A DNA stretch of 64,000 nt, taken from positions 248,001-312,000 of the forward strand of contig NZ_VCPE01000004.1 in NCBI RefSeq assembly GCF_005938105.1. The letters run 5' to 3'. Positions 1 through 64,000 of the stretch are shown piece after piece. The translations under genes were made by a program, and so were the position numbers. Numbering within the stretch: the stretch's first letter is position 1; every line of letters begins with the position of its first letter. Origin of the DNA: Brucella haematophila (lineage in GTDB: Bacteria > Pseudomonadota > Alphaproteobacteria > Rhizobiales > Rhizobiaceae). The notes below the pieces were generated by a model, which worked only from the letters and a program-made list of their open reading frames with translations, had not been told where the DNA came from and made no database searches.

Positions 1-693
1 GCGCTTTTCGATAGCTATGAAGCAACGCTGAACTTCTGCCTCAAGGCGCTGGAAGAAAATCTGGATTGCTATCTTCTGACCACTGTGGATCGGCGCTTTG
101 CGCGCTTCTACACCAAGTTCGGCGATCTGTTTCCATCCGACAAGGATGCCGTTTTCGCCATGATCGCGCCGGAAGAGCGCGAGCGCTTCGCAGAGCTTGC
201 GACCGAATTCAACGGTCAGGTGTCGTTCTCCATGACGCTGGACGAATTGCACAAGGCTGGTCTTCAGCCTGCCTATGAATGCGGCTGGAACCACACGACA
301 CTTCAGGCGCTGAAGGCGGAACCGGGCTGGACCTATCTTCAGGTTGCCTATCCACGTCCCTTCGACCCGGCCTTGGTCAATCGCCAGATCGAGCGTTATG
401 GCGACACGCAATATATGCACCATGAAATGGCGCGCCTTGAAGGCGAAGTGCAGATTTTCGGCCTGCCGCTCGTGCGTTTCGAAGACCGTGATGCGATGTA
501 TAAGCTCATCGGTGAATTGGAACAGGTCGACGGTTGCGACATCTACGATCCCCATGCCTATACCATTGAGGATGGCGGCATGAAGGAGATCGACAGCGTG
601 CAGATCGAGTTCAAGAAACTGGCCGATCCTTACGGTCTGCTCAATCCCGGCAAAACGCGCGGCTGGACCGCCGACATGGCACTTTCGAACTGA
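1..693 (+). CDS. FAD-binding oxidoreductase (FAD-linked oxidase), C-terminal part
   Basis: The reading frame is open from base 1 (ALFDSYEATLNF...) to the TGA at 691-693, so the gene starts before the window. About 230 residues are present. The end, LLNPGKTRGW, matches the C-terminal motif of FAD-linked oxidases of the GlcD / vanillyl-alcohol oxidase type, in which the C-terminal domain forms the substrate side of the active site; the FAD-binding (PCMH) half would lie upstream. The substrate cannot be told from this fragment. The next gene starts 19 bases downstream on the same strand, which suggests co-transcription with a solute-binding protein and hence oxidation of an imported compound. 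Confidence 0.75.
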   Translation, partial: ALFDSYEATLNFCLKALEENLDCYLLTTVDRRFARFYTKFGDLFPSDKDAVFAMIAPEERERFAELATEFNGQVSFSMTLDELHKAGLQPAYECGWNHTTLQALKAEPGWTYLQVAYPRPFDPALVNRQIERYGDTQYMHHEMARLEGEVQIFGLPLVRFEDRDAMYKLIGELEQVDGCDIYDPHAYTIEDGGMKEIDSVQIEFKKLADPYGLLNPGKTRGWTADMALSN

Positions 694-712
694 TAACAGG
701 GGAACGACACGA

Positions 713-1723
713 ATGAAAAAAGCACTCTTTGCGGCAGTCGCCGCTTTCTCGCTTGGCCTTTCCGCACAGATGGCCTTTGCGCTCGACAAGGTGACGCTCG
801 GCACCAACTGGCTGGCGCAGGCTGGCCACGGCGGTTTCTATCAGGCGCTCGCCGATGGCACCTATGAAAAATACGGCCTCGACGTAAAGATCGAAATGGG
901 CGGACCGCAGGTCAACAACCGTCCGATGCTGGCCGCAGGCCGCCTCGACTTCCTGCTCACTGGCAATCTGCTTCTGTCCTTCAACAATGTCGCCAATGGC
1001 GTTCCAACCACGGTTGTGGCTGCCTTCTACCAGAAGGACCCACAGGCCCTGATGGCGCATGACGGCGAATATAAGGATTTCAAGGATCTGGTGAACGCAC
1101 CGACAATCCTGATTTCCAAGGACGGCCAGTTCTCGTTCTGGCCCTGGCTGGTGAAGGAATTCGGTTTCAAGGACGAACAGCTGCGCCCCTATGGCTATAG
1201 CCTCGCCCAGTTCCTCGGCGACAAGAAGACCGTGCAGCAGGCCTATGCGACCGCCGAACCGCTTTATGCGGCCAAGGAAGGCGCAAAGGTCAAGACGTTC
1301 CTGCTCGCCGATGAGGGCTACAACACCTATGCAAACACCATCGAAACGCGTCAGGAGCTGGTCGACAAGAACCCCGACCTCGTACAGCGTTTCGTGACAG
1401 CTTCCATCGAAGGCTGGGTCAACTTCATGTATGGCGACCACAGCAAGGCCTATGAGATGATCCTCAAGGACAATGCGGATATGAGCAAGGAAACGCTCGA
1501 CGCCGAACTGGCTAATCTCAAGGAACTTCAGCTGATCGACAGCGGCGATGCGGTCACCAAGGGCATTGGCGCCATCGATATGAGCCGCGTCAAGGCGTTC
1601 TACGAGCTGGCGCGCAAGTCCGGCATCGTCAGTGGTGAAGAACTCGACATGAGCAAGGTTGCGACCGACGCCTTCGTCAATAAGGGCGCAGGCCTCGACA
1701 TCAAGAAGCAGTTGGGCCAGTAA
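713..1723 (+). CDS. ABC transporter substrate-binding protein, NMT1/THI5-like
   Basis: This is a 336-residue periplasmic binding protein. The first 23 residues form a typical Sec signal peptide (KK, hydrophobic stretch, MAFA before LDKVTL). The mature start, VTLGTNWLAQAGHGGFYQAL, is characteristic of the NMT1/THI5-like family that binds pyrimidine precursors, nitrate, sulfonates or similar small ligands. An AGGGG ribosome site lies just before the ATG. No permease or ATPase gene follows; they may lie upstream of the window. The next gene is a RutR-like regulator, which makes a pyrimidine-related or amide ligand plausible, but this is an inference from context. Confidence 0.8.
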   Translation: MKKALFAAVAAFSLGLSAQMAFALDKVTLGTNWLAQAGHGGFYQALADGTYEKYGLDVKIEMGGPQVNNRPMLAAGRLDFLLTGNLLLSFNNVANGVPTTVVAAFYQKDPQALMAHDGEYKDFKDLVNAPTILISKDGQFSFWPWLVKEFGFKDEQLRPYGYSLAQFLGDKKTVQQAYATAEPLYAAKEGAKVKTFLLADEGYNTYANTIETRQELVDKNPDLVQRFVTASIEGWVNFMYGDHSKAYEMILKDNADMSKETLDAELANLKELQLIDSGDAVTKGIGAIDMSRVKAFYELARKSGIVSGEELDMSKVATDAFVNKGAGLDIKKQLGQ

Positions 1724-1741
1724 GCCCACCACGAAAACGGA

Positions 1742-1776
1742 AAGCCGCCCCGCGTTTCTGAAATGCCCGGCGGCTT
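1742..1776 (+). terminator. Hairpin after substrate-binding protein gene
   Basis: AAGCCGCC at 1742-1749 is exactly complementary to GGCGGCTT at 1769-1776, with a 19-base loop and a pyrimidine-rich tail (CTCCTCT). It sits between the binding-protein stop and the TetR start. It may be a weak terminator or attenuator; there is no real U tract. Confidence 0.45.
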
Positions 1777-1799
1777 CTCCTCTGACCACGGTTACAAAT

Positions 1800-2456
1800 A
1801 TGACGATCGACGACGAGAATGACGACATCGAGCCGACCGGACGGGACAAGGTTCTCGACCGCCGACGGCGCATTCTCGGCGCGATCCGTACCGCGGCTAT
1901 CGATGAATTTGCCGAAAAGGGTCTGGTTGGTGCATCCACGCAAGGCATTGCGCAACGCGCCGGCCTGACCAAGCCGCAGCTGCATTATTATATTTCCAGC
2001 AAGGAAGAACTCTACGAGGACATTATCGTCTTCATCCTCGATGAGTGGGAAGATATCTTCCTCGATGCCAGCGCGGAAGACGATCCGGCCAAGGTGATCC
2101 GCCAATATATTCGGGCGAAACTCGACTACAGCCAGAAGAACCCGAAAGCATCGCGGCTTTTCACCACCGAAATCGCCAATGGTGCGCCCTATCTCAGCCG
2201 CCACTGGACCAAGCATGTCACCGCCACCCATCGCGCGGTCAAACTGATCCAGTCATGGGTGGACACTGGCCGTATCAAGCCGGTCGACCCGCTGCTGTTC
2301 CAGATGCATATCTGGGCGGTGACGCAGCATTATGCCGATTTTGAAACGCAGGTGCGCAGCATGATGGAAGTCGGCAAGGACGATCCACTGGATTTCGAGC
2401 GCATCGAAAAAGAAGTCTCGACACTGTTTCTGCGCGTCTGTGGATTGGCTGACTGA
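1800..2456 (+). CDS. TetR family regulator, RutR-like
   Basis: This is a transcription factor of about 218 residues. The N-terminal helix-turn-helix (about residues 22-68; STQGIAQRAGLTKPQLHYYISSKEELY) is TetR-like. The C-terminal half (ASRLFTTEIANGAP, then HIWAVTQHYADFETQV) resembles the YcdC/RutR ligand domain; RutR of E. coli is uracil-responsive and controls pyrimidine use. I chose the ATG at 1800 because the protein then begins just before the helix-turn-helix; the same frame stays open back to 1659, overlapping the binding-protein gene, and no clear ribosome site marks either start. It probably controls the upstream transport/oxidase genes. Confidence 0.75.
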   Translation: MTIDDENDDIEPTGRDKVLDRRRRILGAIRTAAIDEFAEKGLVGASTQGIAQRAGLTKPQLHYYISSKEELYEDIIVFILDEWEDIFLDASAEDDPAKVIRQYIRAKLDYSQKNPKASRLFTTEIANGAPYLSRHWTKHVTATHRAVKLIQSWVDTGRIKPVDPLLFQMHIWAVTQHYADFETQVRSMMEVGKDDPLDFERIEKEVSTLFLRVCGLAD

Positions 2457-2486
2457 AGTCAGCCGCATCAGCATTTGAATAGCAAA

Positions 2487-2513
2487 GCACCGCCTGAAAA
2501 CAGGCGGCGCTTT
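2487..2513. terminator. Bidirectional terminator between convergent genes
   Basis: CGCCTG at 2491-2496, an AAAA loop, and CAGGCG at 2501-2506, extended by flanking GC and followed by TTT. It lies between the convergent TetR gene and the membrane-protein gene on the minus strand. Confidence 0.65.
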
Positions 2514-2519
2514 ATGTCG

Positions 2520-3350
2520 TTATGCAGTCGCCAGATTGCCGAGCGCGTTTTCCGCCTTTGCCCGTTCTTCCGGCGTCAGTTCGAGGCGCGCAAGTTGCTC
2601 ATCAAGAAGGATCGGCAACGTGCCATCCGGATGCGCTGCGGCAACGCCGAATGTCTCATCGCTCTTTTCGTCGTAGTGGAAGAAAGGCGCTTCCTTCTTG
2701 CCGAAAACGGTCACGATATGCGGCGGCTTTTTCACACCGGTCAGCGGGCTGTAGCCGATGCGCGACTTGCCCATGCTGTCCTTGCGCGAAAGGATTTTCG
2801 CCCAGTAAAGCTGCAATTCCGCTTCGCTTTTTGCTGCACCCACCGTCTTCGAAATGTTGAGAAAACGCTTGATGAACAGGACAGAACAGCCAAGCATGAT
2901 GCCAAGCAGGACGACGCCCACCGTCAGGCGGTTCCAGAACTCATCGAGAGCCAGCGACAGCGTGACATTTTCAGGATGCGATTTCTGCATCACGACATCG
3001 GTTTCATAATCGCCGCTTGAAAAGCTGACGAAAGAGAAATCGACGGATTTGATCAGGCGCTCGCCTTCATACTCATAGGAGATGTTGGCCTTGCAGTCGG
3101 TGATCATCTTCTTGGTCCGGCAATTGCCGTCGAAAATGGTCGCATCTTCGATCACCACCGGATCCTGCTTGATCTGATAATCCGCATAGAGGCCCGGACC
3201 CCAGGCCCAGACAACGACGAACGAAATGACAGGGAAAATAAGCGCCAGAAAAAGCATGCGCCAGCGATCGGCGAAACCAGCTTTTCCTACCTTTATTTTG
3301 CGCGCGGGGAGAATGCCGGATAAATCCGGAAGAGAATAGGTTGTAGCCAT
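2520..3350 (-). CDS. Hypothetical membrane protein with two transmembrane segments
   Basis: This 276-residue protein is not recognised. It has a hydrophobic segment at about residues 33-52 (LFLALIFPVISFVVVWAWGP) and a second at about 140-160 (VGVVLLGIMLGCSVLFI). The loop between them holds two cysteines (GNCRTKKMITDC) and is probably periplasmic. The C-terminal 110 residues are soluble and end in an acidic/alanine-rich helix. The architecture recalls small envelope proteins with an exported central domain. It stands alone between two terminator-like regions, and I assign no function. Confidence 0.6.
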   Translation of the reverse strand: MATTYSLPDLSGILPARKIKVGKAGFADRWRMLFLALIFPVISFVVVWAWGPGLYADYQIKQDPVVIEDATIFDGNCRTKKMITDCKANISYEYEGERLIKSVDFSFVSFSSGDYETDVVMQKSHPENVTLSLALDEFWNRLTVGVVLLGIMLGCSVLFIKRFLNISKTVGAAKSEAELQLYWAKILSRKDSMGKSRIGYSPLTGVKKPPHIVTVFGKKEAPFFHYDEKSDETFGVAAAHPDGTLPILLDEQLARLELTPEERAKAENALGNLATA

Positions 3351-3493
3351 GTTGCTAATAATTTCTGGATATTTTCTGGTTGGGAGGAACCAGAACCTAA
3401 CGCAACGTTAGCAATGACTTAAATAGCTTTTCTCGACTACCCAGTAACGTAAAATTACACTTTTGAAACGAGTTGAACGCTGTTTCAGCAAAA

Positions 3494-4336
3494 TCAGCGC
3501 AATCCTTCCAGTTCGGCAATGCGTGCGGCGCTGTCCTTTTCCAGCATCCGCGTCATTTCGCGAATGAGGGTTTCAGCCAGCACAAACAGGGCCGCCGACG
3601 AATCCCATGCGGAGGGCACCGCCGTGCGGCCAGCCAGCACATGGCGCGCAACACGGGCAATCGGCGACAGCCACTGGTCGGTCACGAGAATGACCTCCAC
3701 ACCCCGCGCCCGCGCCTTTTCCGCAAGCTTCAGGAGACTGTCCTGATAGCGGCGAATGTCAAAAACGACGAGCACGTCGCGCTTGCCCATATCGAGCAAC
3801 CGGTCGCGCCAGATACTTTCCTGTCCGCCAAGATGAAACACATGCGGACGAATGATCGTCATATGCGCCGTCATATATTGCGCGATCGGGTCGGTGAAGC
3901 GACCGCCGATCAGATAAATATTGCCCTTGGCATTCGAAAGCGCCGCCACCGCTTGCCGCAACTGCTTGGCGCCAAGGTGACGGAATGTCTCGCGGATATT
4001 CTCCTGCGTGTGCTCCACCGCCGGATAGGCCGTATCCAGGCTTTTGTCCGAGTGTTCATTGCGATGGTGCGGCGACTGCAATTGCGCCGCAAGCTCGTTT
4101 TGCAGATGCGCCTGAAACTCGGGATAGTTCTGGAAACCGAGCCGGTTCACGAAACGCAGGATGGTCGGAGAACTGACCCCTGCCTGCGCCGAAAATTCCG
4201 CCACCGTCTTCAACCCCAGCATGGGGTAATTGGCGATCAATGTCTGGGCTGCGGCACGCTCTCCGGCGGGCATCGTATCGATCCGTTCATTGATGCGTTC
4301 GGCGACGCTGGCGCTTTCCGACAAGGCGTTTTCCAT
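3494..4336 (-). CDS. RpiR family transcriptional regulator (HTH plus SIS domain)
   Basis: This is a 280-residue regulator. The N-terminal RpiR helix-turn-helix spans about residues 15-80 (TVAEFSAQAGVSSPTILRFVNRLGF). A SIS (sugar isomerase) fold at about 125-245 (KGNIYLIGGRFTDPIAQY, later EVILVTDQWLSPIA) would bind the effector; SIS domains in this family usually bind phosphosugars, but family members also control amine and amino-acid catabolism. It is transcribed away from the amidohydrolase/permease/ligase cluster, so it is the likely local regulator. Confidence 0.85.
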   Translation of the reverse strand: MENALSESASVAERINERIDTMPAGERAAAQTLIANYPMLGLKTVAEFSAQAGVSSPTILRFVNRLGFQNYPEFQAHLQNELAAQLQSPHHRNEHSDKSLDTAYPAVEHTQENIRETFRHLGAKQLRQAVAALSNAKGNIYLIGGRFTDPIAQYMTAHMTIIRPHVFHLGGQESIWRDRLLDMGKRDVLVVFDIRRYQDSLLKLAEKARARGVEVILVTDQWLSPIARVARHVLAGRTAVPSAWDSSAALFVLAETLIREMTRMLEKDSAARIAELEGLR

Positions 4337-4385
4337 TCGACGTTTCGGCCCGACAACACTTGTGAATTGTGAGCCAAATTATATT

Positions 4386-4408
4386 TGACAAATTATCATA
4401 CGGCGTAT
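4386..4408. promoter_or_regulatory. Candidate promoter/operator in the divergent rpiR-amidohydrolase region
   Basis: The 139-base divergent region is AT-rich and contains a TTGACA hexamer at 4386-4391. Next to it is an exact odd palindrome, ATACGGCGTAT (4398-4408), embedded in TTTGA...TCAAA flanks. This layout suits a -35 element overlapped by a regulator site, plausibly that of the RpiR protein. No convincing -10 with ideal spacing could be fixed by eye. Confidence 0.35.
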
Positions 4409-4475
4409 CAAATAATCCGCAATAGCGCAGAATTTTAAAAAACGTAACATAAGTTACAGCGCAGGGAACAAACAG

Positions 4476-5237
4476 ATGGCGGACGAGCGAGAGGGACGCC
4501 CGGCTTCGCATGAGCCGGTTTTTGTCGTCAACGAAACGGGGCAGAGTCCCTGGCTTTTCGTTTGCGAACACGCTTCCAATTATGTGCCGGAACGTTTCGA
4601 CGGTTTGGGTCTGGGCGAGGATGCCCTGCGCGCCCATATCGCCTGGGACCCCGGTGCGGTTGAGGTTGCACGGCATCTGAGCGCCGCGCTCGACGCGCCG
4701 CTGGTTGAGTCGCGCCTGTCGCGTCTGCTGATTGATTGCAACCGTCCGCTCGACGCGCCGGACCTCATTCCGGAGGTCAGCGAAATGACTGTCATTCCGG
4801 GCAATCACGAGCTGAACTCGCTCGAACGCACGGCGCGAATCGACATGTCGCATCGCCCATTTCATGCGCGCATCGAACAACTGATCGCGGCGCGCGCGGC
4901 ACGCGGCCTGCCGTCGTGGATCGTCACGATCCATTCATTCACGCCGGTCTATCGCGATGTGGCACGCCCCTGGCAGATCGGCATTATTCACGACGCGGAC
5001 GACCGTGTAGCCGCGCCATTGATTGCGGCGTTGAAGCAGGATTCCGCGCTCAATGTGGGCGTTAATGAGCCTTACGCGCCTTCCGACCGTGTTTACTACA
5101 CGCTGGAACGCCATGCACGCCCGCGCAATACGCCCTGCGCCATGATCGAAATCCGCAACAATGAAATCGCCGACGCAAAGGCGCAGACAGCATGGGCTTC
5201 ACGGCTTGCGGAAATCTTCCGCAACCTGAAAGCCTGA
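4476..5237 (+). CDS. N-formylglutamate amidohydrolase family protein
   Basis: This 253-residue protein belongs to the N-formylglutamate amidohydrolase family (zinc-dependent, HutG-like; PF05013). Family signatures are ICEHASNYVP-like (VCEHASNYVPERFDGLGL, residues 30-47), HIAWDPGA, the ligand-rich IVTIHSFTP, and the C-terminal IEIRNNEI. The known reaction is hydrolysis of an N-acyl or formyl amide of glutamate. AGGGAAC before ATG 4476 supports the start. No hut genes are nearby. It precedes a permease, a glutamine-synthetase-like ligase and two dehydrogenases, so hydrolysis of a gamma-glutamyl amide intermediate is an attractive alternative role (inference). Confidence 0.8.
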   Translation: MADEREGRPASHEPVFVVNETGQSPWLFVCEHASNYVPERFDGLGLGEDALRAHIAWDPGAVEVARHLSAALDAPLVESRLSRLLIDCNRPLDAPDLIPEVSEMTVIPGNHELNSLERTARIDMSHRPFHARIEQLIAARAARGLPSWIVTIHSFTPVYRDVARPWQIGIIHDADDRVAAPLIAALKQDSALNVGVNEPYAPSDRVYYTLERHARPRNTPCAMIEIRNNEIADAKAQTAWASRLAEIFRNLKA

Positions 5238-5318
5238 TCAGGTTTTATGACAAGAGAAGAAGACTGAAAGTACCATCCGCATGAGTGAGTAGAGAGCAGA
5301 GATCAAAGGGGAACAACC

Positions 5319-6878
5319 ATGAGCTCAGATTACTCCGATAAAGATAAAAGCGAGGACATCAAAGTCCTGCATGGCATGGGTTACGCTCAGGAACTGCAAC
5401 GTTCCATGAGCCGATTTTCGAACTTCGCAATTTCATTTTCCATCATCTGCATCCTGTCTGGCGGCATCAACTCCTTCGCCCAGGCTATTTCCTCGGTCGG
5501 CGGCGCTGGCGCAGGTATTGGCTGGATTGTCGGCTGTCTGATATCCGGCATGTTCGCCCTGTCGATGGCGCAGATCGCTTCGGCCTTCCCGACCGCTGGC
5601 GGCCTCTATCACTGGGCCTCTATTCTCGGTAACCGTTTCACCGGCTGGCTGACTGCATGGCTCAACCTGCTCGGGCTGATCACCGTTCTCGGCGCGATCA
5701 ATATCGGCACCGCCTTCTTCTTTCAGGGAACGTTCGGCCACCTGATCGGCATGGATACCTCGGCAGGGCATATCGTGATTTTCGTCACGATCATCACCAT
5801 CGGGCAGGCCCTGTTCAACCATCTCGGCATCAAGGTCACGACATTCCTGACCGATATTTCGGGTTATATCATCTTCATCACCACCGCCGCTCTGGTTGTC
5901 GGCTGTCTGGTCTATGCGCCAGCGCTGGATTTCTCGCGTCTGTGGACCTTCACCAACTATTCCGGTGCAGCGGGCGGCGAAGTCTTCCCGCAGAGCGACA
6001 ACATGGCTTACCTGTTCCTGCTCTGCCTGTTGCTGCCGGTCTATACGATCACCGGTTATGACGCCTCGGCCCATACATCCGAGGAAACCATCAAGGCAGC
6101 CCATACGGTTCCGCGCGGCATTGTATCGGCAGTATTCTGGTCTTCGCTCGTCGGCTGGATCATGATCTGCGCCATCACGCTGGCAATCCCGGACATGAAT
6201 GCAGCAGCCGCGCAAGGCTGGGGCATGTTCTTCGGCACCATGGACGCCATCCTGCCCGGACCGCTGAAGAATGTGATCTATTTCGCCATCGTCATCACGC
6301 AGCTACTCTGCGGTCTGGCGACGGTGACGTCCGCATCGCGCATGCTGTTCGCCTTCTCTCGCGATGACGGCATGCCGATCGGCTCCAAGACGCTCGCCAG
6401 CGTTTCGCCGAAATACCGCACGCCGGTTGCTGCGATCTGGACCGCTGCCTTCCTCGAAATCATCTATGTTTTCGCGGCGCAGTTCGTCTCCATCGGTGGC
6501 ACCAACCTCTACACCATCGTCGTCAACTCGACGCTCGTCTTCCTGTTCCTGTCCTTCACCATTCCGCTCGTGCTGGCGATTTTTGCCTATGGCACGCCGA
6601 AATGGCCGAACCCGGGACCATGGGCCATGTCGGGCGGCCTCTACAAGCTGGTGACATTCCTTTCAGTCGTCGGCATGGCGATTATTTTCTACATCGCCGT
6701 GCAGCCGCCAAACGACAAGGTGCTGTGGATCGTTGTCGGCTTCGTCCTGCTTGCCGGTGTTCTCTGGCTGACCGTCGAGAACAAGCGTTTCCAGGGCCCG
6801 CCGGTCGGCGACCGGATCGCCAAGCGTGCGGCTGAAATCGCAGCCGCAGAACGGGCCGTCGGCGAAACTGCCCACTAA
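5319..6878 (+). CDS. APC family amino acid/amine permease
   Basis: This 519-residue integral membrane protein has about 12 hydrophobic segments. The N-terminal pattern (FSNFAISFSIICILSGGINSF, then GWIVGCLISGMFALSMAQIASAFPTAGGLYHWASIL) is that of the APC superfamily, amino acid / choline / GABA permease branch. The conserved FPTAGGLYHW motif follows TM2. AAAGGGGA sits before the ATG. It should import the substrate that the downstream ligase glutamylates; this branch carries amino acids, GABA, putrescine and ethanolamine-like amines. A strong hairpin follows the stop codon. Confidence 0.9.
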   Translation: MSSDYSDKDKSEDIKVLHGMGYAQELQRSMSRFSNFAISFSIICILSGGINSFAQAISSVGGAGAGIGWIVGCLISGMFALSMAQIASAFPTAGGLYHWASILGNRFTGWLTAWLNLLGLITVLGAINIGTAFFFQGTFGHLIGMDTSAGHIVIFVTIITIGQALFNHLGIKVTTFLTDISGYIIFITTAALVVGCLVYAPALDFSRLWTFTNYSGAAGGEVFPQSDNMAYLFLLCLLLPVYTITGYDASAHTSEETIKAAHTVPRGIVSAVFWSSLVGWIMICAITLAIPDMNAAAAQGWGMFFGTMDAILPGPLKNVIYFAIVITQLLCGLATVTSASRMLFAFSRDDGMPIGSKTLASVSPKYRTPVAAIWTAAFLEIIYVFAAQFVSIGGTNLYTIVVNSTLVFLFLSFTIPLVLAIFAYGTPKWPNPGPWAMSGGLYKLVTFLSVVGMAIIFYIAVQPPNDKVLWIVVGFVLLAGVLWLTVENKRFQGPPVGDRIAKRAAEIAAAERAVGETAH

Positions 6879-6883
6879 CCAGC

Positions 6884-6912
6884 AACTCTGGCCGGTTCAT
6901 CCGGCCAGAGTT
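6884..6912 (+). terminator. Intra-operon hairpin between permease and ligase genes
   Basis: AACTCTGGCCGG (6884-6895), loop TTCAT, CCGGCCAGAGTT (6901-6912): a perfect 12-bp stem, followed by TCCC rather than a U run. It lies 6 bases after the permease stop and 31 bases before the next start. It could act as a partial terminator or 3' stabiliser giving unequal expression of the two genes. Confidence 0.6.
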
Positions 6913-6943
6913 TCCCATCGGATAATTTTTGGAGAGCACAAGA

Positions 6944-8311
6944 ATGGCTGGATCCCTATCGTTTGAAGAACTCAAGAAAGCCGTTTCTGCCGGAGATATC
7001 GATACAGTTCTCGCCTGCATCGTGGATATGCAGGGGCGCCTGATCGGCAAGCGCTTCTATGCGCCGTTCTTCGTGGAATCCGCCTATGACGAAACCCATG
7101 GCTGCAACTATCTCCTTGCCGACGATATCGACATGGAGCCGGTGCCGGGCTATGAGGCCGCGAGCTGGGACAAGGGTTACGGCGACTTCGTCATGAAGCC
7201 GGATCTTTCCACCATCCGGCTTGCGCCATGGCTGGAAAAGACCGCCATCATTCTTTGCGACGTGCAGGATCATCACCATCACGATCTGGCCCATTCGCCA
7301 CGGGCTATTTTGAAAAAGCAGCTCGCCCGCCTGCATGAGCGCGGCTATCGCGCCTATTTCGCATCCGAGCTGGAATTCTATATTTTTGACGAGTCCTACA
7401 AGACGGCCCGCAACAAGCATTGGCAGGCCATGGAAACGGCCTCGCCCTATATTCAGGACTATGTGATTCACCTGACGACCAGAGAAGAGCCGGTTCTGCG
7501 CGCCATGCGCAATCAACTGGCTGCGGCGGGCATTCCCGTCGAAAATTCGAAGGGCGAATGGGGTCCGGGGCAAGAAGAGCTGAATGTGCGTTATGCCGAA
7601 GCGCTGGAAATGGCCGACCGGCATGTAATCATGAAGACCGCAATGAAGGACATTGCCGAGCAACACGGCAAGTGCATCACCTTCATGGCAAAATATGATT
7701 ACAACAAAGCGGGCAGTTCCAGCCATGTGCACAATTCCGTCTGGAGCGCCGACGGCAAGGAGCCGCTCTTCTTCGACCCGAAAGCGCCGCATACGATGAC
7801 GCCGCTGATGCGGTCATGGGTGGCGGGCCAGTTAAAGTATGCGACCGACTACACTTATTTCCTCGCGCCTTACATCAATTCCTACAAGCGCTTTCAGGCG
7901 GGCACCTTCGCGCCGACCAAGATCACTTGGAGCGAAGACAACCGCACGGCGGGCTTCCGTCTCTGCGGTGAAGGCACCAAGGCGATCCGTATCGAATGCC
8001 GTATCGGCGGGGCCGACCTCAATCCTTATCTCGCTTTCGCTGCGCTGATCGCCGCCGGGCTTCAGGGCGTGGATGAAAAGCTGGAACTGGAAGAGCCTTT
8101 CGTGGGCGATGCCTATGGCGCGGTGAAACTGAAGGAAATTCCCTATACGCTGCGCGAAGCCGCCCTTGCTCTCAAGAACTCGTCTTTCCTGAAAGAGGCG
8201 CTCGGTGAGGATGTGGTCAGCCATTATGTTCACACGGCCCATTGGGAGCAGATCGAATATGATCGTCGCGTCACGGACTGGGAACTGCATCGCGGCTTCG
8301 AGCGCTACTGA
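6944..8311 (+). CDS. Glutamine synthetase family protein (gamma-glutamyl amine ligase, PuuA-like)
   Basis: This 455-residue protein has the glutamine synthetase fold: an N-terminal beta-grasp part (DIDTVLACIVDMQGRLIGKR) and the catalytic domain with ASELEFYIFD (metal ligands), GPGQEELNVRYAEALEMADR, and AGSSSHVHNS (ATP/ammonia-site histidine). It lacks the adenylylation-loop region typical of GlnA I and resembles gamma-glutamylpolyamine or gamma-glutamylamine synthetases, which join glutamate to an amine using ATP. I chose ATG 6944 because GGAGAG lies 7 bases upstream; an in-frame TTG at 6929 would overlap that ribosome site. It lies in one unit with a permease and two dehydrogenases. Confidence 0.85.
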   Translation: MAGSLSFEELKKAVSAGDIDTVLACIVDMQGRLIGKRFYAPFFVESAYDETHGCNYLLADDIDMEPVPGYEAASWDKGYGDFVMKPDLSTIRLAPWLEKTAIILCDVQDHHHHDLAHSPRAILKKQLARLHERGYRAYFASELEFYIFDESYKTARNKHWQAMETASPYIQDYVIHLTTREEPVLRAMRNQLAAAGIPVENSKGEWGPGQEELNVRYAEALEMADRHVIMKTAMKDIAEQHGKCITFMAKYDYNKAGSSSHVHNSVWSADGKEPLFFDPKAPHTMTPLMRSWVAGQLKYATDYTYFLAPYINSYKRFQAGTFAPTKITWSEDNRTAGFRLCGEGTKAIRIECRIGGADLNPYLAFAALIAAGLQGVDEKLELEEPFVGDAYGAVKLKEIPYTLREAALALKNSSFLKEALGEDVVSHYVHTAHWEQIEYDRRVTDWELHRGFERY

Positions 8312-8350
8312 CCGGCCACCATCTAGAATGACATATGAAGGACATGCCCG

Positions 8351-9736
8351 ATGAGCGGCACCGCCAAGATCATCTCGCCTATCGACGGTTCGGTCTATGC
8401 CGAGCGCCCATTTTTGAGCGAAACCGCCATCCAGTCCACGGTTGCTGCCGCGCGCGCGGCGCAAGCTGCCTGGGCCGAACTGAGCATAACGGAGCGGGCG
8501 CGTTATTGCCGTGCTGCGCTTGCAGCGCTTGCCGCGATGCAGGACGAAATCGTGCCGGAGATTGCCTGGCAGATGGGGCGACCAACCCGTTACGGCGGCG
8601 AAAACGGCGGCGTGCAGGAACGCGGTCAGTACATGATCGACATTGCCGGGGAAGCGCTGGAGCCTTATCTCCCAGCGCCGAAAGACGGTTTCCGCCGCTA
8701 TGTCAAACATGTGCCGCTTGGCGTCGTGCTGGTGATTGCGCCGTGGAACTATCCGTATCTCACCGCCGTCAACACCATCATTCCCGCCCTGATGGCAGGC
8801 AACAGCGTTATCCTCAAACATGCCACACAGACGCTTCTGGCTGGTGAGCGCTTTGCACAGGCGTTTGAGAAGGCCGGGCTGCCCAAGGGTGTCTTCCAGA
8901 ATGTCGTTCTGGATCATGCCTCCACCGAAAAACTGCTGGCTTCGGGCACGGTCGATCATGTGAATTTCACCGGATCGGTCGGCGGCGGTCGGGCCATTGA
9001 AAAGGCTGCCGCAGGCACCTTCATGACGATGGGGCTGGAACTTGGCGGCAAGGACCCGGCCTATGTTCTGCCGGACGTCAATCTGGACCACGCCGTGGCC
9101 AATCTGGTCGATGGCGCTTACTTCAATTCGGGTCAATGTTGCTGCGGCATCGAACGCATCTATGTGCATGAAGATGTCTATGACCGCTTTGTCGATGGCT
9201 TCATTGATCTGACACGCCAATATGTCGTCGGCAATCCGCTGGATGCTGGCACGACGCTTGGACCGATGGCGCAGGCGCGCTTCGCCGATCTCATCCGCGA
9301 GCAGAAAGCGGAAGCGCTGCGCAAGGGTGCCAAGGCGCATGTGAATATGAAGGTCGATCATGATGTGACCGGTTCGCCCTATATCGCGCCGGAAGTGCTC
9401 ACCCATGTTGATCACCAGATGAGCGTCATGCGCGAAGAGAGTTTCGGCCCTATCGTCGGCATCATGAAAGTGCGCAACGATCAGGAAGCGCTCGCCTTGA
9501 TGAATGACAGCATTTACGGCCTGACCGCTTCGCTGTGGACCACGGATACGGACCGCGCCGCAGCGCTTGGTGACCGCATTGAAACCGGCACGGTTTTCAT
9601 GAACCGCTGCGATTATCTCGATCCCGGCCTTGTCTGGACGGGTGTCAAGGATACCGGCAAAGGCGCTTCCCTTTCGCCGATTGGCTACGGCAATCTGACC
9701 CGGCCAAAATCCTTCCACCTGCGTGAAAAAATCTGA
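8351..9736 (+). CDS. Aldehyde dehydrogenase (NAD(P)-dependent)
   Basis: This 461-residue protein has the complete ALDH landmarks: VLVIAPWNYPYL (cofactor domain), NFTGSVGGGRAI, the general base in MGLELGGKDPAYV, and the catalytic cysteine in NSGQCCCGIERIYV, then EESFGPIVG and the C-terminal PKSFHLR. It would oxidise an aldehyde to the acid. It begins 39 bases after the ligase stop. In the putrescine (Puu) route the corresponding enzyme oxidises a gamma-glutamylated aldehyde. The partner here is an alcohol dehydrogenase rather than a flavin amine oxidase, so an amino-alcohol-derived aldehyde is the better guess. Confidence 0.9.
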   Translation: MSGTAKIISPIDGSVYAERPFLSETAIQSTVAAARAAQAAWAELSITERARYCRAALAALAAMQDEIVPEIAWQMGRPTRYGGENGGVQERGQYMIDIAGEALEPYLPAPKDGFRRYVKHVPLGVVLVIAPWNYPYLTAVNTIIPALMAGNSVILKHATQTLLAGERFAQAFEKAGLPKGVFQNVVLDHASTEKLLASGTVDHVNFTGSVGGGRAIEKAAAGTFMTMGLELGGKDPAYVLPDVNLDHAVANLVDGAYFNSGQCCCGIERIYVHEDVYDRFVDGFIDLTRQYVVGNPLDAGTTLGPMAQARFADLIREQKAEALRKGAKAHVNMKVDHDVTGSPYIAPEVLTHVDHQMSVMREESFGPIVGIMKVRNDQEALALMNDSIYGLTASLWTTDTDRAAALGDRIETGTVFMNRCDYLDPGLVWTGVKDTGKGASLSPIGYGNLTRPKSFHLREKI

Positions 9737-9774
9737 TCTGATCCCTGTTCTGCCCCACTTTGAAAGCAATCGAT

Positions 9775-10947
9775 ATGACGACACTGACCGCTAAATGGAA
9801 CTTCCCGACCACCGTTCTTTTCGGACCCGGGCGCATCAAGGAACTGCCCGCCGTTTTGAAGGCAGCAGGCATTGCGCGTCCGCTTTTCGTCACCGATCCG
9901 GGTCTGGCGAAACTTCCCGTGGTCGCTTCCACGCTGGCCATTCTCGATGCGGCGGGCGTCAAGTACGGAGTGTTTTCCGACGTTAAGCCCAACCCGGTCG
10001 AAAGCAATCTCTATGCAGGCGTGAAGGTCTATCAGGATGGCAAACATGACGGCGTCATCGCCTTCGGCGGCGGTTCGGCGCTCGATCTGGGCAAGTTGAT
10101 CGCCTTTCAAGCTGGCCAAACGCGCCCGGTCTGGGATTTTGAGGATATTGGCGATTGGTGGACCCGCGCCGACAGCGACGCCATCGCGCCGGTGATCGCC
10201 GTTCCGACTACCGCCGGCACCGGCTCGGAAGTGGGCCGCGCAGGCGTGTTGACCAACGAAGCCACCCACACGAAGAAGGTCATTTTCCACCCGAAAATGC
10301 TGCCAGTAACAGTCATTGCCGATCCTGAACTTTCCACCGGCATGCCGCCTTTCATCACGGCTGGCACCGGCATGGATGCGCTGGCGCATTGCCTTGAAGC
10401 CTATTGCGCACCCGGCTTTCACCCGATGGCAGACGGCATTGCAGTTGAAGGAATCCGTCTTGTGTTCGAAAATCTGCCCAAGGCCTATGCCGACGGCAAC
10501 AACATTGAGGCCCGCGCCAATATGATGGCCGCTGCCGCGATGGGCGCCACCGCCTTTCAGAAAGGGCTTGGCGCGATCCATTCGCTGTCGCATCCGATTG
10601 GCGCGCTCTACGATACCCATCACGGCATGACCAATGCGGTCTTCATGCCCTATGTACTGCACCACAACCGCGCCGCTATCGAAAAGCGGATCGAGCGTCT
10701 TGCAGATTATCTGGGCATCAAGGGCGGTTTCGACGGCTTCGTCACTGCCATTGTGAAACTGCGCAAGGACCTCGGCGTGCCAAACACATTGCCAGAATTC
10801 ATCAAGGGGCTGGAGATGGACGACGCCCGCAAGGATCTGATTGCCGAAATGGCAATTGTCGACCCGACAGCAGGTGGCAATCCGACTGAACTTACCAAAA
10901 AGGATGCGCTCAAACTTCTTGAGCAGAGCATCGTTGGCAACGGTTGA
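9775..10947 (+). CDS. Iron-containing alcohol dehydrogenase
   Basis: This 390-residue protein is of the type III (iron) alcohol dehydrogenase family. The nucleotide motif is GGGSALDLGK. PTTAGTGSEVGRAGVLT is followed by the metal-ligand region MDALAHCLEAY and the histidines in HSLSHPIGALYDTHHGMTNAV. It oxidises a primary alcohol to an aldehyde with NAD(P). ATG 9775 gives the family-typical beginning; an in-frame TTG at 9760 is an alternative. It ends the same-strand run from 4476 and is followed by a strong convergent terminator. Confidence 0.9.
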   Translation: MTTLTAKWNFPTTVLFGPGRIKELPAVLKAAGIARPLFVTDPGLAKLPVVASTLAILDAAGVKYGVFSDVKPNPVESNLYAGVKVYQDGKHDGVIAFGGGSALDLGKLIAFQAGQTRPVWDFEDIGDWWTRADSDAIAPVIAVPTTAGTGSEVGRAGVLTNEATHTKKVIFHPKMLPVTVIADPELSTGMPPFITAGTGMDALAHCLEAYCAPGFHPMADGIAVEGIRLVFENLPKAYADGNNIEARANMMAAAAMGATAFQKGLGAIHSLSHPIGALYDTHHGMTNAVFMPYVLHHNRAAIEKRIERLADYLGIKGGFDGFVTAIVKLRKDLGVPNTLPEFIKGLEMDDARKDLIAEMAIVDPTAGGNPTELTKKDALKLLEQSIVGNG

Positions 10948-11062
10948 GGACAGCAATTACTTCCCGCAAAACTGTGTAACGTTTTGCTTGCAACAAAAAT
11001 ATAGAAAGCTAATAGTTAGGCCGACAAAAAAGCATCGCACCGAAGCGGGGGGCGATGCATCT

Positions 11063-11096
11063 GGAGAGCGGGCTCTTGGGGAGGAGCCCGCTCTCC
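11063..11096. terminator. Strong bidirectional terminator between ADH and dctD
   Basis: GGAGAGCGGGCTC (11063-11075) pairs perfectly over 13 bp with GAGCCCGCTCTCC (11084-11096) across an 8-base loop, with TTCATTCTG following. It lies between two converging genes. Confidence 0.75.
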
Positions 11097-11108
11097 TTCA
11101 TTCTGTTA

Positions 11109-12458
11109 CTATTCATTGGATCGATAGTCAGCGCGGGTAATGCCGTGACGCTGCATCTTGTCGTAGAAGGTCTTGCGCGGAATGCCGAGTGCCTTGATCG
11201 TATCCTGCACATTGCCGCTGTGGGCGGCAAGCGTTTCACGGATCAGCGTTTCCTCATAGCGCTCCAGACGCTTCGGCAAAGGCTCCTGATCATCCGACAC
11301 CGGGCGACCCATACCATTGGCGGTCGAAACACCGAGCGCCACCCGGTCGGCAAAATGCGCCAGTTCACGCACATTGCCCGGCCAGGCATGGCCCATCAGA
11401 TAACGATGCGTGGCCGCGTCGATCTCAGGCACATCGCGATTGAAGCGCTTTGCCGCACGCGTCAGAAAATGCGCGAAAAGCAGCGGAATATCCTCGCGGC
11501 GTTCCCGCAACGGCGGTATCGAAAGTGTCACCACATTGAGCCGGTAATAGAGGTCTTCGCGAAAATCTCCGCGTTGCGCCGGATCGCCGAGATCGATCTT
11601 GGCAGCCGCCACCACACGCAAATTGACCGGGCGGATTTCATTGGTGCCGAGCGGGGTGATCTCGCGCATTTCCAGCACGCGCAGCAGCTTCACCTGCGTT
11701 GCTGCTGGCATGCTTTCAATCTCGTCGAGAAACAGCGTGCCGCCGCTTGCATGTTCGATGCGTCCCAACCGCTTTTTCTGTGCGCCGGTGAAAGCACCGG
11801 CCTCATGGCCAAACAATTCGCTTTCAATCACGGTTTCCGGCAGCGCGCCGCAATTGAGCGCAACGAAATTGCCCTTGCGACGACGGCTCCAATTGTGCAG
11901 CAGCTGGGCCACGACCTCCTTGCCGCTGCCGGTTTCACCCGCCACCAGCACGTCCACATCCGTATCCGCGATGTCGCGCAGCGTGCGGCGCAGGTTTTCC
12001 ATCGCAGGCGTCTGACCGATCAACGGCAGATCACCTTCCGCATCGGTTGCAGCAGCGCGCAGCGCCCGGTTTTCAAGCACAAGCTGGCGCTTTTCACCGG
12101 CGCGTCGAATGCTGTGCACCAGACGGTCGGCGGCAAAAGGCTTGGCAATGAAATCATAGGCGCCGTCCTGAATGGCCTGAACCGCCATCGGAATATCGCC
12201 ATGGCCGGTAATCAGTATCACCGGCAGATCGGAATCGATGGATTTGATCCGCGCGAAGAATTGCAGGCCATCGATCTGCGGCATCCGCACATCGGAAACG
12301 ATGACACCCTCAAAATCCGATGTGATATCCGCCAGTGCGTCGATGGCGTTGCCATAATCCACGACCATAAACCCGGCAAGCTCCAGCGTTTGCCGCGTGG
12401 CACGGCGCAATGCCTTGTCATCATCAACGAGAATAACGGAAAGAGAATTATCCATCAT
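11109..12458 (-). CDS. dctD: C4-dicarboxylate transport response regulator DctD (sigma-54 activator)
   Basis: This 449-residue NtrC-class activator has three parts. The receiver domain (1-120) carries the phospho-acceptor at D56 (VSDVRMPQ). The AAA+ domain (about 145-380) has Walker A GETGSGKE at 174-181 and the sigma-54 contact loop GAFTGA at 221-226. A Fis-type helix-turn-helix lies at the C-terminus ([25 protein letters not shown]). It should be phosphorylated by DctB and activate dctA with sigma-54 RNA polymerase. It overlaps the dctB stop by 4 bases (ATGA). A sigma-54 promoter and paired upstream sites are visible in front of dctA. Confidence 0.95.
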
Positions 12459-14311
12459 GCTTTTCTCAATTCGACGCGGAAGACCGTGCCCTCGGCACTG
12501 CTTTCCGCAGATATGGTCCCGCCATAATCGGTGACGATTTCCTTGACGATCACCAGACCGAGGCCAAGGCCCTTTTCCTTCGACGTGTTGAAGGGCGAGA
12601 ACAGGTTGTCGCGAATATGTTGCGGCATGCCCGGCCCGTTATCGGATACGGTGACCAGCACGGTCTCGCTTCTTTCCGTAGCTCGCACTTCGATGCGCCC
12701 TTCATTGCCTTTGACTTCAACCGCCTCCAGCGCGTTCTGAAACAGGTTGATGAGAACCTGCTCCAGCCGCAGGGAATGGCCGACGACGCGCAGATCAGGC
12801 GGCGGCAATTCAATATCCAGTTGATCCATGCGCCCGGAAAAACGGCTGCGCAGCAGCACAAGCGCACCCGAAATGACCTGGCTGAGCGGCGTCGGCTCGG
12901 AAGGCGAACGCCCCTTGCGGGCAAGGGCCTTGAGGTCGCCGGTGATGGTGCCGATGCGGTCGGTCAGTGCAGCAATTTCATCAAGATTTTCCGCTGCCGC
13001 ATCCAGCTGGCTTCGCGTGATGAAGGTCTTCGCATTGTCTGCATAGGCCCTTATCGTCGCGACAGGCTGGTTGATTTCGTGTGCAACGCCTGCCGCCACT
13101 TGCCCCATAATGGCCAGACGGTTGGCGTGAACCAGATCCTGCTGCACACCCTGCAACATGGATTCCGTGCGATGGTGGTCGCTGATTTCGGCTTCGAGGC
13201 GATCTCTTGCCAGACTGAGATCACGGGTGCGTTCCTCTACGCGCTGCTCCAGCTCCAGTTGCGTGCGCCCGGCGGCGGCTATGCGCGCAACGACCTTCTG
13301 CCGCCTGCGCAGCAGCAGCCCGGCGATTGTCGCAATGGCCGCCAGAATGATGAAGGCAATCAGACGCGCCTCGCGCACCGCTGCGGGAATCTGCGGTTTT
13401 GTCGGGGCCATGCTGTACATCTGCCAGGGCGTGGACGACACCGTGGAATGAATGGCCAGAAACTGCGTGCTGCGTCCCTCGCCCGGCAGTTGTGCGTTCA
13501 TCAACAGCACGTCGCCCTCCCCCACCGGCGTCATGGACAGCGGCAAAGGTTGCAACGGCACATCACCAAATTGCAGGCTGTCGCGAATGGATTGGGATTG
13601 TTCCGGACCGATCCGACCGATGGTCATGAAACGCCATGATGGCTGACTGGTTATGAGCACGATGTTGCGCTCGTCCGTCACGAAAGTGGGGCGTCCCGCA
13701 TTGCGCCAGTCCTGTTCCAGATCGTCGAATTCCAGTTTGACGACGATGACCCCAAGAGGCCCATTCGGGCCATCGACACGCCGCGAAATATAAAGGCCCG
13801 GGCGGAAACTCACATTACCGAGCGCAAAATATTCCTCGCCACCATTGATCAGGGCTTGCTGGAAATAGGGCCGAAACTTGTAATCATTACCGACAAAGCT
13901 GACAGGTCCGCGCCAGTTGCTGGCCGCAATCGCAATCCCGTCCATCCCCACCAGATAGATCACCGCTGCCTGCGTACCCTCCGCAAGCGTTTCCAGTTTC
14001 CGGTTTGCGGGAACGATGGTCGCAGCCGTGTTGTCCTGAAGCGCCGATGCCAGCTCTTCATCCTTTGACAGAACAAGCGACAACGCGCGTTGCTTGTCGA
14101 GAACAGCGCGCAGCAGCGCCGTGTTGAGATTGGCATCAATGCGCGCCTGTTCGCTCAAAGCCACCACGGCCCGCTCATGCGCGGTGTTGCCGACCAGCCA
14201 GAAGGCGAGCGCAAAGAACACGGCGCATATAAGCGCAAACAGAGCCCATGCCCGGCGATTGGCGGCTCTCAGGTTTGCTTCATCAATGATCGGCGCTGCC
14301 AGCTTATCCAT
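12455..14311 (-). CDS. dctB: C4-dicarboxylate sensor histidine kinase DctB
   Basis: This is a membrane histidine kinase of 618 residues from ATG 14311. TM1 lies near the N-terminus ([20 protein letters not shown]), followed by a periplasmic double-Cache (PDC) sensor region with [14 protein letters not shown] and a serine-containing site typical of DctB. TM2 is [18 protein letters not shown], then a coiled stretch, the H box [19 protein letters not shown] and the ATPase motifs [10 protein letters not shown] and DNGPGM. An in-frame ATG at 14341 would add 10 residues, but that segment lies inside an inverted repeat that looks like a DctD site, so 14311 is preferred; neither has a good ribosome site. 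Confidence 0.93.
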
Positions 14312-14320
14312 CAGCAATAT

Positions 14321-14338
14321 TGTGCGATATTTCGCACA
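14321..14338. promoter_or_regulatory. Distal upstream activator site, probable DctD box
   Basis: TGTGCGATATTTCGCACA is an 18-base palindrome with 7-base perfect arms (TGTGCGA / TCGCACA). An imperfect second copy lies exactly 33 bases downstream. Tandem DctD sites upstream of dctA are established in rhizobia. Confidence 0.8.
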
Positions 14339-14353
14339 CATAGAAAAGTGAAA

Positions 14354-14371
14354 TGTGTAAAATTTCGCACA
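14354..14371. promoter_or_regulatory. Proximal upstream activator site, probable DctD box
   Basis: TGTGTAAAATTTCGCACA shares the TGTG...TTTCGCACA framework with the distal site. Its centre lies about 110 bases before the predicted dctA start of transcription. The 33-base spacing puts both sites on the same face of the helix. Confidence 0.75.
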
Positions 14372-14445
14372 TATCAGCGAAAGCCCATCAGAACAACGAC
14401 AATAATATTAATATATTTCAATAGGATAAGCAATTATCCGCCAAC

Positions 14446-14461
14446 TGGCACGGACATTGCA
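14446..14461 (+). promoter_or_regulatory. Sigma-54 promoter of dctA
   Basis: TGGCACGGACATTGCA matches the sigma-54 consensus at every key base: GG at 14447-14448 (-24) and GC at 14459-14460 (-12). Transcription should begin near 14472, leaving an 87-base leader before dctA. Confidence 0.92.
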
Positions 14462-14558
14462 AATAGAACCTCCAACAGCGGTCGAGGGCCGTTGACATCC
14501 CAAACTGAAAGGCTCGGGAGGCTGGACACAATCCAGGCTGAGCCAAACGGAGGACACA

Positions 14559-15893
14559 ATGATTGCAATTCCGACAGGCACGGCGGATGAACCGCGCGGC
14601 CGCACCCCGCTTTATCGGCATCTCTATTTTCAGGTACTGGTCGCGATTGCCGCCGGTATTCTGCTCGGCCATTTCTATCCCGAGCTTGGCACGCAGCTAA
14701 AGCCGCTGGGCGATGCCTTCATCAAGCTTGTGAAGATGATCATCGCTCCCGTCATTTTCCTGACGGTCGCAACCGGCATTGCCGGAATGACCGACATGAA
14801 GAAGGTCGGTCGCGTTGCTGGCAAGGCGATGATCTACTTCCTCACCTTCTCCACGCTCGCTTTGATTGTCGGCCTCATCGTGGCCAATGTCGTGCAGCCG
14901 GGCGCTGGCATGCATATCGACCCGGCCTCTCTCGACCCCAAGGCCGTCGCGGATTACGCCACCAAGGCGCATGAGCAGAGCATCACCGGCTTCCTCAGCA
15001 ACATCATCCCGACGACGATTGTCGGCGCTTTTGCCGAGGGTGACATTCTTCAGGTTCTGTTCTTCTCGGTCCTGTTCGGTATTTCGCTTGCACTTGTTGG
15101 CGACCGCGGCAAGCCAGTCACCGACTTCCTGCATGTCCTCACCGCACCGGTTTTCAAGCTGGTTTCGATCCTGATGAAGGCTGCCCCAATCGGCGCTTTC
15201 GGCGCGATGGCTTTCACCATCGGCAAATATGGCATTGGCTCCATTGCCAATCTCGCCATGCTGATCGGCACTTTCTACCTGACCTCGCTGCTTTTCGTAC
15301 TCGTGGTTCTGGGTGCCGTGGCGCGCTATAACGGCTTCTCCATTCTGGCGCTGATCCGTTACATCAAGGAAGAACTGCTGCTCGTGCTGGGCACTTCCTC
15401 GTCGGAAGCAGCCCTGCCAGCCCTGATGAACAAGATGGAACGGGCCGGCTGCAAGCGCTCGGTCGTCGGCCTCGTCATCCCCACCGGCTATTCGTTCAAT
15501 CTGGACGGCACCAACATCTATATGACGCTGGCCGCCCTCTTCATCGCGCAGGCGACGGATATTCCGCTGTCGTTGAGCGACCAGATCCTGTTGCTACTGG
15601 TGGCGATGCTCAGCTCCAAGGGCGCCGCAGGCATCACCGGCGCTGGCTTCATTACGCTGGCGGCAACCTTGTCCGTCGTACCGTCGGTTCCCGTCGCTGG
15701 CATGGCGCTCATTCTCGGCATCGACCGGTTCATGTCGGAATGCCGCGCACTGACCAACCTCGTCGGCAATGCGGTTGCTACCATCGTCGTCGCACGTTGG
15801 GAAAACGAGCTGGATCAGGACAAGCTTGCTGCAGCATTGGCTGGCGCACCGGTCATCACGGACGCCGTGCCACAGCTGGAGCCTGCGGAGTAA
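14559..15893 (+). CDS. dctA: C4-dicarboxylate transport protein DctA
   Basis: This 444-residue secondary transporter is of the dicarboxylate/amino acid:cation symporter (DAACS) family. Signatures include [22 protein letters not shown] near the N-terminus, [22 protein letters not shown], the serine-rich re-entrant loop [14 protein letters not shown], and the TM7 motif [18 protein letters not shown]. It imports succinate, fumarate and malate. GGAGG at 14549-14553 sets the ATG at 14559. Its promoter is sigma-54 dependent and dctBD is divergent, which is the standard rhizobial arrangement. Confidence 0.97.
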
Positions 15894-15917
15894 GTCTTAT
15901 CCTCCCCCCAAGCAGAA

Positions 15918-15945
15918 ACGGCCCGCTTAACGCGGGCCGTTTTTT
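15918..15945 (+). terminator. Rho-independent terminator of dctA
   Basis: ACGGCCCGC (15918-15926), loop TTAAC, GCGGGCCGT (15932-15940), then TTTTT. This is a strong GC stem with a U run. The last codon of the opposite-strand dehydrogenase overlaps its tail. Confidence 0.9.
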
Positions 15946-16816
15946 AGATGCCACCGCCTTCGCCAAGAGAGCTGAAATGCTCAATCATGCGGTCGACTTT
16001 CGGCGTCAATCCCGTGAACAATTCGAACGCGCCGACGGCCTGAAAGACGGCCATACCGCCGCCATTAACGACACCGCATCCGCGCTTCGCCGCTTCGGCA
16101 AGGAGCTGGGTCTGAAGCGGGAAATAAACGATATCCGCCACCCAGTGTCGGGGCATCAGAAGGCTCGTATCCAGCGGCACGCCGGGGTGCTTCGCCATTC
16201 CGGTCGGCGTGGCATGGGCCAGTCCGTCGGCAGCCTCCAGCGCGGCGGCGATATCCTTGCCCGATTCAAACCGGCAAACATCGTGCCTTGATGCGAGTTG
16301 CGCGATCAGAGCTTCGGTTCGGGCAGCATCCAAATCGAAAACCTGAACGGCTCGCGCGCCCATCGTCGCCAGTGCATGGGCAACGGCCACTCCCGCCCCG
16401 CCTGCACCGATCAGCACAGCATTGTCGACCTTAGCGTCAGGCAATGCGCGGCGGAAGCCTTGTGCGAAGCCCCACCAATCGGTGTTATAGCCCGTTCTCC
16501 GACCATTTTTAAACGTCACCGTATTGATTGAGCCGAGTGCCGCCGCATCGGGTGACAATTCATCGACGAACTGGATCGCCGCCTGTTTGCAGGGGTAGGT
16601 GATATTCAGCCCGGCAAAGCCGTCTTTTTCCGCCTGATCCATCAGATGAGGCAGCGCTTCCACGCCTACGCCCAGCACCGAAAGATCGAGCCGATCATAG
16701 CGGTAATCGATGCCGTTCATGCGTCCTTCGTGCATATGCATGGCGGGGGTGCGAGAGGCACCAATGCCGCTGCCAATCAAGCCCACGCGAACCGACCGCG
16801 TCACTGTTTCCGTCAC
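15944..16816 (-). CDS. Quinate/shikimate dehydrogenase, catabolic (QsuD-like) type
   Basis: This 290-residue protein is of the shikimate dehydrogenase family. The substrate loop reads IGSGIGASRTPAMHMHEG (SRTPAMH, not the SxSPxxHN of biosynthetic AroE), which is the pattern of quinate/shikimate dehydrogenases used for catabolism. Other motifs are GLNITYPCKQ with the catalytic lysine, GYNTDWWGF, the nucleotide loop GAGGAGVAVAHAL with an aspartate after it (FDLDAART, suggesting NAD preference), and the C-terminal GGGMAVFQAVGAF. It starts with GTG, preceded by GGAG. It is downstream of a TetR gene that carries the same operator-like sequence. Confidence 0.82.
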   Translation of the reverse strand: MTETVTRSVRVGLIGSGIGASRTPAMHMHEGRMNGIDYRYDRLDLSVLGVGVEALPHLMDQAEKDGFAGLNITYPCKQAAIQFVDELSPDAAALGSINTVTFKNGRRTGYNTDWWGFAQGFRRALPDAKVDNAVLIGAGGAGVAVAHALATMGARAVQVFDLDAARTEALIAQLASRHDVCRFESGKDIAAALEAADGLAHATPTGMAKHPGVPLDTSLLMPRHWVADIVYFPLQTQLLAEAAKRGCGVVNGGGMAVFQAVGAFELFTGLTPKVDRMIEHFSSLGEGGGI

Positions 16817-16880
16817 GGAATTTAAACTCCACCCCTATCGTCCCGCCATTTTCGCACGGCAGGTTTCTTGTTTTTGAAAA

Positions 16881-16897
16881 TGTACGAACTGGTTAGT
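16881..16897. promoter_or_regulatory. Operator-like repeat, copy upstream of the dehydrogenase
   Basis: TGTACGAACTGGTTAGT: an imperfect palindrome (ACGAAC / GTTAGT around TG) about 65 bases before the GTG start of the dehydrogenase. The first 13 bases are identical to a copy at 17640-17652 upstream of the adjacent TetR gene. Confidence 0.65.
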
Positions 16898-16959
16898 AAC
16901 GTCAATCGGACGCCGTGACTATTTTTGCAATGCGCACCGAATTGAAGGCGCTTTGAGTC

Positions 16960-17613
16960 TCACGATTTCAGGTAAGCCAGAATCATATCCGCGATAAGCT
17001 GGCGATGCCGCGTTCGGTATTCATCCGCCATGAGGTTCCGATTGAAAAGCGCGCCGAATGTGTGCCGGTTAGCAACCCGAAAAAAGCAGGCGGCGCTGAT
17101 CATCTGATGCAGGTCAACCGGATCGACCTTGCGGGAAAACACACCGCTTGCTTCGCCGCGCGCCAGAATTCCTGCAATAAGCCCAATGACACCGGAATTG
17201 GTGCGCTGGAGAACGCTGGAATTCTTCAGGTGCTCGGCGCGATGGATATTCTCGATGCTGACCAGCTGGACAAAATCAGGGTTGGCGTCGTCGTGATCAA
17301 ATGTGGCTTCGATCAATCGGCGCATCGCCTCTTCCGGCTCGAAATCCTGAAGCTGAAGGCGGCTTTCCAGCGCCCTTATCTTGGCGTAAGCCCGCTCCAG
17401 AACGGCCAGATAGAGCCCTTCCTTGCTGTCGAAATAGTAATAGAGCATCCGCTTGGACGTCTTGGTCTTCTCGGCAATCGTATCGACCCGCGCACCGGAA
17501 AATCCTGAGTGAACGAATTCCTCGGTCGCGACTTCGAGGATATTTTCCTTGGTGCTGTCGGGATCGTTTTTCCGTCCCGCACGGGCCTGTGCAAGCTCCA
17601 CTGCGCTATCCAT
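16960..17613 (-). CDS. TetR family transcriptional regulator
   Basis: This 217-residue regulator has an N-terminal helix-turn-helix at about residues 20-70 (FVHSGFSGARVDTIAEKTKTSKRMLYYYFDSKEGLYLAVLERAYAKI) of classical TetR form. The C-terminal domain (FEPEEAMRRLIEATFDHDDANPDFVQLVSIENIHRAEHL) resembles regulators of aromatic or hydroaromatic catabolism. It lies directly upstream of the quinate/shikimate dehydrogenase on the same strand; both genes carry the same operator-like 13-mer, so it probably represses itself and the dehydrogenase. Confidence 0.85.
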   Translation of the reverse strand: MDSAVELAQARAGRKNDPDSTKENILEVATEEFVHSGFSGARVDTIAEKTKTSKRMLYYYFDSKEGLYLAVLERAYAKIRALESRLQLQDFEPEEAMRRLIEATFDHDDANPDFVQLVSIENIHRAEHLKNSSVLQRTNSGVIGLIAGILARGEASGVFSRKVDPVDLHQMISAACFFRVANRHTFGALFNRNLMADEYRTRHRQLIADMILAYLKS

Positions 17614-17639
17614 TGTAATCGTCGGGCTGTTTTCAGAAA

Positions 17640-17656
17640 TGTACGAACTGGTCTGT
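17640..17656. promoter_or_regulatory. Operator-like repeat, copy upstream of tetR
   Basis: TGTACGAACTGGTCTGT lies about 30 bases before the TetR start codon, a position that would overlap the promoter. It shares TGTACGAACTGGT exactly with the copy at 16881. Confidence 0.65.
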
Positions 17657-17714
17657 TATATAGGCGCATAGCGCCGCAAGGGGCAAGCACCCGGCGCTTC
17701 CCACGATGGCAAAG

Positions 17715-17742
17715 TGAAAAGAAGGGGCCGGAAACCGGCCCC
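17715..17742 (-). terminator. Rho-independent terminator of the TRAP transporter operon
   Basis: Read on the minus strand: GGGGCCGG, loop TTT, CCGGCCCC, then TTCTTTTC. The stem bases are at 17724-17731 and 17735-17742, just after the takP-like stop. Confidence 0.85.
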
Positions 17743-17771
17743 TCCCCAAAACTAAACAAGTATGACGCTGC

Positions 17772-18890
17772 CTATTTGCCTGCCGCCTGCGCGGCATAGA
17801 CATAGCTGTCATAGGTATATTCGGCGACGCGGAACCACTCGAAGCCCTCGTCACGGAATTTCTTCCAGCTCGGATAGATCTTCGCCCAGGCCGGGTTCTT
17901 CTCATTATATTCGGCATAGAGATCGAAGGTGACCTTGTAAGCCGCATCCAGCACATCGCGCGGGAGGGGTTTCAATTGCACGCCCTTCGAAACCAGCGAG
18001 CGAATTGCAGCGGTATTCTTGACGTCATAGAGCGAGATCATGTTCTGCGTTGCAGCCTGAGCGGCGGTGTTCAGAGCCACTTTGTAAGCTTCCGGCAGGC
18101 TTTCATATTGCTGCTTGTTGACGAAAAAATGCACCGAAGCGCCACCCTCCCAGAAAGCCGGATAGTAGTAATAAGGCGCGATCTGGTAAAAGCCGAGCTT
18201 TTCATCGTCATAGGGGCCGACCCATTCGGCAGCATCGATGGTTCCGCGTTCCAGCGACGGATAGATATCGCCGCCCGGAAGCTGCTGCGGTACGACGCCA
18301 AGGCGAGACATGACCTCGCCGGCCACGCCGGCAATGCGCATCTTCAGACCTTTCAGGTCTTCGAGGCTCTTGATTTCCTTGCGATACCAGCCGCCCATCT
18401 GCGCGGCGGTGTTGCCACCGACGATGCCGACAACGCCATAATCAGACAGAAATTCATTATAAAGTTCGTTGCCGCCGCCATGATAGAGCCATGCATTTTG
18501 CAGGCGCGTATTCATGCCGAAGGGAATGGCAGTACCGATGGCGAAAGCCGGGTTTTTGCCGGTGAAATAATAGCCGCATGTATGCGCGATTTCGACCGTA
18601 TTGGCCTGCACTGCGTCGATTGCCTGCGGACCGGGCACCAGTTCGCCTGCCTGAAACACCTGAATCTGGAACTTGCCATCCGTCATCTTCGACAAGGCAT
18701 TAGCCATATAGACGGCGCCGCCATAGATCGTGTCGAGATTGTTCGGGAAGCCCGATGTCAGACGCCAGCGCAAGGTTGGCAGTTCATCCGCAATGGCTGG
18801 CGTGGCAAGCGCTGCGCCGCTTGTTGCTGCTGCGGCACCAATGGCCGCGCCCTTGGTCAGAAATGTACGGCGGTTCAAATCCTGTTTCAT
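17772..18890 (-). CDS. TRAP transporter substrate-binding protein, TakP-like (alpha-keto acids)
   Basis: This is a 372-residue periplasmic protein with a Tat-type signal (NRRTFLTKG, hydrophobic core, ATPAIA before DELPTL). The mature part (WRLTSGFPNNLDTIYGGA, IAHTCGYYFTGKNPAF, MRIAGVAGEVMSRLGVVPQQLPGGDIYPSLERGTIDAAEWVGPYDD) closely resembles TakP-type DctP proteins, which bind pyruvate and other 2-oxo acids with a conserved arginine. It is the last gene of a DctQ-DctM-DctP unit and is followed by a terminator. Confidence 0.85.
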   Translation of the reverse strand: MKQDLNRRTFLTKGAAIGAAAATSGAALATPAIADELPTLRWRLTSGFPNNLDTIYGGAVYMANALSKMTDGKFQIQVFQAGELVPGPQAIDAVQANTVEIAHTCGYYFTGKNPAFAIGTAIPFGMNTRLQNAWLYHGGGNELYNEFLSDYGVVGIVGGNTAAQMGGWYRKEIKSLEDLKGLKMRIAGVAGEVMSRLGVVPQQLPGGDIYPSLERGTIDAAEWVGPYDDEKLGFYQIAPYYYYPAFWEGGASVHFFVNKQQYESLPEAYKVALNTAAQAATQNMISLYDVKNTAAIRSLVSKGVQLKPLPRDVLDAAYKVTFDLYAEYNEKNPAWAKIYPSWKKFRDEGFEWFRVAEYTYDSYVYAAQAAGK

Positions 18891-18952
18891 GTCTTCCTCC
18901 TCTAAGACGATTGATCATAAATGACCCACGCAGTGACTGGTCTCCCCTATCC

Positions 18953-20521
18953 TCACTGCGCAGGCTTTTCCGGTTGTCCGAAACTTGGTGGCGGCGACCC
19001 GAAAGATGGCGCGGGCAGCGGGTCCGTGGACGGCGAAGGCGCACCGAAGGGGGCGGGCGCATTACCGAACGGGTTGCCGCCGCCCGCATCTGGTCCCAGA
19101 CCCGGCATTGGAACGTTGATCTGGATCGTGGACGGATCAGCCGCCGGGTGGCTGGATTTGTAATGGGTGACTATGCCCGGAAAGGCGATAATGATCGCGA
19201 CCATGACCAGCTGGATCAGCAGGAACGGGATCGACCCCATATAGATCTGGCCAGACGTGACCGGCTGGATCGTGGCACCCGTCATTTTGTCCTTATAGGC
19301 GCGCGAGGGCGCCACCGAGCGCAAATAGAACAATGAAAACCCGAACGGCGGATGCATGAACGATGTCTGCATGTTCACCGCCAGCATGACGCCGAACCAG
19401 ACGAGATCGATGCCGAGAGCGTCGGCCACCGGCGCCAGAAGCGGGATAATGATGAAAGCCAGCTCGAAATAATCGAGGAAAAAGGCCAGAAAGAAGACAA
19501 GAAGATTGGCGACGATCAGGAAGCCGACTTCACCGCCCGGAATGGAAGTCATCAGATGCTCGACCCAGACGTGGCCGTTGACGCCATAGAAGGTGAGCGA
19601 GAAGACACGTGCACCCAGCAGAATGAAGATGACGAAGGACGATAGCTTCGCGGTAGCGTAAAGCGCCGAGGTCAGCATCTTCATGTTCAGGCGGCGGTTG
19701 ATGATGGCCAGCAGCAATGCGCCGACCGCACCCATCGCGCCGCCTTCTGTCGGCGTAGCGACGCCGATGAAGATCGTACCCAGAACGAGGAAGATCAGCA
19801 CCAGCGGCGGCACGAGCGAAACCACCACGCGCTGCGCCAGCTTCCACCCCTTCAAGGTGCGGGCGTGTGGCGGCAGAGCCGGTACGGTTTCCGGACGCAG
19901 GATCGACATGCCGATGATGAAGGCGCAATAGACACCGACCAGCATCAGACCCGGCACCAGCGCGCCCTTATACATGTCGCCGACAGAACGGCCGAGCTGG
20001 TCGGCCAGAACGATCAGAACGAGGCTCGGCGGAATGATCTGCGCCAATGTGCCGGAAGCGGCAATCGTGCCGCTCGCCACCTTGCGATCATAGCCGTAGC
20101 GCAGCATGATCGGCAGCGAGATGAGCCCCATCGAAATCACCGAAGCGGCAACAACACCGGTGGTCGCAGCCAGAAGTGCGCCGACGATGATCACCGCAAA
20201 GGCCAGACCACCGCGCACGGGGCCGAATAGCTGCCCGATCGTGTCGAGCAGATCTTCCGCCATGCCGCTTCGCTCCAGTATCAACCCCATGAAGGTGAAG
20301 AAGGGAATCGCAAGCAGAGTTTCGTTCGACATCTGGCCGAATATCCGGTCGGGTATGGCCCCGAACAGATTGACCGGCAAAAGCCCCATTTCGATGCCGA
20401 CGAAACCGAAGGCAAAGCCGACAAAGGCGAGCGCAAAAGCCACTGGATAACCGAGCAAAAGCACGACGATCAGCGAGAGGAACATCAGCGGCGCAAGATT
20501 TTCCGCGAAGAAAGCAACCAT
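18953..20521 (-). CDS. TRAP transporter large permease, DctM-like, with Pro/Gly-rich tail
   Basis: This 522-residue integral membrane protein is the ion-coupled translocation subunit of a TRAP transporter. Typical motifs are LLLGYPVAFALAFVGFAFG, the AATTGVVAASVISMGLISLPIML segment and SGTLAQIIPPSLVLIVLADQLG. Roughly the last 65 residues (after about position 455) form a proline-, glycine- and alanine-rich cytoplasmic or periplasmic tail ending FGQPEKPAQ that normal DctM proteins (about 430-450 residues) lack. It starts 11 bases after the small subunit. Confidence 0.9.
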   Translation of the reverse strand: MVAFFAENLAPLMFLSLIVVLLLGYPVAFALAFVGFAFGFVGIEMGLLPVNLFGAIPDRIFGQMSNETLLAIPFFTFMGLILERSGMAEDLLDTIGQLFGPVRGGLAFAVIIVGALLAATTGVVAASVISMGLISLPIMLRYGYDRKVASGTIAASGTLAQIIPPSLVLIVLADQLGRSVGDMYKGALVPGLMLVGVYCAFIIGMSILRPETVPALPPHARTLKGWKLAQRVVVSLVPPLVLIFLVLGTIFIGVATPTEGGAMGAVGALLLAIINRRLNMKMLTSALYATAKLSSFVIFILLGARVFSLTFYGVNGHVWVEHLMTSIPGGEVGFLIVANLLVFFLAFFLDYFELAFIIIPLLAPVADALGIDLVWFGVMLAVNMQTSFMHPPFGFSLFYLRSVAPSRAYKDKMTGATIQPVTSGQIYMGSIPFLLIQLVMVAIIIAFPGIVTHYKSSHPAADPSTIQINVPMPGLGPDAGGGNPFGNAPAPFGAPSPSTDPLPAPSFGSPPPSFGQPEKPAQ

Positions 20522-20532
20522 ATCCGTCCCCC

Positions 20533-21081
20533 TCAGAGCGCTTGTGCTTCTGCGTCTTCAGCCGCCACCGTGTCCGGTAGCCGCCCTTGCAGAATGGCAA
20601 TGCGTTTGATGAGTTCAGACAGGCCTTGCAGCGCCAATAGCCCGAAACCGATGGGGATTAGCGTCCAGACCGGCCAGAGAACCAGCCCGCCGGTATTGTT
20701 CGAGGTTTCACCGCTGGCGAACTTCGCTTCCACAATGGGCCATGAAAGATAGATCGTGATGAGGCAGAAGGGCAGCAGGAAGACGATGGTGCCGAAAATC
20801 TCCACCAGAAGCTGTGTGCGCCGCGAGTAACGGCTGTAGAGCAAATCGACCTTCACATGTTCGCTGTGCAGCAGCGTATAACCCGCAGCGATCAGGAAAA
20901 CCGCCGAGAACAGATACCACTGCGCTTCCAGCCATGCATTGGAACTGAGATTGAAAAGCTTGCGCGAAACCGCATTGATGGCGCTGATCAGCACCGCCAC
21001 GAGTATCAACCAGGATACTGCTTTTCCGATGAAATCATTGGCCGCGTCGATAGCGCGCGACAACGCCAGCAAAACTGACAT
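20533..21081 (-). CDS. TRAP transporter small permease, DctQ-like
   Basis: This 182-residue protein has four hydrophobic segments, including WLILVAVLISAINAVSRKLFNLSSNAWLEAQWYLFSAVFLIAAGYTLL and HVKVDLLYSR, the DctQ-family signature (ExxRYxF...AW.EE..YLF-like). It stabilises the large subunit. It is the first gene of the transporter operon; a 16-base palindrome lies about 102 bases upstream. Confidence 0.9.
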   Translation of the reverse strand: MSVLLALSRAIDAANDFIGKAVSWLILVAVLISAINAVSRKLFNLSSNAWLEAQWYLFSAVFLIAAGYTLLHSEHVKVDLLYSRYSRRTQLLVEIFGTIVFLLPFCLITIYLSWPIVEAKFASGETSNNTGGLVLWPVWTLIPIGFGLLALQGLSELIKRIAILQGRLPDTVAAEDAEAQAL

Positions 21082-21182
21082 TGCTCCTCCCCTCTTGTTT
21101 CGGCCTCCTCAAGCCGTTTTCTTGAAGGATAGGTGCGGGAAAATTCACCCGCAAGCAGACGATAGTCGCAAGCGGCGCACGA

Positions 21183-21198
21183 TACCCACTAGTGGGTA
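21183..21198. promoter_or_regulatory. Perfect palindrome, NarL/FixJ-type 7-2-7 site before the TRAP operon
   Basis: TACCCACTAGTGGGTA is a perfect 16-base palindrome made of two 7-mers, TACCCAC and GTGGGTA, separated by 2 bases. NarL-family regulators are known to bind 7-2-7 inverted heptamers of the form TACYNMT. It lies in the 162-base gap between the LuxR/NarL-type regulator gene and dctQ, at an activator-like distance. Confidence 0.75.
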
Positions 21199-21243
21199 AG
21201 CAAGGGGCGATTCACCGCCGAAATGTCCAAAATATGGTCTATT

Positions 21244-21885
21244 TTACTGCCCGGCTATACTGAGCCTGTTTTCGATAGCATAGCGCGTAAGGCCAGCAGT
21301 GCTGGCAATGCCGAGTTTCTTTTTAATATTCTTGCGGTGAGTCTCGACTGTTGCTTCCGATATGCCGAGCGTCGAAGCAATCTCGCGGTTGCTGCTGCCT
21401 TCGGCAACCAGAACCAGAACATCGTTTTCCCGCGATGACAGGCCTTCCGCCTTCTTCTCGGCATTGTCGAGAAGTGCTTCCGAAACGCCGGACGAGAAAT
21501 AGGTTCCACCCGACGCAACGGCATGGATGGCAGCGACAATTTCGCTCGTCGAAACATCCTTCAACACATAGCCCGAAGCGCCCCGCATGATCGATGTCGA
21601 AATATACTCGCGACTGTCATGCATGGAGAGCATCAAAATGCGCGTGCCCGGTAGTTGTCGCTTGAACAATTCAATAGCGTCGATGCCGTTGAGAAGAGGC
21701 ATATTGATATCCATCAGCACGACATCTGGCTTGGCCGTCTGCGCCATTTCCAGCGCCAGACGTGCGTTCGAGGCCGCGCCCGCAATTTCAATGTCGTCAT
21801 AGGTTTCAAGCACAGCGCGCAATCCGTCGAGCACCAGAGGGTGGTTGTCGACCAGCAATACGCGTATCTTGCATTCTTTCGTCAT
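21244..21885 (-). CDS. NarL/FixJ-family response regulator
   Basis: This 213-residue regulator has a receiver domain (1-125) with the phospho-acceptor D59 (VVLMDINMPLLNG) and conserved K (YVLKDVS). A C-terminal LuxR helix-turn-helix (about 148-205; LSSRENDVLVLVAEGSSNREIASTLGISEATVETHRKNIKKKLG) follows. It overlaps the kinase stop by 4 bases. It probably activates the adjacent TRAP transporter through the palindrome at 21183. Confidence 0.92.
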   Translation of the reverse strand: MTKECKIRVLLVDNHPLVLDGLRAVLETYDDIEIAGAASNARLALEMAQTAKPDVVLMDINMPLLNGIDAIELFKRQLPGTRILMLSMHDSREYISTSIMRGASGYVLKDVSTSEIVAAIHAVASGGTYFSSGVSEALLDNAEKKAEGLSSRENDVLVLVAEGSSNREIASTLGISEATVETHRKNIKKKLGIASTAGLTRYAIENRLSIAGQ

Positions 21886-23294
21886 GCGACTTCCGGATTG
21901 AATAGTGGCGGCTTCGACATTGGCGGTTTCGTCATCGGTCTTTCGACTGCCGAAAGCGGCAGGCGCGCGGTCAACTGCGTACCATCGCTGCCGGTTTCCA
22001 CCAAGAGCACACCGCCGAAATGTGCCATGCGTTCCTGCATATTTCGCAGGCCAAGCCCCGATGTTGCACCTTTCAGATCGTGACCGGCAAAACCATTGCC
22101 ATTGTCGGCCACCGTCATCGTCACGCGCCCGTTCGAATCCCGGAGACGCACCTTCACCGCACTGGCGCCCGAATGCCGCTCGATATTCGTCAGCGCTTCC
22201 TGCGCGACCCGATAGAGCGCCGTGCTCGGCTCCGGTTTCAAATTGACCCGCAGCGTGTCGGCTTCAAAACGGGTCTCAATGCCTGTCCTTTCCGCGAAAT
22301 GCTCGAAAAGCGCTTTCAGCGCCACCGTCATGCCCAGATCGTCCAAAATGCGCGGTCGCAGATCATGCGATAGTCGCCGCACTTCCTTGATCGCGCCGTT
22401 CAGCACATCCGAGGCCTTCTCAATGGCTCTCGGCGCACCGTCACTGCCCGTATGCACCTGGCGGCTGGCCAGATCGATGGCATAGCGCACGCCGACCAGA
22501 TTTTGCGAAATGCCGTCGTGCAGTTCCCGCGCCAGACGGGCTCGTTCCTCCTCCTGTGTATCGATGATGCGCTGGGCAAGTTCCTTGAGCTTGTTGTCCG
22601 CCATGCGCCGCTCGCGCAGGTTCAACAACATGCATGTTGCGAAAACCAGCATGACCGCAGGCACGGCGATGAGGCTGACCACCAGAAAGGTGTTGCGGAT
22701 ATTGGCGCGAAAATCGGCATTGGCTGCCGCCGTCTGGGCATAGACATCATCCAGATAGACGCCGGTTCCGAGCATCCATTTCCATTTGTCGAGCCCGACC
22801 GCGAAGGACAGCTTGTCGGCTGTCTCGCCACTTGATGGCTTTTCCCATTTATACTGGTGCAACCCCCCGCCCTGCTTCGCCTTGTCGATCAGGTTGGCGA
22901 TGACATGATCGCCATCGGGATCGACCAGATTGAGCCAGTTCTGGCCGGGACGAAAGGTCTGGCGCGGATGAACGACATTATTGCCATCATAGTCATAGAC
23001 GAAGAAATAGCCGTCGCGCCCGTAATCGAGCGAGGTGAGAATGCTCGTCACCTTCTGCATGGCCGCAGTGTCGTTAGGACCGGCCTCGTCGTAGATTTTC
23101 TGGATTGCTGACAGCGCCAGATTGGTAAGGTTCAGGAGTTCGGTTTCCTTCGCCTTCAGCATGTTTTTTTCAAAGGTCGCTATGCTGCTCTGCACGAGAT
23201 TGGCCGACTGCCAAGTGATAAAGGCCGTGACCGTCAGGATGGCAACGATCAAAGGCACAATCGCCAGTGCCAGAATTTGATATCGAAGCGTCAC
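21882..23294 (-). CDS. Cache-domain sensor histidine kinase (HisKA_3 type)
   Basis: This is a membrane kinase of 470 residues from GTG 23294. The longer frame reaches an ATG at 23387, but GGGAGGAG lies 6-8 bases before the GTG and the protein then begins directly with TM1 (about 5-27). The periplasmic part (about 40-195) is a single Cache domain with GRDGYFFVYDYDGNNVVHP and WMLGTGVYLDDV. TM2 is at about 202-225. The phospho-acceptor is H259 (RLARELHDGISQNLVG), and a C-terminal ATPase domain has DNGNGFAG and GLGLRNMQER. sCache_2 kinases of this type often sense small carboxylates, which fits the neighbouring alpha-keto acid transporter. Confidence 0.88.
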   Translation of the reverse strand: MTLRYQILALAIVPLIVAILTVTAFITWQSANLVQSSIATFEKNMLKAKETELLNLTNLALSAIQKIYDEAGPNDTAAMQKVTSILTSLDYGRDGYFFVYDYDGNNVVHPRQTFRPGQNWLNLVDPDGDHVIANLIDKAKQGGGLHQYKWEKPSSGETADKLSFAVGLDKWKWMLGTGVYLDDVYAQTAAANADFRANIRNTFLVVSLIAVPAVMLVFATCMLLNLRERRMADNKLKELAQRIIDTQEEERARLARELHDGISQNLVGVRYAIDLASRQVHTGSDGAPRAIEKASDVLNGAIKEVRRLSHDLRPRILDDLGMTVALKALFEHFAERTGIETRFEADTLRVNLKPEPSTALYRVAQEALTNIERHSGASAVKVRLRDSNGRVTMTVADNGNGFAGHDLKGATSGLGLRNMQERMAHFGGVLLVETGSDGTQLTARLPLSAVERPMTKPPMSKPPLFNPEVA

Positions 23295-23703
23295 GCCTAG
23301 CTCCTCCCAACGTCGCCGGACAGCTTTTTTAACAGAGGACTTTAAAGCCCAGTACCCGAAGGCGGAAGAGGCGATCTGCAAGATCACTCATATGCGCTCG
23401 CTGTCTCTTGAGACCAATGAGCAGTAGCCAATTTGCGGCGCGTTGCCAGAGGGCAATATTATTTCGTATAGACTTATTTATGTAGATATAATGCAAAGCG
23501 CAGTCGGCTTTCCATTGCGCCTTGTTGCATGACCGGTATAGGAAGGGCTGAAACAAACGTTTGCGCGCTTCATTCGCGACCCGCAAGGCATTCCTGTACT
23601 GGCCGTCTTGTCCAACCCCCATCGCTGAAGCTGCGCCCTCGGAGGAGTGAAATATGCATTATTGCGGCAAGGCGCGTCGTCGGCTTCCCAAGGAGAGAGG
23701 CCG
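23295..23703. other. Divergent intergenic region between kinase and ABC transporter
   Basis: About 410 bases separate the kinase start from the ABC ATPase start. The middle (23440-23490) is AT-rich and likely holds the divergent promoters. AAGGAGAGAG before 23704 is the ribosome site of the ATPase gene. No RNA gene or convincing coding frame was found. Confidence 0.5.
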
Positions 23704-24549
23704 ATGAACGCCGAAGTGAAGCTCGCACCATCGAGCAAACCCGGTACGACGGCCATCGAGCTGAAGAATGTACAGATATCGTTCAAGCTGGCCGATGGCG
23801 GTCGCTTTGATGCGGTTGCCGAAAGCAATCTCAAGGTCGCGGAAAACGAGTTCGTCGCCATTGTTGGGCCGACCGGATGCGGAAAATCCACCTTGCTGAA
23901 CGCAGTTGCTGGTCTTCTGACACCCGCCGAAGGCATCGTCGAGATCAACGGCCAGCGCCTGCAGGGGCTTAATCGCAAGGCGGGTTATCTCTTCCAGCAG
24001 GACGCGCTGATGCCCTGGAAGACCGTTCTCGACAATGTCGCCATCGGCCTTGAGATTGCTGGCACGGCCAAGGCCGAAGCCCGCAGACAGGCACAGGAAT
24101 GGCTTGCCCGCGTCGGGCTTTCGAGCTTCGGCGATCGCTATCCGCACATGCTTTCGGGCGGCCAGCGCAAGCGCGTCGGTCTGGCACAGGTGCTGATCCG
24201 CAACCCTAAATATCTGCTGATGGATGAGCCATTTGGTCCGCTCGATGCACAAACCCGCGTCATCATGGGCGATTTGTTGCTCGACCTGTGGTCGCAGGAC
24301 AAGAAGGCGGTCATGTTCGTCACGCACGATCTGGAAGAAGCCATCGCCCTTGCCGACCGCGTCGTCATCATGTCTGCGGGTCCGCGCGCACGCATCATGG
24401 CAGAATATCGCATTCCGCTCGAACGCCCCCGCGAAATCTCTGAAATCCGCCTCGACAATCAGTTCCACGAAATTCACCGTGAAATCTGGGGTGCGCTGAA
24501 GGAGGAAGTCCTCAAAGGCTATCAGCAGACAAGTGGAGAACGCGCATGA
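23704..24549 (+). CDS. ABC transporter ATP-binding protein (SsuB/TauB/nitrate class)
   Basis: This 281-residue ATPase has Walker A GPTGCGKST, signature LSGGQRKRVGLAQ, Walker B LLMDEPFGPLD and switch histidine VTHDLEEA. The Q-loop reads FQQDALMPWKTV, typical of the nitrate/sulfonate/taurine class that works with NMT1-like binding proteins. I chose ATG 23704, which has AAGGAGAG upstream; the frame extends to 23647 without a ribosome site. The stop overlaps the next start by 4 bases. Confidence 0.92.
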   Translation: MNAEVKLAPSSKPGTTAIELKNVQISFKLADGGRFDAVAESNLKVAENEFVAIVGPTGCGKSTLLNAVAGLLTPAEGIVEINGQRLQGLNRKAGYLFQQDALMPWKTVLDNVAIGLEIAGTAKAEARRQAQEWLARVGLSSFGDRYPHMLSGGQRKRVGLAQVLIRNPKYLLMDEPFGPLDAQTRVIMGDLLLDLWSQDKKAVMFVTHDLEEAIALADRVVIMSAGPRARIMAEYRIPLERPREISEIRLDNQFHEIHREIWGALKEEVLKGYQQTSGERA

Positions 24550-25334
24550 AAAAGCCTGTGCTGTTTCTGGCGCAGCTCAGTGTCGCTGTCGCCATTGTCC
24601 TCGTGTGGCACGTCTTCACCGCCACGCATCTTTTCGGCAACCCGGCCAAGGCGAAGTTCTTCTTTGCCGCGCCGGGTGATGTTGCCTTGCGCATCTATAA
24701 ATGGTTCGCCGAAGGCACGATCTGGTATCACCTCGGCATCACGCTGCTTGAAGCCATGCTGGCCTTTGCCATCGGCTCGATTGCCGGTGTTCTGATCGGC
24801 TTCTGGTTTGCGCGAAAGCCCATATTGGCAGCTGTTTTCGACCCCTATGTGAAAGCCGCCAACTCCCTGCCACGTGTTGTTCTCGCACCGATTTTCGCTC
24901 TCTGGCTCGGCCTTGGCATCTGGTCCAAGGTTGCGCTGGGCGTTTCGCTCGTCTTCTTCATCGTCTTCTTCAACGTCTATCAGGGCGTGAAGGAAGTGAA
25001 CCAGACCGTGCTTTCCAATGCCCGCATGCTTGGCATGAACGAACGGCAATTGCTCCGCAATGTCTACCTGCCATCAGCCCTGTCGTGGATGTTTTCGAGC
25101 CTCCACACCGCCGTCGGCTTTGCCGTCGTCGGCGCAGTTGTGGGTGAATATCTCGGCTCATCCGCCGGTCTTGGCTATCTCATTCATCAGGCCGAAGGCG
25201 TGTTCGACGTGACCGGCGTTTTTGCCGGAATGCTCGTGCTGACTGTCTTCGTTCTGATCATCGACTGGGGCGTGACCATCATCGAGGAACGCCTGCTTGT
25301 CTGGCGTCCGAAAGCGGCAACCCACAACGCATAA
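24546..25334 (+). CDS. ABC transporter permease (SsuC/TauC class)
   Basis: This 262-residue protein has six hydrophobic segments and the BPD_transp_1 EAA motif (EVNQTVLSNARMLGMNERQLLRNVYLPSALSWMFSSL at about 155-190). The C-terminal motif is GAVVGEYLGSSAGLGYLI. It forms the membrane channel with the ATPase just upstream, to which it is translationally coupled by an ATGA overlap. Confidence 0.92.
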   Translation: MKKPVLFLAQLSVAVAIVLVWHVFTATHLFGNPAKAKFFFAAPGDVALRIYKWFAEGTIWYHLGITLLEAMLAFAIGSIAGVLIGFWFARKPILAAVFDPYVKAANSLPRVVLAPIFALWLGLGIWSKVALGVSLVFFIVFFNVYQGVKEVNQTVLSNARMLGMNERQLLRNVYLPSALSWMFSSLHTAVGFAVVGAVVGEYLGSSAGLGYLIHQAEGVFDVTGVFAGMLVLTVFVLIIDWGVTIIEERLLVWRPKAATHNA

Positions 25335-25365
25335 CGGCGCATGAATTCTTACTAGGAGGAAAATC

Positions 25366-26406
25366 ATGAAGATTAGTCGCAGAGACGCCCTGCTGGGCGC
25401 CGCAGCTCTTGGGCTGGCCGGCATTGCTTCCCGCCTGCCTGCCTATGCGCAGGATGCATCGGCAACGCCAGAAAAGCCCGAACTGATGTTCGGTGTCGGC
25501 GGCAAGCCGCTGTTCTATTACCTACCGCTGACGATTGCCGAGCGCAAAGGCTTCTTTGAAGAACAGGGCCTGAAAGCGACCATCAACGATTTCGGCGGCG
25601 GCGCAAAGTCGCTGCAAGCCTTGATCGGCGGTTCGGTGGATGTCGTGACCGGCGCTTACGAACACACGATCCGTATGCAGAACAAGGGCCAGGACATCAA
25701 GGCAATCTGCGAGCTTGGACGTTTTCCGGGCATCTGCATCGGCGTGCGCAAGGACCTCGCAGGCGAGATCAAGACCATTGCCGATTTGAAAGGCCAGAAT
25801 GTCGGTGTCACGGCGCCAGGCTCATCGACTTCGCTATTTCTGCAATATGCATTGATGAAGAACGGTCTGTCGGAAGACGCCGCGTCCATCATCGGCGTTG
25901 GCGGCGGTGCGAGCGCGGTTGCAGCCATCAAGAAGGGTGAAATCGCCGCTCTGGTCCATCTCGATCCGGTCATCACCCGTCTCGAGGTCGATGGCGACAT
26001 CACCTTGCTGATCGACACCCGCACCGAGGAAGGCACGCGCCAGCTGTTTGGCGGCACCAATCCGGCTGCGACGGTTTACGTGCAGCAGAGCTTTATTGAT
26101 GCGAACCCGATCACCACGCAGCGCGTCGTCAATGCGTTCGCCAAATCGCTGGACTGGATTCACAAGGCTTCGGCAGACGACGTGGCCGACGCTGTGCCGG
26201 AAGAATATCTGCTCGGCGACCGTGAACTCTACAAAACCGGCTTCGAGAAATCCCGCGCCATGTATTCCGAAAAAGGCCTGATTGCCGAAGAGGGTTTCAA
26301 AAGTCTCTATGAAATGCTGAAGGCGCTCGATCCGGAGCTTGCCAACGCGGATATTTCATTCGCGCAGACTTTCGACCCGCGCTTTGTGCAGGCGGCAAAG
26401 ATCTAA
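25366..26406 (+). CDS. ABC transporter substrate-binding protein, NMT1/SsuA-like, Tat-exported
   Basis: This 346-residue protein has a twin-arginine signal (MKISRRDALLGAAALGLAGIASRLPAYAQ). The mature domain (KPLFYYLPLTIAERKGFFEEQGLKATINDFGGGAKSLQALIGGSVDVVTGAYEHTIRM) is the NMT1/SsuA-like fold. The ligand is unknown; relatives bind sulfonates, nitrate, aromatic acids or thiamine precursors. AGGAGG precedes the ATG. It closes the three-gene transporter operon. Confidence 0.9.
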   Translation: MKISRRDALLGAAALGLAGIASRLPAYAQDASATPEKPELMFGVGGKPLFYYLPLTIAERKGFFEEQGLKATINDFGGGAKSLQALIGGSVDVVTGAYEHTIRMQNKGQDIKAICELGRFPGICIGVRKDLAGEIKTIADLKGQNVGVTAPGSSTSLFLQYALMKNGLSEDAASIIGVGGGASAVAAIKKGEIAALVHLDPVITRLEVDGDITLLIDTRTEEGTRQLFGGTNPAATVYVQQSFIDANPITTQRVVNAFAKSLDWIHKASADDVADAVPEEYLLGDRELYKTGFEKSRAMYSEKGLIAEEGFKSLYEMLKALDPELANADISFAQTFDPRFVQAAKI

Positions 26407-26411
26407 AGCAA

Positions 26412-26447
26412 AAAGGACCGGGATCGCTTCAGATCCCGGTCCTTTTT
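26412..26447 (+). terminator. Rho-independent terminator of the ABC operon
   Basis: AAAGGACCGGGATC (26412-26425) pairs over 14 bp with GATCCCGGTCCTTT (26432-26445), loop GCTTCA, followed by further T residues. The A-rich start and T-rich end make it usable in both directions. Confidence 0.9.
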
Positions 26448-26470
26448 AATATCCAAATTGCGATATGGAA

Positions 26471-27412
26471 TTATACGCCGTCATGCGATGGACGGGCGAT
26501 GTGCCGTTTCAACAGCGCGGCTGCAAATTCGAAATCCCCGGCCTCAATGGCCTGAAGAATTTCCAGATGATCCGTGCAAGCCTGATGAATGCGCGCGTCG
26601 CACAGACGATCAACTTCGCAGGATTCCGTCAGTCGCCGCAGATGATTCTGCCAGCGGATTGTCTGAGTGAGGAACCGGTTATTCGCCCATGACACCAGCG
26701 TTTCATGGAAGTTCGCATTGACGTCGAACCAGTAGCCATCAGGAAAATCGGATATCGAGCGTTCGAGTATCTCGATCTGCGTCTTTTTCAGCTCCTGAAG
26801 CTCGGACAGCACCGGGCTGTAATCGGCTTGCGTCAGCGCACCGCATTCGATGACCATCCGAAAAGAATCGCTTTCATGAACGGCATGTTCGTTATCGAGC
26901 GTTTCCGCGAAGCGCCAGCCATAGCCGGGTAAGCGCTCGGCCAGCCCTTCGGCGGCAAAGCGCATCAATGTCCGGCGTACCGTGCCGCGCGTTACTTCGA
27001 ACTGGTCGGCAAGGGCAGCTTCCGAAATTTCAAGGCCAACTGCACCGGACGCGCGGGCGTTCATCAGCCTGTGATAGAGGTCCTCGAAATCGGACGGCGG
27101 CAAGATTTCGTTCGACAGCTCATCATGCTCGGGAAAACGTTGCAACAGATAACCACGGTTGGGCGCCTGCGCGACAATTCCCCGTTGCACCAGAAGATGC
27201 AAAACCTGCCGGACCGGGGAGCGGGAAACATGCAGTTCGCGCGCAATGGCAGCATCGGAAATGCGATCACCGATCTGCCAGCGCTCCTTGGTGATGAGCG
27301 TCAGCATCTTGTGAGCAACCTCCACCTGAAGATTGCTCAAACCGGTTTGCGTCGCTGTTCCGTCCGTCTTGGGTGCTGTCACGATGATGTTCACGCGCGG
27401 TAAATCCTCCAT
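26471..27412 (-). CDS. GntR/FCD-type regulator with two winged helix-turn-helix domains
   Basis: This protein is 313 residues from ATG 27412. Two successive winged helices are visible: residues about 30-92 (IGDRISDAAIARELHVSRSPVRQVLHLLVQRGIVAQAPNRGYLL) and about 110-170 (LEISEAALADQFEVTRGTVRRTLMRFAAEGLAERLPGYGWRF). A helical FCD-like ligand domain follows (about 180-300; MVIECGALTQ, then DHLEILQAIEAGDFEFAAALLKRHI). Ordinary FCD regulators have one winged helix and about 230 residues. The frame is open to 27472, but no ribosome site distinguishes the starts. It is convergent with the ABC transporter and may control it. Confidence 0.8.
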   Translation of the reverse strand: MEDLPRVNIIVTAPKTDGTATQTGLSNLQVEVAHKMLTLITKERWQIGDRISDAAIARELHVSRSPVRQVLHLLVQRGIVAQAPNRGYLLQRFPEHDELSNEILPPSDFEDLYHRLMNARASGAVGLEISEAALADQFEVTRGTVRRTLMRFAAEGLAERLPGYGWRFAETLDNEHAVHESDSFRMVIECGALTQADYSPVLSELQELKKTQIEILERSISDFPDGYWFDVNANFHETLVSWANNRFLTQTIRWQNHLRRLTESCEVDRLCDARIHQACTDHLEILQAIEAGDFEFAAALLKRHIARPSHDGV

Positions 27413-27536
27413 GACAAATTTATAACAGGAAACACTACGCGCGGGAGTTCCATTCACGCATGGGCACGCCAATGTGATCAGCGCGTGAAGACAGGAGGCG
27501 ACAGCGATTTTCAGGGGCAGCGGTATGTCTTTAACG

Positions 27537-27636
27537 ACCGGGGAGCGGCTTCGCTCGACCCGGGATAGCGCGCCTCAAAGAGGGAAGCAGACGCCACAAT
27601 AAAAAACAGGCGACAGATCGGAGACCTGTCGCCTGT
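27537..27636. terminator. Hairpins downstream of the porin gene
   Basis: ACAGGCGACAG (27606-27616) pairs perfectly with CTGTCGCCTGT (27626-27636); on the minus strand it is followed by TTTTTTATTG, a good terminator for transcription coming from the porin. A second GC-rich hairpin (CCGGG...CCCGG) sits near 27537-27567. The 370-base gap between the GntR gene and the porin otherwise shows no gene. Confidence 0.75.
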
Positions 27637-27741
27637 CAATAACAATGGACTGGAGGTCACATTATTATCAGCCGGTATTCTCAAGCTTCGTCAGACGACT
27701 CGACACATTGCTGCGCACATGAGCCTGGGCGAGGCTTGTTT

Positions 27742-27767
27742 GGATATCGGGGATTGCCCCGATATCC
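27742..27767 (-). terminator. Stem-loop directly after the porin stop codon
   Basis: GGATATCGGGG (27742-27752), loop ATTG, CCCCGATATCC (27757-27767): an 11-bp perfect stem 18 bases beyond the porin stop. It lacks a U run, so a role in 3' stabilisation of an abundant mRNA is as likely as termination. Confidence 0.65.
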
Positions 27768-27784
27768 GATCTTCATACCCGTTA

Positions 27785-28843
27785 TTAGAACGAGCGCTGG
27801 AAGCGAACGATACCGCCCCAAGCGTCCTTCTCGGAAACGCGATCGCGCCATTCGCCACCGAACTTGGTGTACGAAATTTCCGGGGTGATGGTGAAGCCAG
27901 GAACGAGCTGGTAAGCAACGTTAGCCGTAGCTGCGGTCTTGCCCCAATCGTCGTGTGCAGCCTGAATGTTGAAGACAGCCTTGTCGGTTGCCTTGAACTT
28001 CGCGCCACCCCAGACAGCCCAATCGCCGCCCCACTGGCCGTAGTTCTGCAGCGGGGATTCTTCCGAAGCGTAACCGCCCTGTACCCAAACCGAGAAACGG
28101 TCCGTGATGTTCACGTCGCCGCGAACCTTGGCAGACCATTCTTCGATGACCGAGTCGTAAGCTGCGATACCAGCGATCGAGCCCCAGCCGCCTTCGTACT
28201 TCAGACCGCCGAGGATGTGCGGGGTGTAGCCGTCGATGACGTAGCCCGTGCCGCCTTCTTCAACAGCCAGGATAGCCGAGAAGCCGTTGCCACCCTTGTA
28301 GGTGTACGAAATCTGACCGGTGGTGTAGCTGCCTGCGCCGATCACGTCATCGTTGATGACGCCGCCGAGGTAACCGGTGAAGGTGTGGAATGCGGATTCA
28401 TCGATACCGACCTTGAAGCCGCCGAGCTGGATGTAGCCGATACGGAAGTCAACGCCGCTGTTGGTCGAGCCGTATTCACCGTCGTCGCGGGAATTGTTGG
28501 CGCCGTAGTTGAAGCGGGTTTCGGTGTAGGTCTTCAGGGTACCGAGTTCGGTTTCCGAAGCGGTGTGGGTGCGGAGCGTAAAGCGAGCGCCCTTGTCCCA
28601 GCCCTTACGGTCGCTACCGGTGTAGACGTCATCGCCGCCCTTTACGTCGTAACGGACGTAGCCGCTGATGCGCAGGCAGGTTTCGGTGCCCGGGATGTAG
28701 AAGTAGCCAGCGCCGTAAGCATCGCAAACGCGGACATATTCAACTGCTTCAGGTTCCGGCGCAACGATTGCGTCGGCGGCCTGTGCACCGGAAACTGCAA
28801 CCAGGGCTGCAGCGGAGCCGAGAAGAAGGCTCTTGATGTTCAT
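27785..28843 (-). CDS. Outer-membrane porin, Omp2/Porin_2 family
   Basis: This 352-residue protein has a 22-residue signal peptide ([22 protein letters not shown] before [10 protein letters not shown]). The mature start [34 protein letters not shown] with two conserved cysteines is the hallmark of the rhizobial/Brucella Porin_2 family. Strand-rich GGxxG patterns follow, and the protein ends in VRFQRSF, the terminal phenylalanine needed for barrel assembly. A homologue with the same start and end lies at 49091. Trimeric diffusion channels are the family's known role. It is monocistronic. Confidence 0.95.
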
Positions 28844-29895
28844 TTCTGACCTCCAGGATCAAGTGGATTGAAGTTTCGATTTTTTTACGAGTCGTTTTTT
28901 ACGATTGCATAATACGATTTTCATTGATGGTTTCGTTAGTCAATGGCGTTTTTTCCTAACAAGATACAGCAGGTTACTTCTTGGTAGACCGTTGGAAATC
29001 TGCAACACCAAGCTTTAGCCGCAGATCATCCAGCCCCCGCTTCTGCGGGAGTTTCAGATTTTCATTGTCCCGGCAATCCGGAACGCTGTTTGAAGGATTT
29101 CTGCGCTATCTTCGCCCCGGCAGTGCCGTTCAGAAGACCAGTCCGTCTGGACCCATGCAGATGACGGCAACGGCTACATGCCGCGTGCAACTCTCTCGCA
29201 TGCGAGCAACATCATGCGCTGCATATGCATCGCGCAAAACATTTTCCCGACAGTGCCGATAGCCAAACCCGCCATATTTCACCCCTCTTGAACACAAAAA
29301 CCAAAGCTCGTTGTCCCCCAACGAACTGCGGAATGGCCGGATGCTTCTCCTACTTCTGTTACAATCAGATGACGAACAGTGAGCGTTGCAACCTTTCTCT
29401 GCCTTTTTAAACAAACCGCGGCAGAGTTCAGCTTATAATTTTTCATTGTTTTGCAGGTATTTAGCAAAATTCCCTACTGACGCAGGCATTTTCTTTTGCA
29501 GACGCTAATTTTGCGACCAGCTTTCGTGAAATCCAAACTGCGCCTCGCCAGAAGCCGGCAGTTTGGCGCAAATCACGCACCATGTGATGTGCGGTGGGCG
29601 ACTCGTCAAACCTGTGCGAAATATAAAGCCGACAAATGATCGGGCGCCCTCGGAAAATACGCTATATATGCCGCCCACTGGAAATCAACGCCAATAAATG
29701 ACCGAATAGAAATTCATTTGTGACAGTTATATGTAGATAACTGTAATTTTAATCAGAATTATACAGAAAACTACATTCTTTCACCGATACATTTCGCCGA
29801 ACAATATTCATATAAACTTCATTGGAGGACTGCTTTCGGAATCGTTATTAGGGCGTGCGCTCAAAAAGATGCGCGTCTCAATATCGAGGGTTCTC
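28844..29895. other. Long divergent intergenic region between porin and ugpB
   Basis: About 1 kb has no convincing gene. Next to the porin (28860-28960) it is very T-rich with repeated TTTTACGA-like stretches, probably the porin promoter and leader. The centre holds a small hairpin (CCCGC TTCT GCGGG, 29036-29049). The ugpB side (29680-29830) is AT-rich with an inverted repeat at 29723. Short open frames on both strands have no family resemblance or ribosome sites. Confidence 0.5.
29723..29744. promoter_or_regulatory. Inverted repeat upstream of ugpB, candidate operator
   Basis: ACAGTTAT (29723-29730) and ATAACTGT (29737-29744) are exact reverse complements around a 6-base spacer, about 150 bases before ugpB. 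CTGT/ACAG half-motifs recall PhoB boxes, but pho boxes are direct repeats, so the regulator is open. Confidence 0.5.
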
Positions 29896-31245
29896 ATGCA
29901 GACCAAGGTTTTCAGCGCTATCGGCGCAGTTATCGCTACCGCTTTCCTTGCAAGTCCGGCTGCCGCCGAAAAGACCAAGATCGATTTCTGGTTCGGCAAT
30001 TCCGGCGATATCGCCAAGCGCGTCGAGGAACAGTGCGACCGGTTCAACAAGTCCCAGAACGACTATGAAGTCGTCTGCACCACGCAGGGCACCTATGATG
30101 CCTCGCTGCAGAACACGATTGCCGCATTCCGCGCAGGCAAGCAGCCAACGATCGCGCAGGTATCGGATGCAGGCACGCTCGACATCATGCTTTCGGGCGC
30201 CTACTATCCGGCGAACAAGCTGATGGCCGATATGGGCTACAAGGTCGACTGGAACGACTATTTCTCCGGCATTTCCAGCTATTACGCGACGTCCAAGGGT
30301 GAAATGTATTCGTTCCCCTTCAACTCCTCGACCGCATTGTTCTACTGGAACAAGGACGCTTTCGCCAAAATCGGCAAGGACCGCGCGCCTGCAACCTGGG
30401 AAGAAGCGGCAGCCGATTTCAAGGCTCTAAAGACTGCCGGCTATGCCTGCCCGTTCGGCTTCGACATTTCCAACAACGAAGTCTGGCAACTCGTCGAACA
30501 GTTCGAAGCCGTGCATGGCGAACCGATTGCCAGCAAGCGCAACGGCTATGAAGGCCTTGACGCTGAGATGACCTTCAACAAGGGCAAGCTGGTCAATTTC
30601 ATCAAGGAACTGAAGGGCTGGTACGATTCCGGCGAAGCCGTCATCAAGTCCAAGGCCACCGGCCAGACCTTTATCGAAGCTTTCTCGGCTGGTGATTGCC
30701 AGACGATGATGACCTCGGTCGGCGATCACGGCAATATCGGCCGCACGGCCAAGGAAGGCATGAACTGGGGCGTCGCAATGCTTCCGGTTTACGAAGGCAC
30801 CGAACGCAAGAGTTCCTTCGTCGGCGGCGCTTCGCTCTGGACGCTGAAGGGCAAGTCGGAAGCCGAATATAAGGCTGCCGCAGCCTTCTTCAACTTCATC
30901 GCCAAGCCTGAGGAAGCCCTCACCTGGTCGACCGTTACCGGCTATATTCCGGTGCGCAATTCCGGCTTCGAATATCTCCAGAAGCAGGGCTTCTACGACA
31001 AGGCTCCCTATGCCGGTCGTGAACTCGCCATCAAGAGCCTGACCGCCTCGCCTGCCAACGATCCTGCGCCGCATGGCATCCGTCTCGGCGGCCTTCTGCA
31101 GATTCGCCAGGAAATCGCCAACGGCTTGCAGGCGATCTTCATCAACAATGAAGACGTTCAGGCGTCGCTGGATGCTTCGGCAGAACGCAGCAACCAGATT
31201 CTCCGTCGCTTTGAGCGCACCTACAAGGGCGCGCAGCTTCCCTGA
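29896..31245 (+). CDS. ugpB: sn-Glycerol-3-phosphate ABC transporter, substrate-binding protein UgpB
   Basis: This is a 449-residue periplasmic protein. The start at ATG 29896 gives a normal signal peptide (MQTKVFSAIGAVIATAFLASPAAA before EKTKI); a frame-compatible ATG at 29869 would add 9 residues. The mature part (IDFWFGNSGDIAKRVEEQCDRFNKSQNDYEVVCTTQGTYDASLQNTIAAFRAGKQPTIAQVSDAGTLDIMLSGAYYPANKLM) aligns with UgpB, including the ligand tyrosine/tryptophan region. It binds glycerol-3-phosphate and glycerophosphodiesters. It is first in the ugpBAEC order and is separated from ugpA by a hairpin. Confidence 0.93.
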   Translation: MQTKVFSAIGAVIATAFLASPAAAEKTKIDFWFGNSGDIAKRVEEQCDRFNKSQNDYEVVCTTQGTYDASLQNTIAAFRAGKQPTIAQVSDAGTLDIMLSGAYYPANKLMADMGYKVDWNDYFSGISSYYATSKGEMYSFPFNSSTALFYWNKDAFAKIGKDRAPATWEEAAADFKALKTAGYACPFGFDISNNEVWQLVEQFEAVHGEPIASKRNGYEGLDAEMTFNKGKLVNFIKELKGWYDSGEAVIKSKATGQTFIEAFSAGDCQTMMTSVGDHGNIGRTAKEGMNWGVAMLPVYEGTERKSSFVGGASLWTLKGKSEAEYKAAAAFFNFIAKPEEALTWSTVTGYIPVRNSGFEYLQKQGFYDKAPYAGRELAIKSLTASPANDPAPHGIRLGGLLQIRQEIANGLQAIFINNEDVQASLDASAERSNQILRRFERTYKGAQLP

Positions 31246-31261
31246 TCGTTCAAACCACAGC

Positions 31262-31288
31262 CTGATCGGCGCGTTCTGCGCCGATCAG
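31262..31288 (+). terminator. Hairpin between ugpB and ugpA
   Basis: CTGATCGGCGC (31262-31272), loop GTTCT, GCGCCGATCAG (31278-31288): an 11-bp perfect stem followed by CTTCGTT. Stem-loops after the binding-protein gene are known in ABC operons to leave binding-protein mRNA in excess over permease mRNA. Confidence 0.7.
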
Positions 31289-31353
31289 CTTCGTTGCATG
31301 CACTATCATTCGGCTGCTGCCATACCAGCGCCGAGGAAAGCGAATGACCTTCC

Positions 31354-32238
31354 ATGGAAAAGCGCGTCACTTTTTCTTCCACAACAATCGGCCTTCTATT
31401 CGTATTGCCGATGCTGCTTCTCATCTTTGTCTTCTTCTATTGGCCGAGCGCACAGGCACTCTATTGGGCCTTCACGCTGGAACAGCCATGGGGCGGCGGC
31501 AATGTGTGGGTTGGCTTCGATAATTTCGTACAATTGCTGCAAGACCCGATCTATTGGGGCGCGATCACCCGCAGCCTGATTTTCGGTCTCGCATCGACGT
31601 CGATTGCCATGGGCATCGCGCTGGTTCTGGCTCTGATCACCGACCGCGAACTGCGCGGCAACAAGCTTTATCGCTCGGTTTTCATCTGGCCTTACGCCAT
31701 TGCAGCTCCTGCTCTCGGACTGGCGTTCCGTTTCATTCTGGCTCCCGAAGCGGGGCTTCTTTCGGTCATCAACCAGGTGTGGCCCGGTTTGTGGAACCCG
31801 GCCCTCGACGGCAAGGATGCGATGATCGCCGTCATCGTCGCCTTTTCCTGGAAATATATCGGCTACAATTTCATCTTCTTCCTGTCAGCACTTCAGGGCA
31901 TTCCGCGTCCGCTCATCGAAGCCGCAGCTATGGATGGCTCAGGCCCGATGCGCCGCATCTGGGATATCCAATTGCCACTGCTGACGCCGACCCTTTTCTT
32001 CCTGCTGGTGATCAACATCACCGAGAGCTTTCAGGATTCCTTTGGTATCGTCGATGTTCTCACTCAGGGCGGCCCGGCCCGCGCCACGGAACTGATGGTC
32101 TACAAGATCTATTTCGACGGCTTCAAGGGCCTCGATTATTCCGGCGCTGCGGCACAGTCGATCATCCTCATGCTCCTCGTCATCCTGCTCACCATCGTCC
32201 AGTTCCGCTTCATCGAGCGGCGCGTACATTACAAGTGA
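31354..32238 (+). CDS. ugpA: sn-Glycerol-3-phosphate ABC transporter permease UgpA
   Basis: This 294-residue protein has six transmembrane segments and the EAA loop at about 185-205 (PRPLIEAAAMDGSGPMRRIWDIQLPLLTPTLFF). The sequence KYIGYNFIFFLSALQGIP and the MalF/UgpA-type N-terminus identify it, as does its place directly before ugpE. It forms the membrane channel together with UgpE. Confidence 0.93.
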   Translation: MEKRVTFSSTTIGLLFVLPMLLLIFVFFYWPSAQALYWAFTLEQPWGGGNVWVGFDNFVQLLQDPIYWGAITRSLIFGLASTSIAMGIALVLALITDRELRGNKLYRSVFIWPYAIAAPALGLAFRFILAPEAGLLSVINQVWPGLWNPALDGKDAMIAVIVAFSWKYIGYNFIFFLSALQGIPRPLIEAAAMDGSGPMRRIWDIQLPLLTPTLFFLLVINITESFQDSFGIVDVLTQGGPARATELMVYKIYFDGFKGLDYSGAAAQSIILMLLVILLTIVQFRFIERRVHYK

Positions 32239-32248
32239 GGCCCGGATC

Positions 32249-33163
32249 ATGATCGAACGCACTCCTGTCTTCAATTTCATCTGTTATGCGATCCTGGTGC
32301 TCGGGCTCATCATCGCGCTGCTACCATTCGCAATCGTCATCATTGCATCGACGCTCGACATTGCAGCCGTCAACACAGTACCTATGCCACTGACGCCGAG
32401 CACCCATTTCTGGGAGAATATCCAGACCGCATGGGCGCGTGCGGATCTCGGCACCAAGCTGCTCAACAGCCTTATTTTCGCCGCCGCTGTTGCGGCGGGA
32501 AAAGTGATCCTTTCGGCAATGGCGGCCTTTTCGATCGTCTATTTCCGCTTTCGCGGACGCCAGTTCATCTTCTGGATCATCTTCATCACCTTGATGCTGC
32601 CGCTTGAAGTGCGCATTGTGCCCACCTACTCGATTGCCGCCAACGCCTTGCAGCCGTTCCAGACGATCTTCGACTATACCGGTATTTCATGGCTGTTCGC
32701 GTATCTCTTCGGCATTGAAATCAAGCTCGAATGGGGTCTGCTGAATTCCTATACCGGCCTTGTCCTTCCACTGGTCGCAACGGCCACCGGCACCTTCCTC
32801 TATCGCCAGTTCTATCTCACTGTCCCGGATGAACTTGCCGAAGCAACCAAGATGGACGGTGCAGGCCCGATCCGCTTTTTCAAGGATGTGCTGCTGCCCC
32901 TGTCGCGGCCCAACATGATCGCGCTTTTCACGATCATGTTCGTCTGGGCGTGGAACCAGTATCTCTGGCCGCTGCTGATTACCACCGATCCAAAATTCGG
33001 CATCGCCGTCACGCAGCTCAAGACACTTATTCCCTCCGAATTCGGCCTGCCCGACTGGAATGTCGCCATGGCCGGAACTCTCATCATCATGTCGCCACCG
33101 CTGATCCTCGTCATTCTGATGCAACGCTGGTTCGTGCGCGGCCTTATCTCCACCGAGAAATAA
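32249..33163 (+). CDS. ugpE: sn-Glycerol-3-phosphate ABC transporter permease UgpE
   Basis: This 304-residue permease has an EAA loop at about 195-215 ([35 protein letters not shown]) and six hydrophobic segments; [16 protein letters not shown] is typical of UgpE. It is somewhat longer than E. coli UgpE (281), with an extra loop around residues 140-160 ([16 protein letters not shown]). It begins 10 bases after ugpA. Confidence 0.93.
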
Positions 33164-33174
33164 AGGATACTCTC

Positions 33175-34296
33175 TTGGCACCGATCTCCATTCGCGGCGT
33201 AAAGAAGAGCTACGGCAAAAACGCAGTCGTTCACGGCGTCGATCTCGAAATCAAATCCGGAGAATTCATCGTCATTCTGGGCCCGTCGGGCTGCGGGAAA
33301 TCCACGCTCCTGCGCATGGTCGCCGGGCTGGAAGAAATTACCGGCGGTGAAATCGCGATTGACGGCACGGTCGTCAACCAGATGGAACCCCGCGCACGCG
33401 GTTGCGCCATGGTTTTCCAGAACTACGCCCTCTACCCCCACATGACCGTGGCGCAGAACATTGGCTATGCGCTCAAAGTGTCGGGCGTTTCAAAGGCCGA
33501 TCGTAACCAGCGCATTGCCGAGGTGGCCAAAACCCTCGGACTGGAAGCCTTTCTGGATCGTCGACCCGCTGCATTGTCAGGCGGGCAGCGTCAGCGCGTC
33601 GCCATGGGCCGCGCCATGATCCGCGAGCCAAAGGTGTTCCTGTTTGACGAACCGCTCTCCAATCTCGATGCGAAACTGCGTATCGCGATGCGTTCGGAAA
33701 TTCGTCGGCTGCACCGCAAGCTCGGTGCGACGTCGATTTTCGTGACACATGATCAGCACGAAGCCATGACGCTTGCCGACAGGATGATCGTCATGAATGC
33801 GGGCAAGGTCGAACAGGTGGGCACACCCGCCGAGGTCTATCACCGGCCAGCAAGCCGCTTTGTGGCCAATTTCGTCGGCACGCCGTCAATGAACCTGCTG
33901 GAAGGCAAGGTCGGCGACAACGGCATTCTGGTTCTCGATGGCGGCCAGTCGGTTGCCGTGCCGCCCGCGAAAGTAAACATGCTGGCGGGACAGCGTGTGG
34001 TGCTTGGCATTCGTGCCGAATCGACACGCCTCGTCTCGGCGGAAAAGCCGGGCGCACTGATTGCCACCATCGACTTTGTTGAAGAGCTGGGGGCAAGCCG
34101 CGTGGTTCACGCTGATCTTGACGGGACGCTCTTTGCCATCGCACTGACCGAAGCAGCCGATCTCAAAACCGGTGAACGAGTGGGCATCGAGATTGATCCG
34201 CAGGCGATCCACCTCTATTCGGCTGAAACCGGCGCATTGATCGACACCGCCGCCGCGAACAATGCGGCTAAAGCCAAGACCACCACATTTGCGTGA
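33175..34296 (+). CDS. ugpC: sn-Glycerol-3-phosphate ABC transporter ATPase UgpC, TTG start
   Basis: This is a 373-residue ATPase with Walker [10 protein letters not shown], signature [14 protein letters not shown], Walker [13 protein letters not shown] and [14 protein letters not shown], followed by an OB-fold regulatory domain (about 240-350) as in MalK/UgpC. The protein begins [13 protein letters not shown] after a TTG codon at 33175, preceded by AAAGGA at the right spacing; the frame is open far upstream inside ugpE, but there is no other sensible start. UgpC energises the UgpAE channel. Confidence 0.92.
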
Positions 34297-34304
34297 GAAC
34301 AGCG

Positions 34305-35369
34305 ATGAACTTTCAGTCTTTCTTCACGAACCCGCACTTTTCCACCCGCGCAGGCAATGATCAGTCCATCGTGACGCAAACCGTCGAAGCGCTTGACGTG
34401 CCGGCCTCATCCTTCTGGGAGGACGCGCGACAGGCAGCGCCAACGATGGAAGAACATGAGCGGCTGGCGGCACAACTCCCCGCCTTGTCGTCTGTTGAGG
34501 TCAGACTGCATGAAGCCACAGCGCCAGCCGCTGAGACCGGCATGCTGTCGGTCGCCGCATGGAATGCGGAACGCCTCAAATATCACACCGGCTCCGTTGC
34601 ACTTCTCGCCGCGCACCAGCCCGATATCGTGCTGTTGACGGAAGCCGATATCGGCATGGCCCGTTCTGGCAACCGGCATACGGTGGCCGACCTCGCCCGC
34701 GATCTGGGCATGTCCTACGCTTATGGCGTCGAGTTTGTCGAAATGGGTCTCGGCGATCCACGCGAACGCGAATGGCACAAACACGAGACGAATTCTATCG
34801 GCTTTCACGGCAATGCGGTGCTGAGCCGCCTGCCTTTGCTTGATGCCGCGCTCATCCGTCTGGACGACGGCGGGGTCTGGTGGACCGACGAAACCGACGG
34901 TCAGGGTCGCTTCGGCAGCCGCATGGCAATAGCCACCCGCATAGAAACCGCGAGCGGATCAATTGTTGCCGTCGCGGCCCATCTCGAAAGCAAGAGCGAC
35001 GCGGAAGACCGTGCACGCCAGACCATTCGCCTGCTCGACGCTATCGACAAGCTGGCCGGAGATTTGCCAGTGGTGATCGGCGGCGATTTCAACACCAATG
35101 TCCTACCGGACGGAACCCGCGACCCGGCCCAGTTCGAACCGCTATTCGATGCGCTCACCCAAAAGGATTATGACTGGGACGCGGCCAATGATTTTGCGCA
35201 GACGCAGCGCATCCGCCCGGATGGAACGCCGCAACCGCCTTTCGCCCGGCTGGACTGGATTTTCACGCGTGGTTTCACGGCACAAGAACCGCAAACCATC
35301 GCAGCCGTCGACAAGGACGGCGCTGCGATTTCCGACCATGAACTGGTCGTCGCAACGCTCAGCGCCTGA
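34305..35369 (+). CDS. Endonuclease/exonuclease/phosphatase family protein in the ugp operon
   Basis: This 354-residue protein's central and C-terminal parts carry the EEP-fold signatures: SVAAWNAERL, DIVLLTEADIG, AVAAHLESKSDAEDRARQTIRLLDAI, PVVIGGDFNTN, RLDWIFTRGF and the final ISDHELVVATL (catalytic Asp-His). The fold is shared by DNases, sphingomyelinases and inositol-phosphate phosphatases. It starts 8 bases after ugpC, so a phosphoester substrate linked to glycerophosphodiester use is more likely than DNA repair (inference). No signal peptide is evident, which points to the cytoplasm. Confidence 0.82.
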   Translation: MNFQSFFTNPHFSTRAGNDQSIVTQTVEALDVPASSFWEDARQAAPTMEEHERLAAQLPALSSVEVRLHEATAPAAETGMLSVAAWNAERLKYHTGSVALLAAHQPDIVLLTEADIGMARSGNRHTVADLARDLGMSYAYGVEFVEMGLGDPREREWHKHETNSIGFHGNAVLSRLPLLDAALIRLDDGGVWWTDETDGQGRFGSRMAIATRIETASGSIVAVAAHLESKSDAEDRARQTIRLLDAIDKLAGDLPVVIGGDFNTNVLPDGTRDPAQFEPLFDALTQKDYDWDAANDFAQTQRIRPDGTPQPPFARLDWIFTRGFTAQEPQTIAAVDKDGAAISDHELVVATLSA

Positions 35370-35404
35370 ATATTCTATAAAGCACCTGTCTATTTTCAGG
35401 CGCT
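35361..35404 (+). terminator. Inverted repeat at the end of the ugp operon
   Basis: AGCGCCTGAA (35361-35370, overlapping the stop codon) pairs with TTCAGGCGCT (35395-35404) across a 24-base AT-rich loop. It is a plausible transcript end. Confidence 0.5.
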
Positions 35405-35476
35405 AACAATATTTAAATACCACGCATCGAAATTCATGGCTAAATATAGTCAGAACTCTATTCCCGGATTCTGGCT

Positions 35477-36721
35477 ATGATCATTGACCATCCGATGCGT
35501 CGGCAGCTCCACAACGAACTTCACGCACGGCCGTCGATCTATTTCGACGCGCCTGCGGTTGTCTGGCATGACGCCTTCTATGTTCAGGATGCGATCAGCG
35601 AAATTCCGCAATCCCTGCTTGATCTCAATGGCGCCAATACGCTCGACGGAAAGAGCGGCATCGTCCGCACGACCAGCGGCCAGATCAAATGGGAGATGCA
35701 CACCGAATTTGTGTCGCTCACCTATGTCGTGCCGTGGAACGGCGACCCGGATGTCATTCCGCTCAAGGACGCCACCTGGACTGACCTTGTCGGAAAGATG
35801 CCGGGCGAGCGCATCACCTCGGTGGAAGTTCTGGTGGGCAAGGCTGGCACCCATGACGCCAAGCAACTGCTCGGTTCGCATTCCGATGCGGTGGCCTCAA
35901 CAGTCGGCGCTGGCGACGCGGAAGTCTGGACGACCTTCCGCCTGAATGAGCGCAACGCGATGCGCATCGTCGTGTTGAACCGCGCACTGAATGACTACCG
36001 GACCGGGCGCATGGTCCGGCGCATTCTCGAAATTGAAGACTATCGTATGATGGCCCTTCTGAGCCTGCCTTTGGCGCAGGACGCATTCGTACAGGGCGCG
36101 AAATTCGACAGCCGGTTGCGTTCAATCGTCGACGAACTGGGCGCAGGCACCAGCAGACAGGACGCCCTGCTCGACCGTATCGCCAAGCTTTCCGCAGATA
36201 TTATCGATTTTTCAGGCAAAACGCGTGAACGCTTCAGCGCCACGGCGGCCTATGCCGATCTGGTCTTTGCCCGGCTGGAAGAAATTCGCGAGCAAAGGCT
36301 CGATGGCCATCAGCGGCTCGGCGTCTTCATCGACCGCCGCTTTCGCCCTGCGGTTCGCTTCTGCCATCAGGCCGACAAGAAGATCGAGAATTGCGCAGTG
36401 CGCACATCCCGCGCCAGCGATCTGTTGCGCACCTCCGTTCAGGTCGAACTTGAACAGCAGAACGCCCTGCTGCTCGAATCCATGGAAAAGCGCGTCTCGC
36501 TACAAGTGAAACTTCAGGAAGCCGTCGAGGGCCTTTCCATCGTGGCAATCAGCTATTACGCGCTGGGTATCATCAAGATGTTTCTGGAGAGCTTTGGCAA
36601 ATATTACCACAATGAAGAGGTGCTCAAGGGGCTGTATCTTGCCGCCATACCGGCGGTGATCCTGCTGGTATGGTTCACCATCAAGCGAACGAAGCAGAAG
36701 ATCACCGGCGGCGGTCACTAA
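35477..36721 (+). CDS. DUF3422 family membrane protein
   Basis: This 414-residue protein begins [26 protein letters not shown], the signature of DUF3422, a family common in alphaproteobacteria without a known function. The large N-terminal part (to about 335) is soluble with helical stretches ([38 protein letters not shown]). Two membrane segments lie near the end ([17 protein letters not shown] and [16 protein letters not shown]), with a basic tail. Its stop overlaps the opposite-strand macB stop by a few bases. Confidence 0.85.
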
Positions 36722-38679
36722 CCCTTGGAAAGCGCAATCACCGGATCAAGCTGCGAGGCGTTTCGCGCCGGGAGGTAGCCGAACACGACACCAATCAGCG
36801 TCGAACACAGGAAGGCCGCGACAATCGACGTGGTCGAATAGATCAGGCTGAAATTCGAGCTGATCAGGCTAAACAGCAATCCGAAGCCAAGCGCCGTCAG
36901 GATACCCAGAACGCCACCGATCAGGCAGACGAGCACAGCCTCGATCAGAAATTGCTGCAAAATATCGCTCTGCCGCCCGCCGACCGCCATGCGTACCCCG
37001 ATTTCCGAAACGCGCTCGGAGACGGTGACGAGCATGATATTCATCACCCCAATGCCGCCGACAATCAGCGAGATGATGGCAATTGCCGCCACCAGAAGCG
37101 TCAGTGTCTGGGTCGTGCTGGTGATCGTCTTGCGAATATCGTCGGTATTCAGGATATAGAAATCCTTGGTGCCGTGGCGCTGCAACAGAAATTCGGTGAC
37201 TGACTGCTCGGCCAGCGCCGTGTCGATTCCGTCCTTGACCTGCAAGGTGATGCTGCGCAGTGAATTGCTGCCCAGAAACCGCGCCTGAACGGTCGTATAG
37301 GGCAGATAAAGCGACAGATTCTGGTTCGAACCGAAGCCACCCTGCTGCGGCTCCATCACGCCGACAATCCGGGCCGGAACATTGCCGATCAGCAGCACCT
37401 GCCCGACCGGGTTGATATCGGCAAACAGGGCGTTCTTGGTGTTCTGGTCAATGACGACATCCTGAGCCGTGGTTCGCACGCTTTCGCGGTCGAAGAATTG
37501 CCCATCGGCAATCTTGCTGCCCTTGGCGACAAAATATTGCTCGCTGACGCCGTTCACCAGCGCATTGGACTCCTGTGAGCCGAAACGCACCGTGCTGTTC
37601 GTCGAGACCGTCGGCGTTGCGGCCGCGACATAGGGCTGTTTGGACAGTTCTATCGCGTCGGAAACCACCAGCGTTGTGATTTTTCCGGATCGCACATCGC
37701 CGAAATCCTTACCGGCAAAAATTTCCAGCGTGTTGGTGCCAAGACTGGAAATATTGGCCAGAACCCGTTCCTGCGAACCGCGCCCTAGCGCCACCACGCT
37801 GACGACCGACGCAATGCCGATGATAATGCCGAGCATGGTCAGGAAGGTGCGCAGCTTGTGCGCCCGCATCGAGAGCAAGGCCATCAGAAAGGCTTCGCGG
37901 ATAGACCCCATCAAACCGTAGAGCGACAGCGAACGCTTGCGGGTCGACGTTGCATCGTCGGGATTGACGGTGCTTTCGACGATCTCGGTCTTTTCCACCG
38001 GACGGTCGGCAATGATCTCGCCATCGCTGATTTCGATGATGCGTTCTGCCTTGCTGGCAATCGACATGTCATGGGTGACGATGATGACCGTGCGCCCTTC
38101 GGCATGCAGCTCGCCCAGAATGCGCAGCACCTCTTCGCCGCTGTGCTTGTCGAGCGCCCCGGTCGGCTCGTCGGCCAGAATGAGGCTGGCGTCGTTCATC
38201 AACGCACGCGCAATGGATACGCGCTGCTGCTGGCCGCCAGATAGCTGACCCGGACGGTGATGCATCCGGTCGCCCATGCCGAGGCGTGTCAGCAAGGCCC
38301 CGGCGCGCTTGGCGCGCGTCGACGGATCGATCCCGGCATAAATTGCCGGTATCTCGACATTGCCGACTGCCGTCAGCTCAGGCAGCAGATGATAACGCTG
38401 GAAAATGAAGCCGAAATGCTCGCGCCGCAGCGCGGCCAGCTCATCGACATCCATGGAGGCGGTTTCCCGCCCGTTGATTTCGTAACTGCCCGAAGTGGGG
38501 CGGTCCAGACAGCCGAGAATATTCATCAGCGTGGACTTGCCCGAACCCGACGCGCCGACAATCGCCACCATCTCGCCAGCTTCAATGGTGAGATCGATGT
38601 CTTTGAGGACCGCAATAGAACTGTCACCCGACGGATATTCCCGCCGGACTTTTCTGAGACGGATCAACGGTTCCGTCAT
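36718..38679 (-). CDS. macB: MacB-type ABC transporter, fused ATPase and permease
   Basis: This 653-residue protein has an N-terminal ATPase (1-225; [44 protein letters not shown]). TM1 follows ([26 protein letters not shown] at about 270-300), then a large periplasmic MacB_PCD domain and three C-terminal membrane helices (FtsX-like, [26 protein letters not shown] onward). MacB exports macrolides, peptides or siderophores with a periplasmic MacA adaptor and an outer-membrane TolC. Here macB is intact, while its partner macA directly upstream carries a stop. Confidence 0.93.
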
Positions 38680-38681
38680 GA

Positions 38682-39902
38682 TCAGAAGCCCATCGGCGGG
38701 CCGCGCCGACCGCCCGAACCGGAACTCGCCGCCGAGCCTGCCGCCAGTTCGCCGCTAATCACGCGATCACCTTCATCAAGGCCGGATTTCACCTGAACCA
38801 TGACCTTGTTGTTCAAGCCGATCTCGATCTTCTTGCGTGTAATTTCGCCCTTGTCGTCAACCACGCGCACCGTATAGCGACCGTCCGCATCGGGCGCGCC
38901 CAAAGCAGAAGACGGAATGGTCAGGACATTCTTTTCCTGACCGAGAACGATATGAACTTCTGCCGTCATATAGGTGCGCAAATGCCCGTCTTCATTCGGG
39001 ATGGTGAAAAGGCCATTGTATTAGATTGCTTCCGACGAGGTGCTGCTCGACGATGACGACGAGGTCGAACTTGAAGAACTGAAGCTGCTGTCGCTCTTGA
39101 TCGATTCCGGCGCCGGTTCCACAGATTCAAGGCTCGCTTCATAACGACGATCCTGATCGCCAAGCACCGTGAAATACAGCGGCAGGCCCGGCTTGACCCG
39201 GACGATATCGGCTTCGGAAATTTCCGTATAAACCGTCATCCGGTCGAGCTGGCCTAGAATGACGATGGTCGGCGCGGATTGTGTTGCGTTGACCGTCTGG
39301 CCTTCCTGGCTGACGATGGAAAGAACCGTTCCTTCAATCGGTGCGGTAATCTGCGTATAGCCGAGATTGGCTCTGGCGGTCTCGACGGCGACTTCGGCTT
39401 CCTTGATCTGGGCCTTGATCGATTCAATCTGCGCTTGCGTGACATTCAGATCGGCGGCAGCCGTGTCGTAATCGGCTTGCGATACGGCATGTTTGGCGAG
39501 CATGGATTTCTGGCGTGTCAGCGTCTGCTGGTTCAGCACCAGTGTGGCCTGCTTCTCCTTGAGCTGCGCCTGCATATTGGCAAGCGATGCCTCGGATGTT
39601 CGCAGATCGTTTTTCTGTGTCGTGGAGTCGATCTCGGCAATGAGATCATTCGCCTTGACGGTCTGCCCGAGCTTGACTTTCACCGACGTGATACGGCCCG
39701 ACGCCTGTGCACCGACGGCAACCAGACGAACGGGCTTGACGGTTCCCGTGGCAAGCACCGTGACCTCAATGTCACTGCGTGCCGCAGCGACAGTCATGAT
39801 CGACTGCGATTGCGACCCCGATTGGCTGCGCCAGTAAAAATATCCGCATACGGCCACAGCGATGATGGCTGCGATCGTGACGACGAGACGTTTAAAGCGC
39901 AT
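38682..39902 (-). pseudogene. macA: macA adaptor gene interrupted by one in-frame TAA
   Basis: A single frame of 407 codons encodes a MacA-type membrane-fusion protein: an N-terminal anchor (LVVTIAAIIAVAVCGYFYW), a lipoyl/barrel-sandwich region and a long helical hairpin, then the beta-barrel and C-terminal domains. Codon 294 is TAA (39021-39023): the frame reads EAI-stop-YNGLFTIPNEDGHLRTYMTAEVHIVLG, where intact MacA proteins have an aromatic residue (E. coli AIFYYARFEVPN-type). Both sides are in the same frame with no indel, so this is a point nonsense mutation. The first piece would lack the domains that contact MacB; an internal restart (ATG 38981) could make only 99 residues. A very Ser-rich stretch precedes the stop. 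Confidence 0.88.
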
Positions 39903-40027
39903 TCAGGGAACCTTGCATCTGCTCGTGGATTGAACGTGACCTCTGAAACGGGCCGAACGGGGCCGCATGATCAAGTGTCGGATTCGAAAAATCCACTAGA
40001 AATCTATAATTGCCAGCAATCTTTTCA

Positions 40028-40079
40028 ATTCCGGCATCTGCTCAGCCCCGCTTGTGAGGCTGGAAACAGATGCCGGAAT
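40028..40079. repeat. Stem-loop between the RND outer-membrane gene and macA
   Basis: ATTCCGGCATCTG (40028-40040) pairs perfectly with CAGATGCCGGAAT (40067-40079), and an AGCC/GGCT pair inside continues the fold. It may be a terminator/attenuator limiting read-through from the RND operon into macAB, or a repetitive palindromic element. Confidence 0.65.
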
Positions 40080-40088
40080 AAGATTTCC

Positions 40089-40111
40089 AATCCGGGTGAA
40101 GGGGCCGGATT
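40089..40111 (-). terminator. Small hairpin just after the outer-membrane channel gene
   Basis: AATCCGG (40089-40095) pairs with CCGGATT (40105-40111) across 9 bases, 13 bases beyond the stop at 40124. Confidence 0.45.
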
Positions 40112-40123
40112 ACCGGTTTGTGT

Positions 40124-41683
40124 TTAGTTATTGGCGGCTGCCGCCACCGCTTGTCTCTTCGGAAGACGTGGGCCCGTATTCACGTCCACCACTTCCGGTT
40201 TGGACACCTCGATGGCGCCGCTCCAGCCGCCGCCGAGCGCCTTGTTGAGTGCGATATAATCCGTCGTGATCAGAACCTGGCTGGCGATCAGCGAATCTTC
40301 CGCCGAATAGAGCGAACGCTGCGCTTCCAGAAGATCGAGGAAGCTCTGCGTACCCGACTGATAGAGCGAACGTCCAAGCGACGCCGCTTCGCGATAATGA
40401 CCCGCCGAGGTTGCAAGCTTGGAAGACTTGATCCGCTCCTGCGCCAGCGACACGATCGCGTTTTCAACTTCTTCAAGCCCGGTCAGGATCGAAGAGCGAT
40501 AAGCGATGAAATACTGGTCGCGCTGTGCTTCCGCCAGTTCGACGGCTGCCTTGAGCTGACCGCCATTGAAGATCGGAACCGAGAGAGTTGGGCCGAATGA
40601 CCAGCTGATCGAAGAGCTTTTGCCAAGATCGCCGATCTTGGTGGCCGATGTCGCAATATCACCCGTGAGGCTGAGGCTCGGATAACGGGCAGCTTCCGCC
40701 TGACCGACCTTGGCCGTGTATTGTGCATATTGGCGCTCCGCCAGCCGCACATCCGGGCGAGACAGCAGAATATCAGCCGGAATACCGGTCGGCATTGGCA
40801 GTTTCGGCTTGGGGATCGCCTTGACCTTTTTCATGCGCTCGGCAAGTGCGGCAGGCGCGCGACCCGTCAGCACGGACAGGCGATGCACGGAAGCTGCGTA
40901 GGCGGCTTCTAGGTCTGGAATATTCGCTTCCGTCGACGCGGCCTGTCCCGACGCATTGGAAAGATCGACCGCCGAGGACGCACCCGCCTCGAACTTGTTG
41001 CGGGTCAGTGTTGCCGTCTCGCGCTGCGAAGCGGCAGTCCGCCGGGCCAGCGCGATACGGGCCTGATAACCGCGTGCTTCAACATAGTTGGTCGTCACAT
41101 CGCCGATCAGCGTCACGAGCGTATTGCGCAGGTCTTCCTCGGAAGCATCCATGCCGTATTTGGCAGCTTCCACCGACCGGCGGTTGGCGCCGAACAGATC
41201 GATTTCCCAGCTTGCATCCAATCCGCCCTGGAACTGGTTGCTGGTGCTTGAAGTACCGCTCACCGACGAGCCTGTTTTGCTGCGGCTCGCCGAAGCAGAA
41301 CCATCCAGCGATGGCAGCAAGGTACCGACCGACTGGCGATAGGTCGCACGCGCTTCACGCACACGAGCCTTGGCGGTCGCAACGTCCAGATTGCCCGCAA
41401 CGGCTTCCTCTACGAAAGCATTGAGCAATGGATCGTTGAGCCGCTTCCACCATTCGGCCAGCTCGGCGGGCTTTGCCGGCTTTTGCTGCTTCTTGTTGCC
41501 CCAGTTCGAAGGCATGTTGATCAAGGGCGACTGATAGTCCGGCCCAACCACACAACCGCTGACGGTGGCAACGAGGCACAGGGCGCCAAGCACCTTCAGA
41601 TAGCGGCGGACACGCTGATCCTGTCTGGTGCAGGGCTCATGGTCAAAAGTCGCTGCAACGCGGGTAAGATCATTTGTCGTCAT
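40124..41683 (-). CDS. Outer-membrane efflux lipoprotein, NodT/TolC family
   Basis: This is a 519-residue protein. A lipoprotein signal follows a 25-residue N-terminal extension ([19 protein letters not shown], then VVGPDYQSP, the NodT-family mature start). Two OEP repeats form the trimeric TolC-like channel ([22 protein letters not shown] and [14 protein letters not shown]). No start codon occurs nearer to the signal, so ATG 41683 is used even though it overlaps the RND pump gene by 14 bases. It should form the outer-membrane exit of the pump encoded upstream. Confidence 0.92.
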
Positions 41684-44600
41684 GGTTTGATTCCGTCTGC
41701 GTCTGCGGCGACACCGGTTGAGTTTGACTGGATTTGCCCTTGAATACGCGTCGAACGGTCACGAAGAGCAGCGGAACAAGGAAGACACCTATCACGGTTG
41801 CGGCGATCATCCCACCCATAACACCAATACCAATTGCGTTCTGCGCACCGGAACCGGCACCGCTTGCAATGGCCAGTGGCGTGACGCCCAGAATGAAGGC
41901 GAAGGATGTCATCAAGATCGGTCGCAGGCGCTGTCGCGAGGCTTCCAAAGTCGCCTCTACCAGCCCCATGCCTGCGGCTTGCCGCTCTATCGCAAATTCG
42001 ACAATCAGAATGGCATTTTTGGCAGCAAGGCCGATGGTGGTCAGAAGCCCGACCTTGAAATAAACGTCGTTGCTTTGGCCGAACAACGTCGCCCCAAGCA
42101 GCGCACCGAAAATGCCGATTGGCACCGACAGCATGACTGCAAACGGGATCGACCAGCTCTCATAGAGCGCCACGAGGCACAGGAAGACCACCAGAACCGA
42201 AATTGCATAGAGGGACGTAGCCTGATTGCCAGACAACTGTTCCTGATAGGAAAGCCCCGTCCATTCATGCGCAAAGCCGGAAGGCAATTGCGTCATCAGA
42301 TTGTCGATTTCATCCATGGCGACACCAGAGCTGACACCTTCAGCGGCAGCACCCTGAATTTCCACAGCAGACGACCCGTTATAGCGCTCCAGTCGGGGCG
42401 AACCGAATTTCCAGTAGCCGGTCGCGAAGGCCGAGAACGGCACCATGGTTCCAGCCGAATTGCGAACCTGCCACTTGGCCAGATCTTCCGGCTGCATACG
42501 AAACGCGCTGTCGCCCTGAATATAGACCGGCTTGATGCGGCCCCGGTCGATGAAATCGTTGACATAGGCGCTACCCCAGGCGGTGGAGAGCGTACTGTTG
42601 ATATCGGCCAGAGAAACGCCAAGCGCGCTCGCTTTTTCCTGGTCGATATTGATGCCGAATTCCGGCGTGTCTTCCTGCCCGTTCGGGCGGGTGCCAGACA
42701 AAAGACTGCTCTTGCCTGCGAGCGCCAGCAATTGATTGCGGGCCTCGATCAGCTTGGCATGGCCTGCGCCATTGACGTCCTGAAGGAAGAAATCGAAGCC
42801 GCTCGAATTGCCCATGCCCTGAATGGCCGGGGGCGCAAGCGCAAAGACCTTACCGTCGCGAATTGTCGAGAAATATTTCATGGCGCGCCCGGCAACAGCG
42901 CTTGCCGAGAGATCGGCGGTCGTGCGCGTTTCAAAATCTTTCAGGCGCACAAAGGCCAGACCGACATTCTGCCCCTGCCCGCCATAACCGAAGCCGATGA
43001 CGCTCATCACGCCTTCGACGGCATCCTTCTCCTGATTGAGGTAGAAATCCGTCACCTGCTTCATGACGCGCTCGGTGCGGTCCTGCGTTGCCCCCACGGG
43101 AAGCTGAACGCTGGTCATGAGCGTGCCCTGATCTTCTTCCGGCAGGAACGAGCTTGGGAGACGGTTGAACAGCCAGCCCATGGCGATGACGATCAAAACG
43201 AAGACCACCAGGAAGCGTGAAGACCGTGTGAGAATTCCGCTGACGCCGCTGCGATAGGCGTTCGTCGTGCGGTCGAAACCGCGATTGAACCAGCCCGAAA
43301 TTCCGCGCTGCTTCGCATGCCCATGAACCGGCTTCAACAGCGTGGCGCACAGAGCCGGCGTCAGGATCAGCGCGACCACCACGGACAGAATCATCGCCGA
43401 TACGATGGTCACCGAAAACTGTCGATAGATGACGCCGACCGAGCCTCCAAAGAAGGCCATCGGAATAAACACAGCCGAGAGAACCGTCGCGATACCAACC
43501 AGCGCGCCGGTGATCTCGCCCATGGATTTGATCGTGGCTTCTCTTGGTGGAAGCCCCTCCTCCTCCATCACGCGCTCGACATTTTCCACAACGACAATCG
43601 CGTCATCCACCAGAAGGCCGATGGCCAGCACCATGGCGAACATAGTGAGCGTATTGACGGAATAACCGAATATCGCCAGCACCCCGAAAGTGCCCAGCAG
43701 AACCACCGGAACGGCGAGTGTCGGGATCAGTGTCGCACGGATATTTTGCAGGAATACCAGCATGACGACGAAGACGAGAACAATCGCTTCGATAAGTGTC
43801 TTGATCACTTCCTCGATGGACAGGCGAACGAACGGGGTCGTGTCATAAGGATAAACGACCTCCACTCCGGTCGGAAGCGTTTCCTTAAAACCGGCAATAG
43901 CCGCCTGCACGCCTTCGGCGGTACTGATCGCATTGGCGCCGGTGGCAAGATAGATGCCGATGGCGCCCGAAGGCAGACCGTTATAGCTGGATTGGCTCGT
44001 ATAGCTTTCCGATCCAAGCTCCACACGGGCTACATCGTTCAGCCGCACCAGCGAACCGTCGGTCGTGCTCTTCAAAATGATGTTGCGGAACTGCTCCGGC
44101 GTCTGAAGGCGGCTCTGGGCCGTCACCGTCGCATTGAGCTGCTGGCCTTTTTCAGCCGGTATCGCACCGAGCTGGCCCGCAGAAACCTGCGTGTTCTGCG
44201 CCTCGATGGCAGTGGTTACATCGCTCGGCATGAGCGCGTATTTGGTAAGCTTGTCCGGGTCCAGCCAGATGCGCATGGCATAGCCAGCACCGAAAATGCG
44301 GGTATCGCCAACGCCTTCGACGCGTTTCAGCGTATCGTTGAGCGTGCTGTCGATATAATCAGCCAGGTCGTTCGCCGTCAGCTTTTTGTCCGTAGAGACA
44401 AAGCCGATGACCATCAGAAAGCTTTCGGACGACTTGCTCACCGTGATCCCGGTGCTCTGCACGATCTCCGGCAGCTGAGACTGGACGAGTTGCAGCTTGT
44501 TCTGCACCTGCATCTGCGCCACATCCGGATCGGCCGCGCTGGTGAAGGTCAGCGTGATCGTTGCGGCCCCGGTCGAGGTCGAGTTGGCCGTCATGTAATC

Positions 44601-44825
44601 CAGATTATCGATACCGGTCATGCCTTGTTCGATCACCTTGGTAACCGAGTTTTCGACAGTTTCGGCATCCGCACCCGCATAGGTGGCGCTGATGCGCACC
44701 GTGGTTGGTGCGATCTGCGGATATTGCGAGATGGACAGTGAATTGAGGGCCAGCAAACCGCCAAGCATGATGACGATCGCGATAACCCAAGCGAAATTGG
44801 GTCGGTTGATGAAGAAATTCGACAT
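41670..44825 (-). CDS. RND multidrug efflux pump, inner-membrane subunit (HAE1/AcrB type)
   Basis: This 1051-residue protein has the full AcrB layout: TM1 ([48 protein letters not shown]), two large periplasmic loops, and TM2-6 and TM8-12. The proton relay aspartates are present in TM4 ([22 protein letters not shown]). The HAE1 motifs [18 protein letters not shown] and [14 protein letters not shown] are also present. It expels hydrophobic drugs with the adaptor upstream and the channel downstream. It begins 3 bases after the adaptor stop. Confidence 0.95.
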
Positions 44826-44828
44826 GGT

Positions 44829-46118
44829 CTATTCCTTCACCGCCGCGCTGCTTGCCTGACCCTGAGCAAGCCGGGTGGCGGAATCTTCCGTCGCCTGAGC
44901 CTGCTTGCGCTCGCGCACTTCGCCTGTTGTATCGTCGACGGTCACATCCACCGGCTCGACATCCTGACCGGCGCGGACGAGCTGCGAACCTTCGACAATG
45001 ACCCGGTCGCCAGCGGCAACGCCGCTGCTGACCAGCCAGTTGTTGCCGACGCTCTGACGCACTTCCAGAATGCGCTCTTCGACCTTGTTTTCCGCATTGA
45101 CGAACAGACCCGTCGGCTCGCCCTTGGCGTTACGCGTCACGCCGCGCTGCGGCACGAGGAAACTGTTGGGCGCGACGCCTTCTTCAACCAGTGCACGAAC
45201 AAACATGCCCGGCAGCAGCAGGCGATCCGGATTGGGGAATGTTGCGCGGAGCGTGAAGGTGCCCGTCGTTTCACTAACGGCGGATTCGGCAAATTCCAGC
45301 TTGCCCGACAGCGGGTAAATGGCGCCGGTTTCGAGCTTCAGGCGAACACTCACATTCTCGCCGCTGATCTTGATGCGACCGTCCTGAATTGCCTGACGCA
45401 GATTGAGAAGATTGGTGCTCGATTGGGTCACATCGACATTGATCGGATCAAGCGTGCGGATCGTTGTCAGCGCCGTATCCTGGCTGGCGGTCACCAGCGC
45501 GCCCGGTGTCAGGGTCGACCGGTCGATACGACCACCGATGGGCGCCTTGATCGACGTATAATCGAGATTGATGCGCGCGGTATCAAGCGCCGCCTTGGCT
45601 GCCGCGACATCCGCATTGGCTTGCGCCAGCGACGCGATTGCGTTGTCGAGGTCCTGCTTGCTGACCGCGTTCTGCTTGATCAGGCCCTGATAGCGCGTCA
45701 CCATGGATTGCGCGCTTGGCACGGTTGCTTCCGCGCGCTGGAGCGCAGCCGCCGCACTGTCATAAGCAGCCTGATAGCTGGCTGGATCGATCTTGTAGAG
45801 AACGTCGCCCTCCTTGACCTCACCGCCTTCCGTGAACAGCCTCTGCTCGATAATACCGCCAACCTGCGGCCTGACATCTGCAACCAGCGAGGCCGTCGTG
45901 CGCCCCGGCATTTCCGCATTGATGGACACCGATTGCGGCTGCAACGTCACAACGCTGACCTGAGGCTTGGGCACATTTCCGGCGTTGGCATTCTGGGATT
46001 GCTCCTGCGAGCAGGCCGACACAAGTAGCAGCGAGGCGGCTGCCAAAGCCATTCCGAAAGGCCGCGCGCCGGGGAGCAGGCGACGAGACTTATCAAGGGA
46101 AATCAGCGGCTGAACCAT
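44829..46118 (-). CDS. RND efflux periplasmic adaptor (membrane-fusion protein, AcrA type)
   Basis: This is a 429-residue lipoprotein: the signal ends LLLVSACSQ with the lipid cysteine. Order of parts: beta-strand start (PQVSVVTLQPQSVSINAEMPGRTTASLVADVRPQVGGIIEQRLFTEGGEVKEGDVLYKIDP, lipoyl half), alpha-hairpin (about 105-175), second lipoyl half (YTSIKAPIGGRIDRS), then beta-barrel and C-terminal domains. A charged Ala/Gln-rich tail ends the protein. It starts one base after the kinase stop. Confidence 0.94.
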   Translation of the reverse strand: MVQPLISLDKSRRLLPGARPFGMALAAASLLLVSACSQEQSQNANAGNVPKPQVSVVTLQPQSVSINAEMPGRTTASLVADVRPQVGGIIEQRLFTEGGEVKEGDVLYKIDPASYQAAYDSAAAALQRAEATVPSAQSMVTRYQGLIKQNAVSKQDLDNAIASLAQANADVAAAKAALDTARINLDYTSIKAPIGGRIDRSTLTPGALVTASQDTALTTIRTLDPINVDVTQSSTNLLNLRQAIQDGRIKISGENVSVRLKLETGAIYPLSGKLEFAESAVSETTGTFTLRATFPNPDRLLLPGMFVRALVEEGVAPNSFLVPQRGVTRNAKGEPTGLFVNAENKVEERILEVRQSVGNNWLVSSGVAAGDRVIVEGSQLVRAGQDVEPVDVTVDDTTGEVRERKQAQATEDSATRLAQGQASSAAVKE

Positions 46119-46119
46119 A

Positions 46120-47409
46120 CTATAGACCTTGTTTACAGAGCGTTTTTTTTGCCACCGGCAGCGTCACTGTTTGTGCAATACCGTTTGGCGTCTTGTTGGC
46201 GATATCGATGCACCCTCCCATGCGTTCGATAATCTCCTTTGCGATAGCTAGTCCAAGTCCTGCACCGGGATGCATTTTGCGGCGTCCCGCATCCACCCGG
46301 AAAAACGGCTCGAAGATGCGTCCCATCATCTCCTCGGGAATACCCGGTCCGTTGTCTTCTATAAAAACGATTGCCTTGCCGTTCTTCTCAACACTCGACA
46401 CAACCGCGTGATGACCATGGGTTGCAGCATTGATCATCAGGTTGCGCAGCGCCCGTGTGAGCGCGATCGGGTTTGCCTGCACCATGATGGGCTGCGTACC
46501 CTTTGCTGCCTGCAACTCCGCCGAATAGCCAATCGCCCGCAGTTCGGTGACCAGTTCGCTCACGAGGCGGTCAAGCTGCAAGATTTCCGTCACACCATTG
46601 CTGTCCACTTCCTCCCGCACGAGGCGGATCGCGCTATCGGCAATGGAATCGAGTTCTTCCAGATCGGCCAGCCATTTTGCGCGTTCCGTCTCGTCCGTGA
46701 CGAATTCGGCGCGAAGCCGCATACGCGTCATGGGAGTCCGTAGGTCGTGACCCGCGGCAGCGACCAGCCGCATACGACTTTCCATCGCGGTTTTAAGCCG
46801 TGTCGAAAGCTGGTTGATAGCCTTGGCGGTGGCACGCACCTCGCCCGATCCCGTCTCGGGTATCAGCGGCAGCACGCCATCCGGCCCGATACGCGTGACC
46901 GCGCCTTCAAGCAGACGCAGCGGTTTGGTGATCTTGTCGGCAGCGAACAATGAAATGCCGGCACTGCCCAGAACAATCAGGCAGATCCACAATGCCAGCA
47001 CCCGGGCCGCTCCATCCGGTGGCCCCATCTGCGGAATTTGCACGATCAACCATTGCTCTTCACCAAGCTTGACAGAGACATTCTCTGTCCTCGGCGTGTC
47101 TGCATGGCTGACGACTATCGGCCAGCTTTTACCATTCGCCGCCAGTGCACGAGAAATGAAACTTGATCCTCTTTCATCGACGTCATTGTCGAGCGGCTGC
47201 TTTTGAAGCGTGAAACCGAGCTTCTCCGCCTCCTCAGGGTTCTTGTCGAACAACGAAACAAGCAGAATGATCTGGCGCGCCAGTGGATCGGATGTCAGTT
47301 CGCGCGACGGCGGGCTGAGCACACGGTCTGCCGCAAAAGTCGCAAGCCCCACAACGGCGACAATGGCGCAGATCAACAACAGCGCGATACGATTGCGCAA
47401 GGTGTTCAT
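46120..47409 (-). CDS. Sensor histidine kinase of the efflux operon
   Basis: This is a 429-residue membrane kinase: TM1 (IALLLICAIVAVVGLATFAADRV), a short periplasmic domain, TM2 (VLALWICLIVLGSAGISLFAA), HAMP, the H box AAGHDLRTPMTRMRLRAEF, and an ATPase domain (NLMINAATHG, DNGPGIPEE, GAGLGLAIAKEI). It is close to EnvZ/AdeS-like kinases. It overlaps the regulator by 4 bases, and the pump genes follow immediately, so it probably senses envelope or drug stress to set pump expression. Confidence 0.93.
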   Translation of the reverse strand: MNTLRNRIALLLICAIVAVVGLATFAADRVLSPPSRELTSDPLARQIILLVSLFDKNPEEAEKLGFTLQKQPLDNDVDERGSSFISRALAANGKSWPIVVSHADTPRTENVSVKLGEEQWLIVQIPQMGPPDGAARVLALWICLIVLGSAGISLFAADKITKPLRLLEGAVTRIGPDGVLPLIPETGSGEVRATAKAINQLSTRLKTAMESRMRLVAAAGHDLRTPMTRMRLRAEFVTDETERAKWLADLEELDSIADSAIRLVREEVDSNGVTEILQLDRLVSELVTELRAIGYSAELQAAKGTQPIMVQANPIALTRALRNLMINAATHGHHAVVSSVEKNGKAIVFIEDNGPGIPEEMMGRIFEPFFRVDAGRRKMHPGAGLGLAIAKEIIERMGGCIDIANKTPNGIAQTVTLPVAKKTLCKQGL

Positions 47410-48134
47410 CGCGTCACGACCGACGTCTTGACGGGTACCGTCAGCTGATAGCCGCCATTGCGAACGGTTTTAAAAATATCTCCGGCCTGGCTGTCATCCA
47501 GCTTGCGGCGCAACCGGCTCATGAGCACATCAATCGAGCGATCCAGCGGGCCACGGCCACGCCCCTGCGTGAAATCAAGCAGTTGATCGCGCGACAGCAG
47601 GCGTCCCGGACGTTCCACGAATACTTTCAGCAAGTCAAATTCAGCCGCCGTCAGTTCGAGCTGTACGCCATCCTGCTTCACAACCTTGCGCAATTGCGGG
47701 TCGAGCGCGAAATCACCGAAATGAAAAATCGTCACATCGTCGTTCGTGGTTGAGGCAACATGCTGGCTGCGACGCAGCACAGCCTTGATGCGCGCCGTCA
47801 GCTCCCGGGGATTGAACGGCTTGCCAAGATAGTCATCCGCGCCGATTTCCAGACCGATGATGCGATCCACATCCTCTTTCAAGGCCGTCAGCAAAATGAC
47901 CGGAATGCTCGGTTCCCGATCCCGCAGCCGTCTGCAAATATCGAGGCCGGAACCATCCGGCAACATGACATCCAGCACAATCAGATTGGGGTTCGTCTCC
48001 GTGAGCCGCTTCTCACATTCGCGTCGATCACCCGCCACAGAAACACGAAAACCCTGCTCACTGATATAGCGAGACAGCAGTGATCGAATTTCCGGGTCGT
48101 CATCGACAATCAGTATATGTGGAGGAACGCTCAT
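47406..48134 (-). CDS. OmpR-family response regulator of the efflux operon
   Basis: This 242-residue protein has a receiver domain with D55 (LIVLDVMLPDGSG) and lysine in LGKPFNPRELTARIKAVLRR. A C-terminal winged helix (about 140-235; LELTAAEFDLLKVFVERPGRLLSRDQLLDFTQGRGRGPLDRSIDVLMSRLRRKL) follows. It is the first gene of a run of five genes whose borders overlap or nearly touch, so the regulator is probably co-transcribed with the pump it controls. Confidence 0.94.
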   Translation of the reverse strand: MSVPPHILIVDDDPEIRSLLSRYISEQGFRVSVAGDRRECEKRLTETNPNLIVLDVMLPDGSGLDICRRLRDREPSIPVILLTALKEDVDRIIGLEIGADDYLGKPFNPRELTARIKAVLRRSQHVASTTNDDVTIFHFGDFALDPQLRKVVKQDGVQLELTAAEFDLLKVFVERPGRLLSRDQLLDFTQGRGRGPLDRSIDVLMSRLRRKLDDSQAGDIFKTVRNGGYQLTVPVKTSVVTR

Positions 48135-48303
48135 TCAGACTCGTGTCGTTTAACATGGAGATATTGTTACACGGCACTATAGCTGCTTCTCGACGAGTAT
48201 TTCTTATTTTTTTGTAACTGAATATTTCCATGCGAAAGCGAGAAACATTCAGCAACAAATCCGCCGGAAACGGCCTGCGCAGCAACACTCCAGCCGTTGG
48301 CGA

Positions 48304-48747
48304 TCAAGCCCTTTCGCTGATCACACGCCGCAAAAGATTGTTGGCCATATTGATATCGGTGTTCTCAAATTCTCTGAACAGTTTCTGATGCACGCCATCG
48401 AGAAGTTTTTGCATGATGGAAACGACCCGATGCCCCTCTTCCGTCAACCTAATCCGGTTCGCCCGTCGATTGTTCTCATCAACCTCACGGCGCGCAAGCT
48501 GAAGCGCTTCCAGTGAATCAATCATCCGCACCAGCGATGCTGCCGTCAGCCCCATTTCGGTCGCGATATCGATCTGCTTGGCACCATCCCCCACATGCGC
48601 AATCCAGAAGAGGCAAGCTGCGATACTCGAATCAAGCCCTAAATCAAGCAGAGCCTCGTTTGCGAGCGATCGCCATATTTTTGCGGAAACAAGTATATTG
48701 GCCATCAAGTCCCGCAACAAAATCAATTTTTCTGTGTCAATTGCCAT
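48304..48747 (-). CDS. MarR family transcriptional regulator
   Basis: This 147-residue protein has the winged helix at about residues 54-105 (DGAKQIDIATEMGLTAASLVRMIDSLEALQLARREVDENNRRANRIRLTEEGHRVV), with dimerisation helices at both ends. MarR proteins typically release DNA on binding phenolic or drug ligands. It lies 169 bases upstream of the two-component/RND operon on the same strand; that gap holds separated GTTACA (48166-48171) and TGTAAC (48213-48218) inverted hexamers. It may add a second layer of control on the pump. Confidence 0.88.
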   Translation of the reverse strand: MAIDTEKLILLRDLMANILVSAKIWRSLANEALLDLGLDSSIAACLFWIAHVGDGAKQIDIATEMGLTAASLVRMIDSLEALQLARREVDENNRRANRIRLTEEGHRVVSIMQKLLDGVHQKLFREFENTDINMANNLLRRVISERA

Positions 48748-49090
48748 CGGTAATACTTCTTTTCTAATTACTCGCCCCTCAAGGCACGATTAAAACCTCA
48801 CATTCTGCAATGCATGATTATACTATCAAGCATATTTCAAAAATCGCAACTTTTTGAAGAAAAATGAGAATTATATAATTAGCCATACAACTACTTTATA
48901 GAAATAATCCCAAATAGAATAATATTCATATAATTATTAAGTATAAATCTTTATCTATTCCGCTAATTGGTATCTTTGCTGCAACATTTAATCAATAGTT
49001 GAATGTATTGCCTTGGCGCTCGTTGAAGCTGTAAAATTGCCGCTGTATTAATAGGCCTCACAAAATTCACGCTGAATCGAGGCAACTCTT
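48748..49090. other. AT-rich divergent region between marR and the second porin
   Basis: About 340 bases, strikingly AT-rich from 48810 to 48960, without a gene. It must hold the divergent promoters of marR and the porin. GAGG at 49079-49082 is the porin ribosome site. No clear palindrome was identified. Confidence 0.5.
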
Positions 49091-50197
49091 ATGAAACTGA
49101 CGACCGTTCTGATCTCTTCGGCCGCGACGATGATCTCGTTTTCATCGTTCGCTGCCGACGCAATCATCGCGCCAGAGCCGGAAGGCGTTGAGTATGTGCG
49201 CGTTTGCGACGCCTATGGTACAGGTTATTTCTACATCCCCGGCACCGAAACGTGCCTGCGTATCCATGGTTATCTCCGTTACGATGTAAAGGGTGGTGAC
49301 GATGTCTTTTCCGGCATTGATCGCGAAGGTTGGGACAAGAGCGCTCGGTTTGCGCTTCGCACCTCAACCGCTTCGGAAACCGAACTCGGCACTTTGAGAA
49401 CGTTTACCGAAACGCGGTTCAACTATTGGGCAAATAGTTCAGGTATCAGCGATGTATATGGTGATACGGATTCCGATGTTGTCCTGCGATATGCCTATAT
49501 TGAATTGGGTGGTCTTAAAGTTGGTATCGACGACTCAGAATTCCACACTTTCACTGGCTATCTGGGCGATATCATCAATGACGATGTGGTCTCACCCGGC
49601 GCTTATCGCACAGGCAAAATCTCATACACATTCGCGGGCAGCAGCGGCTTTTCAGCGGTGATCGCTCTCGAACAGGGCGGCGACAATGACGGCGGCTATA
49701 TAAATCCCGACGGTCATGACTACACCATCGACGGCTACCTGCCGCATGTTGTCGGTGGCCTGAAATATGCTGGCGGCTGGGGGGCAATCGCAGGTGTCGT
49801 GGCTTATGACTCAGTCATTGAGGACTGGGCCGCCAAGCTCCGTGGCGATGTCAACTTAACCGACCGTTTCTCGCTTTGGTTGCAGGGAGCCTATTCTTCA
49901 GAGGACGATCCGGACCAGATGTACGGGCAGTGGGGCGGTGATTGGGCCGTATGGGGTGGCCTGAAATTCAAGGCGACCGACAAGGTGGCGTTCAATCTGC
50001 AAGGCGCACATGACGATTGGGGCAAGACGGCGGCTGCGGCCAATGTCGCCTATGAAGTCGTCCCCGGTTTCACCGTTACGCCGGAAGTCAATTACACCAA
50101 ATTCGGCGGCGAGTGGAAGCGATACGAAGCCGAAATGCGCAACAGTAACGTCAACGATGCCTGGGGCGGCACTGTCCGCTTTCAGCGTTCGTTTTAA
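49091..50197 (+). CDS. Second outer-membrane porin, Omp2/Porin_2 family
   Basis: This 368-residue paralogue of the porin at 27785 starts with a signal peptide ([21 protein letters not shown] before [10 protein letters not shown]). It shares the family block [40 protein letters not shown] and the C-terminal VRFQRSF. Compared with the first copy it has insertions near residue 200 ([15 protein letters not shown]) and near the end ([13 protein letters not shown]), both positions that would be surface loops. Acidic loops suggest a different ion or solute preference, and its AT-rich promoter suggests distinct regulation. Confidence 0.94.
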
Positions 50198-50266
50198 AAG
50201 CAAAGCAGAATCCGATATTTCCATTGTGATGATCTGACCTCCAGTCGAGAAAACATCACAAAGGGG

Positions 50267-50300
50267 GCAGCGACAGACTCCGTGTCTGTCGCTGCTTTCT
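50267..50300 (+). terminator. Rho-independent terminator of the second porin
   Basis: GCAGCGACAGAC (50267-50278), loop TCCGT, GTCTGTCGCTGC (50284-50295), then TTTCT. The 12-bp stem is perfect. Confidence 0.9.
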
Positions 50301-50329
50301 ATCCTTAAAGCAACTATCGATGCGTTGCT

Positions 50330-51460
50330 TTAAGCAGACAGTCTTCCATAACTGGCCAGCACTTCGCGCAACTTGTCATGGTCGATAGCCTGAACGAGCA
50401 GACGGTCATAGGAAGTCCCGCCCAAGTCTTCCGCAGCCAGCATCGCATTGACAACTGCCTCCTCCACACTGTCGACTGCAGCGAGATAGCAAGGATCGAG
50501 CGGTTCATCATTGACCACTTCCATCTGGAGGAAGGGCTCGGAGCGATGCTGCATCGGGCGCTGATTGGCCGTCGAGAAGGCCAGGAAAATATCGCCTGAA
50601 TTGTTACCGCCCGGCGTGCCGTTGCGACCAATGCCGATGGCAGCGCGGCGCGCCAGCCGCTGCAACTGATGCGGCATCAAGGGTAAGTCGGTTGCCAGAA
50701 CCACGATGATGGAACCGCGCTCCTGCAACTGGCTTTGCGGCGTGCCGTCGCGCATGTGCTGACCGACCGGGACACCGGCAATGGTCAGCCAGTCGCGCTG
50801 GCCATGATTGGCCTGCACAAGCGCGCCAATCGTGAAGCTGCGACCGCCGAACTCCACGACACGCGAGGCCGTGCCGGTACCACCCTTGAAACCATAGGTG
50901 ATCATCCCCGTGCCGCCGCCGCAATTGCCCTCCTGTACCGGGCCAGATGCAACACTGTCGAGCGCCTTGCGCACATCGGTTTCCGTGACGGGAAAGCCAT
51001 TGATATCATTCAGTACGCCATCATAGGTTTCGGCGATGACTGGCATGATCCAGAGAAAATCATCGGTCTGGTAGGTCGAGGCATAGCGGTCCACCATCCA
51101 GCGCGTGGTGGCGTGGTGGGCCATGCCGATGCCATGCGTATTGGTGATGACCACAGGACCGAGAAAATAGCCGCCATCGGCGATCCAGTGCGTGCCGGTC
51201 ATTTCGCCATTGCCATTGAAGCGATGAACACCGGCATAGACCGGAACCGGCCTTTCCGACTGCATATGCGGCAGAATGGCGGTCACGCCGCTGCGCACCA
51301 GACGCTTGCGGCCCGGACGCGGCTCGTTCTCGATGATTGTCTGGAAGCCGACACCGACGCCGTCGACATCGGTGATCGCATTATTGGGACCGGTGCGCCC
51401 GGTAAAAGGAATGCCGAGGTCACGGCCGCGCGGTTTACGAATAGGTGTCTTTGAAGTCAT
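50330..51460 (-). CDS. dmpA: L-aminopeptidase/D-esterase DmpA (P1 family, self-processing)
   Basis: This 376-residue protein is of the P1/S58 (DmpA) Ntn-like hydrolase family. DmpA of Ochrobactrum anthropi is made as one chain and cuts itself between Gly249 and Ser250; counting here gives ERG-S250-IIVVLATDLP, exactly at 249/250, so the catalytic nucleophile is present. Also visible are NNAITDVDGVGVG, NTHGIGMAHHATTRWMVD, GNCGGGTGMITYGFKGGTGTASR and GRNGTPGGNNSGD. The known activity is release of N-terminal L-residues and hydrolysis of D-Ala amides/esters; relatives cut beta-peptides. It is at the end of a PotABCD-type transporter unit, one base after a permease gene. Confidence 0.93.
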   Translation of the reverse strand: MTSKTPIRKPRGRDLGIPFTGRTGPNNAITDVDGVGVGFQTIIENEPRPGRKRLVRSGVTAILPHMQSERPVPVYAGVHRFNGNGEMTGTHWIADGGYFLGPVVITNTHGIGMAHHATTRWMVDRYASTYQTDDFLWIMPVIAETYDGVLNDINGFPVTETDVRKALDSVASGPVQEGNCGGGTGMITYGFKGGTGTASRVVEFGGRSFTIGALVQANHGQRDWLTIAGVPVGQHMRDGTPQSQLQERGSIIVVLATDLPLMPHQLQRLARRAAIGIGRNGTPGGNNSGDIFLAFSTANQRPMQHRSEPFLQMEVVNDEPLDPCYLAAVDSVEEAVVNAMLAAEDLGGTSYDRLLVQAIDHDKLREVLASYGRLSA

Positions 51461-51461
51461 A

Positions 51462-52292
51462 TTATTTCTGCCGAGAACGAAGATAGAGACCGAGCGAAGC
51501 CACGACGAAAGAGAAAGTCAGCATCATGACGGCGATCGCATTGATTTCGGGTTTGATGCCGCGTCGCAGCATGGCGAAGATGAACATCGGCAGGGTCGTA
51601 ACATCAACGCCTGCGATGAAATAGGTGATGACGAGGTCATCCATGGAAATAATGAAGGCAAGCAGCGCGCCGCCGAGAATGCCGGGCATGAGCTGAGGCA
51701 TGACGACCTTGCGGAACGTGGTCCATTCATTGGCGCCGAGATCTGCCGATGCATGTTCCAGCGTGCGGTCCATACCGGCCAGCCGGGCCGAAACCACGAT
51801 GAAGACATAAGAGATCAGAAACGTGCATTGCCCGATAATGATCGTCGTCAGCCCCAGATGAATACCTGCATTGACGAAGAAGATCAGCAGTGCAATGCCC
51901 AGCACGATATCCGGCATCAGCATCGGCATGAAAAGCGTCACCTGATAGAAGCGCTTTCCCAGAAAATTATAGCGATGCATGGCCAGCGCCAGCGCGGTTC
52001 CGAGAATGGTCGAGATGAGCGTCGTTGAAATCGCAATTTTCAGGCTGTTGAACACGGCGGCCACAAGCTGGTCGGTCGATTCAATATAGAGCGCGCTTTC
52101 GGAAACGCCTGTCTTGAAGCCCAGCACCTGCGCATACCAGTCGGTGGTAAAGCCGCTCCACACCATCATGTTCACCGGATTGGCGTTGAACGAATAGACG
52201 ATGATGAGCGCAAGCGGGATATAGATGAAGGCGAAGAACAAGGCGACGTAGAGCAGCAATCCGCCATTGAAGAGAGAACGGGCGATTTTCAT
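51462..52292 (-). CDS. Spermidine/putrescine-type ABC transporter permease (PotC/PotI-like)
   Basis: This 276-residue permease has six hydrophobic segments and an EAA loop at about 165-185 (ASADLGANEWTTFRKVVMPQLMPGILGGALLAF). The N-terminus (FIYIPLALIIVYSFNANP) is PotC/PotI-type. It pairs with the permease just upstream. The substrate of the system need not be a polyamine; the neighbouring dmpA suggests a short peptide, beta-amino or amide compound. Confidence 0.9.
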   Translation of the reverse strand: MKIARSLFNGGLLLYVALFFAFIYIPLALIIVYSFNANPVNMMVWSGFTTDWYAQVLGFKTGVSESALYIESTDQLVAAVFNSLKIAISTTLISTILGTALALAMHRYNFLGKRFYQVTLFMPMLMPDIVLGIALLIFFVNAGIHLGLTTIIIGQCTFLISYVFIVVSARLAGMDRTLEHASADLGANEWTTFRKVVMPQLMPGILGGALLAFIISMDDLVITYFIAGVDVTTLPMFIFAMLRRGIKPEINAIAVMMLTFSFVVASLGLYLRSRQK

Positions 52293-52304
52293 GAATATCT
52301 CCCC

Positions 52305-53204
52305 TTACCGCGACAGCGCTTCGGCGGCATTACGCCGGTTGGTCAAAAGCACATAGAACAAGAGCAGCACCAGCATGACGGCCATCACCATCATGGCGAG
52401 CGCCGACCCGAACGGCCAGTTGCGCGCCGACAGGAACTGCCCTTCGATGAGATTGCCAAGCATCATCACCTTGGCACCGCCAAGCACGGCAGGCACAACG
52501 AAATTTCCGAGCGACGGAATGAAGACAATCACCGAACCGGCGGCAATGCCAGGTGCGGTCAGCGGCAGGACAATCCGGAAAAATGTCCGCACCGGACCAG
52601 CCCCCAGATCGAGCGACGCCTGCACCAGACGCCAGTCCAGCTTTTCAATGCTGGCATAGACCGGCATGAACATGAACGGCAGGAACACATAGACCATGCC
52701 CAGCACGATGGCCCCGTCGGTATAGATCATGTCGAGCGGGCGCGAAATGATGCCGAGCGACATCAGCGTTTCATTGATGAGACCTGTCGGGCGCAGGATC
52801 ATCACCCAGACGAACAGCCGCACAATCAGACTGGCGAAGAACGGCAGAGTAATGAGGAAAATGCAGAAATTCTTCCACCGGTCGGGAAGCCTGCTGATGT
52901 AGAATGCAGCAGGATAAGCGACCAGCAAGGCGGCAATGACCGTTACGATGGCGATCCGGACCGAGCGAAAGAAAATCGAAAGATAGATCGGGTCGTATTC
53001 CTCGAATGCCGGGTCGGCAAAGCCCAGAATGCGCCCGAAATTATGCGGGTAGAACTCCCATTCGACACCGCCATAAAGACCGGGTGCAAGAAAGCTCGTC
53101 ACCACCATAATCCCGAGCGGAATGGCGAAGAAGACCATCAGGAACAGCGTTGCCGGCCCAAGCAGAACCGTGAGTTGCATACGCCGCAGGGCAGCGAGGT
53201 TCAT
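52305..53204 (-). CDS. Spermidine/putrescine-type ABC transporter permease (PotB/PotH-like)
   Basis: This 299-residue permease has six hydrophobic segments. The EAA loop is at about 200-225 (VQASLDLGAGPVRTFFRIVLPLTAPGIAAGSVIVFIPSLGNFV) and the PotB/PotH motif is SLGNFVVPAVLGGAKVMMLGNLIEGQFL. It overlaps the ATPase gene by 4 bases. Confidence 0.9.
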   Translation of the reverse strand: MNLAALRRMQLTVLLGPATLFLMVFFAIPLGIMVVTSFLAPGLYGGVEWEFYPHNFGRILGFADPAFEEYDPIYLSIFFRSVRIAIVTVIAALLVAYPAAFYISRLPDRWKNFCIFLITLPFFASLIVRLFVWVMILRPTGLINETLMSLGIISRPLDMIYTDGAIVLGMVYVFLPFMFMPVYASIEKLDWRLVQASLDLGAGPVRTFFRIVLPLTAPGIAAGSVIVFIPSLGNFVVPAVLGGAKVMMLGNLIEGQFLSARNWPFGSALAMMVMAVMLVLLLFYVLLTNRRNAAEALSR

Positions 53205-54292
53205 TGCACGCCCTCCCCTTCACACAGAAGGTGGACCGTAGCCGGATCGTAATACCAGCGCGCGGCCTGCCCTGGCTGCAGATCATTGACCGAGTTTCGG
53301 TCCACCGCTGGAATCTGCGCCATCAGCTTGCGCCCGGAAGCGAGACGCCCAAGCAGTTCGAAGGACGAACCGACAAAGACAATCTGGTCGAGCGTGACAT
53401 CAAGCGCGCCATGTCTTTCATGGCGCGCGACAAGCGAGAAATTTTCAGGGCGCAGAAGTGCGGTGCCCTTGCCTTTGGCTGTGCCGTCACCGTGGTAATG
53501 CAGCACCGTCCCATCCCCCAGCACGAAGCCGTTGGCGTCGGCTTGGCCTTCCAGCAGATTGCTGGCGCCAACGAAATTGGCGACGAAGGCATTGACCGGG
53601 CGATCATACACAATACGCGGCGCGTCCAGCTGCTGGATGCGCCCATTGGAGAGCACCGCCACGCGATCCGACATGGTCAGCGCTTCCTGCTGGTCGTGAG
53701 TGACGAAGATGAAAGTAATGCCCAATTCGTGCTGCAAGGTCTTCAGCTCGAACTGCATTGCCTCGCGCAGATTCTTGTCGAGCGCGGATAGCGGCTCATC
53801 CAGCAGCAGAACTTTTGGCCGCGCTACAATGGCCCGGGCCAAAGCGACACGCTGCTGCTGGCCACCGGAGAGCTGACGCGGCAGGCGGGCTTCCATACCG
53901 GCCAGTCCCACCATCTGCAAAACAGCCCTGACCCGCTCCGTGCGCTCGGCCTTGCCGACACCGGCGACTTCGAGAGCATATCCGGCGTTCTGCCCAACGC
54001 TCATATGCGGAAACAGCGCATAGTTCTGAAAGACCGTATTGACCGGACGGCGATAAGGCGGTCGATCCGTCATGTCGACGCCGTCGATCTCGATCCTCCC
54101 GCTATCCAGTGCAGCGAACCCGCTGATTGCCTGGAGCAAGGTTGTCTTGCCGCAGCCCGACGGACCCAGCAATGTGATGAACTCATTCCGACCGATATCC
54201 AGATCGATACCGTCCAGTGCCTTGACCTCGCCGCCCTCCGGACTGGCAAAGGTCTTGGCGGCTGACACCAGCCGCACAATCGCATCGCGCAT
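53201..54292 (-). CDS. Spermidine/putrescine-type ABC transporter ATPase (PotA/PotG-like)
   Basis: This 363-residue ATPase has Walker A GPSGCGKTT, signature [14 protein letters not shown], Walker B VLLLDEPLSALD and VTHDQQEALTMSDR, plus a TOBE regulatory domain from about 245. It is the first gene of the minus-strand unit ATPase-permease-permease-dmpA, and is divergent from the binding-protein gene with 170 bases between. Confidence 0.93.
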   Translation of the reverse strand: MRDAIVRLVSAAKTFASPEGGEVKALDGIDLDIGRNEFITLLGPSGCGKTTLLQAISGFAALDSGRIEIDGVDMTDRPPYRRPVNTVFQNYALFPHMSVGQNAGYALEVAGVGKAERTERVRAVLQMVGLAGMEARLPRQLSGGQQQRVALARAIVARPKVLLLDEPLSALDKNLREAMQFELKTLQHELGITFIFVTHDQQEALTMSDRVAVLSNGRIQQLDAPRIVYDRPVNAFVANFVGASNLLEGQADANGFVLGDGTVLHYHGDGTAKGKGTALLRPENFSLVARHERHGALDVTLDQIVFVGSSFELLGRLASGRKLMAQIPAVDRNSVNDLQPGQAARWYYDPATVHLLCEGEGVQ

Positions 54293-54347
54293 TTTTCGTT
54301 CCCCGAAATGTTATTGAATTAACTCTTGCGTGATTTGGTTATGTTGA

Positions 54348-54362
54348 TACCATATTCCGGTA
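54348..54362. promoter_or_regulatory. Candidate operator in the divergent Pot-type transporter promoter region
   Basis: TACC (54348-54351) and GGTA (54359-54362) are inverted, and further out GTTGA (54343-54347) matches TCAAC (54367-54371) inexactly spaced. The region lies between the ATPase and binding-protein genes, so one regulator could control both halves. The repeat is short and uncertain. Confidence 0.3.
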
Positions 54363-54462
54363 CAAGTCAACGCCTCGAAGGCCCATCCTTTCCGTCACCA
54401 GCGATAAGCGGGAAAGGCTGTGGCCTTTGAGAAAAATGTGACAAACGACAAGGGGAACTACA

Positions 54463-55512
54463 ATGACGACCTTCAAGGGTGCCGTTCAGCGCCTTGGGCT
54501 GATTGCGCTTACAGTTATGGGCATGTCTACCGGCAAAAGCTTCGCAGACGAGCTGAACATCTATAACTGGGGCGAGTATATCAATCCCGCCGTTCTTCAG
54601 AAGTTCGAGGAAGAGACCAAGATCAAGGTCAATCTTTCCACCTATTCCTCCAATGAGGAAATGCTGGCCAAGATTCAGGGCGGCGCCAGCGGCTATGACA
54701 TCGTGTTTCCGTCCGTGCATATGCAGGACATCATGGCCAAGCTCGATCTGCTGGCCAAGACCGACATCAACACCTATGAGGGCTTCAAGAATATCGATCC
54801 GAAGTTCCTTCGCGCCAAAAGCGACCCGAAGGGCGAATATTGCCTGCCCTATGCCTTCGGAACGGTCGGCATTCTCTATAACCGCCGCGTGCTCGGCAAG
54901 GACATAACCGGCTGGAAAGACCTGCTGGCGACGGTCAAGGAAAAGGGGCTGAAGATCACCCTTCTCGACGATATGCGCGAAGTGCTGAGTGTTGGCCTCA
55001 TCCTCAACGGCAATTCCGTGAATTCGACCGACCCGGCGCAACTTCAGAAAGCCGCCGATACGGTGATCGAGATGAAGCCCTATGTGGCCGCTTTCACCTA
55101 TGATTCCCGACCGATGGTCGGCGCTGGCGATGTTGCCGCCGCGCATTTCTTCGTCGGTAGCATGATCGACGTCTTCGGCAATCCGAAAGACCTCGGCTAT
55201 GTCATTCCGGAAGAAGGCGCGACCATGTATCAGGAAGATATGTGCGTTCTCAAAACGTCCCCGAACAAGGACAACGCTATCAAGTTCATGCAGTTCTACA
55301 CGCGGCCTGAAATTGCGGCGCTCAATGTTGCCCAACAGACCAACGGTACGCCCAATGTGCCTGCCCGCCAGCTGACGCCGGACAACATCAAGAGCAGCAC
55401 GGAAATCAACCCGACCGACGAAACGATGAAGCGGTTGCAGATCTTCGAAGATCTGGGCTCCGGCATTCGCCAGCTCGACCGGGTCTGGACAAAGGTAAAA
55501 ACGGCACAATAA
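54463..55512 (+). CDS. Spermidine/putrescine-type ABC transporter substrate-binding protein (PotD/PotF-like)
   Basis: This is a 349-residue periplasmic protein with a signal peptide of about 28 residues (LGLIALTVMGMSTGKSFA before DELNIYNWGEYINPAVLQKFEEETKIKVN). The DELNIYNWxEYI start is the PotD/PotF hallmark. The acidic polyamine-site positions cannot be judged by eye, so specificity is open. It is transcribed away from its ATPase/permease genes and together with the downstream RpiR gene. Confidence 0.92.
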   Translation: MTTFKGAVQRLGLIALTVMGMSTGKSFADELNIYNWGEYINPAVLQKFEEETKIKVNLSTYSSNEEMLAKIQGGASGYDIVFPSVHMQDIMAKLDLLAKTDINTYEGFKNIDPKFLRAKSDPKGEYCLPYAFGTVGILYNRRVLGKDITGWKDLLATVKEKGLKITLLDDMREVLSVGLILNGNSVNSTDPAQLQKAADTVIEMKPYVAAFTYDSRPMVGAGDVAAAHFFVGSMIDVFGNPKDLGYVIPEEGATMYQEDMCVLKTSPNKDNAIKFMQFYTRPEIAALNVAQQTNGTPNVPARQLTPDNIKSSTEINPTDETMKRLQIFEDLGSGIRQLDRVWTKVKTAQ

Positions 55513-55611
55513 GCTGTTGCACCATCTCCAGTCGCCGCTATAGCGACTGGAGTACATCCCGAAGATCTTGAAACGGTTTTTGGATCAGATGGGCTTAAAA
55601 CAAATAGATAG

Positions 55612-55647
55612 AGCGGTTTTGGTGATTTCGTTCCAGGGGGAACCGCT
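55612..55647. repeat. Palindromic intergenic element before the RpiR gene
   Basis: AGCGGTT (55612-55618) and AACCGCT (55641-55647) flank TTGGTGATTTCGTTCCAGGG-type sequence, preceded by a GAAACGGTTTTTGG stretch. It resembles the short mosaic intergenic repeats of Brucella and other Rhizobiales. It ends about 25 bases before the regulator start. Confidence 0.5.
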
Positions 55648-55672
55648 GTGGTGCTTACGGGAGGGGTAAGAT

Positions 55673-56527
55673 TTGGCTAAAGACATTCTCGTACGCCTGC
55701 AAAGCGCCGAGCTGCGTAAATCCAAGGCCGACAAGCTGATCGCCAACTATATTGAGCGCAACATCGCCGATCTTCCATTTGAAACGGCAAAGTCCATCGC
55801 CGAACGGCTTGGCATTTCTCAAATGACAGTGGGCCGTTACCTGCGGCGGCTGGGCTTCGACGGACTGGAAGAAATGAAAGCCGCGCTCAGGCGCGGTCGT
55901 TCCAATCCGGCTTGGCAGGTGAAGGGACCGGTCGCCCGGCTGCAGCAGGATTTCCGCGAAGGAAAACTGCTCGCCGGTCTGGTTCAGGAGCAGATCGAGA
56001 ATCTCGGCACCGTCTACGAACTGACCACCAGCCCGGAATGGCAGCAGACCATCGACGCGCTGATCGATGCGCGCGAAGTCTATGTTGCCGCCTATCAGAA
56101 TGTGCGTGGCATTGCGCAATATTTTGCTTCGCAGCTTTCCTATTCGCGCCCCGGCGTCTCCTTCGTGGACGGGCTGAATGGCACCTATGCAGAACTGCTG
56201 GATGGCTCCGTCGAAAACCGCGTGCTGTTTCTGCACGATGTGCGCCGTTTTGCCTCCAAGGCGCGCCCTCTGGCGGTCGAAGCCCGCCGTGTCGGCGTGA
56301 AGGTAATCCTGCTGACCGACGAATTCTGCTCCTGGGCAAATGAAGTCGCCGACATCGCGCTCATCGTTCCCGGCTCTCACGGCCCGCTCTGGGATGGAGC
56401 GGCGACGATGACGGCGATCATGGACCTCATGCTTTCACATATCATCATTCTGCTCGGCAGCGCTGTCGATGAGCGGGTGCAACAACTAACCCGCTTGCAG
56501 GATATTTTCGGCGACTTCGAGAGCTAG
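55673..56527 (+). CDS. RpiR family transcriptional regulator, TTG start
   Basis: This 284-residue protein has an N-terminal RpiR helix-turn-helix (FETAKSIAERLGISQMTVGRYLRRLGFDGLEEMKAAL, about 38-75) and a SIS domain (about 130-260; REVYVAAYQNVRGIAQYFASQLSY, then VKVILLTDEFCSWANE). The TTG at 55673 follows a very strong GGGAGGGG site, so it is preferred over any ATG. It lies downstream of the Pot-type binding protein and probably regulates the transporter/dmpA unit. Confidence 0.87.
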   Translation: MAKDILVRLQSAELRKSKADKLIANYIERNIADLPFETAKSIAERLGISQMTVGRYLRRLGFDGLEEMKAALRRGRSNPAWQVKGPVARLQQDFREGKLLAGLVQEQIENLGTVYELTTSPEWQQTIDALIDAREVYVAAYQNVRGIAQYFASQLSYSRPGVSFVDGLNGTYAELLDGSVENRVLFLHDVRRFASKARPLAVEARRVGVKVILLTDEFCSWANEVADIALIVPGSHGPLWDGAATMTAIMDLMLSHIIILLGSAVDERVQQLTRLQDIFGDFES

Positions 56528-56529
56528 GT

Positions 56530-56862
56530 TTATCCCTGCTCCACGAATTCATGCACGGATATGGTGCTGTTCCCGGTCCCGGCTGCCTGAATCGCCAGCA
56601 CGGTCGCGAGTGTCATCATGCCATCGCGTGCGGACACCAAAGGCTCCGCCTCGCGACGGACAACCGATAGAAAATGGTCGAGCTGATTGACGTAGGCACG
56701 CGACCCATCCAGCGAAACATGCTGGCGCAGAAGCGGGTCCTGCCAGTTGCCATCCGGGTTTTCGTGACGCCACAAATCCATGCCAGGCCCAGTCAGGCAA
56801 CCTTTCGTACCGCCGAAATAACAGGTGTTCTCCGGCTGATGTTGAAATAAATTGGGATACTG
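56530..56862 (-). pseudogene. Gfo/Idh/MocA-family oxidoreductase, 3' fragment only
   Basis: A frame open from 56862 (after a TAA at 56863-56865) encodes about 110 residues: NLFQHQPENTCYFGGTKGCLTGPGMDLWRHE, then QLDHFLSVVRREAEPLVSARDGMMTLATVLAIQAAG. This is the C-terminal end of a Gfo/Idh/MocA dehydrogenase (normally 330-400 residues); the NAD-binding half is missing. Homology appears to stop around 56860, next to the end of an AT-rich unrelated gene, so the 5' part was lost in a rearrangement. Confidence 0.8.
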
Positions 56863-56869
56863 TTACTCT

Positions 56870-57526
56870 TCAACGCCCGCTTAAAATGGAAAAAAGATGA
56901 AATCTGTCGACTACACTATTTATAAGCTCTAAATACCCCATTGCAGGACGCGTTTTATGAAGCCTTACTTTAAGCTCTTCTTCTGCTTCGGAGAAAGATT
57001 TCATATATCCTCCAAAATATTTAATATCGTCATTTGTAAGGTTATTAATATTTTTATGGGTGTTATTTTTGTAAAAATTTAAATATTTACTCAATAAGTC
57101 CAATCTTTTTGCAGAATTAGATCTTTGATAAATCACACTTTTGCTAAAAGCGACATCAATGAGATTTAACTTTGATCCTTTTCCTCTTATATAATCAATA
57201 TAATCATCGGATACATGAATCATTTCTTCATATTTTCCTATTTTTACTTCATAATGTTTAATCATACGCGATGATTGCGCCTTTAATTCCGACAAAATGC
57301 CAAATTCCTGCCTATCAGTCTCTTGACTACGATGCCCAAAGTGCTCTTCAAGATTTACTGGTTTGGACCAAAGCCGTCCGGAAATATTCTGATCACCAGG
57401 CGACCAGCCCTTGGTACGCCTTATGGGCGATGATGCGTCGCCGCTCATACCTAATGACGCTGAATGTACCTCGCTTAGGGCTATAACCTCATCAGAAGTA
57501 CTTTCCCTTATAACTGGCTCTATCAT
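56870..57526 (-). CDS. AT-rich orphan gene, helical protein of unknown function
   Basis: This 218-residue protein is not recognised. GGAG lies 7 bases before ATG 57526, which supports translation. The C-terminal two thirds are lysine/asparagine-rich and predicted helical (EFGILSELKAQSSRMIKHYEVKIGKYEEMIHVSDDYIDYIRGK and NNTHKNINNLTNDDIKYFGG). Their DNA (56880-57290) is far more AT-rich than the window, while the first 80 codons have near-normal composition. No signal peptide or membrane segment is seen. Its end abuts the truncated oxidoreductase. Composition and position indicate horizontal acquisition. Confidence 0.6.
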   Translation of the reverse strand: MIEPVIRESTSDEVIALSEVHSASLGMSGDASSPIRRTKGWSPGDQNISGRLWSKPVNLEEHFGHRSQETDRQEFGILSELKAQSSRMIKHYEVKIGKYEEMIHVSDDYIDYIRGKGSKLNLIDVAFSKSVIYQRSNSAKRLDLLSKYLNFYKNNTHKNINNLTNDDIKYFGGYMKSFSEAEEELKVRLHKTRPAMGYLELINSVVDRFHLFSILSGR

Positions 57527-58006
57527 CTTAAATCTCCGAAATTATAATACAAAACTAGAGCTGCACAGAAAATTTAAAAGCTGTTTCCAGTACCAGCCCC
57601 AATCACAAGACAAAGCACTTGCCAATAATGCGCATCCTCCGTTCCTCTATTGACCGCAAGATCACGGCATCGATCATAAGAGAATTGCCAAGAGCTCTGC
57701 CGTCGAACGGGAGTGCGATACTAGGCTAGGCCCGGGACCTGGCTTTGAAGCCGGGGGAGTGGATATGAGAAGCCGGATCTCCGGCGGTCATTTTGGGAGT
57801 CAAACAATCAGCAGCAGCCCGCCGCCTGCATGACGGCGCCATTTCGCACTGAAATAACGCTCGAGTTTTCCGATTCGCCCCACAATTATGGACAACTCGC
57901 AGATCATCCGAGAAAGTCTCACACTCTGCTGCAAGTCGGGATATCGCATTGTCACCGGAACGCGAGACATGTATGATAAACTGTCGAATATCTGAGATAT
58001 CTACTA
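57527..58006. other. Non-coding right flank of the acquired segment
   Basis: About 480 bases without a supported gene. The first 100 bases are AT-rich and would hold the promoter of the orphan gene. From 57660 the composition returns to normal, with GC-rich short palindromes (GGCTTTGAAGCC near 57742; CCGGATCTCCGG near 57774). No tRNA, integrase or clear direct-repeat attachment site was found. Confidence 0.4.
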
Positions 58007-58675
58007 ATGCGTTATGAATCCTCCAATGAGTCCATCGCTGAAAGCTGCTATCGCCGCATTCGCACCGATATTATCTTCGGGCGTCTGGCGCCTGCACAAC
58101 GGTTACGGCTGGAAAGCCTGAAGGATTCATACGACACCAGCGTCAGCACACTGCGCGAAATTCTCAACCGTCTGTCGTCGGAGGGCTTTGTCGTTGCAGA
58201 GGGGCAGCGCGGCTTCGAAGTCGCCCCCATGTCGGATGCCGATCTCAAGGAAATCGCCGCATTGCGCCTGCTGCTGGAAACCCATGCGCTTGAACAATCC
58301 TTCGCCTTCGGCGGCATGGATTGGGAGGCACAACTGGTCTCGTCGCACTATAAACTGGCGCGGATGGAGCAGATCATGGCATCAGGCGATGCCAGCCGGG
58401 CGGAAGAGTGGAAGCGCTATGACTGGGAGTTTCATCAGGCGCTGATTTCTGCCTGCGGTTCCCGGTTGCTGATGGAAACCCATGCCACCGTCTTCGATAA
58501 GTATCTGCGCTATCAGATGGTTGCGCTGTCCTATCGCGGCGACGTCGCCGAAAAGGAACACAAGCAATTGCTCGATGCGGCACTGGCGCGCAATGCAACC
58601 GAGGCAAAAGCCATTCTTATCAAGCACATAGACGGCGGCGTCCAACATGCGCTTGCCGGGGGTACGCTGCCCTGA
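58007..58675 (+). CDS. GntR/FCD transcriptional regulator, copy 1
   Basis: This 222-residue protein has an N-terminal GntR winged helix (about 10-75; YRRIRTDIIFGRLAPAQRLRLESLKDSYDTSVSTLREILNRLSSEGFVVAEGQRGFEVAPM) and a C-terminal FCD domain with the metal/ligand pattern (ALRLLLETHALEQS, YDWEFHQALISACGS, EHKQLLDAALARN, IKHIDGGVQHAL). It is a clear paralogue of the next gene. No good ribosome site precedes ATG 58007. The two regulators stand upstream of an ABC transporter/dehydroquinase unit they probably control. Confidence 0.9.
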   Translation: MRYESSNESIAESCYRRIRTDIIFGRLAPAQRLRLESLKDSYDTSVSTLREILNRLSSEGFVVAEGQRGFEVAPMSDADLKEIAALRLLLETHALEQSFAFGGMDWEAQLVSSHYKLARMEQIMASGDASRAEEWKRYDWEFHQALISACGSRLLMETHATVFDKYLRYQMVALSYRGDVAEKEHKQLLDAALARNATEAKAILIKHIDGGVQHALAGGTLP

Positions 58676-58732
58676 TCGGCCACTCTTCCTGCCACCATTT
58701 TTGAACAGGACCGCTACGGAAAAGGACAAGCC

Positions 58733-59407
58733 ATGCTGCGGGAAGACAGTGCATCCACCGAAACCGTCAGCGATGTGGTTTTCCGGCAGATCCGCAAGGA
58801 CATCATTTCGGGAACATTGCCGCCCCGGACCAAGATCAAGCTTGAACAGGCAAAGGAGCGCTATTCGATCAGCGTTTCGTCACTTCGCGAAATCCTCAAC
58901 CGGCTGACCACGGAAAATCTCGTCGTGGCCGAGGGGCAGCGCGGCTTTGAAGTCAGCCCTGCCTCCCGCAAGGAACTGGAGGAACTGGCCGATCTGCGCG
59001 GAGTTCTCGAAACCCATGCCATCGCGCTTTCCTTTGCAGCCGGTGACCTCGAATGGGAAGGGCGCATCGTTGCCGCTCACCACAAGCTGGCCGCGGCGGA
59101 ACGGGTTTTGCTCGCGGGCGATGCATCGCGCACCATCGACTGGGTCCGTTACGACTGGGAGTTTCACCAGGCCATTGTGTCGGCTTGCGATTCGGAAACG
59201 CTACTGACGGCGCTATCCTCGGTGTTCGACCGCTTTCTGCGCTATCACATGCTGGCACAGACATTTCGCGGACGCGCTGTCGTGGATGACCACAAATTGC
59301 TGTTTGAACTTGCCGTTGCACGCGATGTCGAAGGCGCGCAAGCCGTCATACGCCGCCATATCCAGAGCGGTGTGGACCATATCCTCAAAAGCGGTCGTAT
59401 TGCCTGA
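58733..59407 (+). CDS. GntR/FCD transcriptional regulator, copy 2
   Basis: This 224-residue protein has the same domain order as its neighbour: winged helix (RQIRKDIISGTLPPRTKIKLEQAKERYSISVSSLREILNRLTTENLVVAEGQRGFEVSP), then FCD (VLETHAIALSF, YDWEFHQAIVSACDS, DHKLLFELAVARDV, IRRHIQSGVDHIL). The stretches REILNRL, VVAEGQRGFEV and YDWEFHQA are shared with copy 1, so the pair arose by tandem duplication. AAGGA precedes ATG 58733. Confidence 0.9.
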   Translation: MLREDSASTETVSDVVFRQIRKDIISGTLPPRTKIKLEQAKERYSISVSSLREILNRLTTENLVVAEGQRGFEVSPASRKELEELADLRGVLETHAIALSFAAGDLEWEGRIVAAHHKLAAAERVLLAGDASRTIDWVRYDWEFHQAIVSACDSETLLTALSSVFDRFLRYHMLAQTFRGRAVVDDHKLLFELAVARDVEGAQAVIRRHIQSGVDHILKSGRIA

Positions 59408-59601
59408 TCCGTCATCCGCTTGTTCACGCCAACCATTCCGGCGGGCGAGCAAAAATGCGTTTTATGTAAAATTCAAAATCTCATATGATTTCGATAAACT
59501 CGGTTGATTAGCCAAGCATCATCTGCCAAACATATAATCATACGGCCATCTGATCCACGGGAGAGGATCGATAGAGCGCCAGTTTTTGGGAGGAGGAACG
59601 A

Positions 59602-60432
59602 ATGCTTAAGTCTATGCTGACACGTCGTCACATGATGCTGGGTGCGGCAGCGCTGGTTGCAGCCGTTGGGCTCGCCAAGCCCGCAGCAGCCATTACGCCA
59701 GAGGAAATCAAGACGCGCGGCAAGCTCATCGTTGGTATTCAGGGCGACAATCCGCCATGGGGTTTTGTGACAAGCGCAGGCCAGCAGGACGGTCTCGACG
59801 CCGATATTGCCAATCTGTTCGGCAAGGAACTGGGCGTTCCGGTCGAATTTGTACCGCTTGAAGTCAATAACCGCATTCCCGCGCTGACCACGGGACGCGT
59901 CGATGTGCTGTTCGCTACTATGGCCATGCTGCCTGAACGCGCCAAGGCTGTGCAGTTCAGCAAGCCTTATGTAGCGAATGCCATCGTACTGATCGGCCCG
60001 AAATCCATGTCGATCAAGACCAATGACGACATGGCCAATCTCACCATCGGTGTTGCCAAAGGCGCTGCGCAGGACACGCAGGTTACCAAGAACGCGCCGT
60101 CCAGCGCCACCATCCGTCGTTATGACGGCGACGCGCCGAGCGTACAGGCTCTGGCTTCCGGTCAGGTGCAGGCGCTTGGCGGCAATATCTTCTATATGGA
60201 TCGCGTCGAAAAGGCCCGTCCGGGTGAGTTCGAAAACAAGCTGGAATTCCAGAAGCTCTATAACGGTGCTTGCACGCGTCTGGGCGAAAAGGAACTCAAC
60301 GCCGCGATCAACACCTTCATCGACAAGATCAAGGACAATGGCGAGCTGAAGAAAATCTACGACAAGTGGATGAAAGTGCCCGTTCCGGAATTCCCGGAAA
60401 AGCTTGAAGGCGTTTCCTTTACCGCGAACTGA
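59602..60432 (+). CDS. Amino-acid-type ABC transporter substrate-binding protein (SBP_bac_3)
   Basis: This 276-residue protein carries an N-terminal signal with an RR pair (TRRHMMLGAAALVAAVGLAKPAAA before ITPEEI). The SBP_bac_3 fold follows (GKLIVGIQGDNPPWGFVTSAGQQDGLDADIANLFGKELGVPVEFVPLEVNNRIPALTTGRVDVLFATMAMLPERAKAVQFSKPY). GGAGGAGG precedes the ATG. The family usually binds amino acids or opines, but the operon also encodes a dehydroquinase, so a hydroaromatic acid is possible. Confidence 0.92.
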   Translation: MLKSMLTRRHMMLGAAALVAAVGLAKPAAAITPEEIKTRGKLIVGIQGDNPPWGFVTSAGQQDGLDADIANLFGKELGVPVEFVPLEVNNRIPALTTGRVDVLFATMAMLPERAKAVQFSKPYVANAIVLIGPKSMSIKTNDDMANLTIGVAKGAAQDTQVTKNAPSSATIRRYDGDAPSVQALASGQVQALGGNIFYMDRVEKARPGEFENKLEFQKLYNGACTRLGEKELNAAINTFIDKIKDNGELKKIYDKWMKVPVPEFPEKLEGVSFTAN

Positions 60433-60449
60433 TAATTCAGCGATCCTGA

Positions 60450-60576
60450 TTGCAGACGCTGGCTAACAGCATTTTCGGCAAAAGCGCGAAGTCGCTTTGC
60501 GTTCAAATGCACAAAAACGAGAATTGGAGAGGCTCCGGGGGGCGCTTCTCCGATTAACAAACGCCAGCGTCTGCAA
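60450..60576. repeat. 127-base element with perfect 14-bp terminal inverted repeats
   Basis: TTGCAGACGCTGGC (60450-60463) and GCCAGCGTCTGCAA (60563-60576) are exact reverse complements. The interior starts AGCATTTTCGGCAAAAGCGC and continues with a CGAAGTCGCTTTGCG stretch, resembling short intergenic repeats common in Brucella and relatives. A second small hairpin (GGAGA...TCTCC) lies near 60522-60551. It fills the gap between the binding-protein gene and aroQ and could fold into one long stem in RNA. Confidence 0.7.
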
Positions 60577-60625
60577 CCGTTTCCTCATGTCGTAAAACGG
60601 CCTGCCTGCCGTTTCGGGAAGCACC

Positions 60626-61069
60626 ATGTCCAGAACCATCTTTATCTTGAACGGCCCCAATCTCAATCTGCTCGGCGAGCGCGAACCGACTGTCTATGGC
60701 ACCACGACGCTTGCCGATATTCGCGACCGCGCAACACAAGTGGCCGAAACGCTTGGGTTTACGGTGGACTTTCGCCAGACCAATTTTGAGGGCGAACTGG
60801 TGGAAAGCGTGCATCAGGCGCGCAAGCAAGCTTGCGGTATCATCGTCAACCCGGCGGGCTATACATTCACTTCGGTCGCCCTGCTTGACGCCTTGAAGAT
60901 GTTCGACGGCCCGAAGATTGAGCTGCATATTTCAAACGTCCATGCCCGCGAGAGCATCTACCACAATTCCCTCATTTCACGCGTCGCAACCGGCATCCTG
61001 ATTGGCTTCGGCGCAAATGGTTATGAGCTGGCCGTGCAAGCCATGGCAAAGATGGTCGACAAAGACTGA
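60626..61069 (+). CDS. aroQ: Type II 3-dehydroquinate dehydratase
   Basis: This 147-residue protein has the usual length of type II dehydroquinases. Motifs are ILNGPNLNLLGEREPTVYG (catalytic Tyr in the lid loop with Arg), NPAGYTFTSVALLDAL, and ELHISNVHARE (catalytic His). It interconverts 3-dehydroquinate and 3-dehydroshikimate, in the shikimate pathway or in quinate breakdown. Lying between the binding protein and permeases of an ABC transporter, and near a PcaQ-like gene, it is more likely a catabolic (QuiB-type) copy. Confidence 0.93.
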   Translation: MSRTIFILNGPNLNLLGEREPTVYGTTTLADIRDRATQVAETLGFTVDFRQTNFEGELVESVHQARKQACGIIVNPAGYTFTSVALLDALKMFDGPKIELHISNVHARESIYHNSLISRVATGILIGFGANGYELAVQAMAKMVDKD

Positions 61070-61188
61070 CCGAAAGACATCTGGCCACACCGGTCAATTG
61101 GAGCAAAGAGAACAACGGCGACCAGAAAGACGACGCGTCGCCCAAGGCTCAGGGCCTGTTGTTCAAGAGCAAACAGACAGAGCGAACG

Positions 61189-61857
61189 ATGAATTATACT
61201 CTGGACTTCACGCCGGTCATCGATGGCCTCCCCAACCTGCTGCTTGCCTGTTTGGGAACCTTTACCATGGCCATATTCGGCATGTTGCTGGCAATCGTCA
61301 TCGGTATTGGGGGTGTCCTGCTGCGCAGCTCACGCTTCTGGTTTCTGCGCTGGCTGGTCATCGGCTTTGTCGAACTCATCCGCAATACGCCATTTCTCGT
61401 CCAGATCTTCTTCATCTATTTCGCATTGCCGCTTGCCGGTGTCCGGCTCGACCCGACGCCAACCGCCATCATCGCACTGGGCATCAATGGCGGTGCCTAT
61501 GCCATCGAGATCATTCGCGGCGGGGTTCAATCCATTCCAAAGGGCCAGATCGAAGCGGGTATCGCGCTTGGCCTGCATAAGGCGCAGGTCTTCAGGCTGA
61601 TCGTGCTGAAACCGGCCTTGCGGGCGATCTTCCCGTCGCTGACAAGCCAGTTCATCCTGTTGACGCTGACGACCAGCATTGCCTCTGCAATCTCGGCCTA
61701 TGAACTGACTTCCGTTGCCCAGCGCATCGAATCCGACAGCTTCCGCAGCTTCGAGGTCTATTTTACCGTCACGGCGTTCTATCTGGTGATTTCCTGGGTC
61801 ATGATGCGCCTCTTCTCCTTCATCTCGGCGCGCTATTTCGCCTATCCGGTCAAGTAG
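61189..61857 (+). CDS. Amino-acid-type ABC transporter permease (HisM/GlnP family), first
   Basis: This 222-residue permease has the HEQRO-type motifs: VIGFVELIRNTPFLVQIFFIYF, INGGAYAIEIIRGGVQSIPKGQIEAGIALGLHKAQVFRLIVLKPALRAIFPSL (EAA loop). ATG 61189 is preferred over an in-frame TTG at 61159, because the protein then starts with the family-typical MNYTLDFTPVIDGLPNLL. It is followed after 10 bases by the second permease. Confidence 0.9.
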   Translation: MNYTLDFTPVIDGLPNLLLACLGTFTMAIFGMLLAIVIGIGGVLLRSSRFWFLRWLVIGFVELIRNTPFLVQIFFIYFALPLAGVRLDPTPTAIIALGINGGAYAIEIIRGGVQSIPKGQIEAGIALGLHKAQVFRLIVLKPALRAIFPSLTSQFILLTLTTSIASAISAYELTSVAQRIESDSFRSFEVYFTVTAFYLVISWVMMRLFSFISARYFAYPVK

Positions 61858-61867
61858 GAGTTTCCCC

Positions 61868-62509
61868 ATGGGTCACGATGAATTTGTCTTCCTGCTGATT
61901 GGATTGAAGTGGACAGTGGCGCTCTCGGCTGTTGGCTTTGTCTGCGGTTGCACGGCAGGCCTTGGCATTGCCTTGCTGCGCACATCTGGCATTCCAGCGC
62001 TGGAACGGATGACCGCTGGCTATATCGCGGTCTTTCAAGGCACACCGCTTCTGATGCAGCTCTTTGTGGTCTATTACGGCCTTGCGCTCATCGGCCTGAA
62101 ACTCGATGCATGGCTTGCCGTTGCGATTGGCCTGACGCTGCATGCCAGCGCCTATCTGGGTGAAATCTGGCGCGGCTCCATTGAAGCGGTTCCCAGAGGC
62201 CAGACGGAGGCCGCGAAAGCGCTCAGCCTTCGTTATTTCTGGCGTATGAAGGACGTGATCCTGCCACAGGCGATCCGCATTTCGCTGCCTGCCACCATCG
62301 GCTTTCTGGTGCAGCTGATCAAGGGAACCTCGCTTGCCTCCATCGTCGGCTTTACCGAACTGACACGGGCTGGAAACATTATCTCGAACCAGATTTTCGA
62401 ACCGCTCACCGTCTTCGGCATTGTTGGCGCGCTCTATTTCCTGATGTGCTGCCCGCTGACGATCTTCGGCGCGCATCTTGAACGCAAGTTTGCCGCATCA
62501 AGCCGTTGA
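61868..62509 (+). CDS. Amino-acid-type ABC transporter permease (HisM/GlnP family), second
   Basis: This 213-residue permease has four to five hydrophobic segments and an EAA loop at about 100-150 ([69 protein letters not shown]). It probably forms a heterodimer with the permease upstream. GGAG lies 6-9 bases before its ATG. Confidence 0.9.
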
Positions 62510-62535
62510 GCCTGACCTATGCCCGGAGTGACCCG

Positions 62536-63300
62536 ATGATCCACCAGCCCTCTGCCGAGACTTCCGATGCAATGATCCGCTTGCAGAATGTCGAAAAATG
62601 GTACGGCAATTTTCAAGCCCTGCACGATGTCAATCTGGCGGTGCGCAAGGGAGAAAAGATCGTTCTTTGCGGACCGTCCGGCAGCGGAAAATCCACGCTC
62701 ATTCGCTGCATCAATCATCTGGAAACCTACCAGAAGGGCGAAATCCACGTCGGCGGCATTCTGCTCGGCCATGCGGGCAAAACCATTGATGCTGTGCGCC
62801 GCGAGGTGGGCATGGTGTTCCAGCAGTTCAATCTCTTCCCGCATCTCACCGTGCTGCAAAACTGCATGCTCGCGCCGATGCGCTCGCTGGGGGCCAGCAA
62901 GGCAGACGCGGAAAAGAGCGCCAAAGCGCTTTTGAACCGCGTGAAAATTCTCGAGCAGGCCGACAAATTTCCGTCGCAGCTTTCCGGCGGTCAGCAGCAG
63001 CGCGTCGCCATCGCCCGCGCGCTGTGCATGAAGCCGAAGGTCATGCTCTTCGACGAACCAACCTCCGCCCTTGATCCCGAAATGGTCAAGGAGGTACTCG
63101 ACACCATGGTCAGCCTTGCGGATGAAGGCATGACGATGATCTGCGTTACCCATGAAATGGGCTTTGCACGACAGGTGGCCGACCGCGTGATCTTCATGGC
63201 CGAGGGCGCGATTATCGAACAGGCTTCTCCGGACGAATTCTTCGCCGATCCGAAACAGGAACGCACGCGTAAATTTCTGGGCGAGTTATTGCATCACTAG
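62536..63300 (+). CDS. Amino-acid-type ABC transporter ATPase (GlnQ/HisP family)
   Basis: This 254-residue ATPase has Walker [24 protein letters not shown] (Q loop), signature [15 protein letters not shown], Walker [17 protein letters not shown] and [18 protein letters not shown] before ATG 62536 fixes the start; an in-frame TTG at 62506 overlaps the permease stop. It completes the operon SBP-aroQ-permease-permease-ATPase. Confidence 0.93.
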
Positions 63301-63305
63301 TAGTA

Positions 63306-64000
63306 TTAAAGCGACGTTGTGCCTGCGCCGGTACTGGATACGGAGCGGGGCAGCGAAGCGCCGGAAACGTCGCGCAATATCTGGATGAGCATTTGCAGTG
63401 CCCCGGAGCTGACCGTGTCTGTCCGCATTGTCAGGCCCACCGGGCCGACAGTTTCGCTGGTATCGATGGGCAACATGACCAGTTTGCCTTCCGCTACATC
63501 GCGCGCGACAACTCCTTCGGAGATGATCCAGATCGCATCGCTGTCACGAACAAAAGCGCGCCCGAAAGCATCCGAAACGGTTTCCACCTGAATGGGCAGC
63601 GCGCCGATGCCATTGGCGATCAGCAGTCGTTCCACAAACGGGCGAATAATCGAATTCTGCGTCGGCATCAGCACCGGATAATCCGCCAGATGATCGAAGA
63701 CTGGTCGCCCGTCAGTCAGCGGATGCCCTGCCCGAACCAGAAACCGCACCTGCTCGGAATAAAGGTGCTCGAAGGAAAAGCCGGTCATCTTTTCCGGCGC
63801 GGCCAGACGCCCGACAACCAGATCAAGATCGCCAACGCGCAATTGCTCCAGCAAAACCGCATTCTCGCCCGTGACGATCTTCACACGACTGCCCGCCTTT
63901 TCCGCCAGAAACAGGCTCATGGCTTTCGGCATGATGCGTGTGGAAACGGTCGGCAGAGCGCCGATACGGATCGGCGGGCCGGAACCGTCCAGCTCATGCG
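63306..64000 (-). CDS. LysR family regulator, PcaQ-like, C-terminal part
   Basis: The frame is open from the window end to the stop at 63306; about 230 residues of the effector domain are present (HELDGSGPPIRIGALPTVSTRIMPKAMSLFLAE, LLEQLRVGDLDLVVGRLAAPEKMTGFSFEHLYSEQVRFLVRAGHPL, AIWIISEGVVARDVAEGKLVMLPIDTSETVGPVGLTMRTD). The ALPTVSxRIMPKAM start and GPVGLTMRT end resemble PcaQ, the LysR activator of protocatechuate (pca) genes in rhizobia. The DNA-binding half is beyond the window. It is convergent with the ABC transporter operon, and pca structural genes may follow outside. Confidence 0.75.
   Translation of the reverse strand, partial: HELDGSGPPIRIGALPTVSTRIMPKAMSLFLAEKAGSRVKIVTGENAVLLEQLRVGDLDLVVGRLAAPEKMTGFSFEHLYSEQVRFLVRAGHPLTDGRPVFDHLADYPVLMPTQNSIIRPFVERLLIANGIGALPIQVETVSDAFGRAFVRDSDAIWIISEGVVARDVAEGKLVMLPIDTSETVGPVGLTMRTDTVSSGALQMLIQILRDVSGASLPRSVSSTGAGTTSL

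What the first reader, a model, noticed from the sequence alone, without database searches (positions are those of the whole stretch)
4476..10947. Possible gamma-glutamylation route for an amino alcohol such as ethanolamine
Seen: APC permease, PuuA-like glutamine-synthetase-family ligase, aldehyde dehydrogenase and iron alcohol dehydrogenase in one run, preceded by an N-formylglutamate-amidohydrolase-family gene and a divergent RpiR gene. Known: the Puu pathway glutamylates putrescine, then uses a flavin amine oxidase, an aldehyde dehydrogenase and a gamma-glutamyl hydrolase. Inferred: the oxidase is absent and an alcohol dehydrogenase is present, so the substrate should carry a hydroxyl. Ethanolamine would go to gamma-glutamylethanolamide, the aldehyde, gamma-glutamylglycine, and finally glutamate plus glycine cleaved by the amidohydrolase-family enzyme. 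That would be a B12-independent ethanolamine or amino-alcohol route.
Basis: partly seen in the sequence, partly recalled or inferred. Interest (0 to 1): 0.78.

Follow-up and report, generated by a model that had tools for sequence, protein, structure and literature searches.

The report
Known ethanolamine pathway, different uptake permease
This is a bacterial gene cluster that very probably breaks down ethanolamine by first attaching glutamate to it, a route already described in other bacteria; the one twist is that the usual uptake system is replaced by a different kind of permease.

Summary
In detail: RpiR, FGase-family hydrolase, APC permease, GS-family ligase, ALDH and Fe-ADH lie in that order at 3494-10947. 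The same enzyme families are listed for Chromohalobacter salexigens. The same order, with a TRAP transporter, is described in Phaeobacter MED193, where five cluster proteins rose on phosphorylethanolamine. Streptomyces GlnA4 was shown to be a γ-glutamylethanolamide synthetase. In the papers I could read, the later steps are predictions. The window ligase matches PDB 11zs and 5dm3 far better than other solved synthetases, keeps metal and ATP residues and lacks E327 and Y179. The genome has no EutB. Of 80 same-family neighbourhoods fetched, 65 carry all four partner genes. Small points I did not find described: the slot that holds a TRAP system in the eight closest loci compared (in one tested, a homologue of the ethanolamine-binding protein 4uab) holds an APC permease here; transporter type changes repeatedly on the ligase tree; a conserved GTAAC-N4-GTTAC palindrome 26 bp before the first gene is a likely RpiR operator. 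Ordinary biology, correctly guessed.

The parts
3494..4336 (-). RpiR-family regulator (HTH_6 + SIS), divergent; probable pathway repressor/sensor
   Evidence: Pfam; present in 66 of 80 family neighbourhoods
4385..4413 (+). candidate promoter: TTGACA (4385-4390), then TATCAAAT (4406-4413)
   Evidence: read; in the alignment (17 rows, window included) TTTGACAA stands in 12 of the 13 rows that reach that far and GTATNAAAT in 13 of 14; no promoter scan was run
4444..4457 (.). candidate operator GTAAC-ATAA-GTTAC, centre about 26 bp before the FGase start
   Evidence: 63 of 94 RpiR-FGase intergenic regions match with at most 2 mismatches, against about 6.3 of 94 in mononucleotide shuffles; only exact match in the window
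4476..5237 (+). FGase-family (PF05013) hydrolase; predicted gamma-glutamylglycine amidohydrolase (GGAH)
   Evidence: Pfam; 36 residues conserved at 97% or more in 68 sequences, window included; one solved relative, 2odf
5319..6878 (+). APC-superfamily permease, predicted ethanolamine importer, in the slot that holds a TRAP system in sister loci
   Evidence: Pfam; NCBIfam TIGR00907 203 bits, below its cut-off of 598; slot comparison
6944..8311 (+). GS-family ligase, predicted gamma-glutamylethanolamide synthetase
8351..9736 (+). aldehyde dehydrogenase, predicted gamma-glutamyl-aminoacetaldehyde to gamma-glutamylglycine; E230 and C264 kept (roles recalled)
9775..10947 (+). iron-type alcohol dehydrogenase, predicted gamma-glutamylethanolamide dehydrogenase; D201, H205, H269, H283 kept (metal roles recalled)

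Best explanation
A member of the known gamma-glutamylation route for ethanolamine. The APC permease imports ethanolamine. The GS-family ligase joins it to the gamma-carboxyl of glutamate with ATP. The iron alcohol dehydrogenase and then the aldehyde dehydrogenase oxidise the hydroxyl to a carboxyl, giving gamma-glutamylglycine. The FGase-family enzyme cleaves that to glutamate (recycled) and glycine. RpiR probably represses the operon through the GTAAC-N4-GTTAC palindrome until an inducer appears. Shown here: gene content and order, conservation, active-site residues, transporter difference from sister loci, palindrome. Inferred from relatives: every reaction, the substrate, and repression.
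For: Same order RpiR-GGAH-transporter-ligase-ALDH-ADH as Phaeobacter MED193_10021-10056; GGAH, EtoX, ligase, ALDH and ADH rose on phosphorylethanolamine and EtoX binds ethanolamine with Kd 7.9 uM (PMC10132767). Same Pfam set listed for C. salexigens (PMC9397018). GlnA4 proven on ethanolamine (PMC6529630). Ligase 951 bits to 11zs and 555 to 5dm3, next best 187. E327 of GlnA is F322 here and F331 in GlnA4; Y179 is D172 (GlnA4 residues). TRAP binding protein of sister locus L118 512 bits to 4uab, the ethanolamine-bound Csal_0678 (PMC12410723). No EutB; a separate GS + FAD-oxidase pair elsewhere.
Against: The TRAP binding protein that best argues for ethanolamine is absent here: the genome's best match is 27% identical, so the substrate link runs through the ligase clade, not the window's own transporter. 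The APC permease scores only 25 bits on the ethanolamine permease (Eat) model. In 13 of 80 family neighbourhoods no FGase gene was found beside the ligase (at least two, L067 and L104, are cut short), and none was found within 7.5 kb of the ligase in the 20 Pseudomonas loci, so the hydrolase can sit elsewhere or be another enzyme. No reaction was assayed here, and PMC10132767 itself calls its pathway predicted.
Confidence: 0.9

Rival explanations
1. Same chemistry but the natural substrate is another primary amino alcohol (for example L-alaninol or 3-aminopropanol), with ethanolamine secondary.
For: The substrate is not fixed by gene content; the APC permease stands where sister loci have the TRAP system, which could accompany a change of substrate. 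A second entry with the 4uab sequence, 4xf5, exists, recalled as holding an amino alcohol other than ethanolamine.
Against: The ligase is 88-90% identical to sister ligases in clusters with the TRAP system, whose binding protein in L118 matches 4uab, so a switch limited to this genome is unlikely; the studied systems in the papers read point to ethanolamine.
Confidence: 0.06
2. A Puu-type diamine route: the ligase glutamylates putrescine or a similar diamine.
For: Shared family with PuuA, an APC permease and an ALDH; weak match to the GGputSyn model, 195 of 650 bits.
Against: No amine oxidase or aminotransferase in the run; an Fe-ADH beside the ligase in 77 of 80 neighbourhoods; a separate GS + FAD-oxidase pair elsewhere in the genome; 28% identity to PuuA.
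Confidence: 0.02
3. An ordinary or auxiliary glutamine synthetase beside unrelated 4-hydroxybutyrate/semialdehyde dehydrogenases.
For: Best NCBIfam models are TIGR00653 (GlnA) for the ligase, 4-hydroxybutyrate dehydrogenase for the ADH and succinic semialdehyde dehydrogenase for the ALDH.
Against: All three are far below the curated cut-offs (245.9 of 429, 339.8 of 500, 306.3 of 521); E327 is F in all 15 family rows aligned, window included; a higher-scoring GS-family gene lies at C45 (466.5 bits); the cluster is conserved as a unit.
Confidence: 0.02

Closest known systems
Phaeobacter sp. MED193 ethanolamine operon MED193_10021-10056 (PMC10132767; outline with abstract, passages and section 9 read)
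   Same: RpiR, gamma-glutamylglycine amidohydrolase, transporter, ethanolamine gamma-glutamylase, aldehyde dehydrogenase, gamma-glutamylethanolamide dehydrogenase, in that order
   Different: TRAP transporter EtoVWX there, a single APC permease here; no direct sequence comparison with MED193 was made
Chromohalobacter salexigens ethanolamine gamma-glutamylation pathway (PF00120, PF00465, PF00171, PF05013; Csal_0678), as reported in PMC9397018, PMC6529630 and PMC4646407; primary papers not held
   Same: all four enzyme families; 5dm3 is recalled to be its ligase, 555 bits to the window's
   Different: TRAP solute-binding protein there; distant genus
Streptomyces coelicolor glnA4 cluster SCO1610-1615 (PMC6529630)
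   Same: GS-family gamma-glutamylethanolamide synthetase proven on ethanolamine; ALDH; a permease gene in the cluster of other Streptomyces; E327 replaced by F
   Different: short-chain dehydrogenase instead of Fe-ADH; 'glutamine amidotransferase' in its Fig. 2 legend (its discussion says formylglutamate amidohydrolase family); EpuRI as regulator
E. coli Puu pathway
   Same: gamma-glutamyl protection, ALDH step, final gamma-glutamyl cleavage
   Different: diamine substrate, flavin oxidase PuuB, PuuD hydrolase; no counterpart of these two in the run

Membership tests
Ethanolamine gamma-glutamylation (Eto/ETAGA) operon | GS-family ligase of the 5dm3 type | tested here: met
   951 and 555 bits to 11zs and 5dm3, next 187
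Ethanolamine gamma-glutamylation (Eto/ETAGA) operon | Fe-ADH, ALDH and FGase-family hydrolase beside the ligase | tested here: met
   together with RpiR in 65 of 80 family neighbourhoods
Ethanolamine gamma-glutamylation (Eto/ETAGA) operon | divergent RpiR regulator | tested here: met
   candidate operator
Ethanolamine gamma-glutamylation (Eto/ETAGA) operon | TRAP transporter EtoVWX (in Phaeobacter and, for the binding protein, C. salexigens; not required by the chemistry) | tested here: not met
   APC permease in its slot; no close EtoX in the genome, best 27%
Ethanolamine gamma-glutamylation (Eto/ETAGA) operon | ammonia-handling residues replaced, metal/ATP residues kept | tested here: met
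   E327 to F322, Y179 to D172, N264 to A256; six metal ligands, H271, R321, R344 and R359 kept; the D50 column holds D63, so that site does not discriminate
Ethanolamine gamma-glutamylation (Eto/ETAGA) operon | activity on ethanolamine and growth phenotype | not testable with these tools
   needs enzyme assays and mutants
Streptomyces GlnA4 | same ligase clade as GlnA4 | not tested
   GlnA4 was compared only through residues given in PMC6529630
E. coli-type Puu pathway | flavin gamma-glutamylputrescine oxidase (PuuB) and PuuD hydrolase in the cluster | tested here: not met
   absent from the run; a GS + DAO pair lies elsewhere
B12-dependent Eut pathway | EutB ethanolamine ammonia-lyase | tested here: not met
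   0 matches in the own genome; of 14 control genomes only E. coli rings
Eat ethanolamine permease (TIGR00908) | match above model cut-off | tested here: not met
   25.1 bits against 381.75

The most novel reading that the evidence does not exclude
The catabolic cassette is fixed while its import module is exchanged in place: a TRAP system, two kinds of APC-like permease, or nothing recognised, stands upstream of the same ligase gene. In the window's lineage an APC permease that does not match the Eat model, and that I did not find described for RpiR/Fe-ADH-type clusters, has taken over as the ethanolamine importer.
Probability: 0.6. Interest if true: 0.3.

Novelty: new member of a known kind. 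Interest (0 to 1): 0.2.

Why it matters
It confirms a sequence-only guess and shows the ligase of this B12-independent route to be common in the bacterial family (110 of 151 genomes at E up to 1e-80, own genome included). For annotators, such ligases are better not called glutamine synthetase or PuuA, and the hydrolase beside them is probably not a histidine-pathway N-formylglutamate amidohydrolase. The transporter difference gives a cheap test of whether this APC subfamily carries ethanolamine.

Tried and rejected
Non-orthologous replacement of the hydrolase: I looked for a class-I γ-glutamyl hydrolase beside FGase-less clusters. Ten neighbours chosen from four FGase-less loci (L178, L181, L192, L197; not all their neighbours) gave no such hydrolase (lactate permease, dienelactone hydrolase, TetR, methyltransferase, two cytochrome bd subunits, M90 peptidase, SDR, glycosyltransferase, Mur ligase). 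It neither supports nor excludes the hydrolase assignment.

Plasmid collection: one 324-base, 75.4% match in Salipiger, no cluster. PDB search with the APC permease: nothing at E up to 0.001. tRNA scan of the window: none.

Considered and rejected: a recent gain of the APC gene. It is 76-77% identical to the closest Mesorhizobium copies, about as diverged as the ligases beside them (74-75%), and one locus (L131) holds two APC copies, so old exchange and differential loss of two transporters cannot be told apart. The ligase tree is a quick tree; many transporter changes are weakly placed (starred branches force 5 for TRAP and 6 for APC, against 18 and 14 by parsimony), and the APC label is hardly more clustered than chance (28 of 500 shuffles as low; TRAP 0 of 500).
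Full report
What is there. The window lies in a 5.5-Mb genome. Its nearest named ligase relatives are in Ochrobactrum sp. CGA5 and Brucella pseudintermedia, 90% identical. A sigma-54 response regulator and, by reading only, a sensor kinase follow in the opposite direction.

The ligase. Its best solved relatives are 11zs (951 bits) and 5dm3 (555 bits); the next scores 187. It is 28% identical to E. coli PuuA and 27% to E. coli GlnA. Against GlnA, the six metal ligands and H271, R321, R344 and R359 are kept, while E327 becomes F322, Y179 becomes D172 and N264 becomes A256. The F at the E327 position occurs in all 15 family rows aligned, window included, and is the residue reported for GlnA4 (F331; PMC6529630). 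GlnA4 was shown to make γ-glutamylethanolamide and to be needed for growth on ethanolamine. Whether GlnA4 belongs to this ligase's clade was not tested. The D50 column holds D63 here and E in eight of the 15 rows; the paper aligns D81 or D69 of GlnA4 there, so that site is uninformative.

The other enzymes. Residues conserved at 97% or more, window included, are ALDH E230 and C264 among others (76 sequences) and Fe-ADH D201, H205, H269 and H283 among others (78 sequences) (their roles are recalled). The FGase enzyme has one solved relative, 2odf, named a hypothetical protein.

Literature. Papers were found by searches. PMC10132767 (outline with abstract, passages and section 9 read) describes in Phaeobacter the order RpiR, γ-glutamylglycine amidohydrolase, EtoV, EtoW, EtoX, ethanolamine γ-glutamylase, ALDH, ADH. 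[quoted passage not shown] salexigens and A. tumefaciens C58; their figure calls the pathway predicted. PMC9397018 (passages) lists PF00120, PF00465, PF00171 and PF05013 for C. salexigens. PMC6529630 (abstract, results and discussion read; passages) gives the same chemistry for Streptomyces, with only the GlnA4 step assayed, and credits the C. salexigens prediction to Gerlt 2016, with a 2015 meeting abstract also cited. Gerlt 2016 and Vetting 2015 are not held and the 2015 abstract was not sought. One loose end: PMC6529630 calls the Streptomyces hydrolase 'glutamine amidotransferase' in its Fig. 2 legend and a formylglutamate amidohydrolase family member in its discussion.

Conservation. Of 151 genomes of the family, own genome included, 110 have the ligase at E up to 1e-80; of 289 drawn from the class, 32 at E up to 1e-120, own genome included. 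Of the 113 places (112 without the window's own), I fetched 80 neighbourhoods: the 29 best after the window's own and 51 others picked by hand down the list. Of these 80, FGase is present in 67, RpiR in 66, ALDH in 75, Fe-ADH in 77, all four in 65; L067 and L104 are cut by contig ends. The transporter upstream of the ligase is TRAP in 45, this APC type in 17, a second APC-like type in 3, and none recognised in 15.

Transporter difference. The eight loci with the closest ligases (82-90% identical: L118, L119 which is the same contig as L076, L120, L171, L077, L121, L078, L122) all have TRAP genes in the slot. In L118 and L119/L076 the left flank (an unidentified ORF at 85-693, the NMT1-like gene and the TetR gene) is syntenic with the window at 86-89% identity, so it is the same place in the genome; in L077 only a TetR fragment matches, in the other five nothing on that side, and on the right side none of the eight has the window's neighbours in the stretch fetched. 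The TRAP binding protein of L118 matches 4uab at 512 bits, the Csal_0678 structure with ethanolamine bound (PMC12410723 and PMC4646407, passages). The window's genome has no such protein (best 27% identity); it was not searched for Eat or EutH. On the ligase tree of 81 rows the window groups with three TRAP-bearing rows at 100% SH-aLRT; at least 15 changes are needed among TRAP, APC and the second APC type, though starred branches force only 5 for TRAP and 6 for APC, and 28 of 500 shuffles are as clustered as the APC label. The closest APC copies are in Mesorhizobium, 76-77% identical.

Regulation. Between RpiR and the FGase gene a palindrome, GTAAC-ATAA-GTTAC at 4444-4457, recurs: 63 of 94 intergenic regions have a best match of at most 2 mismatches, against about 6.3 of 94 in mononucleotide shuffles. 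The 94 come from both locus sets and the window, hold duplicates and related genomes, and are not independent. It lies just downstream of a TTGACA/TATCAAAT pair conserved in the relatives aligned, which suits repression. RpiR binding is inferred.

Genome context. No EutB. Five GS-family genes and five FGase-family genes. One GS gene lies near a FAD oxidase (L204), perhaps a separate γ-glutamyl-amine route, although that oxidase's best NCBIfam model is L-pipecolate oxidase, below cut-off. Another lies beside its own FGase gene, with an SBP_bac_5 solute-binding gene, an M20 peptidase and a second RpiR gene nearby (L203). The genome thus has two GS + FGase pairs, which fits FGase-family enzymes as γ-glutamyl hydrolases but does not prove it.

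Verdict. Correct observation, correct and largely published interpretation, low novelty. The transporter replacement and the candidate operator are the parts I did not find described in searches, none of which was aimed at an operator.

Noticed in passing
L203 (own genome C23:409000-427999), 376-10754: A second GS-family + FGase pair near an M20 peptidase, an SBP_bac_5 (dipeptide-type) binding protein with likely ABC genes, and an RpiR gene; possibly another gamma-glutamylation route of unknown substrate.
   Followed up: partly
L204 (own genome C34:341000-358000), 7644-10825: GS-family gene followed, after about 470 bp, by a FAD-dependent oxidoreductase; perhaps a Puu-type pair, though the oxidase's best NCBIfam model is L-pipecolate oxidase, below cut-off.
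   Followed up: partly
20 Pseudomonas loci among L167-L196: Ligases 69-72% identical to the window's, closer than many from the window's own family; 19 of 20 with ALDH and Fe-ADH, 14 of 20 with this APC type downstream, none with FGase or RpiR found within 7.5 kb (some loci are cut short); suggests transfer between classes.
   Followed up: partly
window 2520-3350 (-): Hypothetical protein with no Pfam or NCBIfam match, standing between the TetR gene and RpiR, where sister loci L118 and L119 have no room for it; no tblastn match in the nine sister loci tried.
   Followed up: no
window 17775-21081 (-): Another TRAP-like system (by reading); its binding protein is 27% identical to that of L118, so not an ethanolamine TRAP by sequence.
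   Followed up: no
window 48001-50000 and 56001-58000: Two stretches at about 49% GC in a window of about 57% GC.
   Followed up: no
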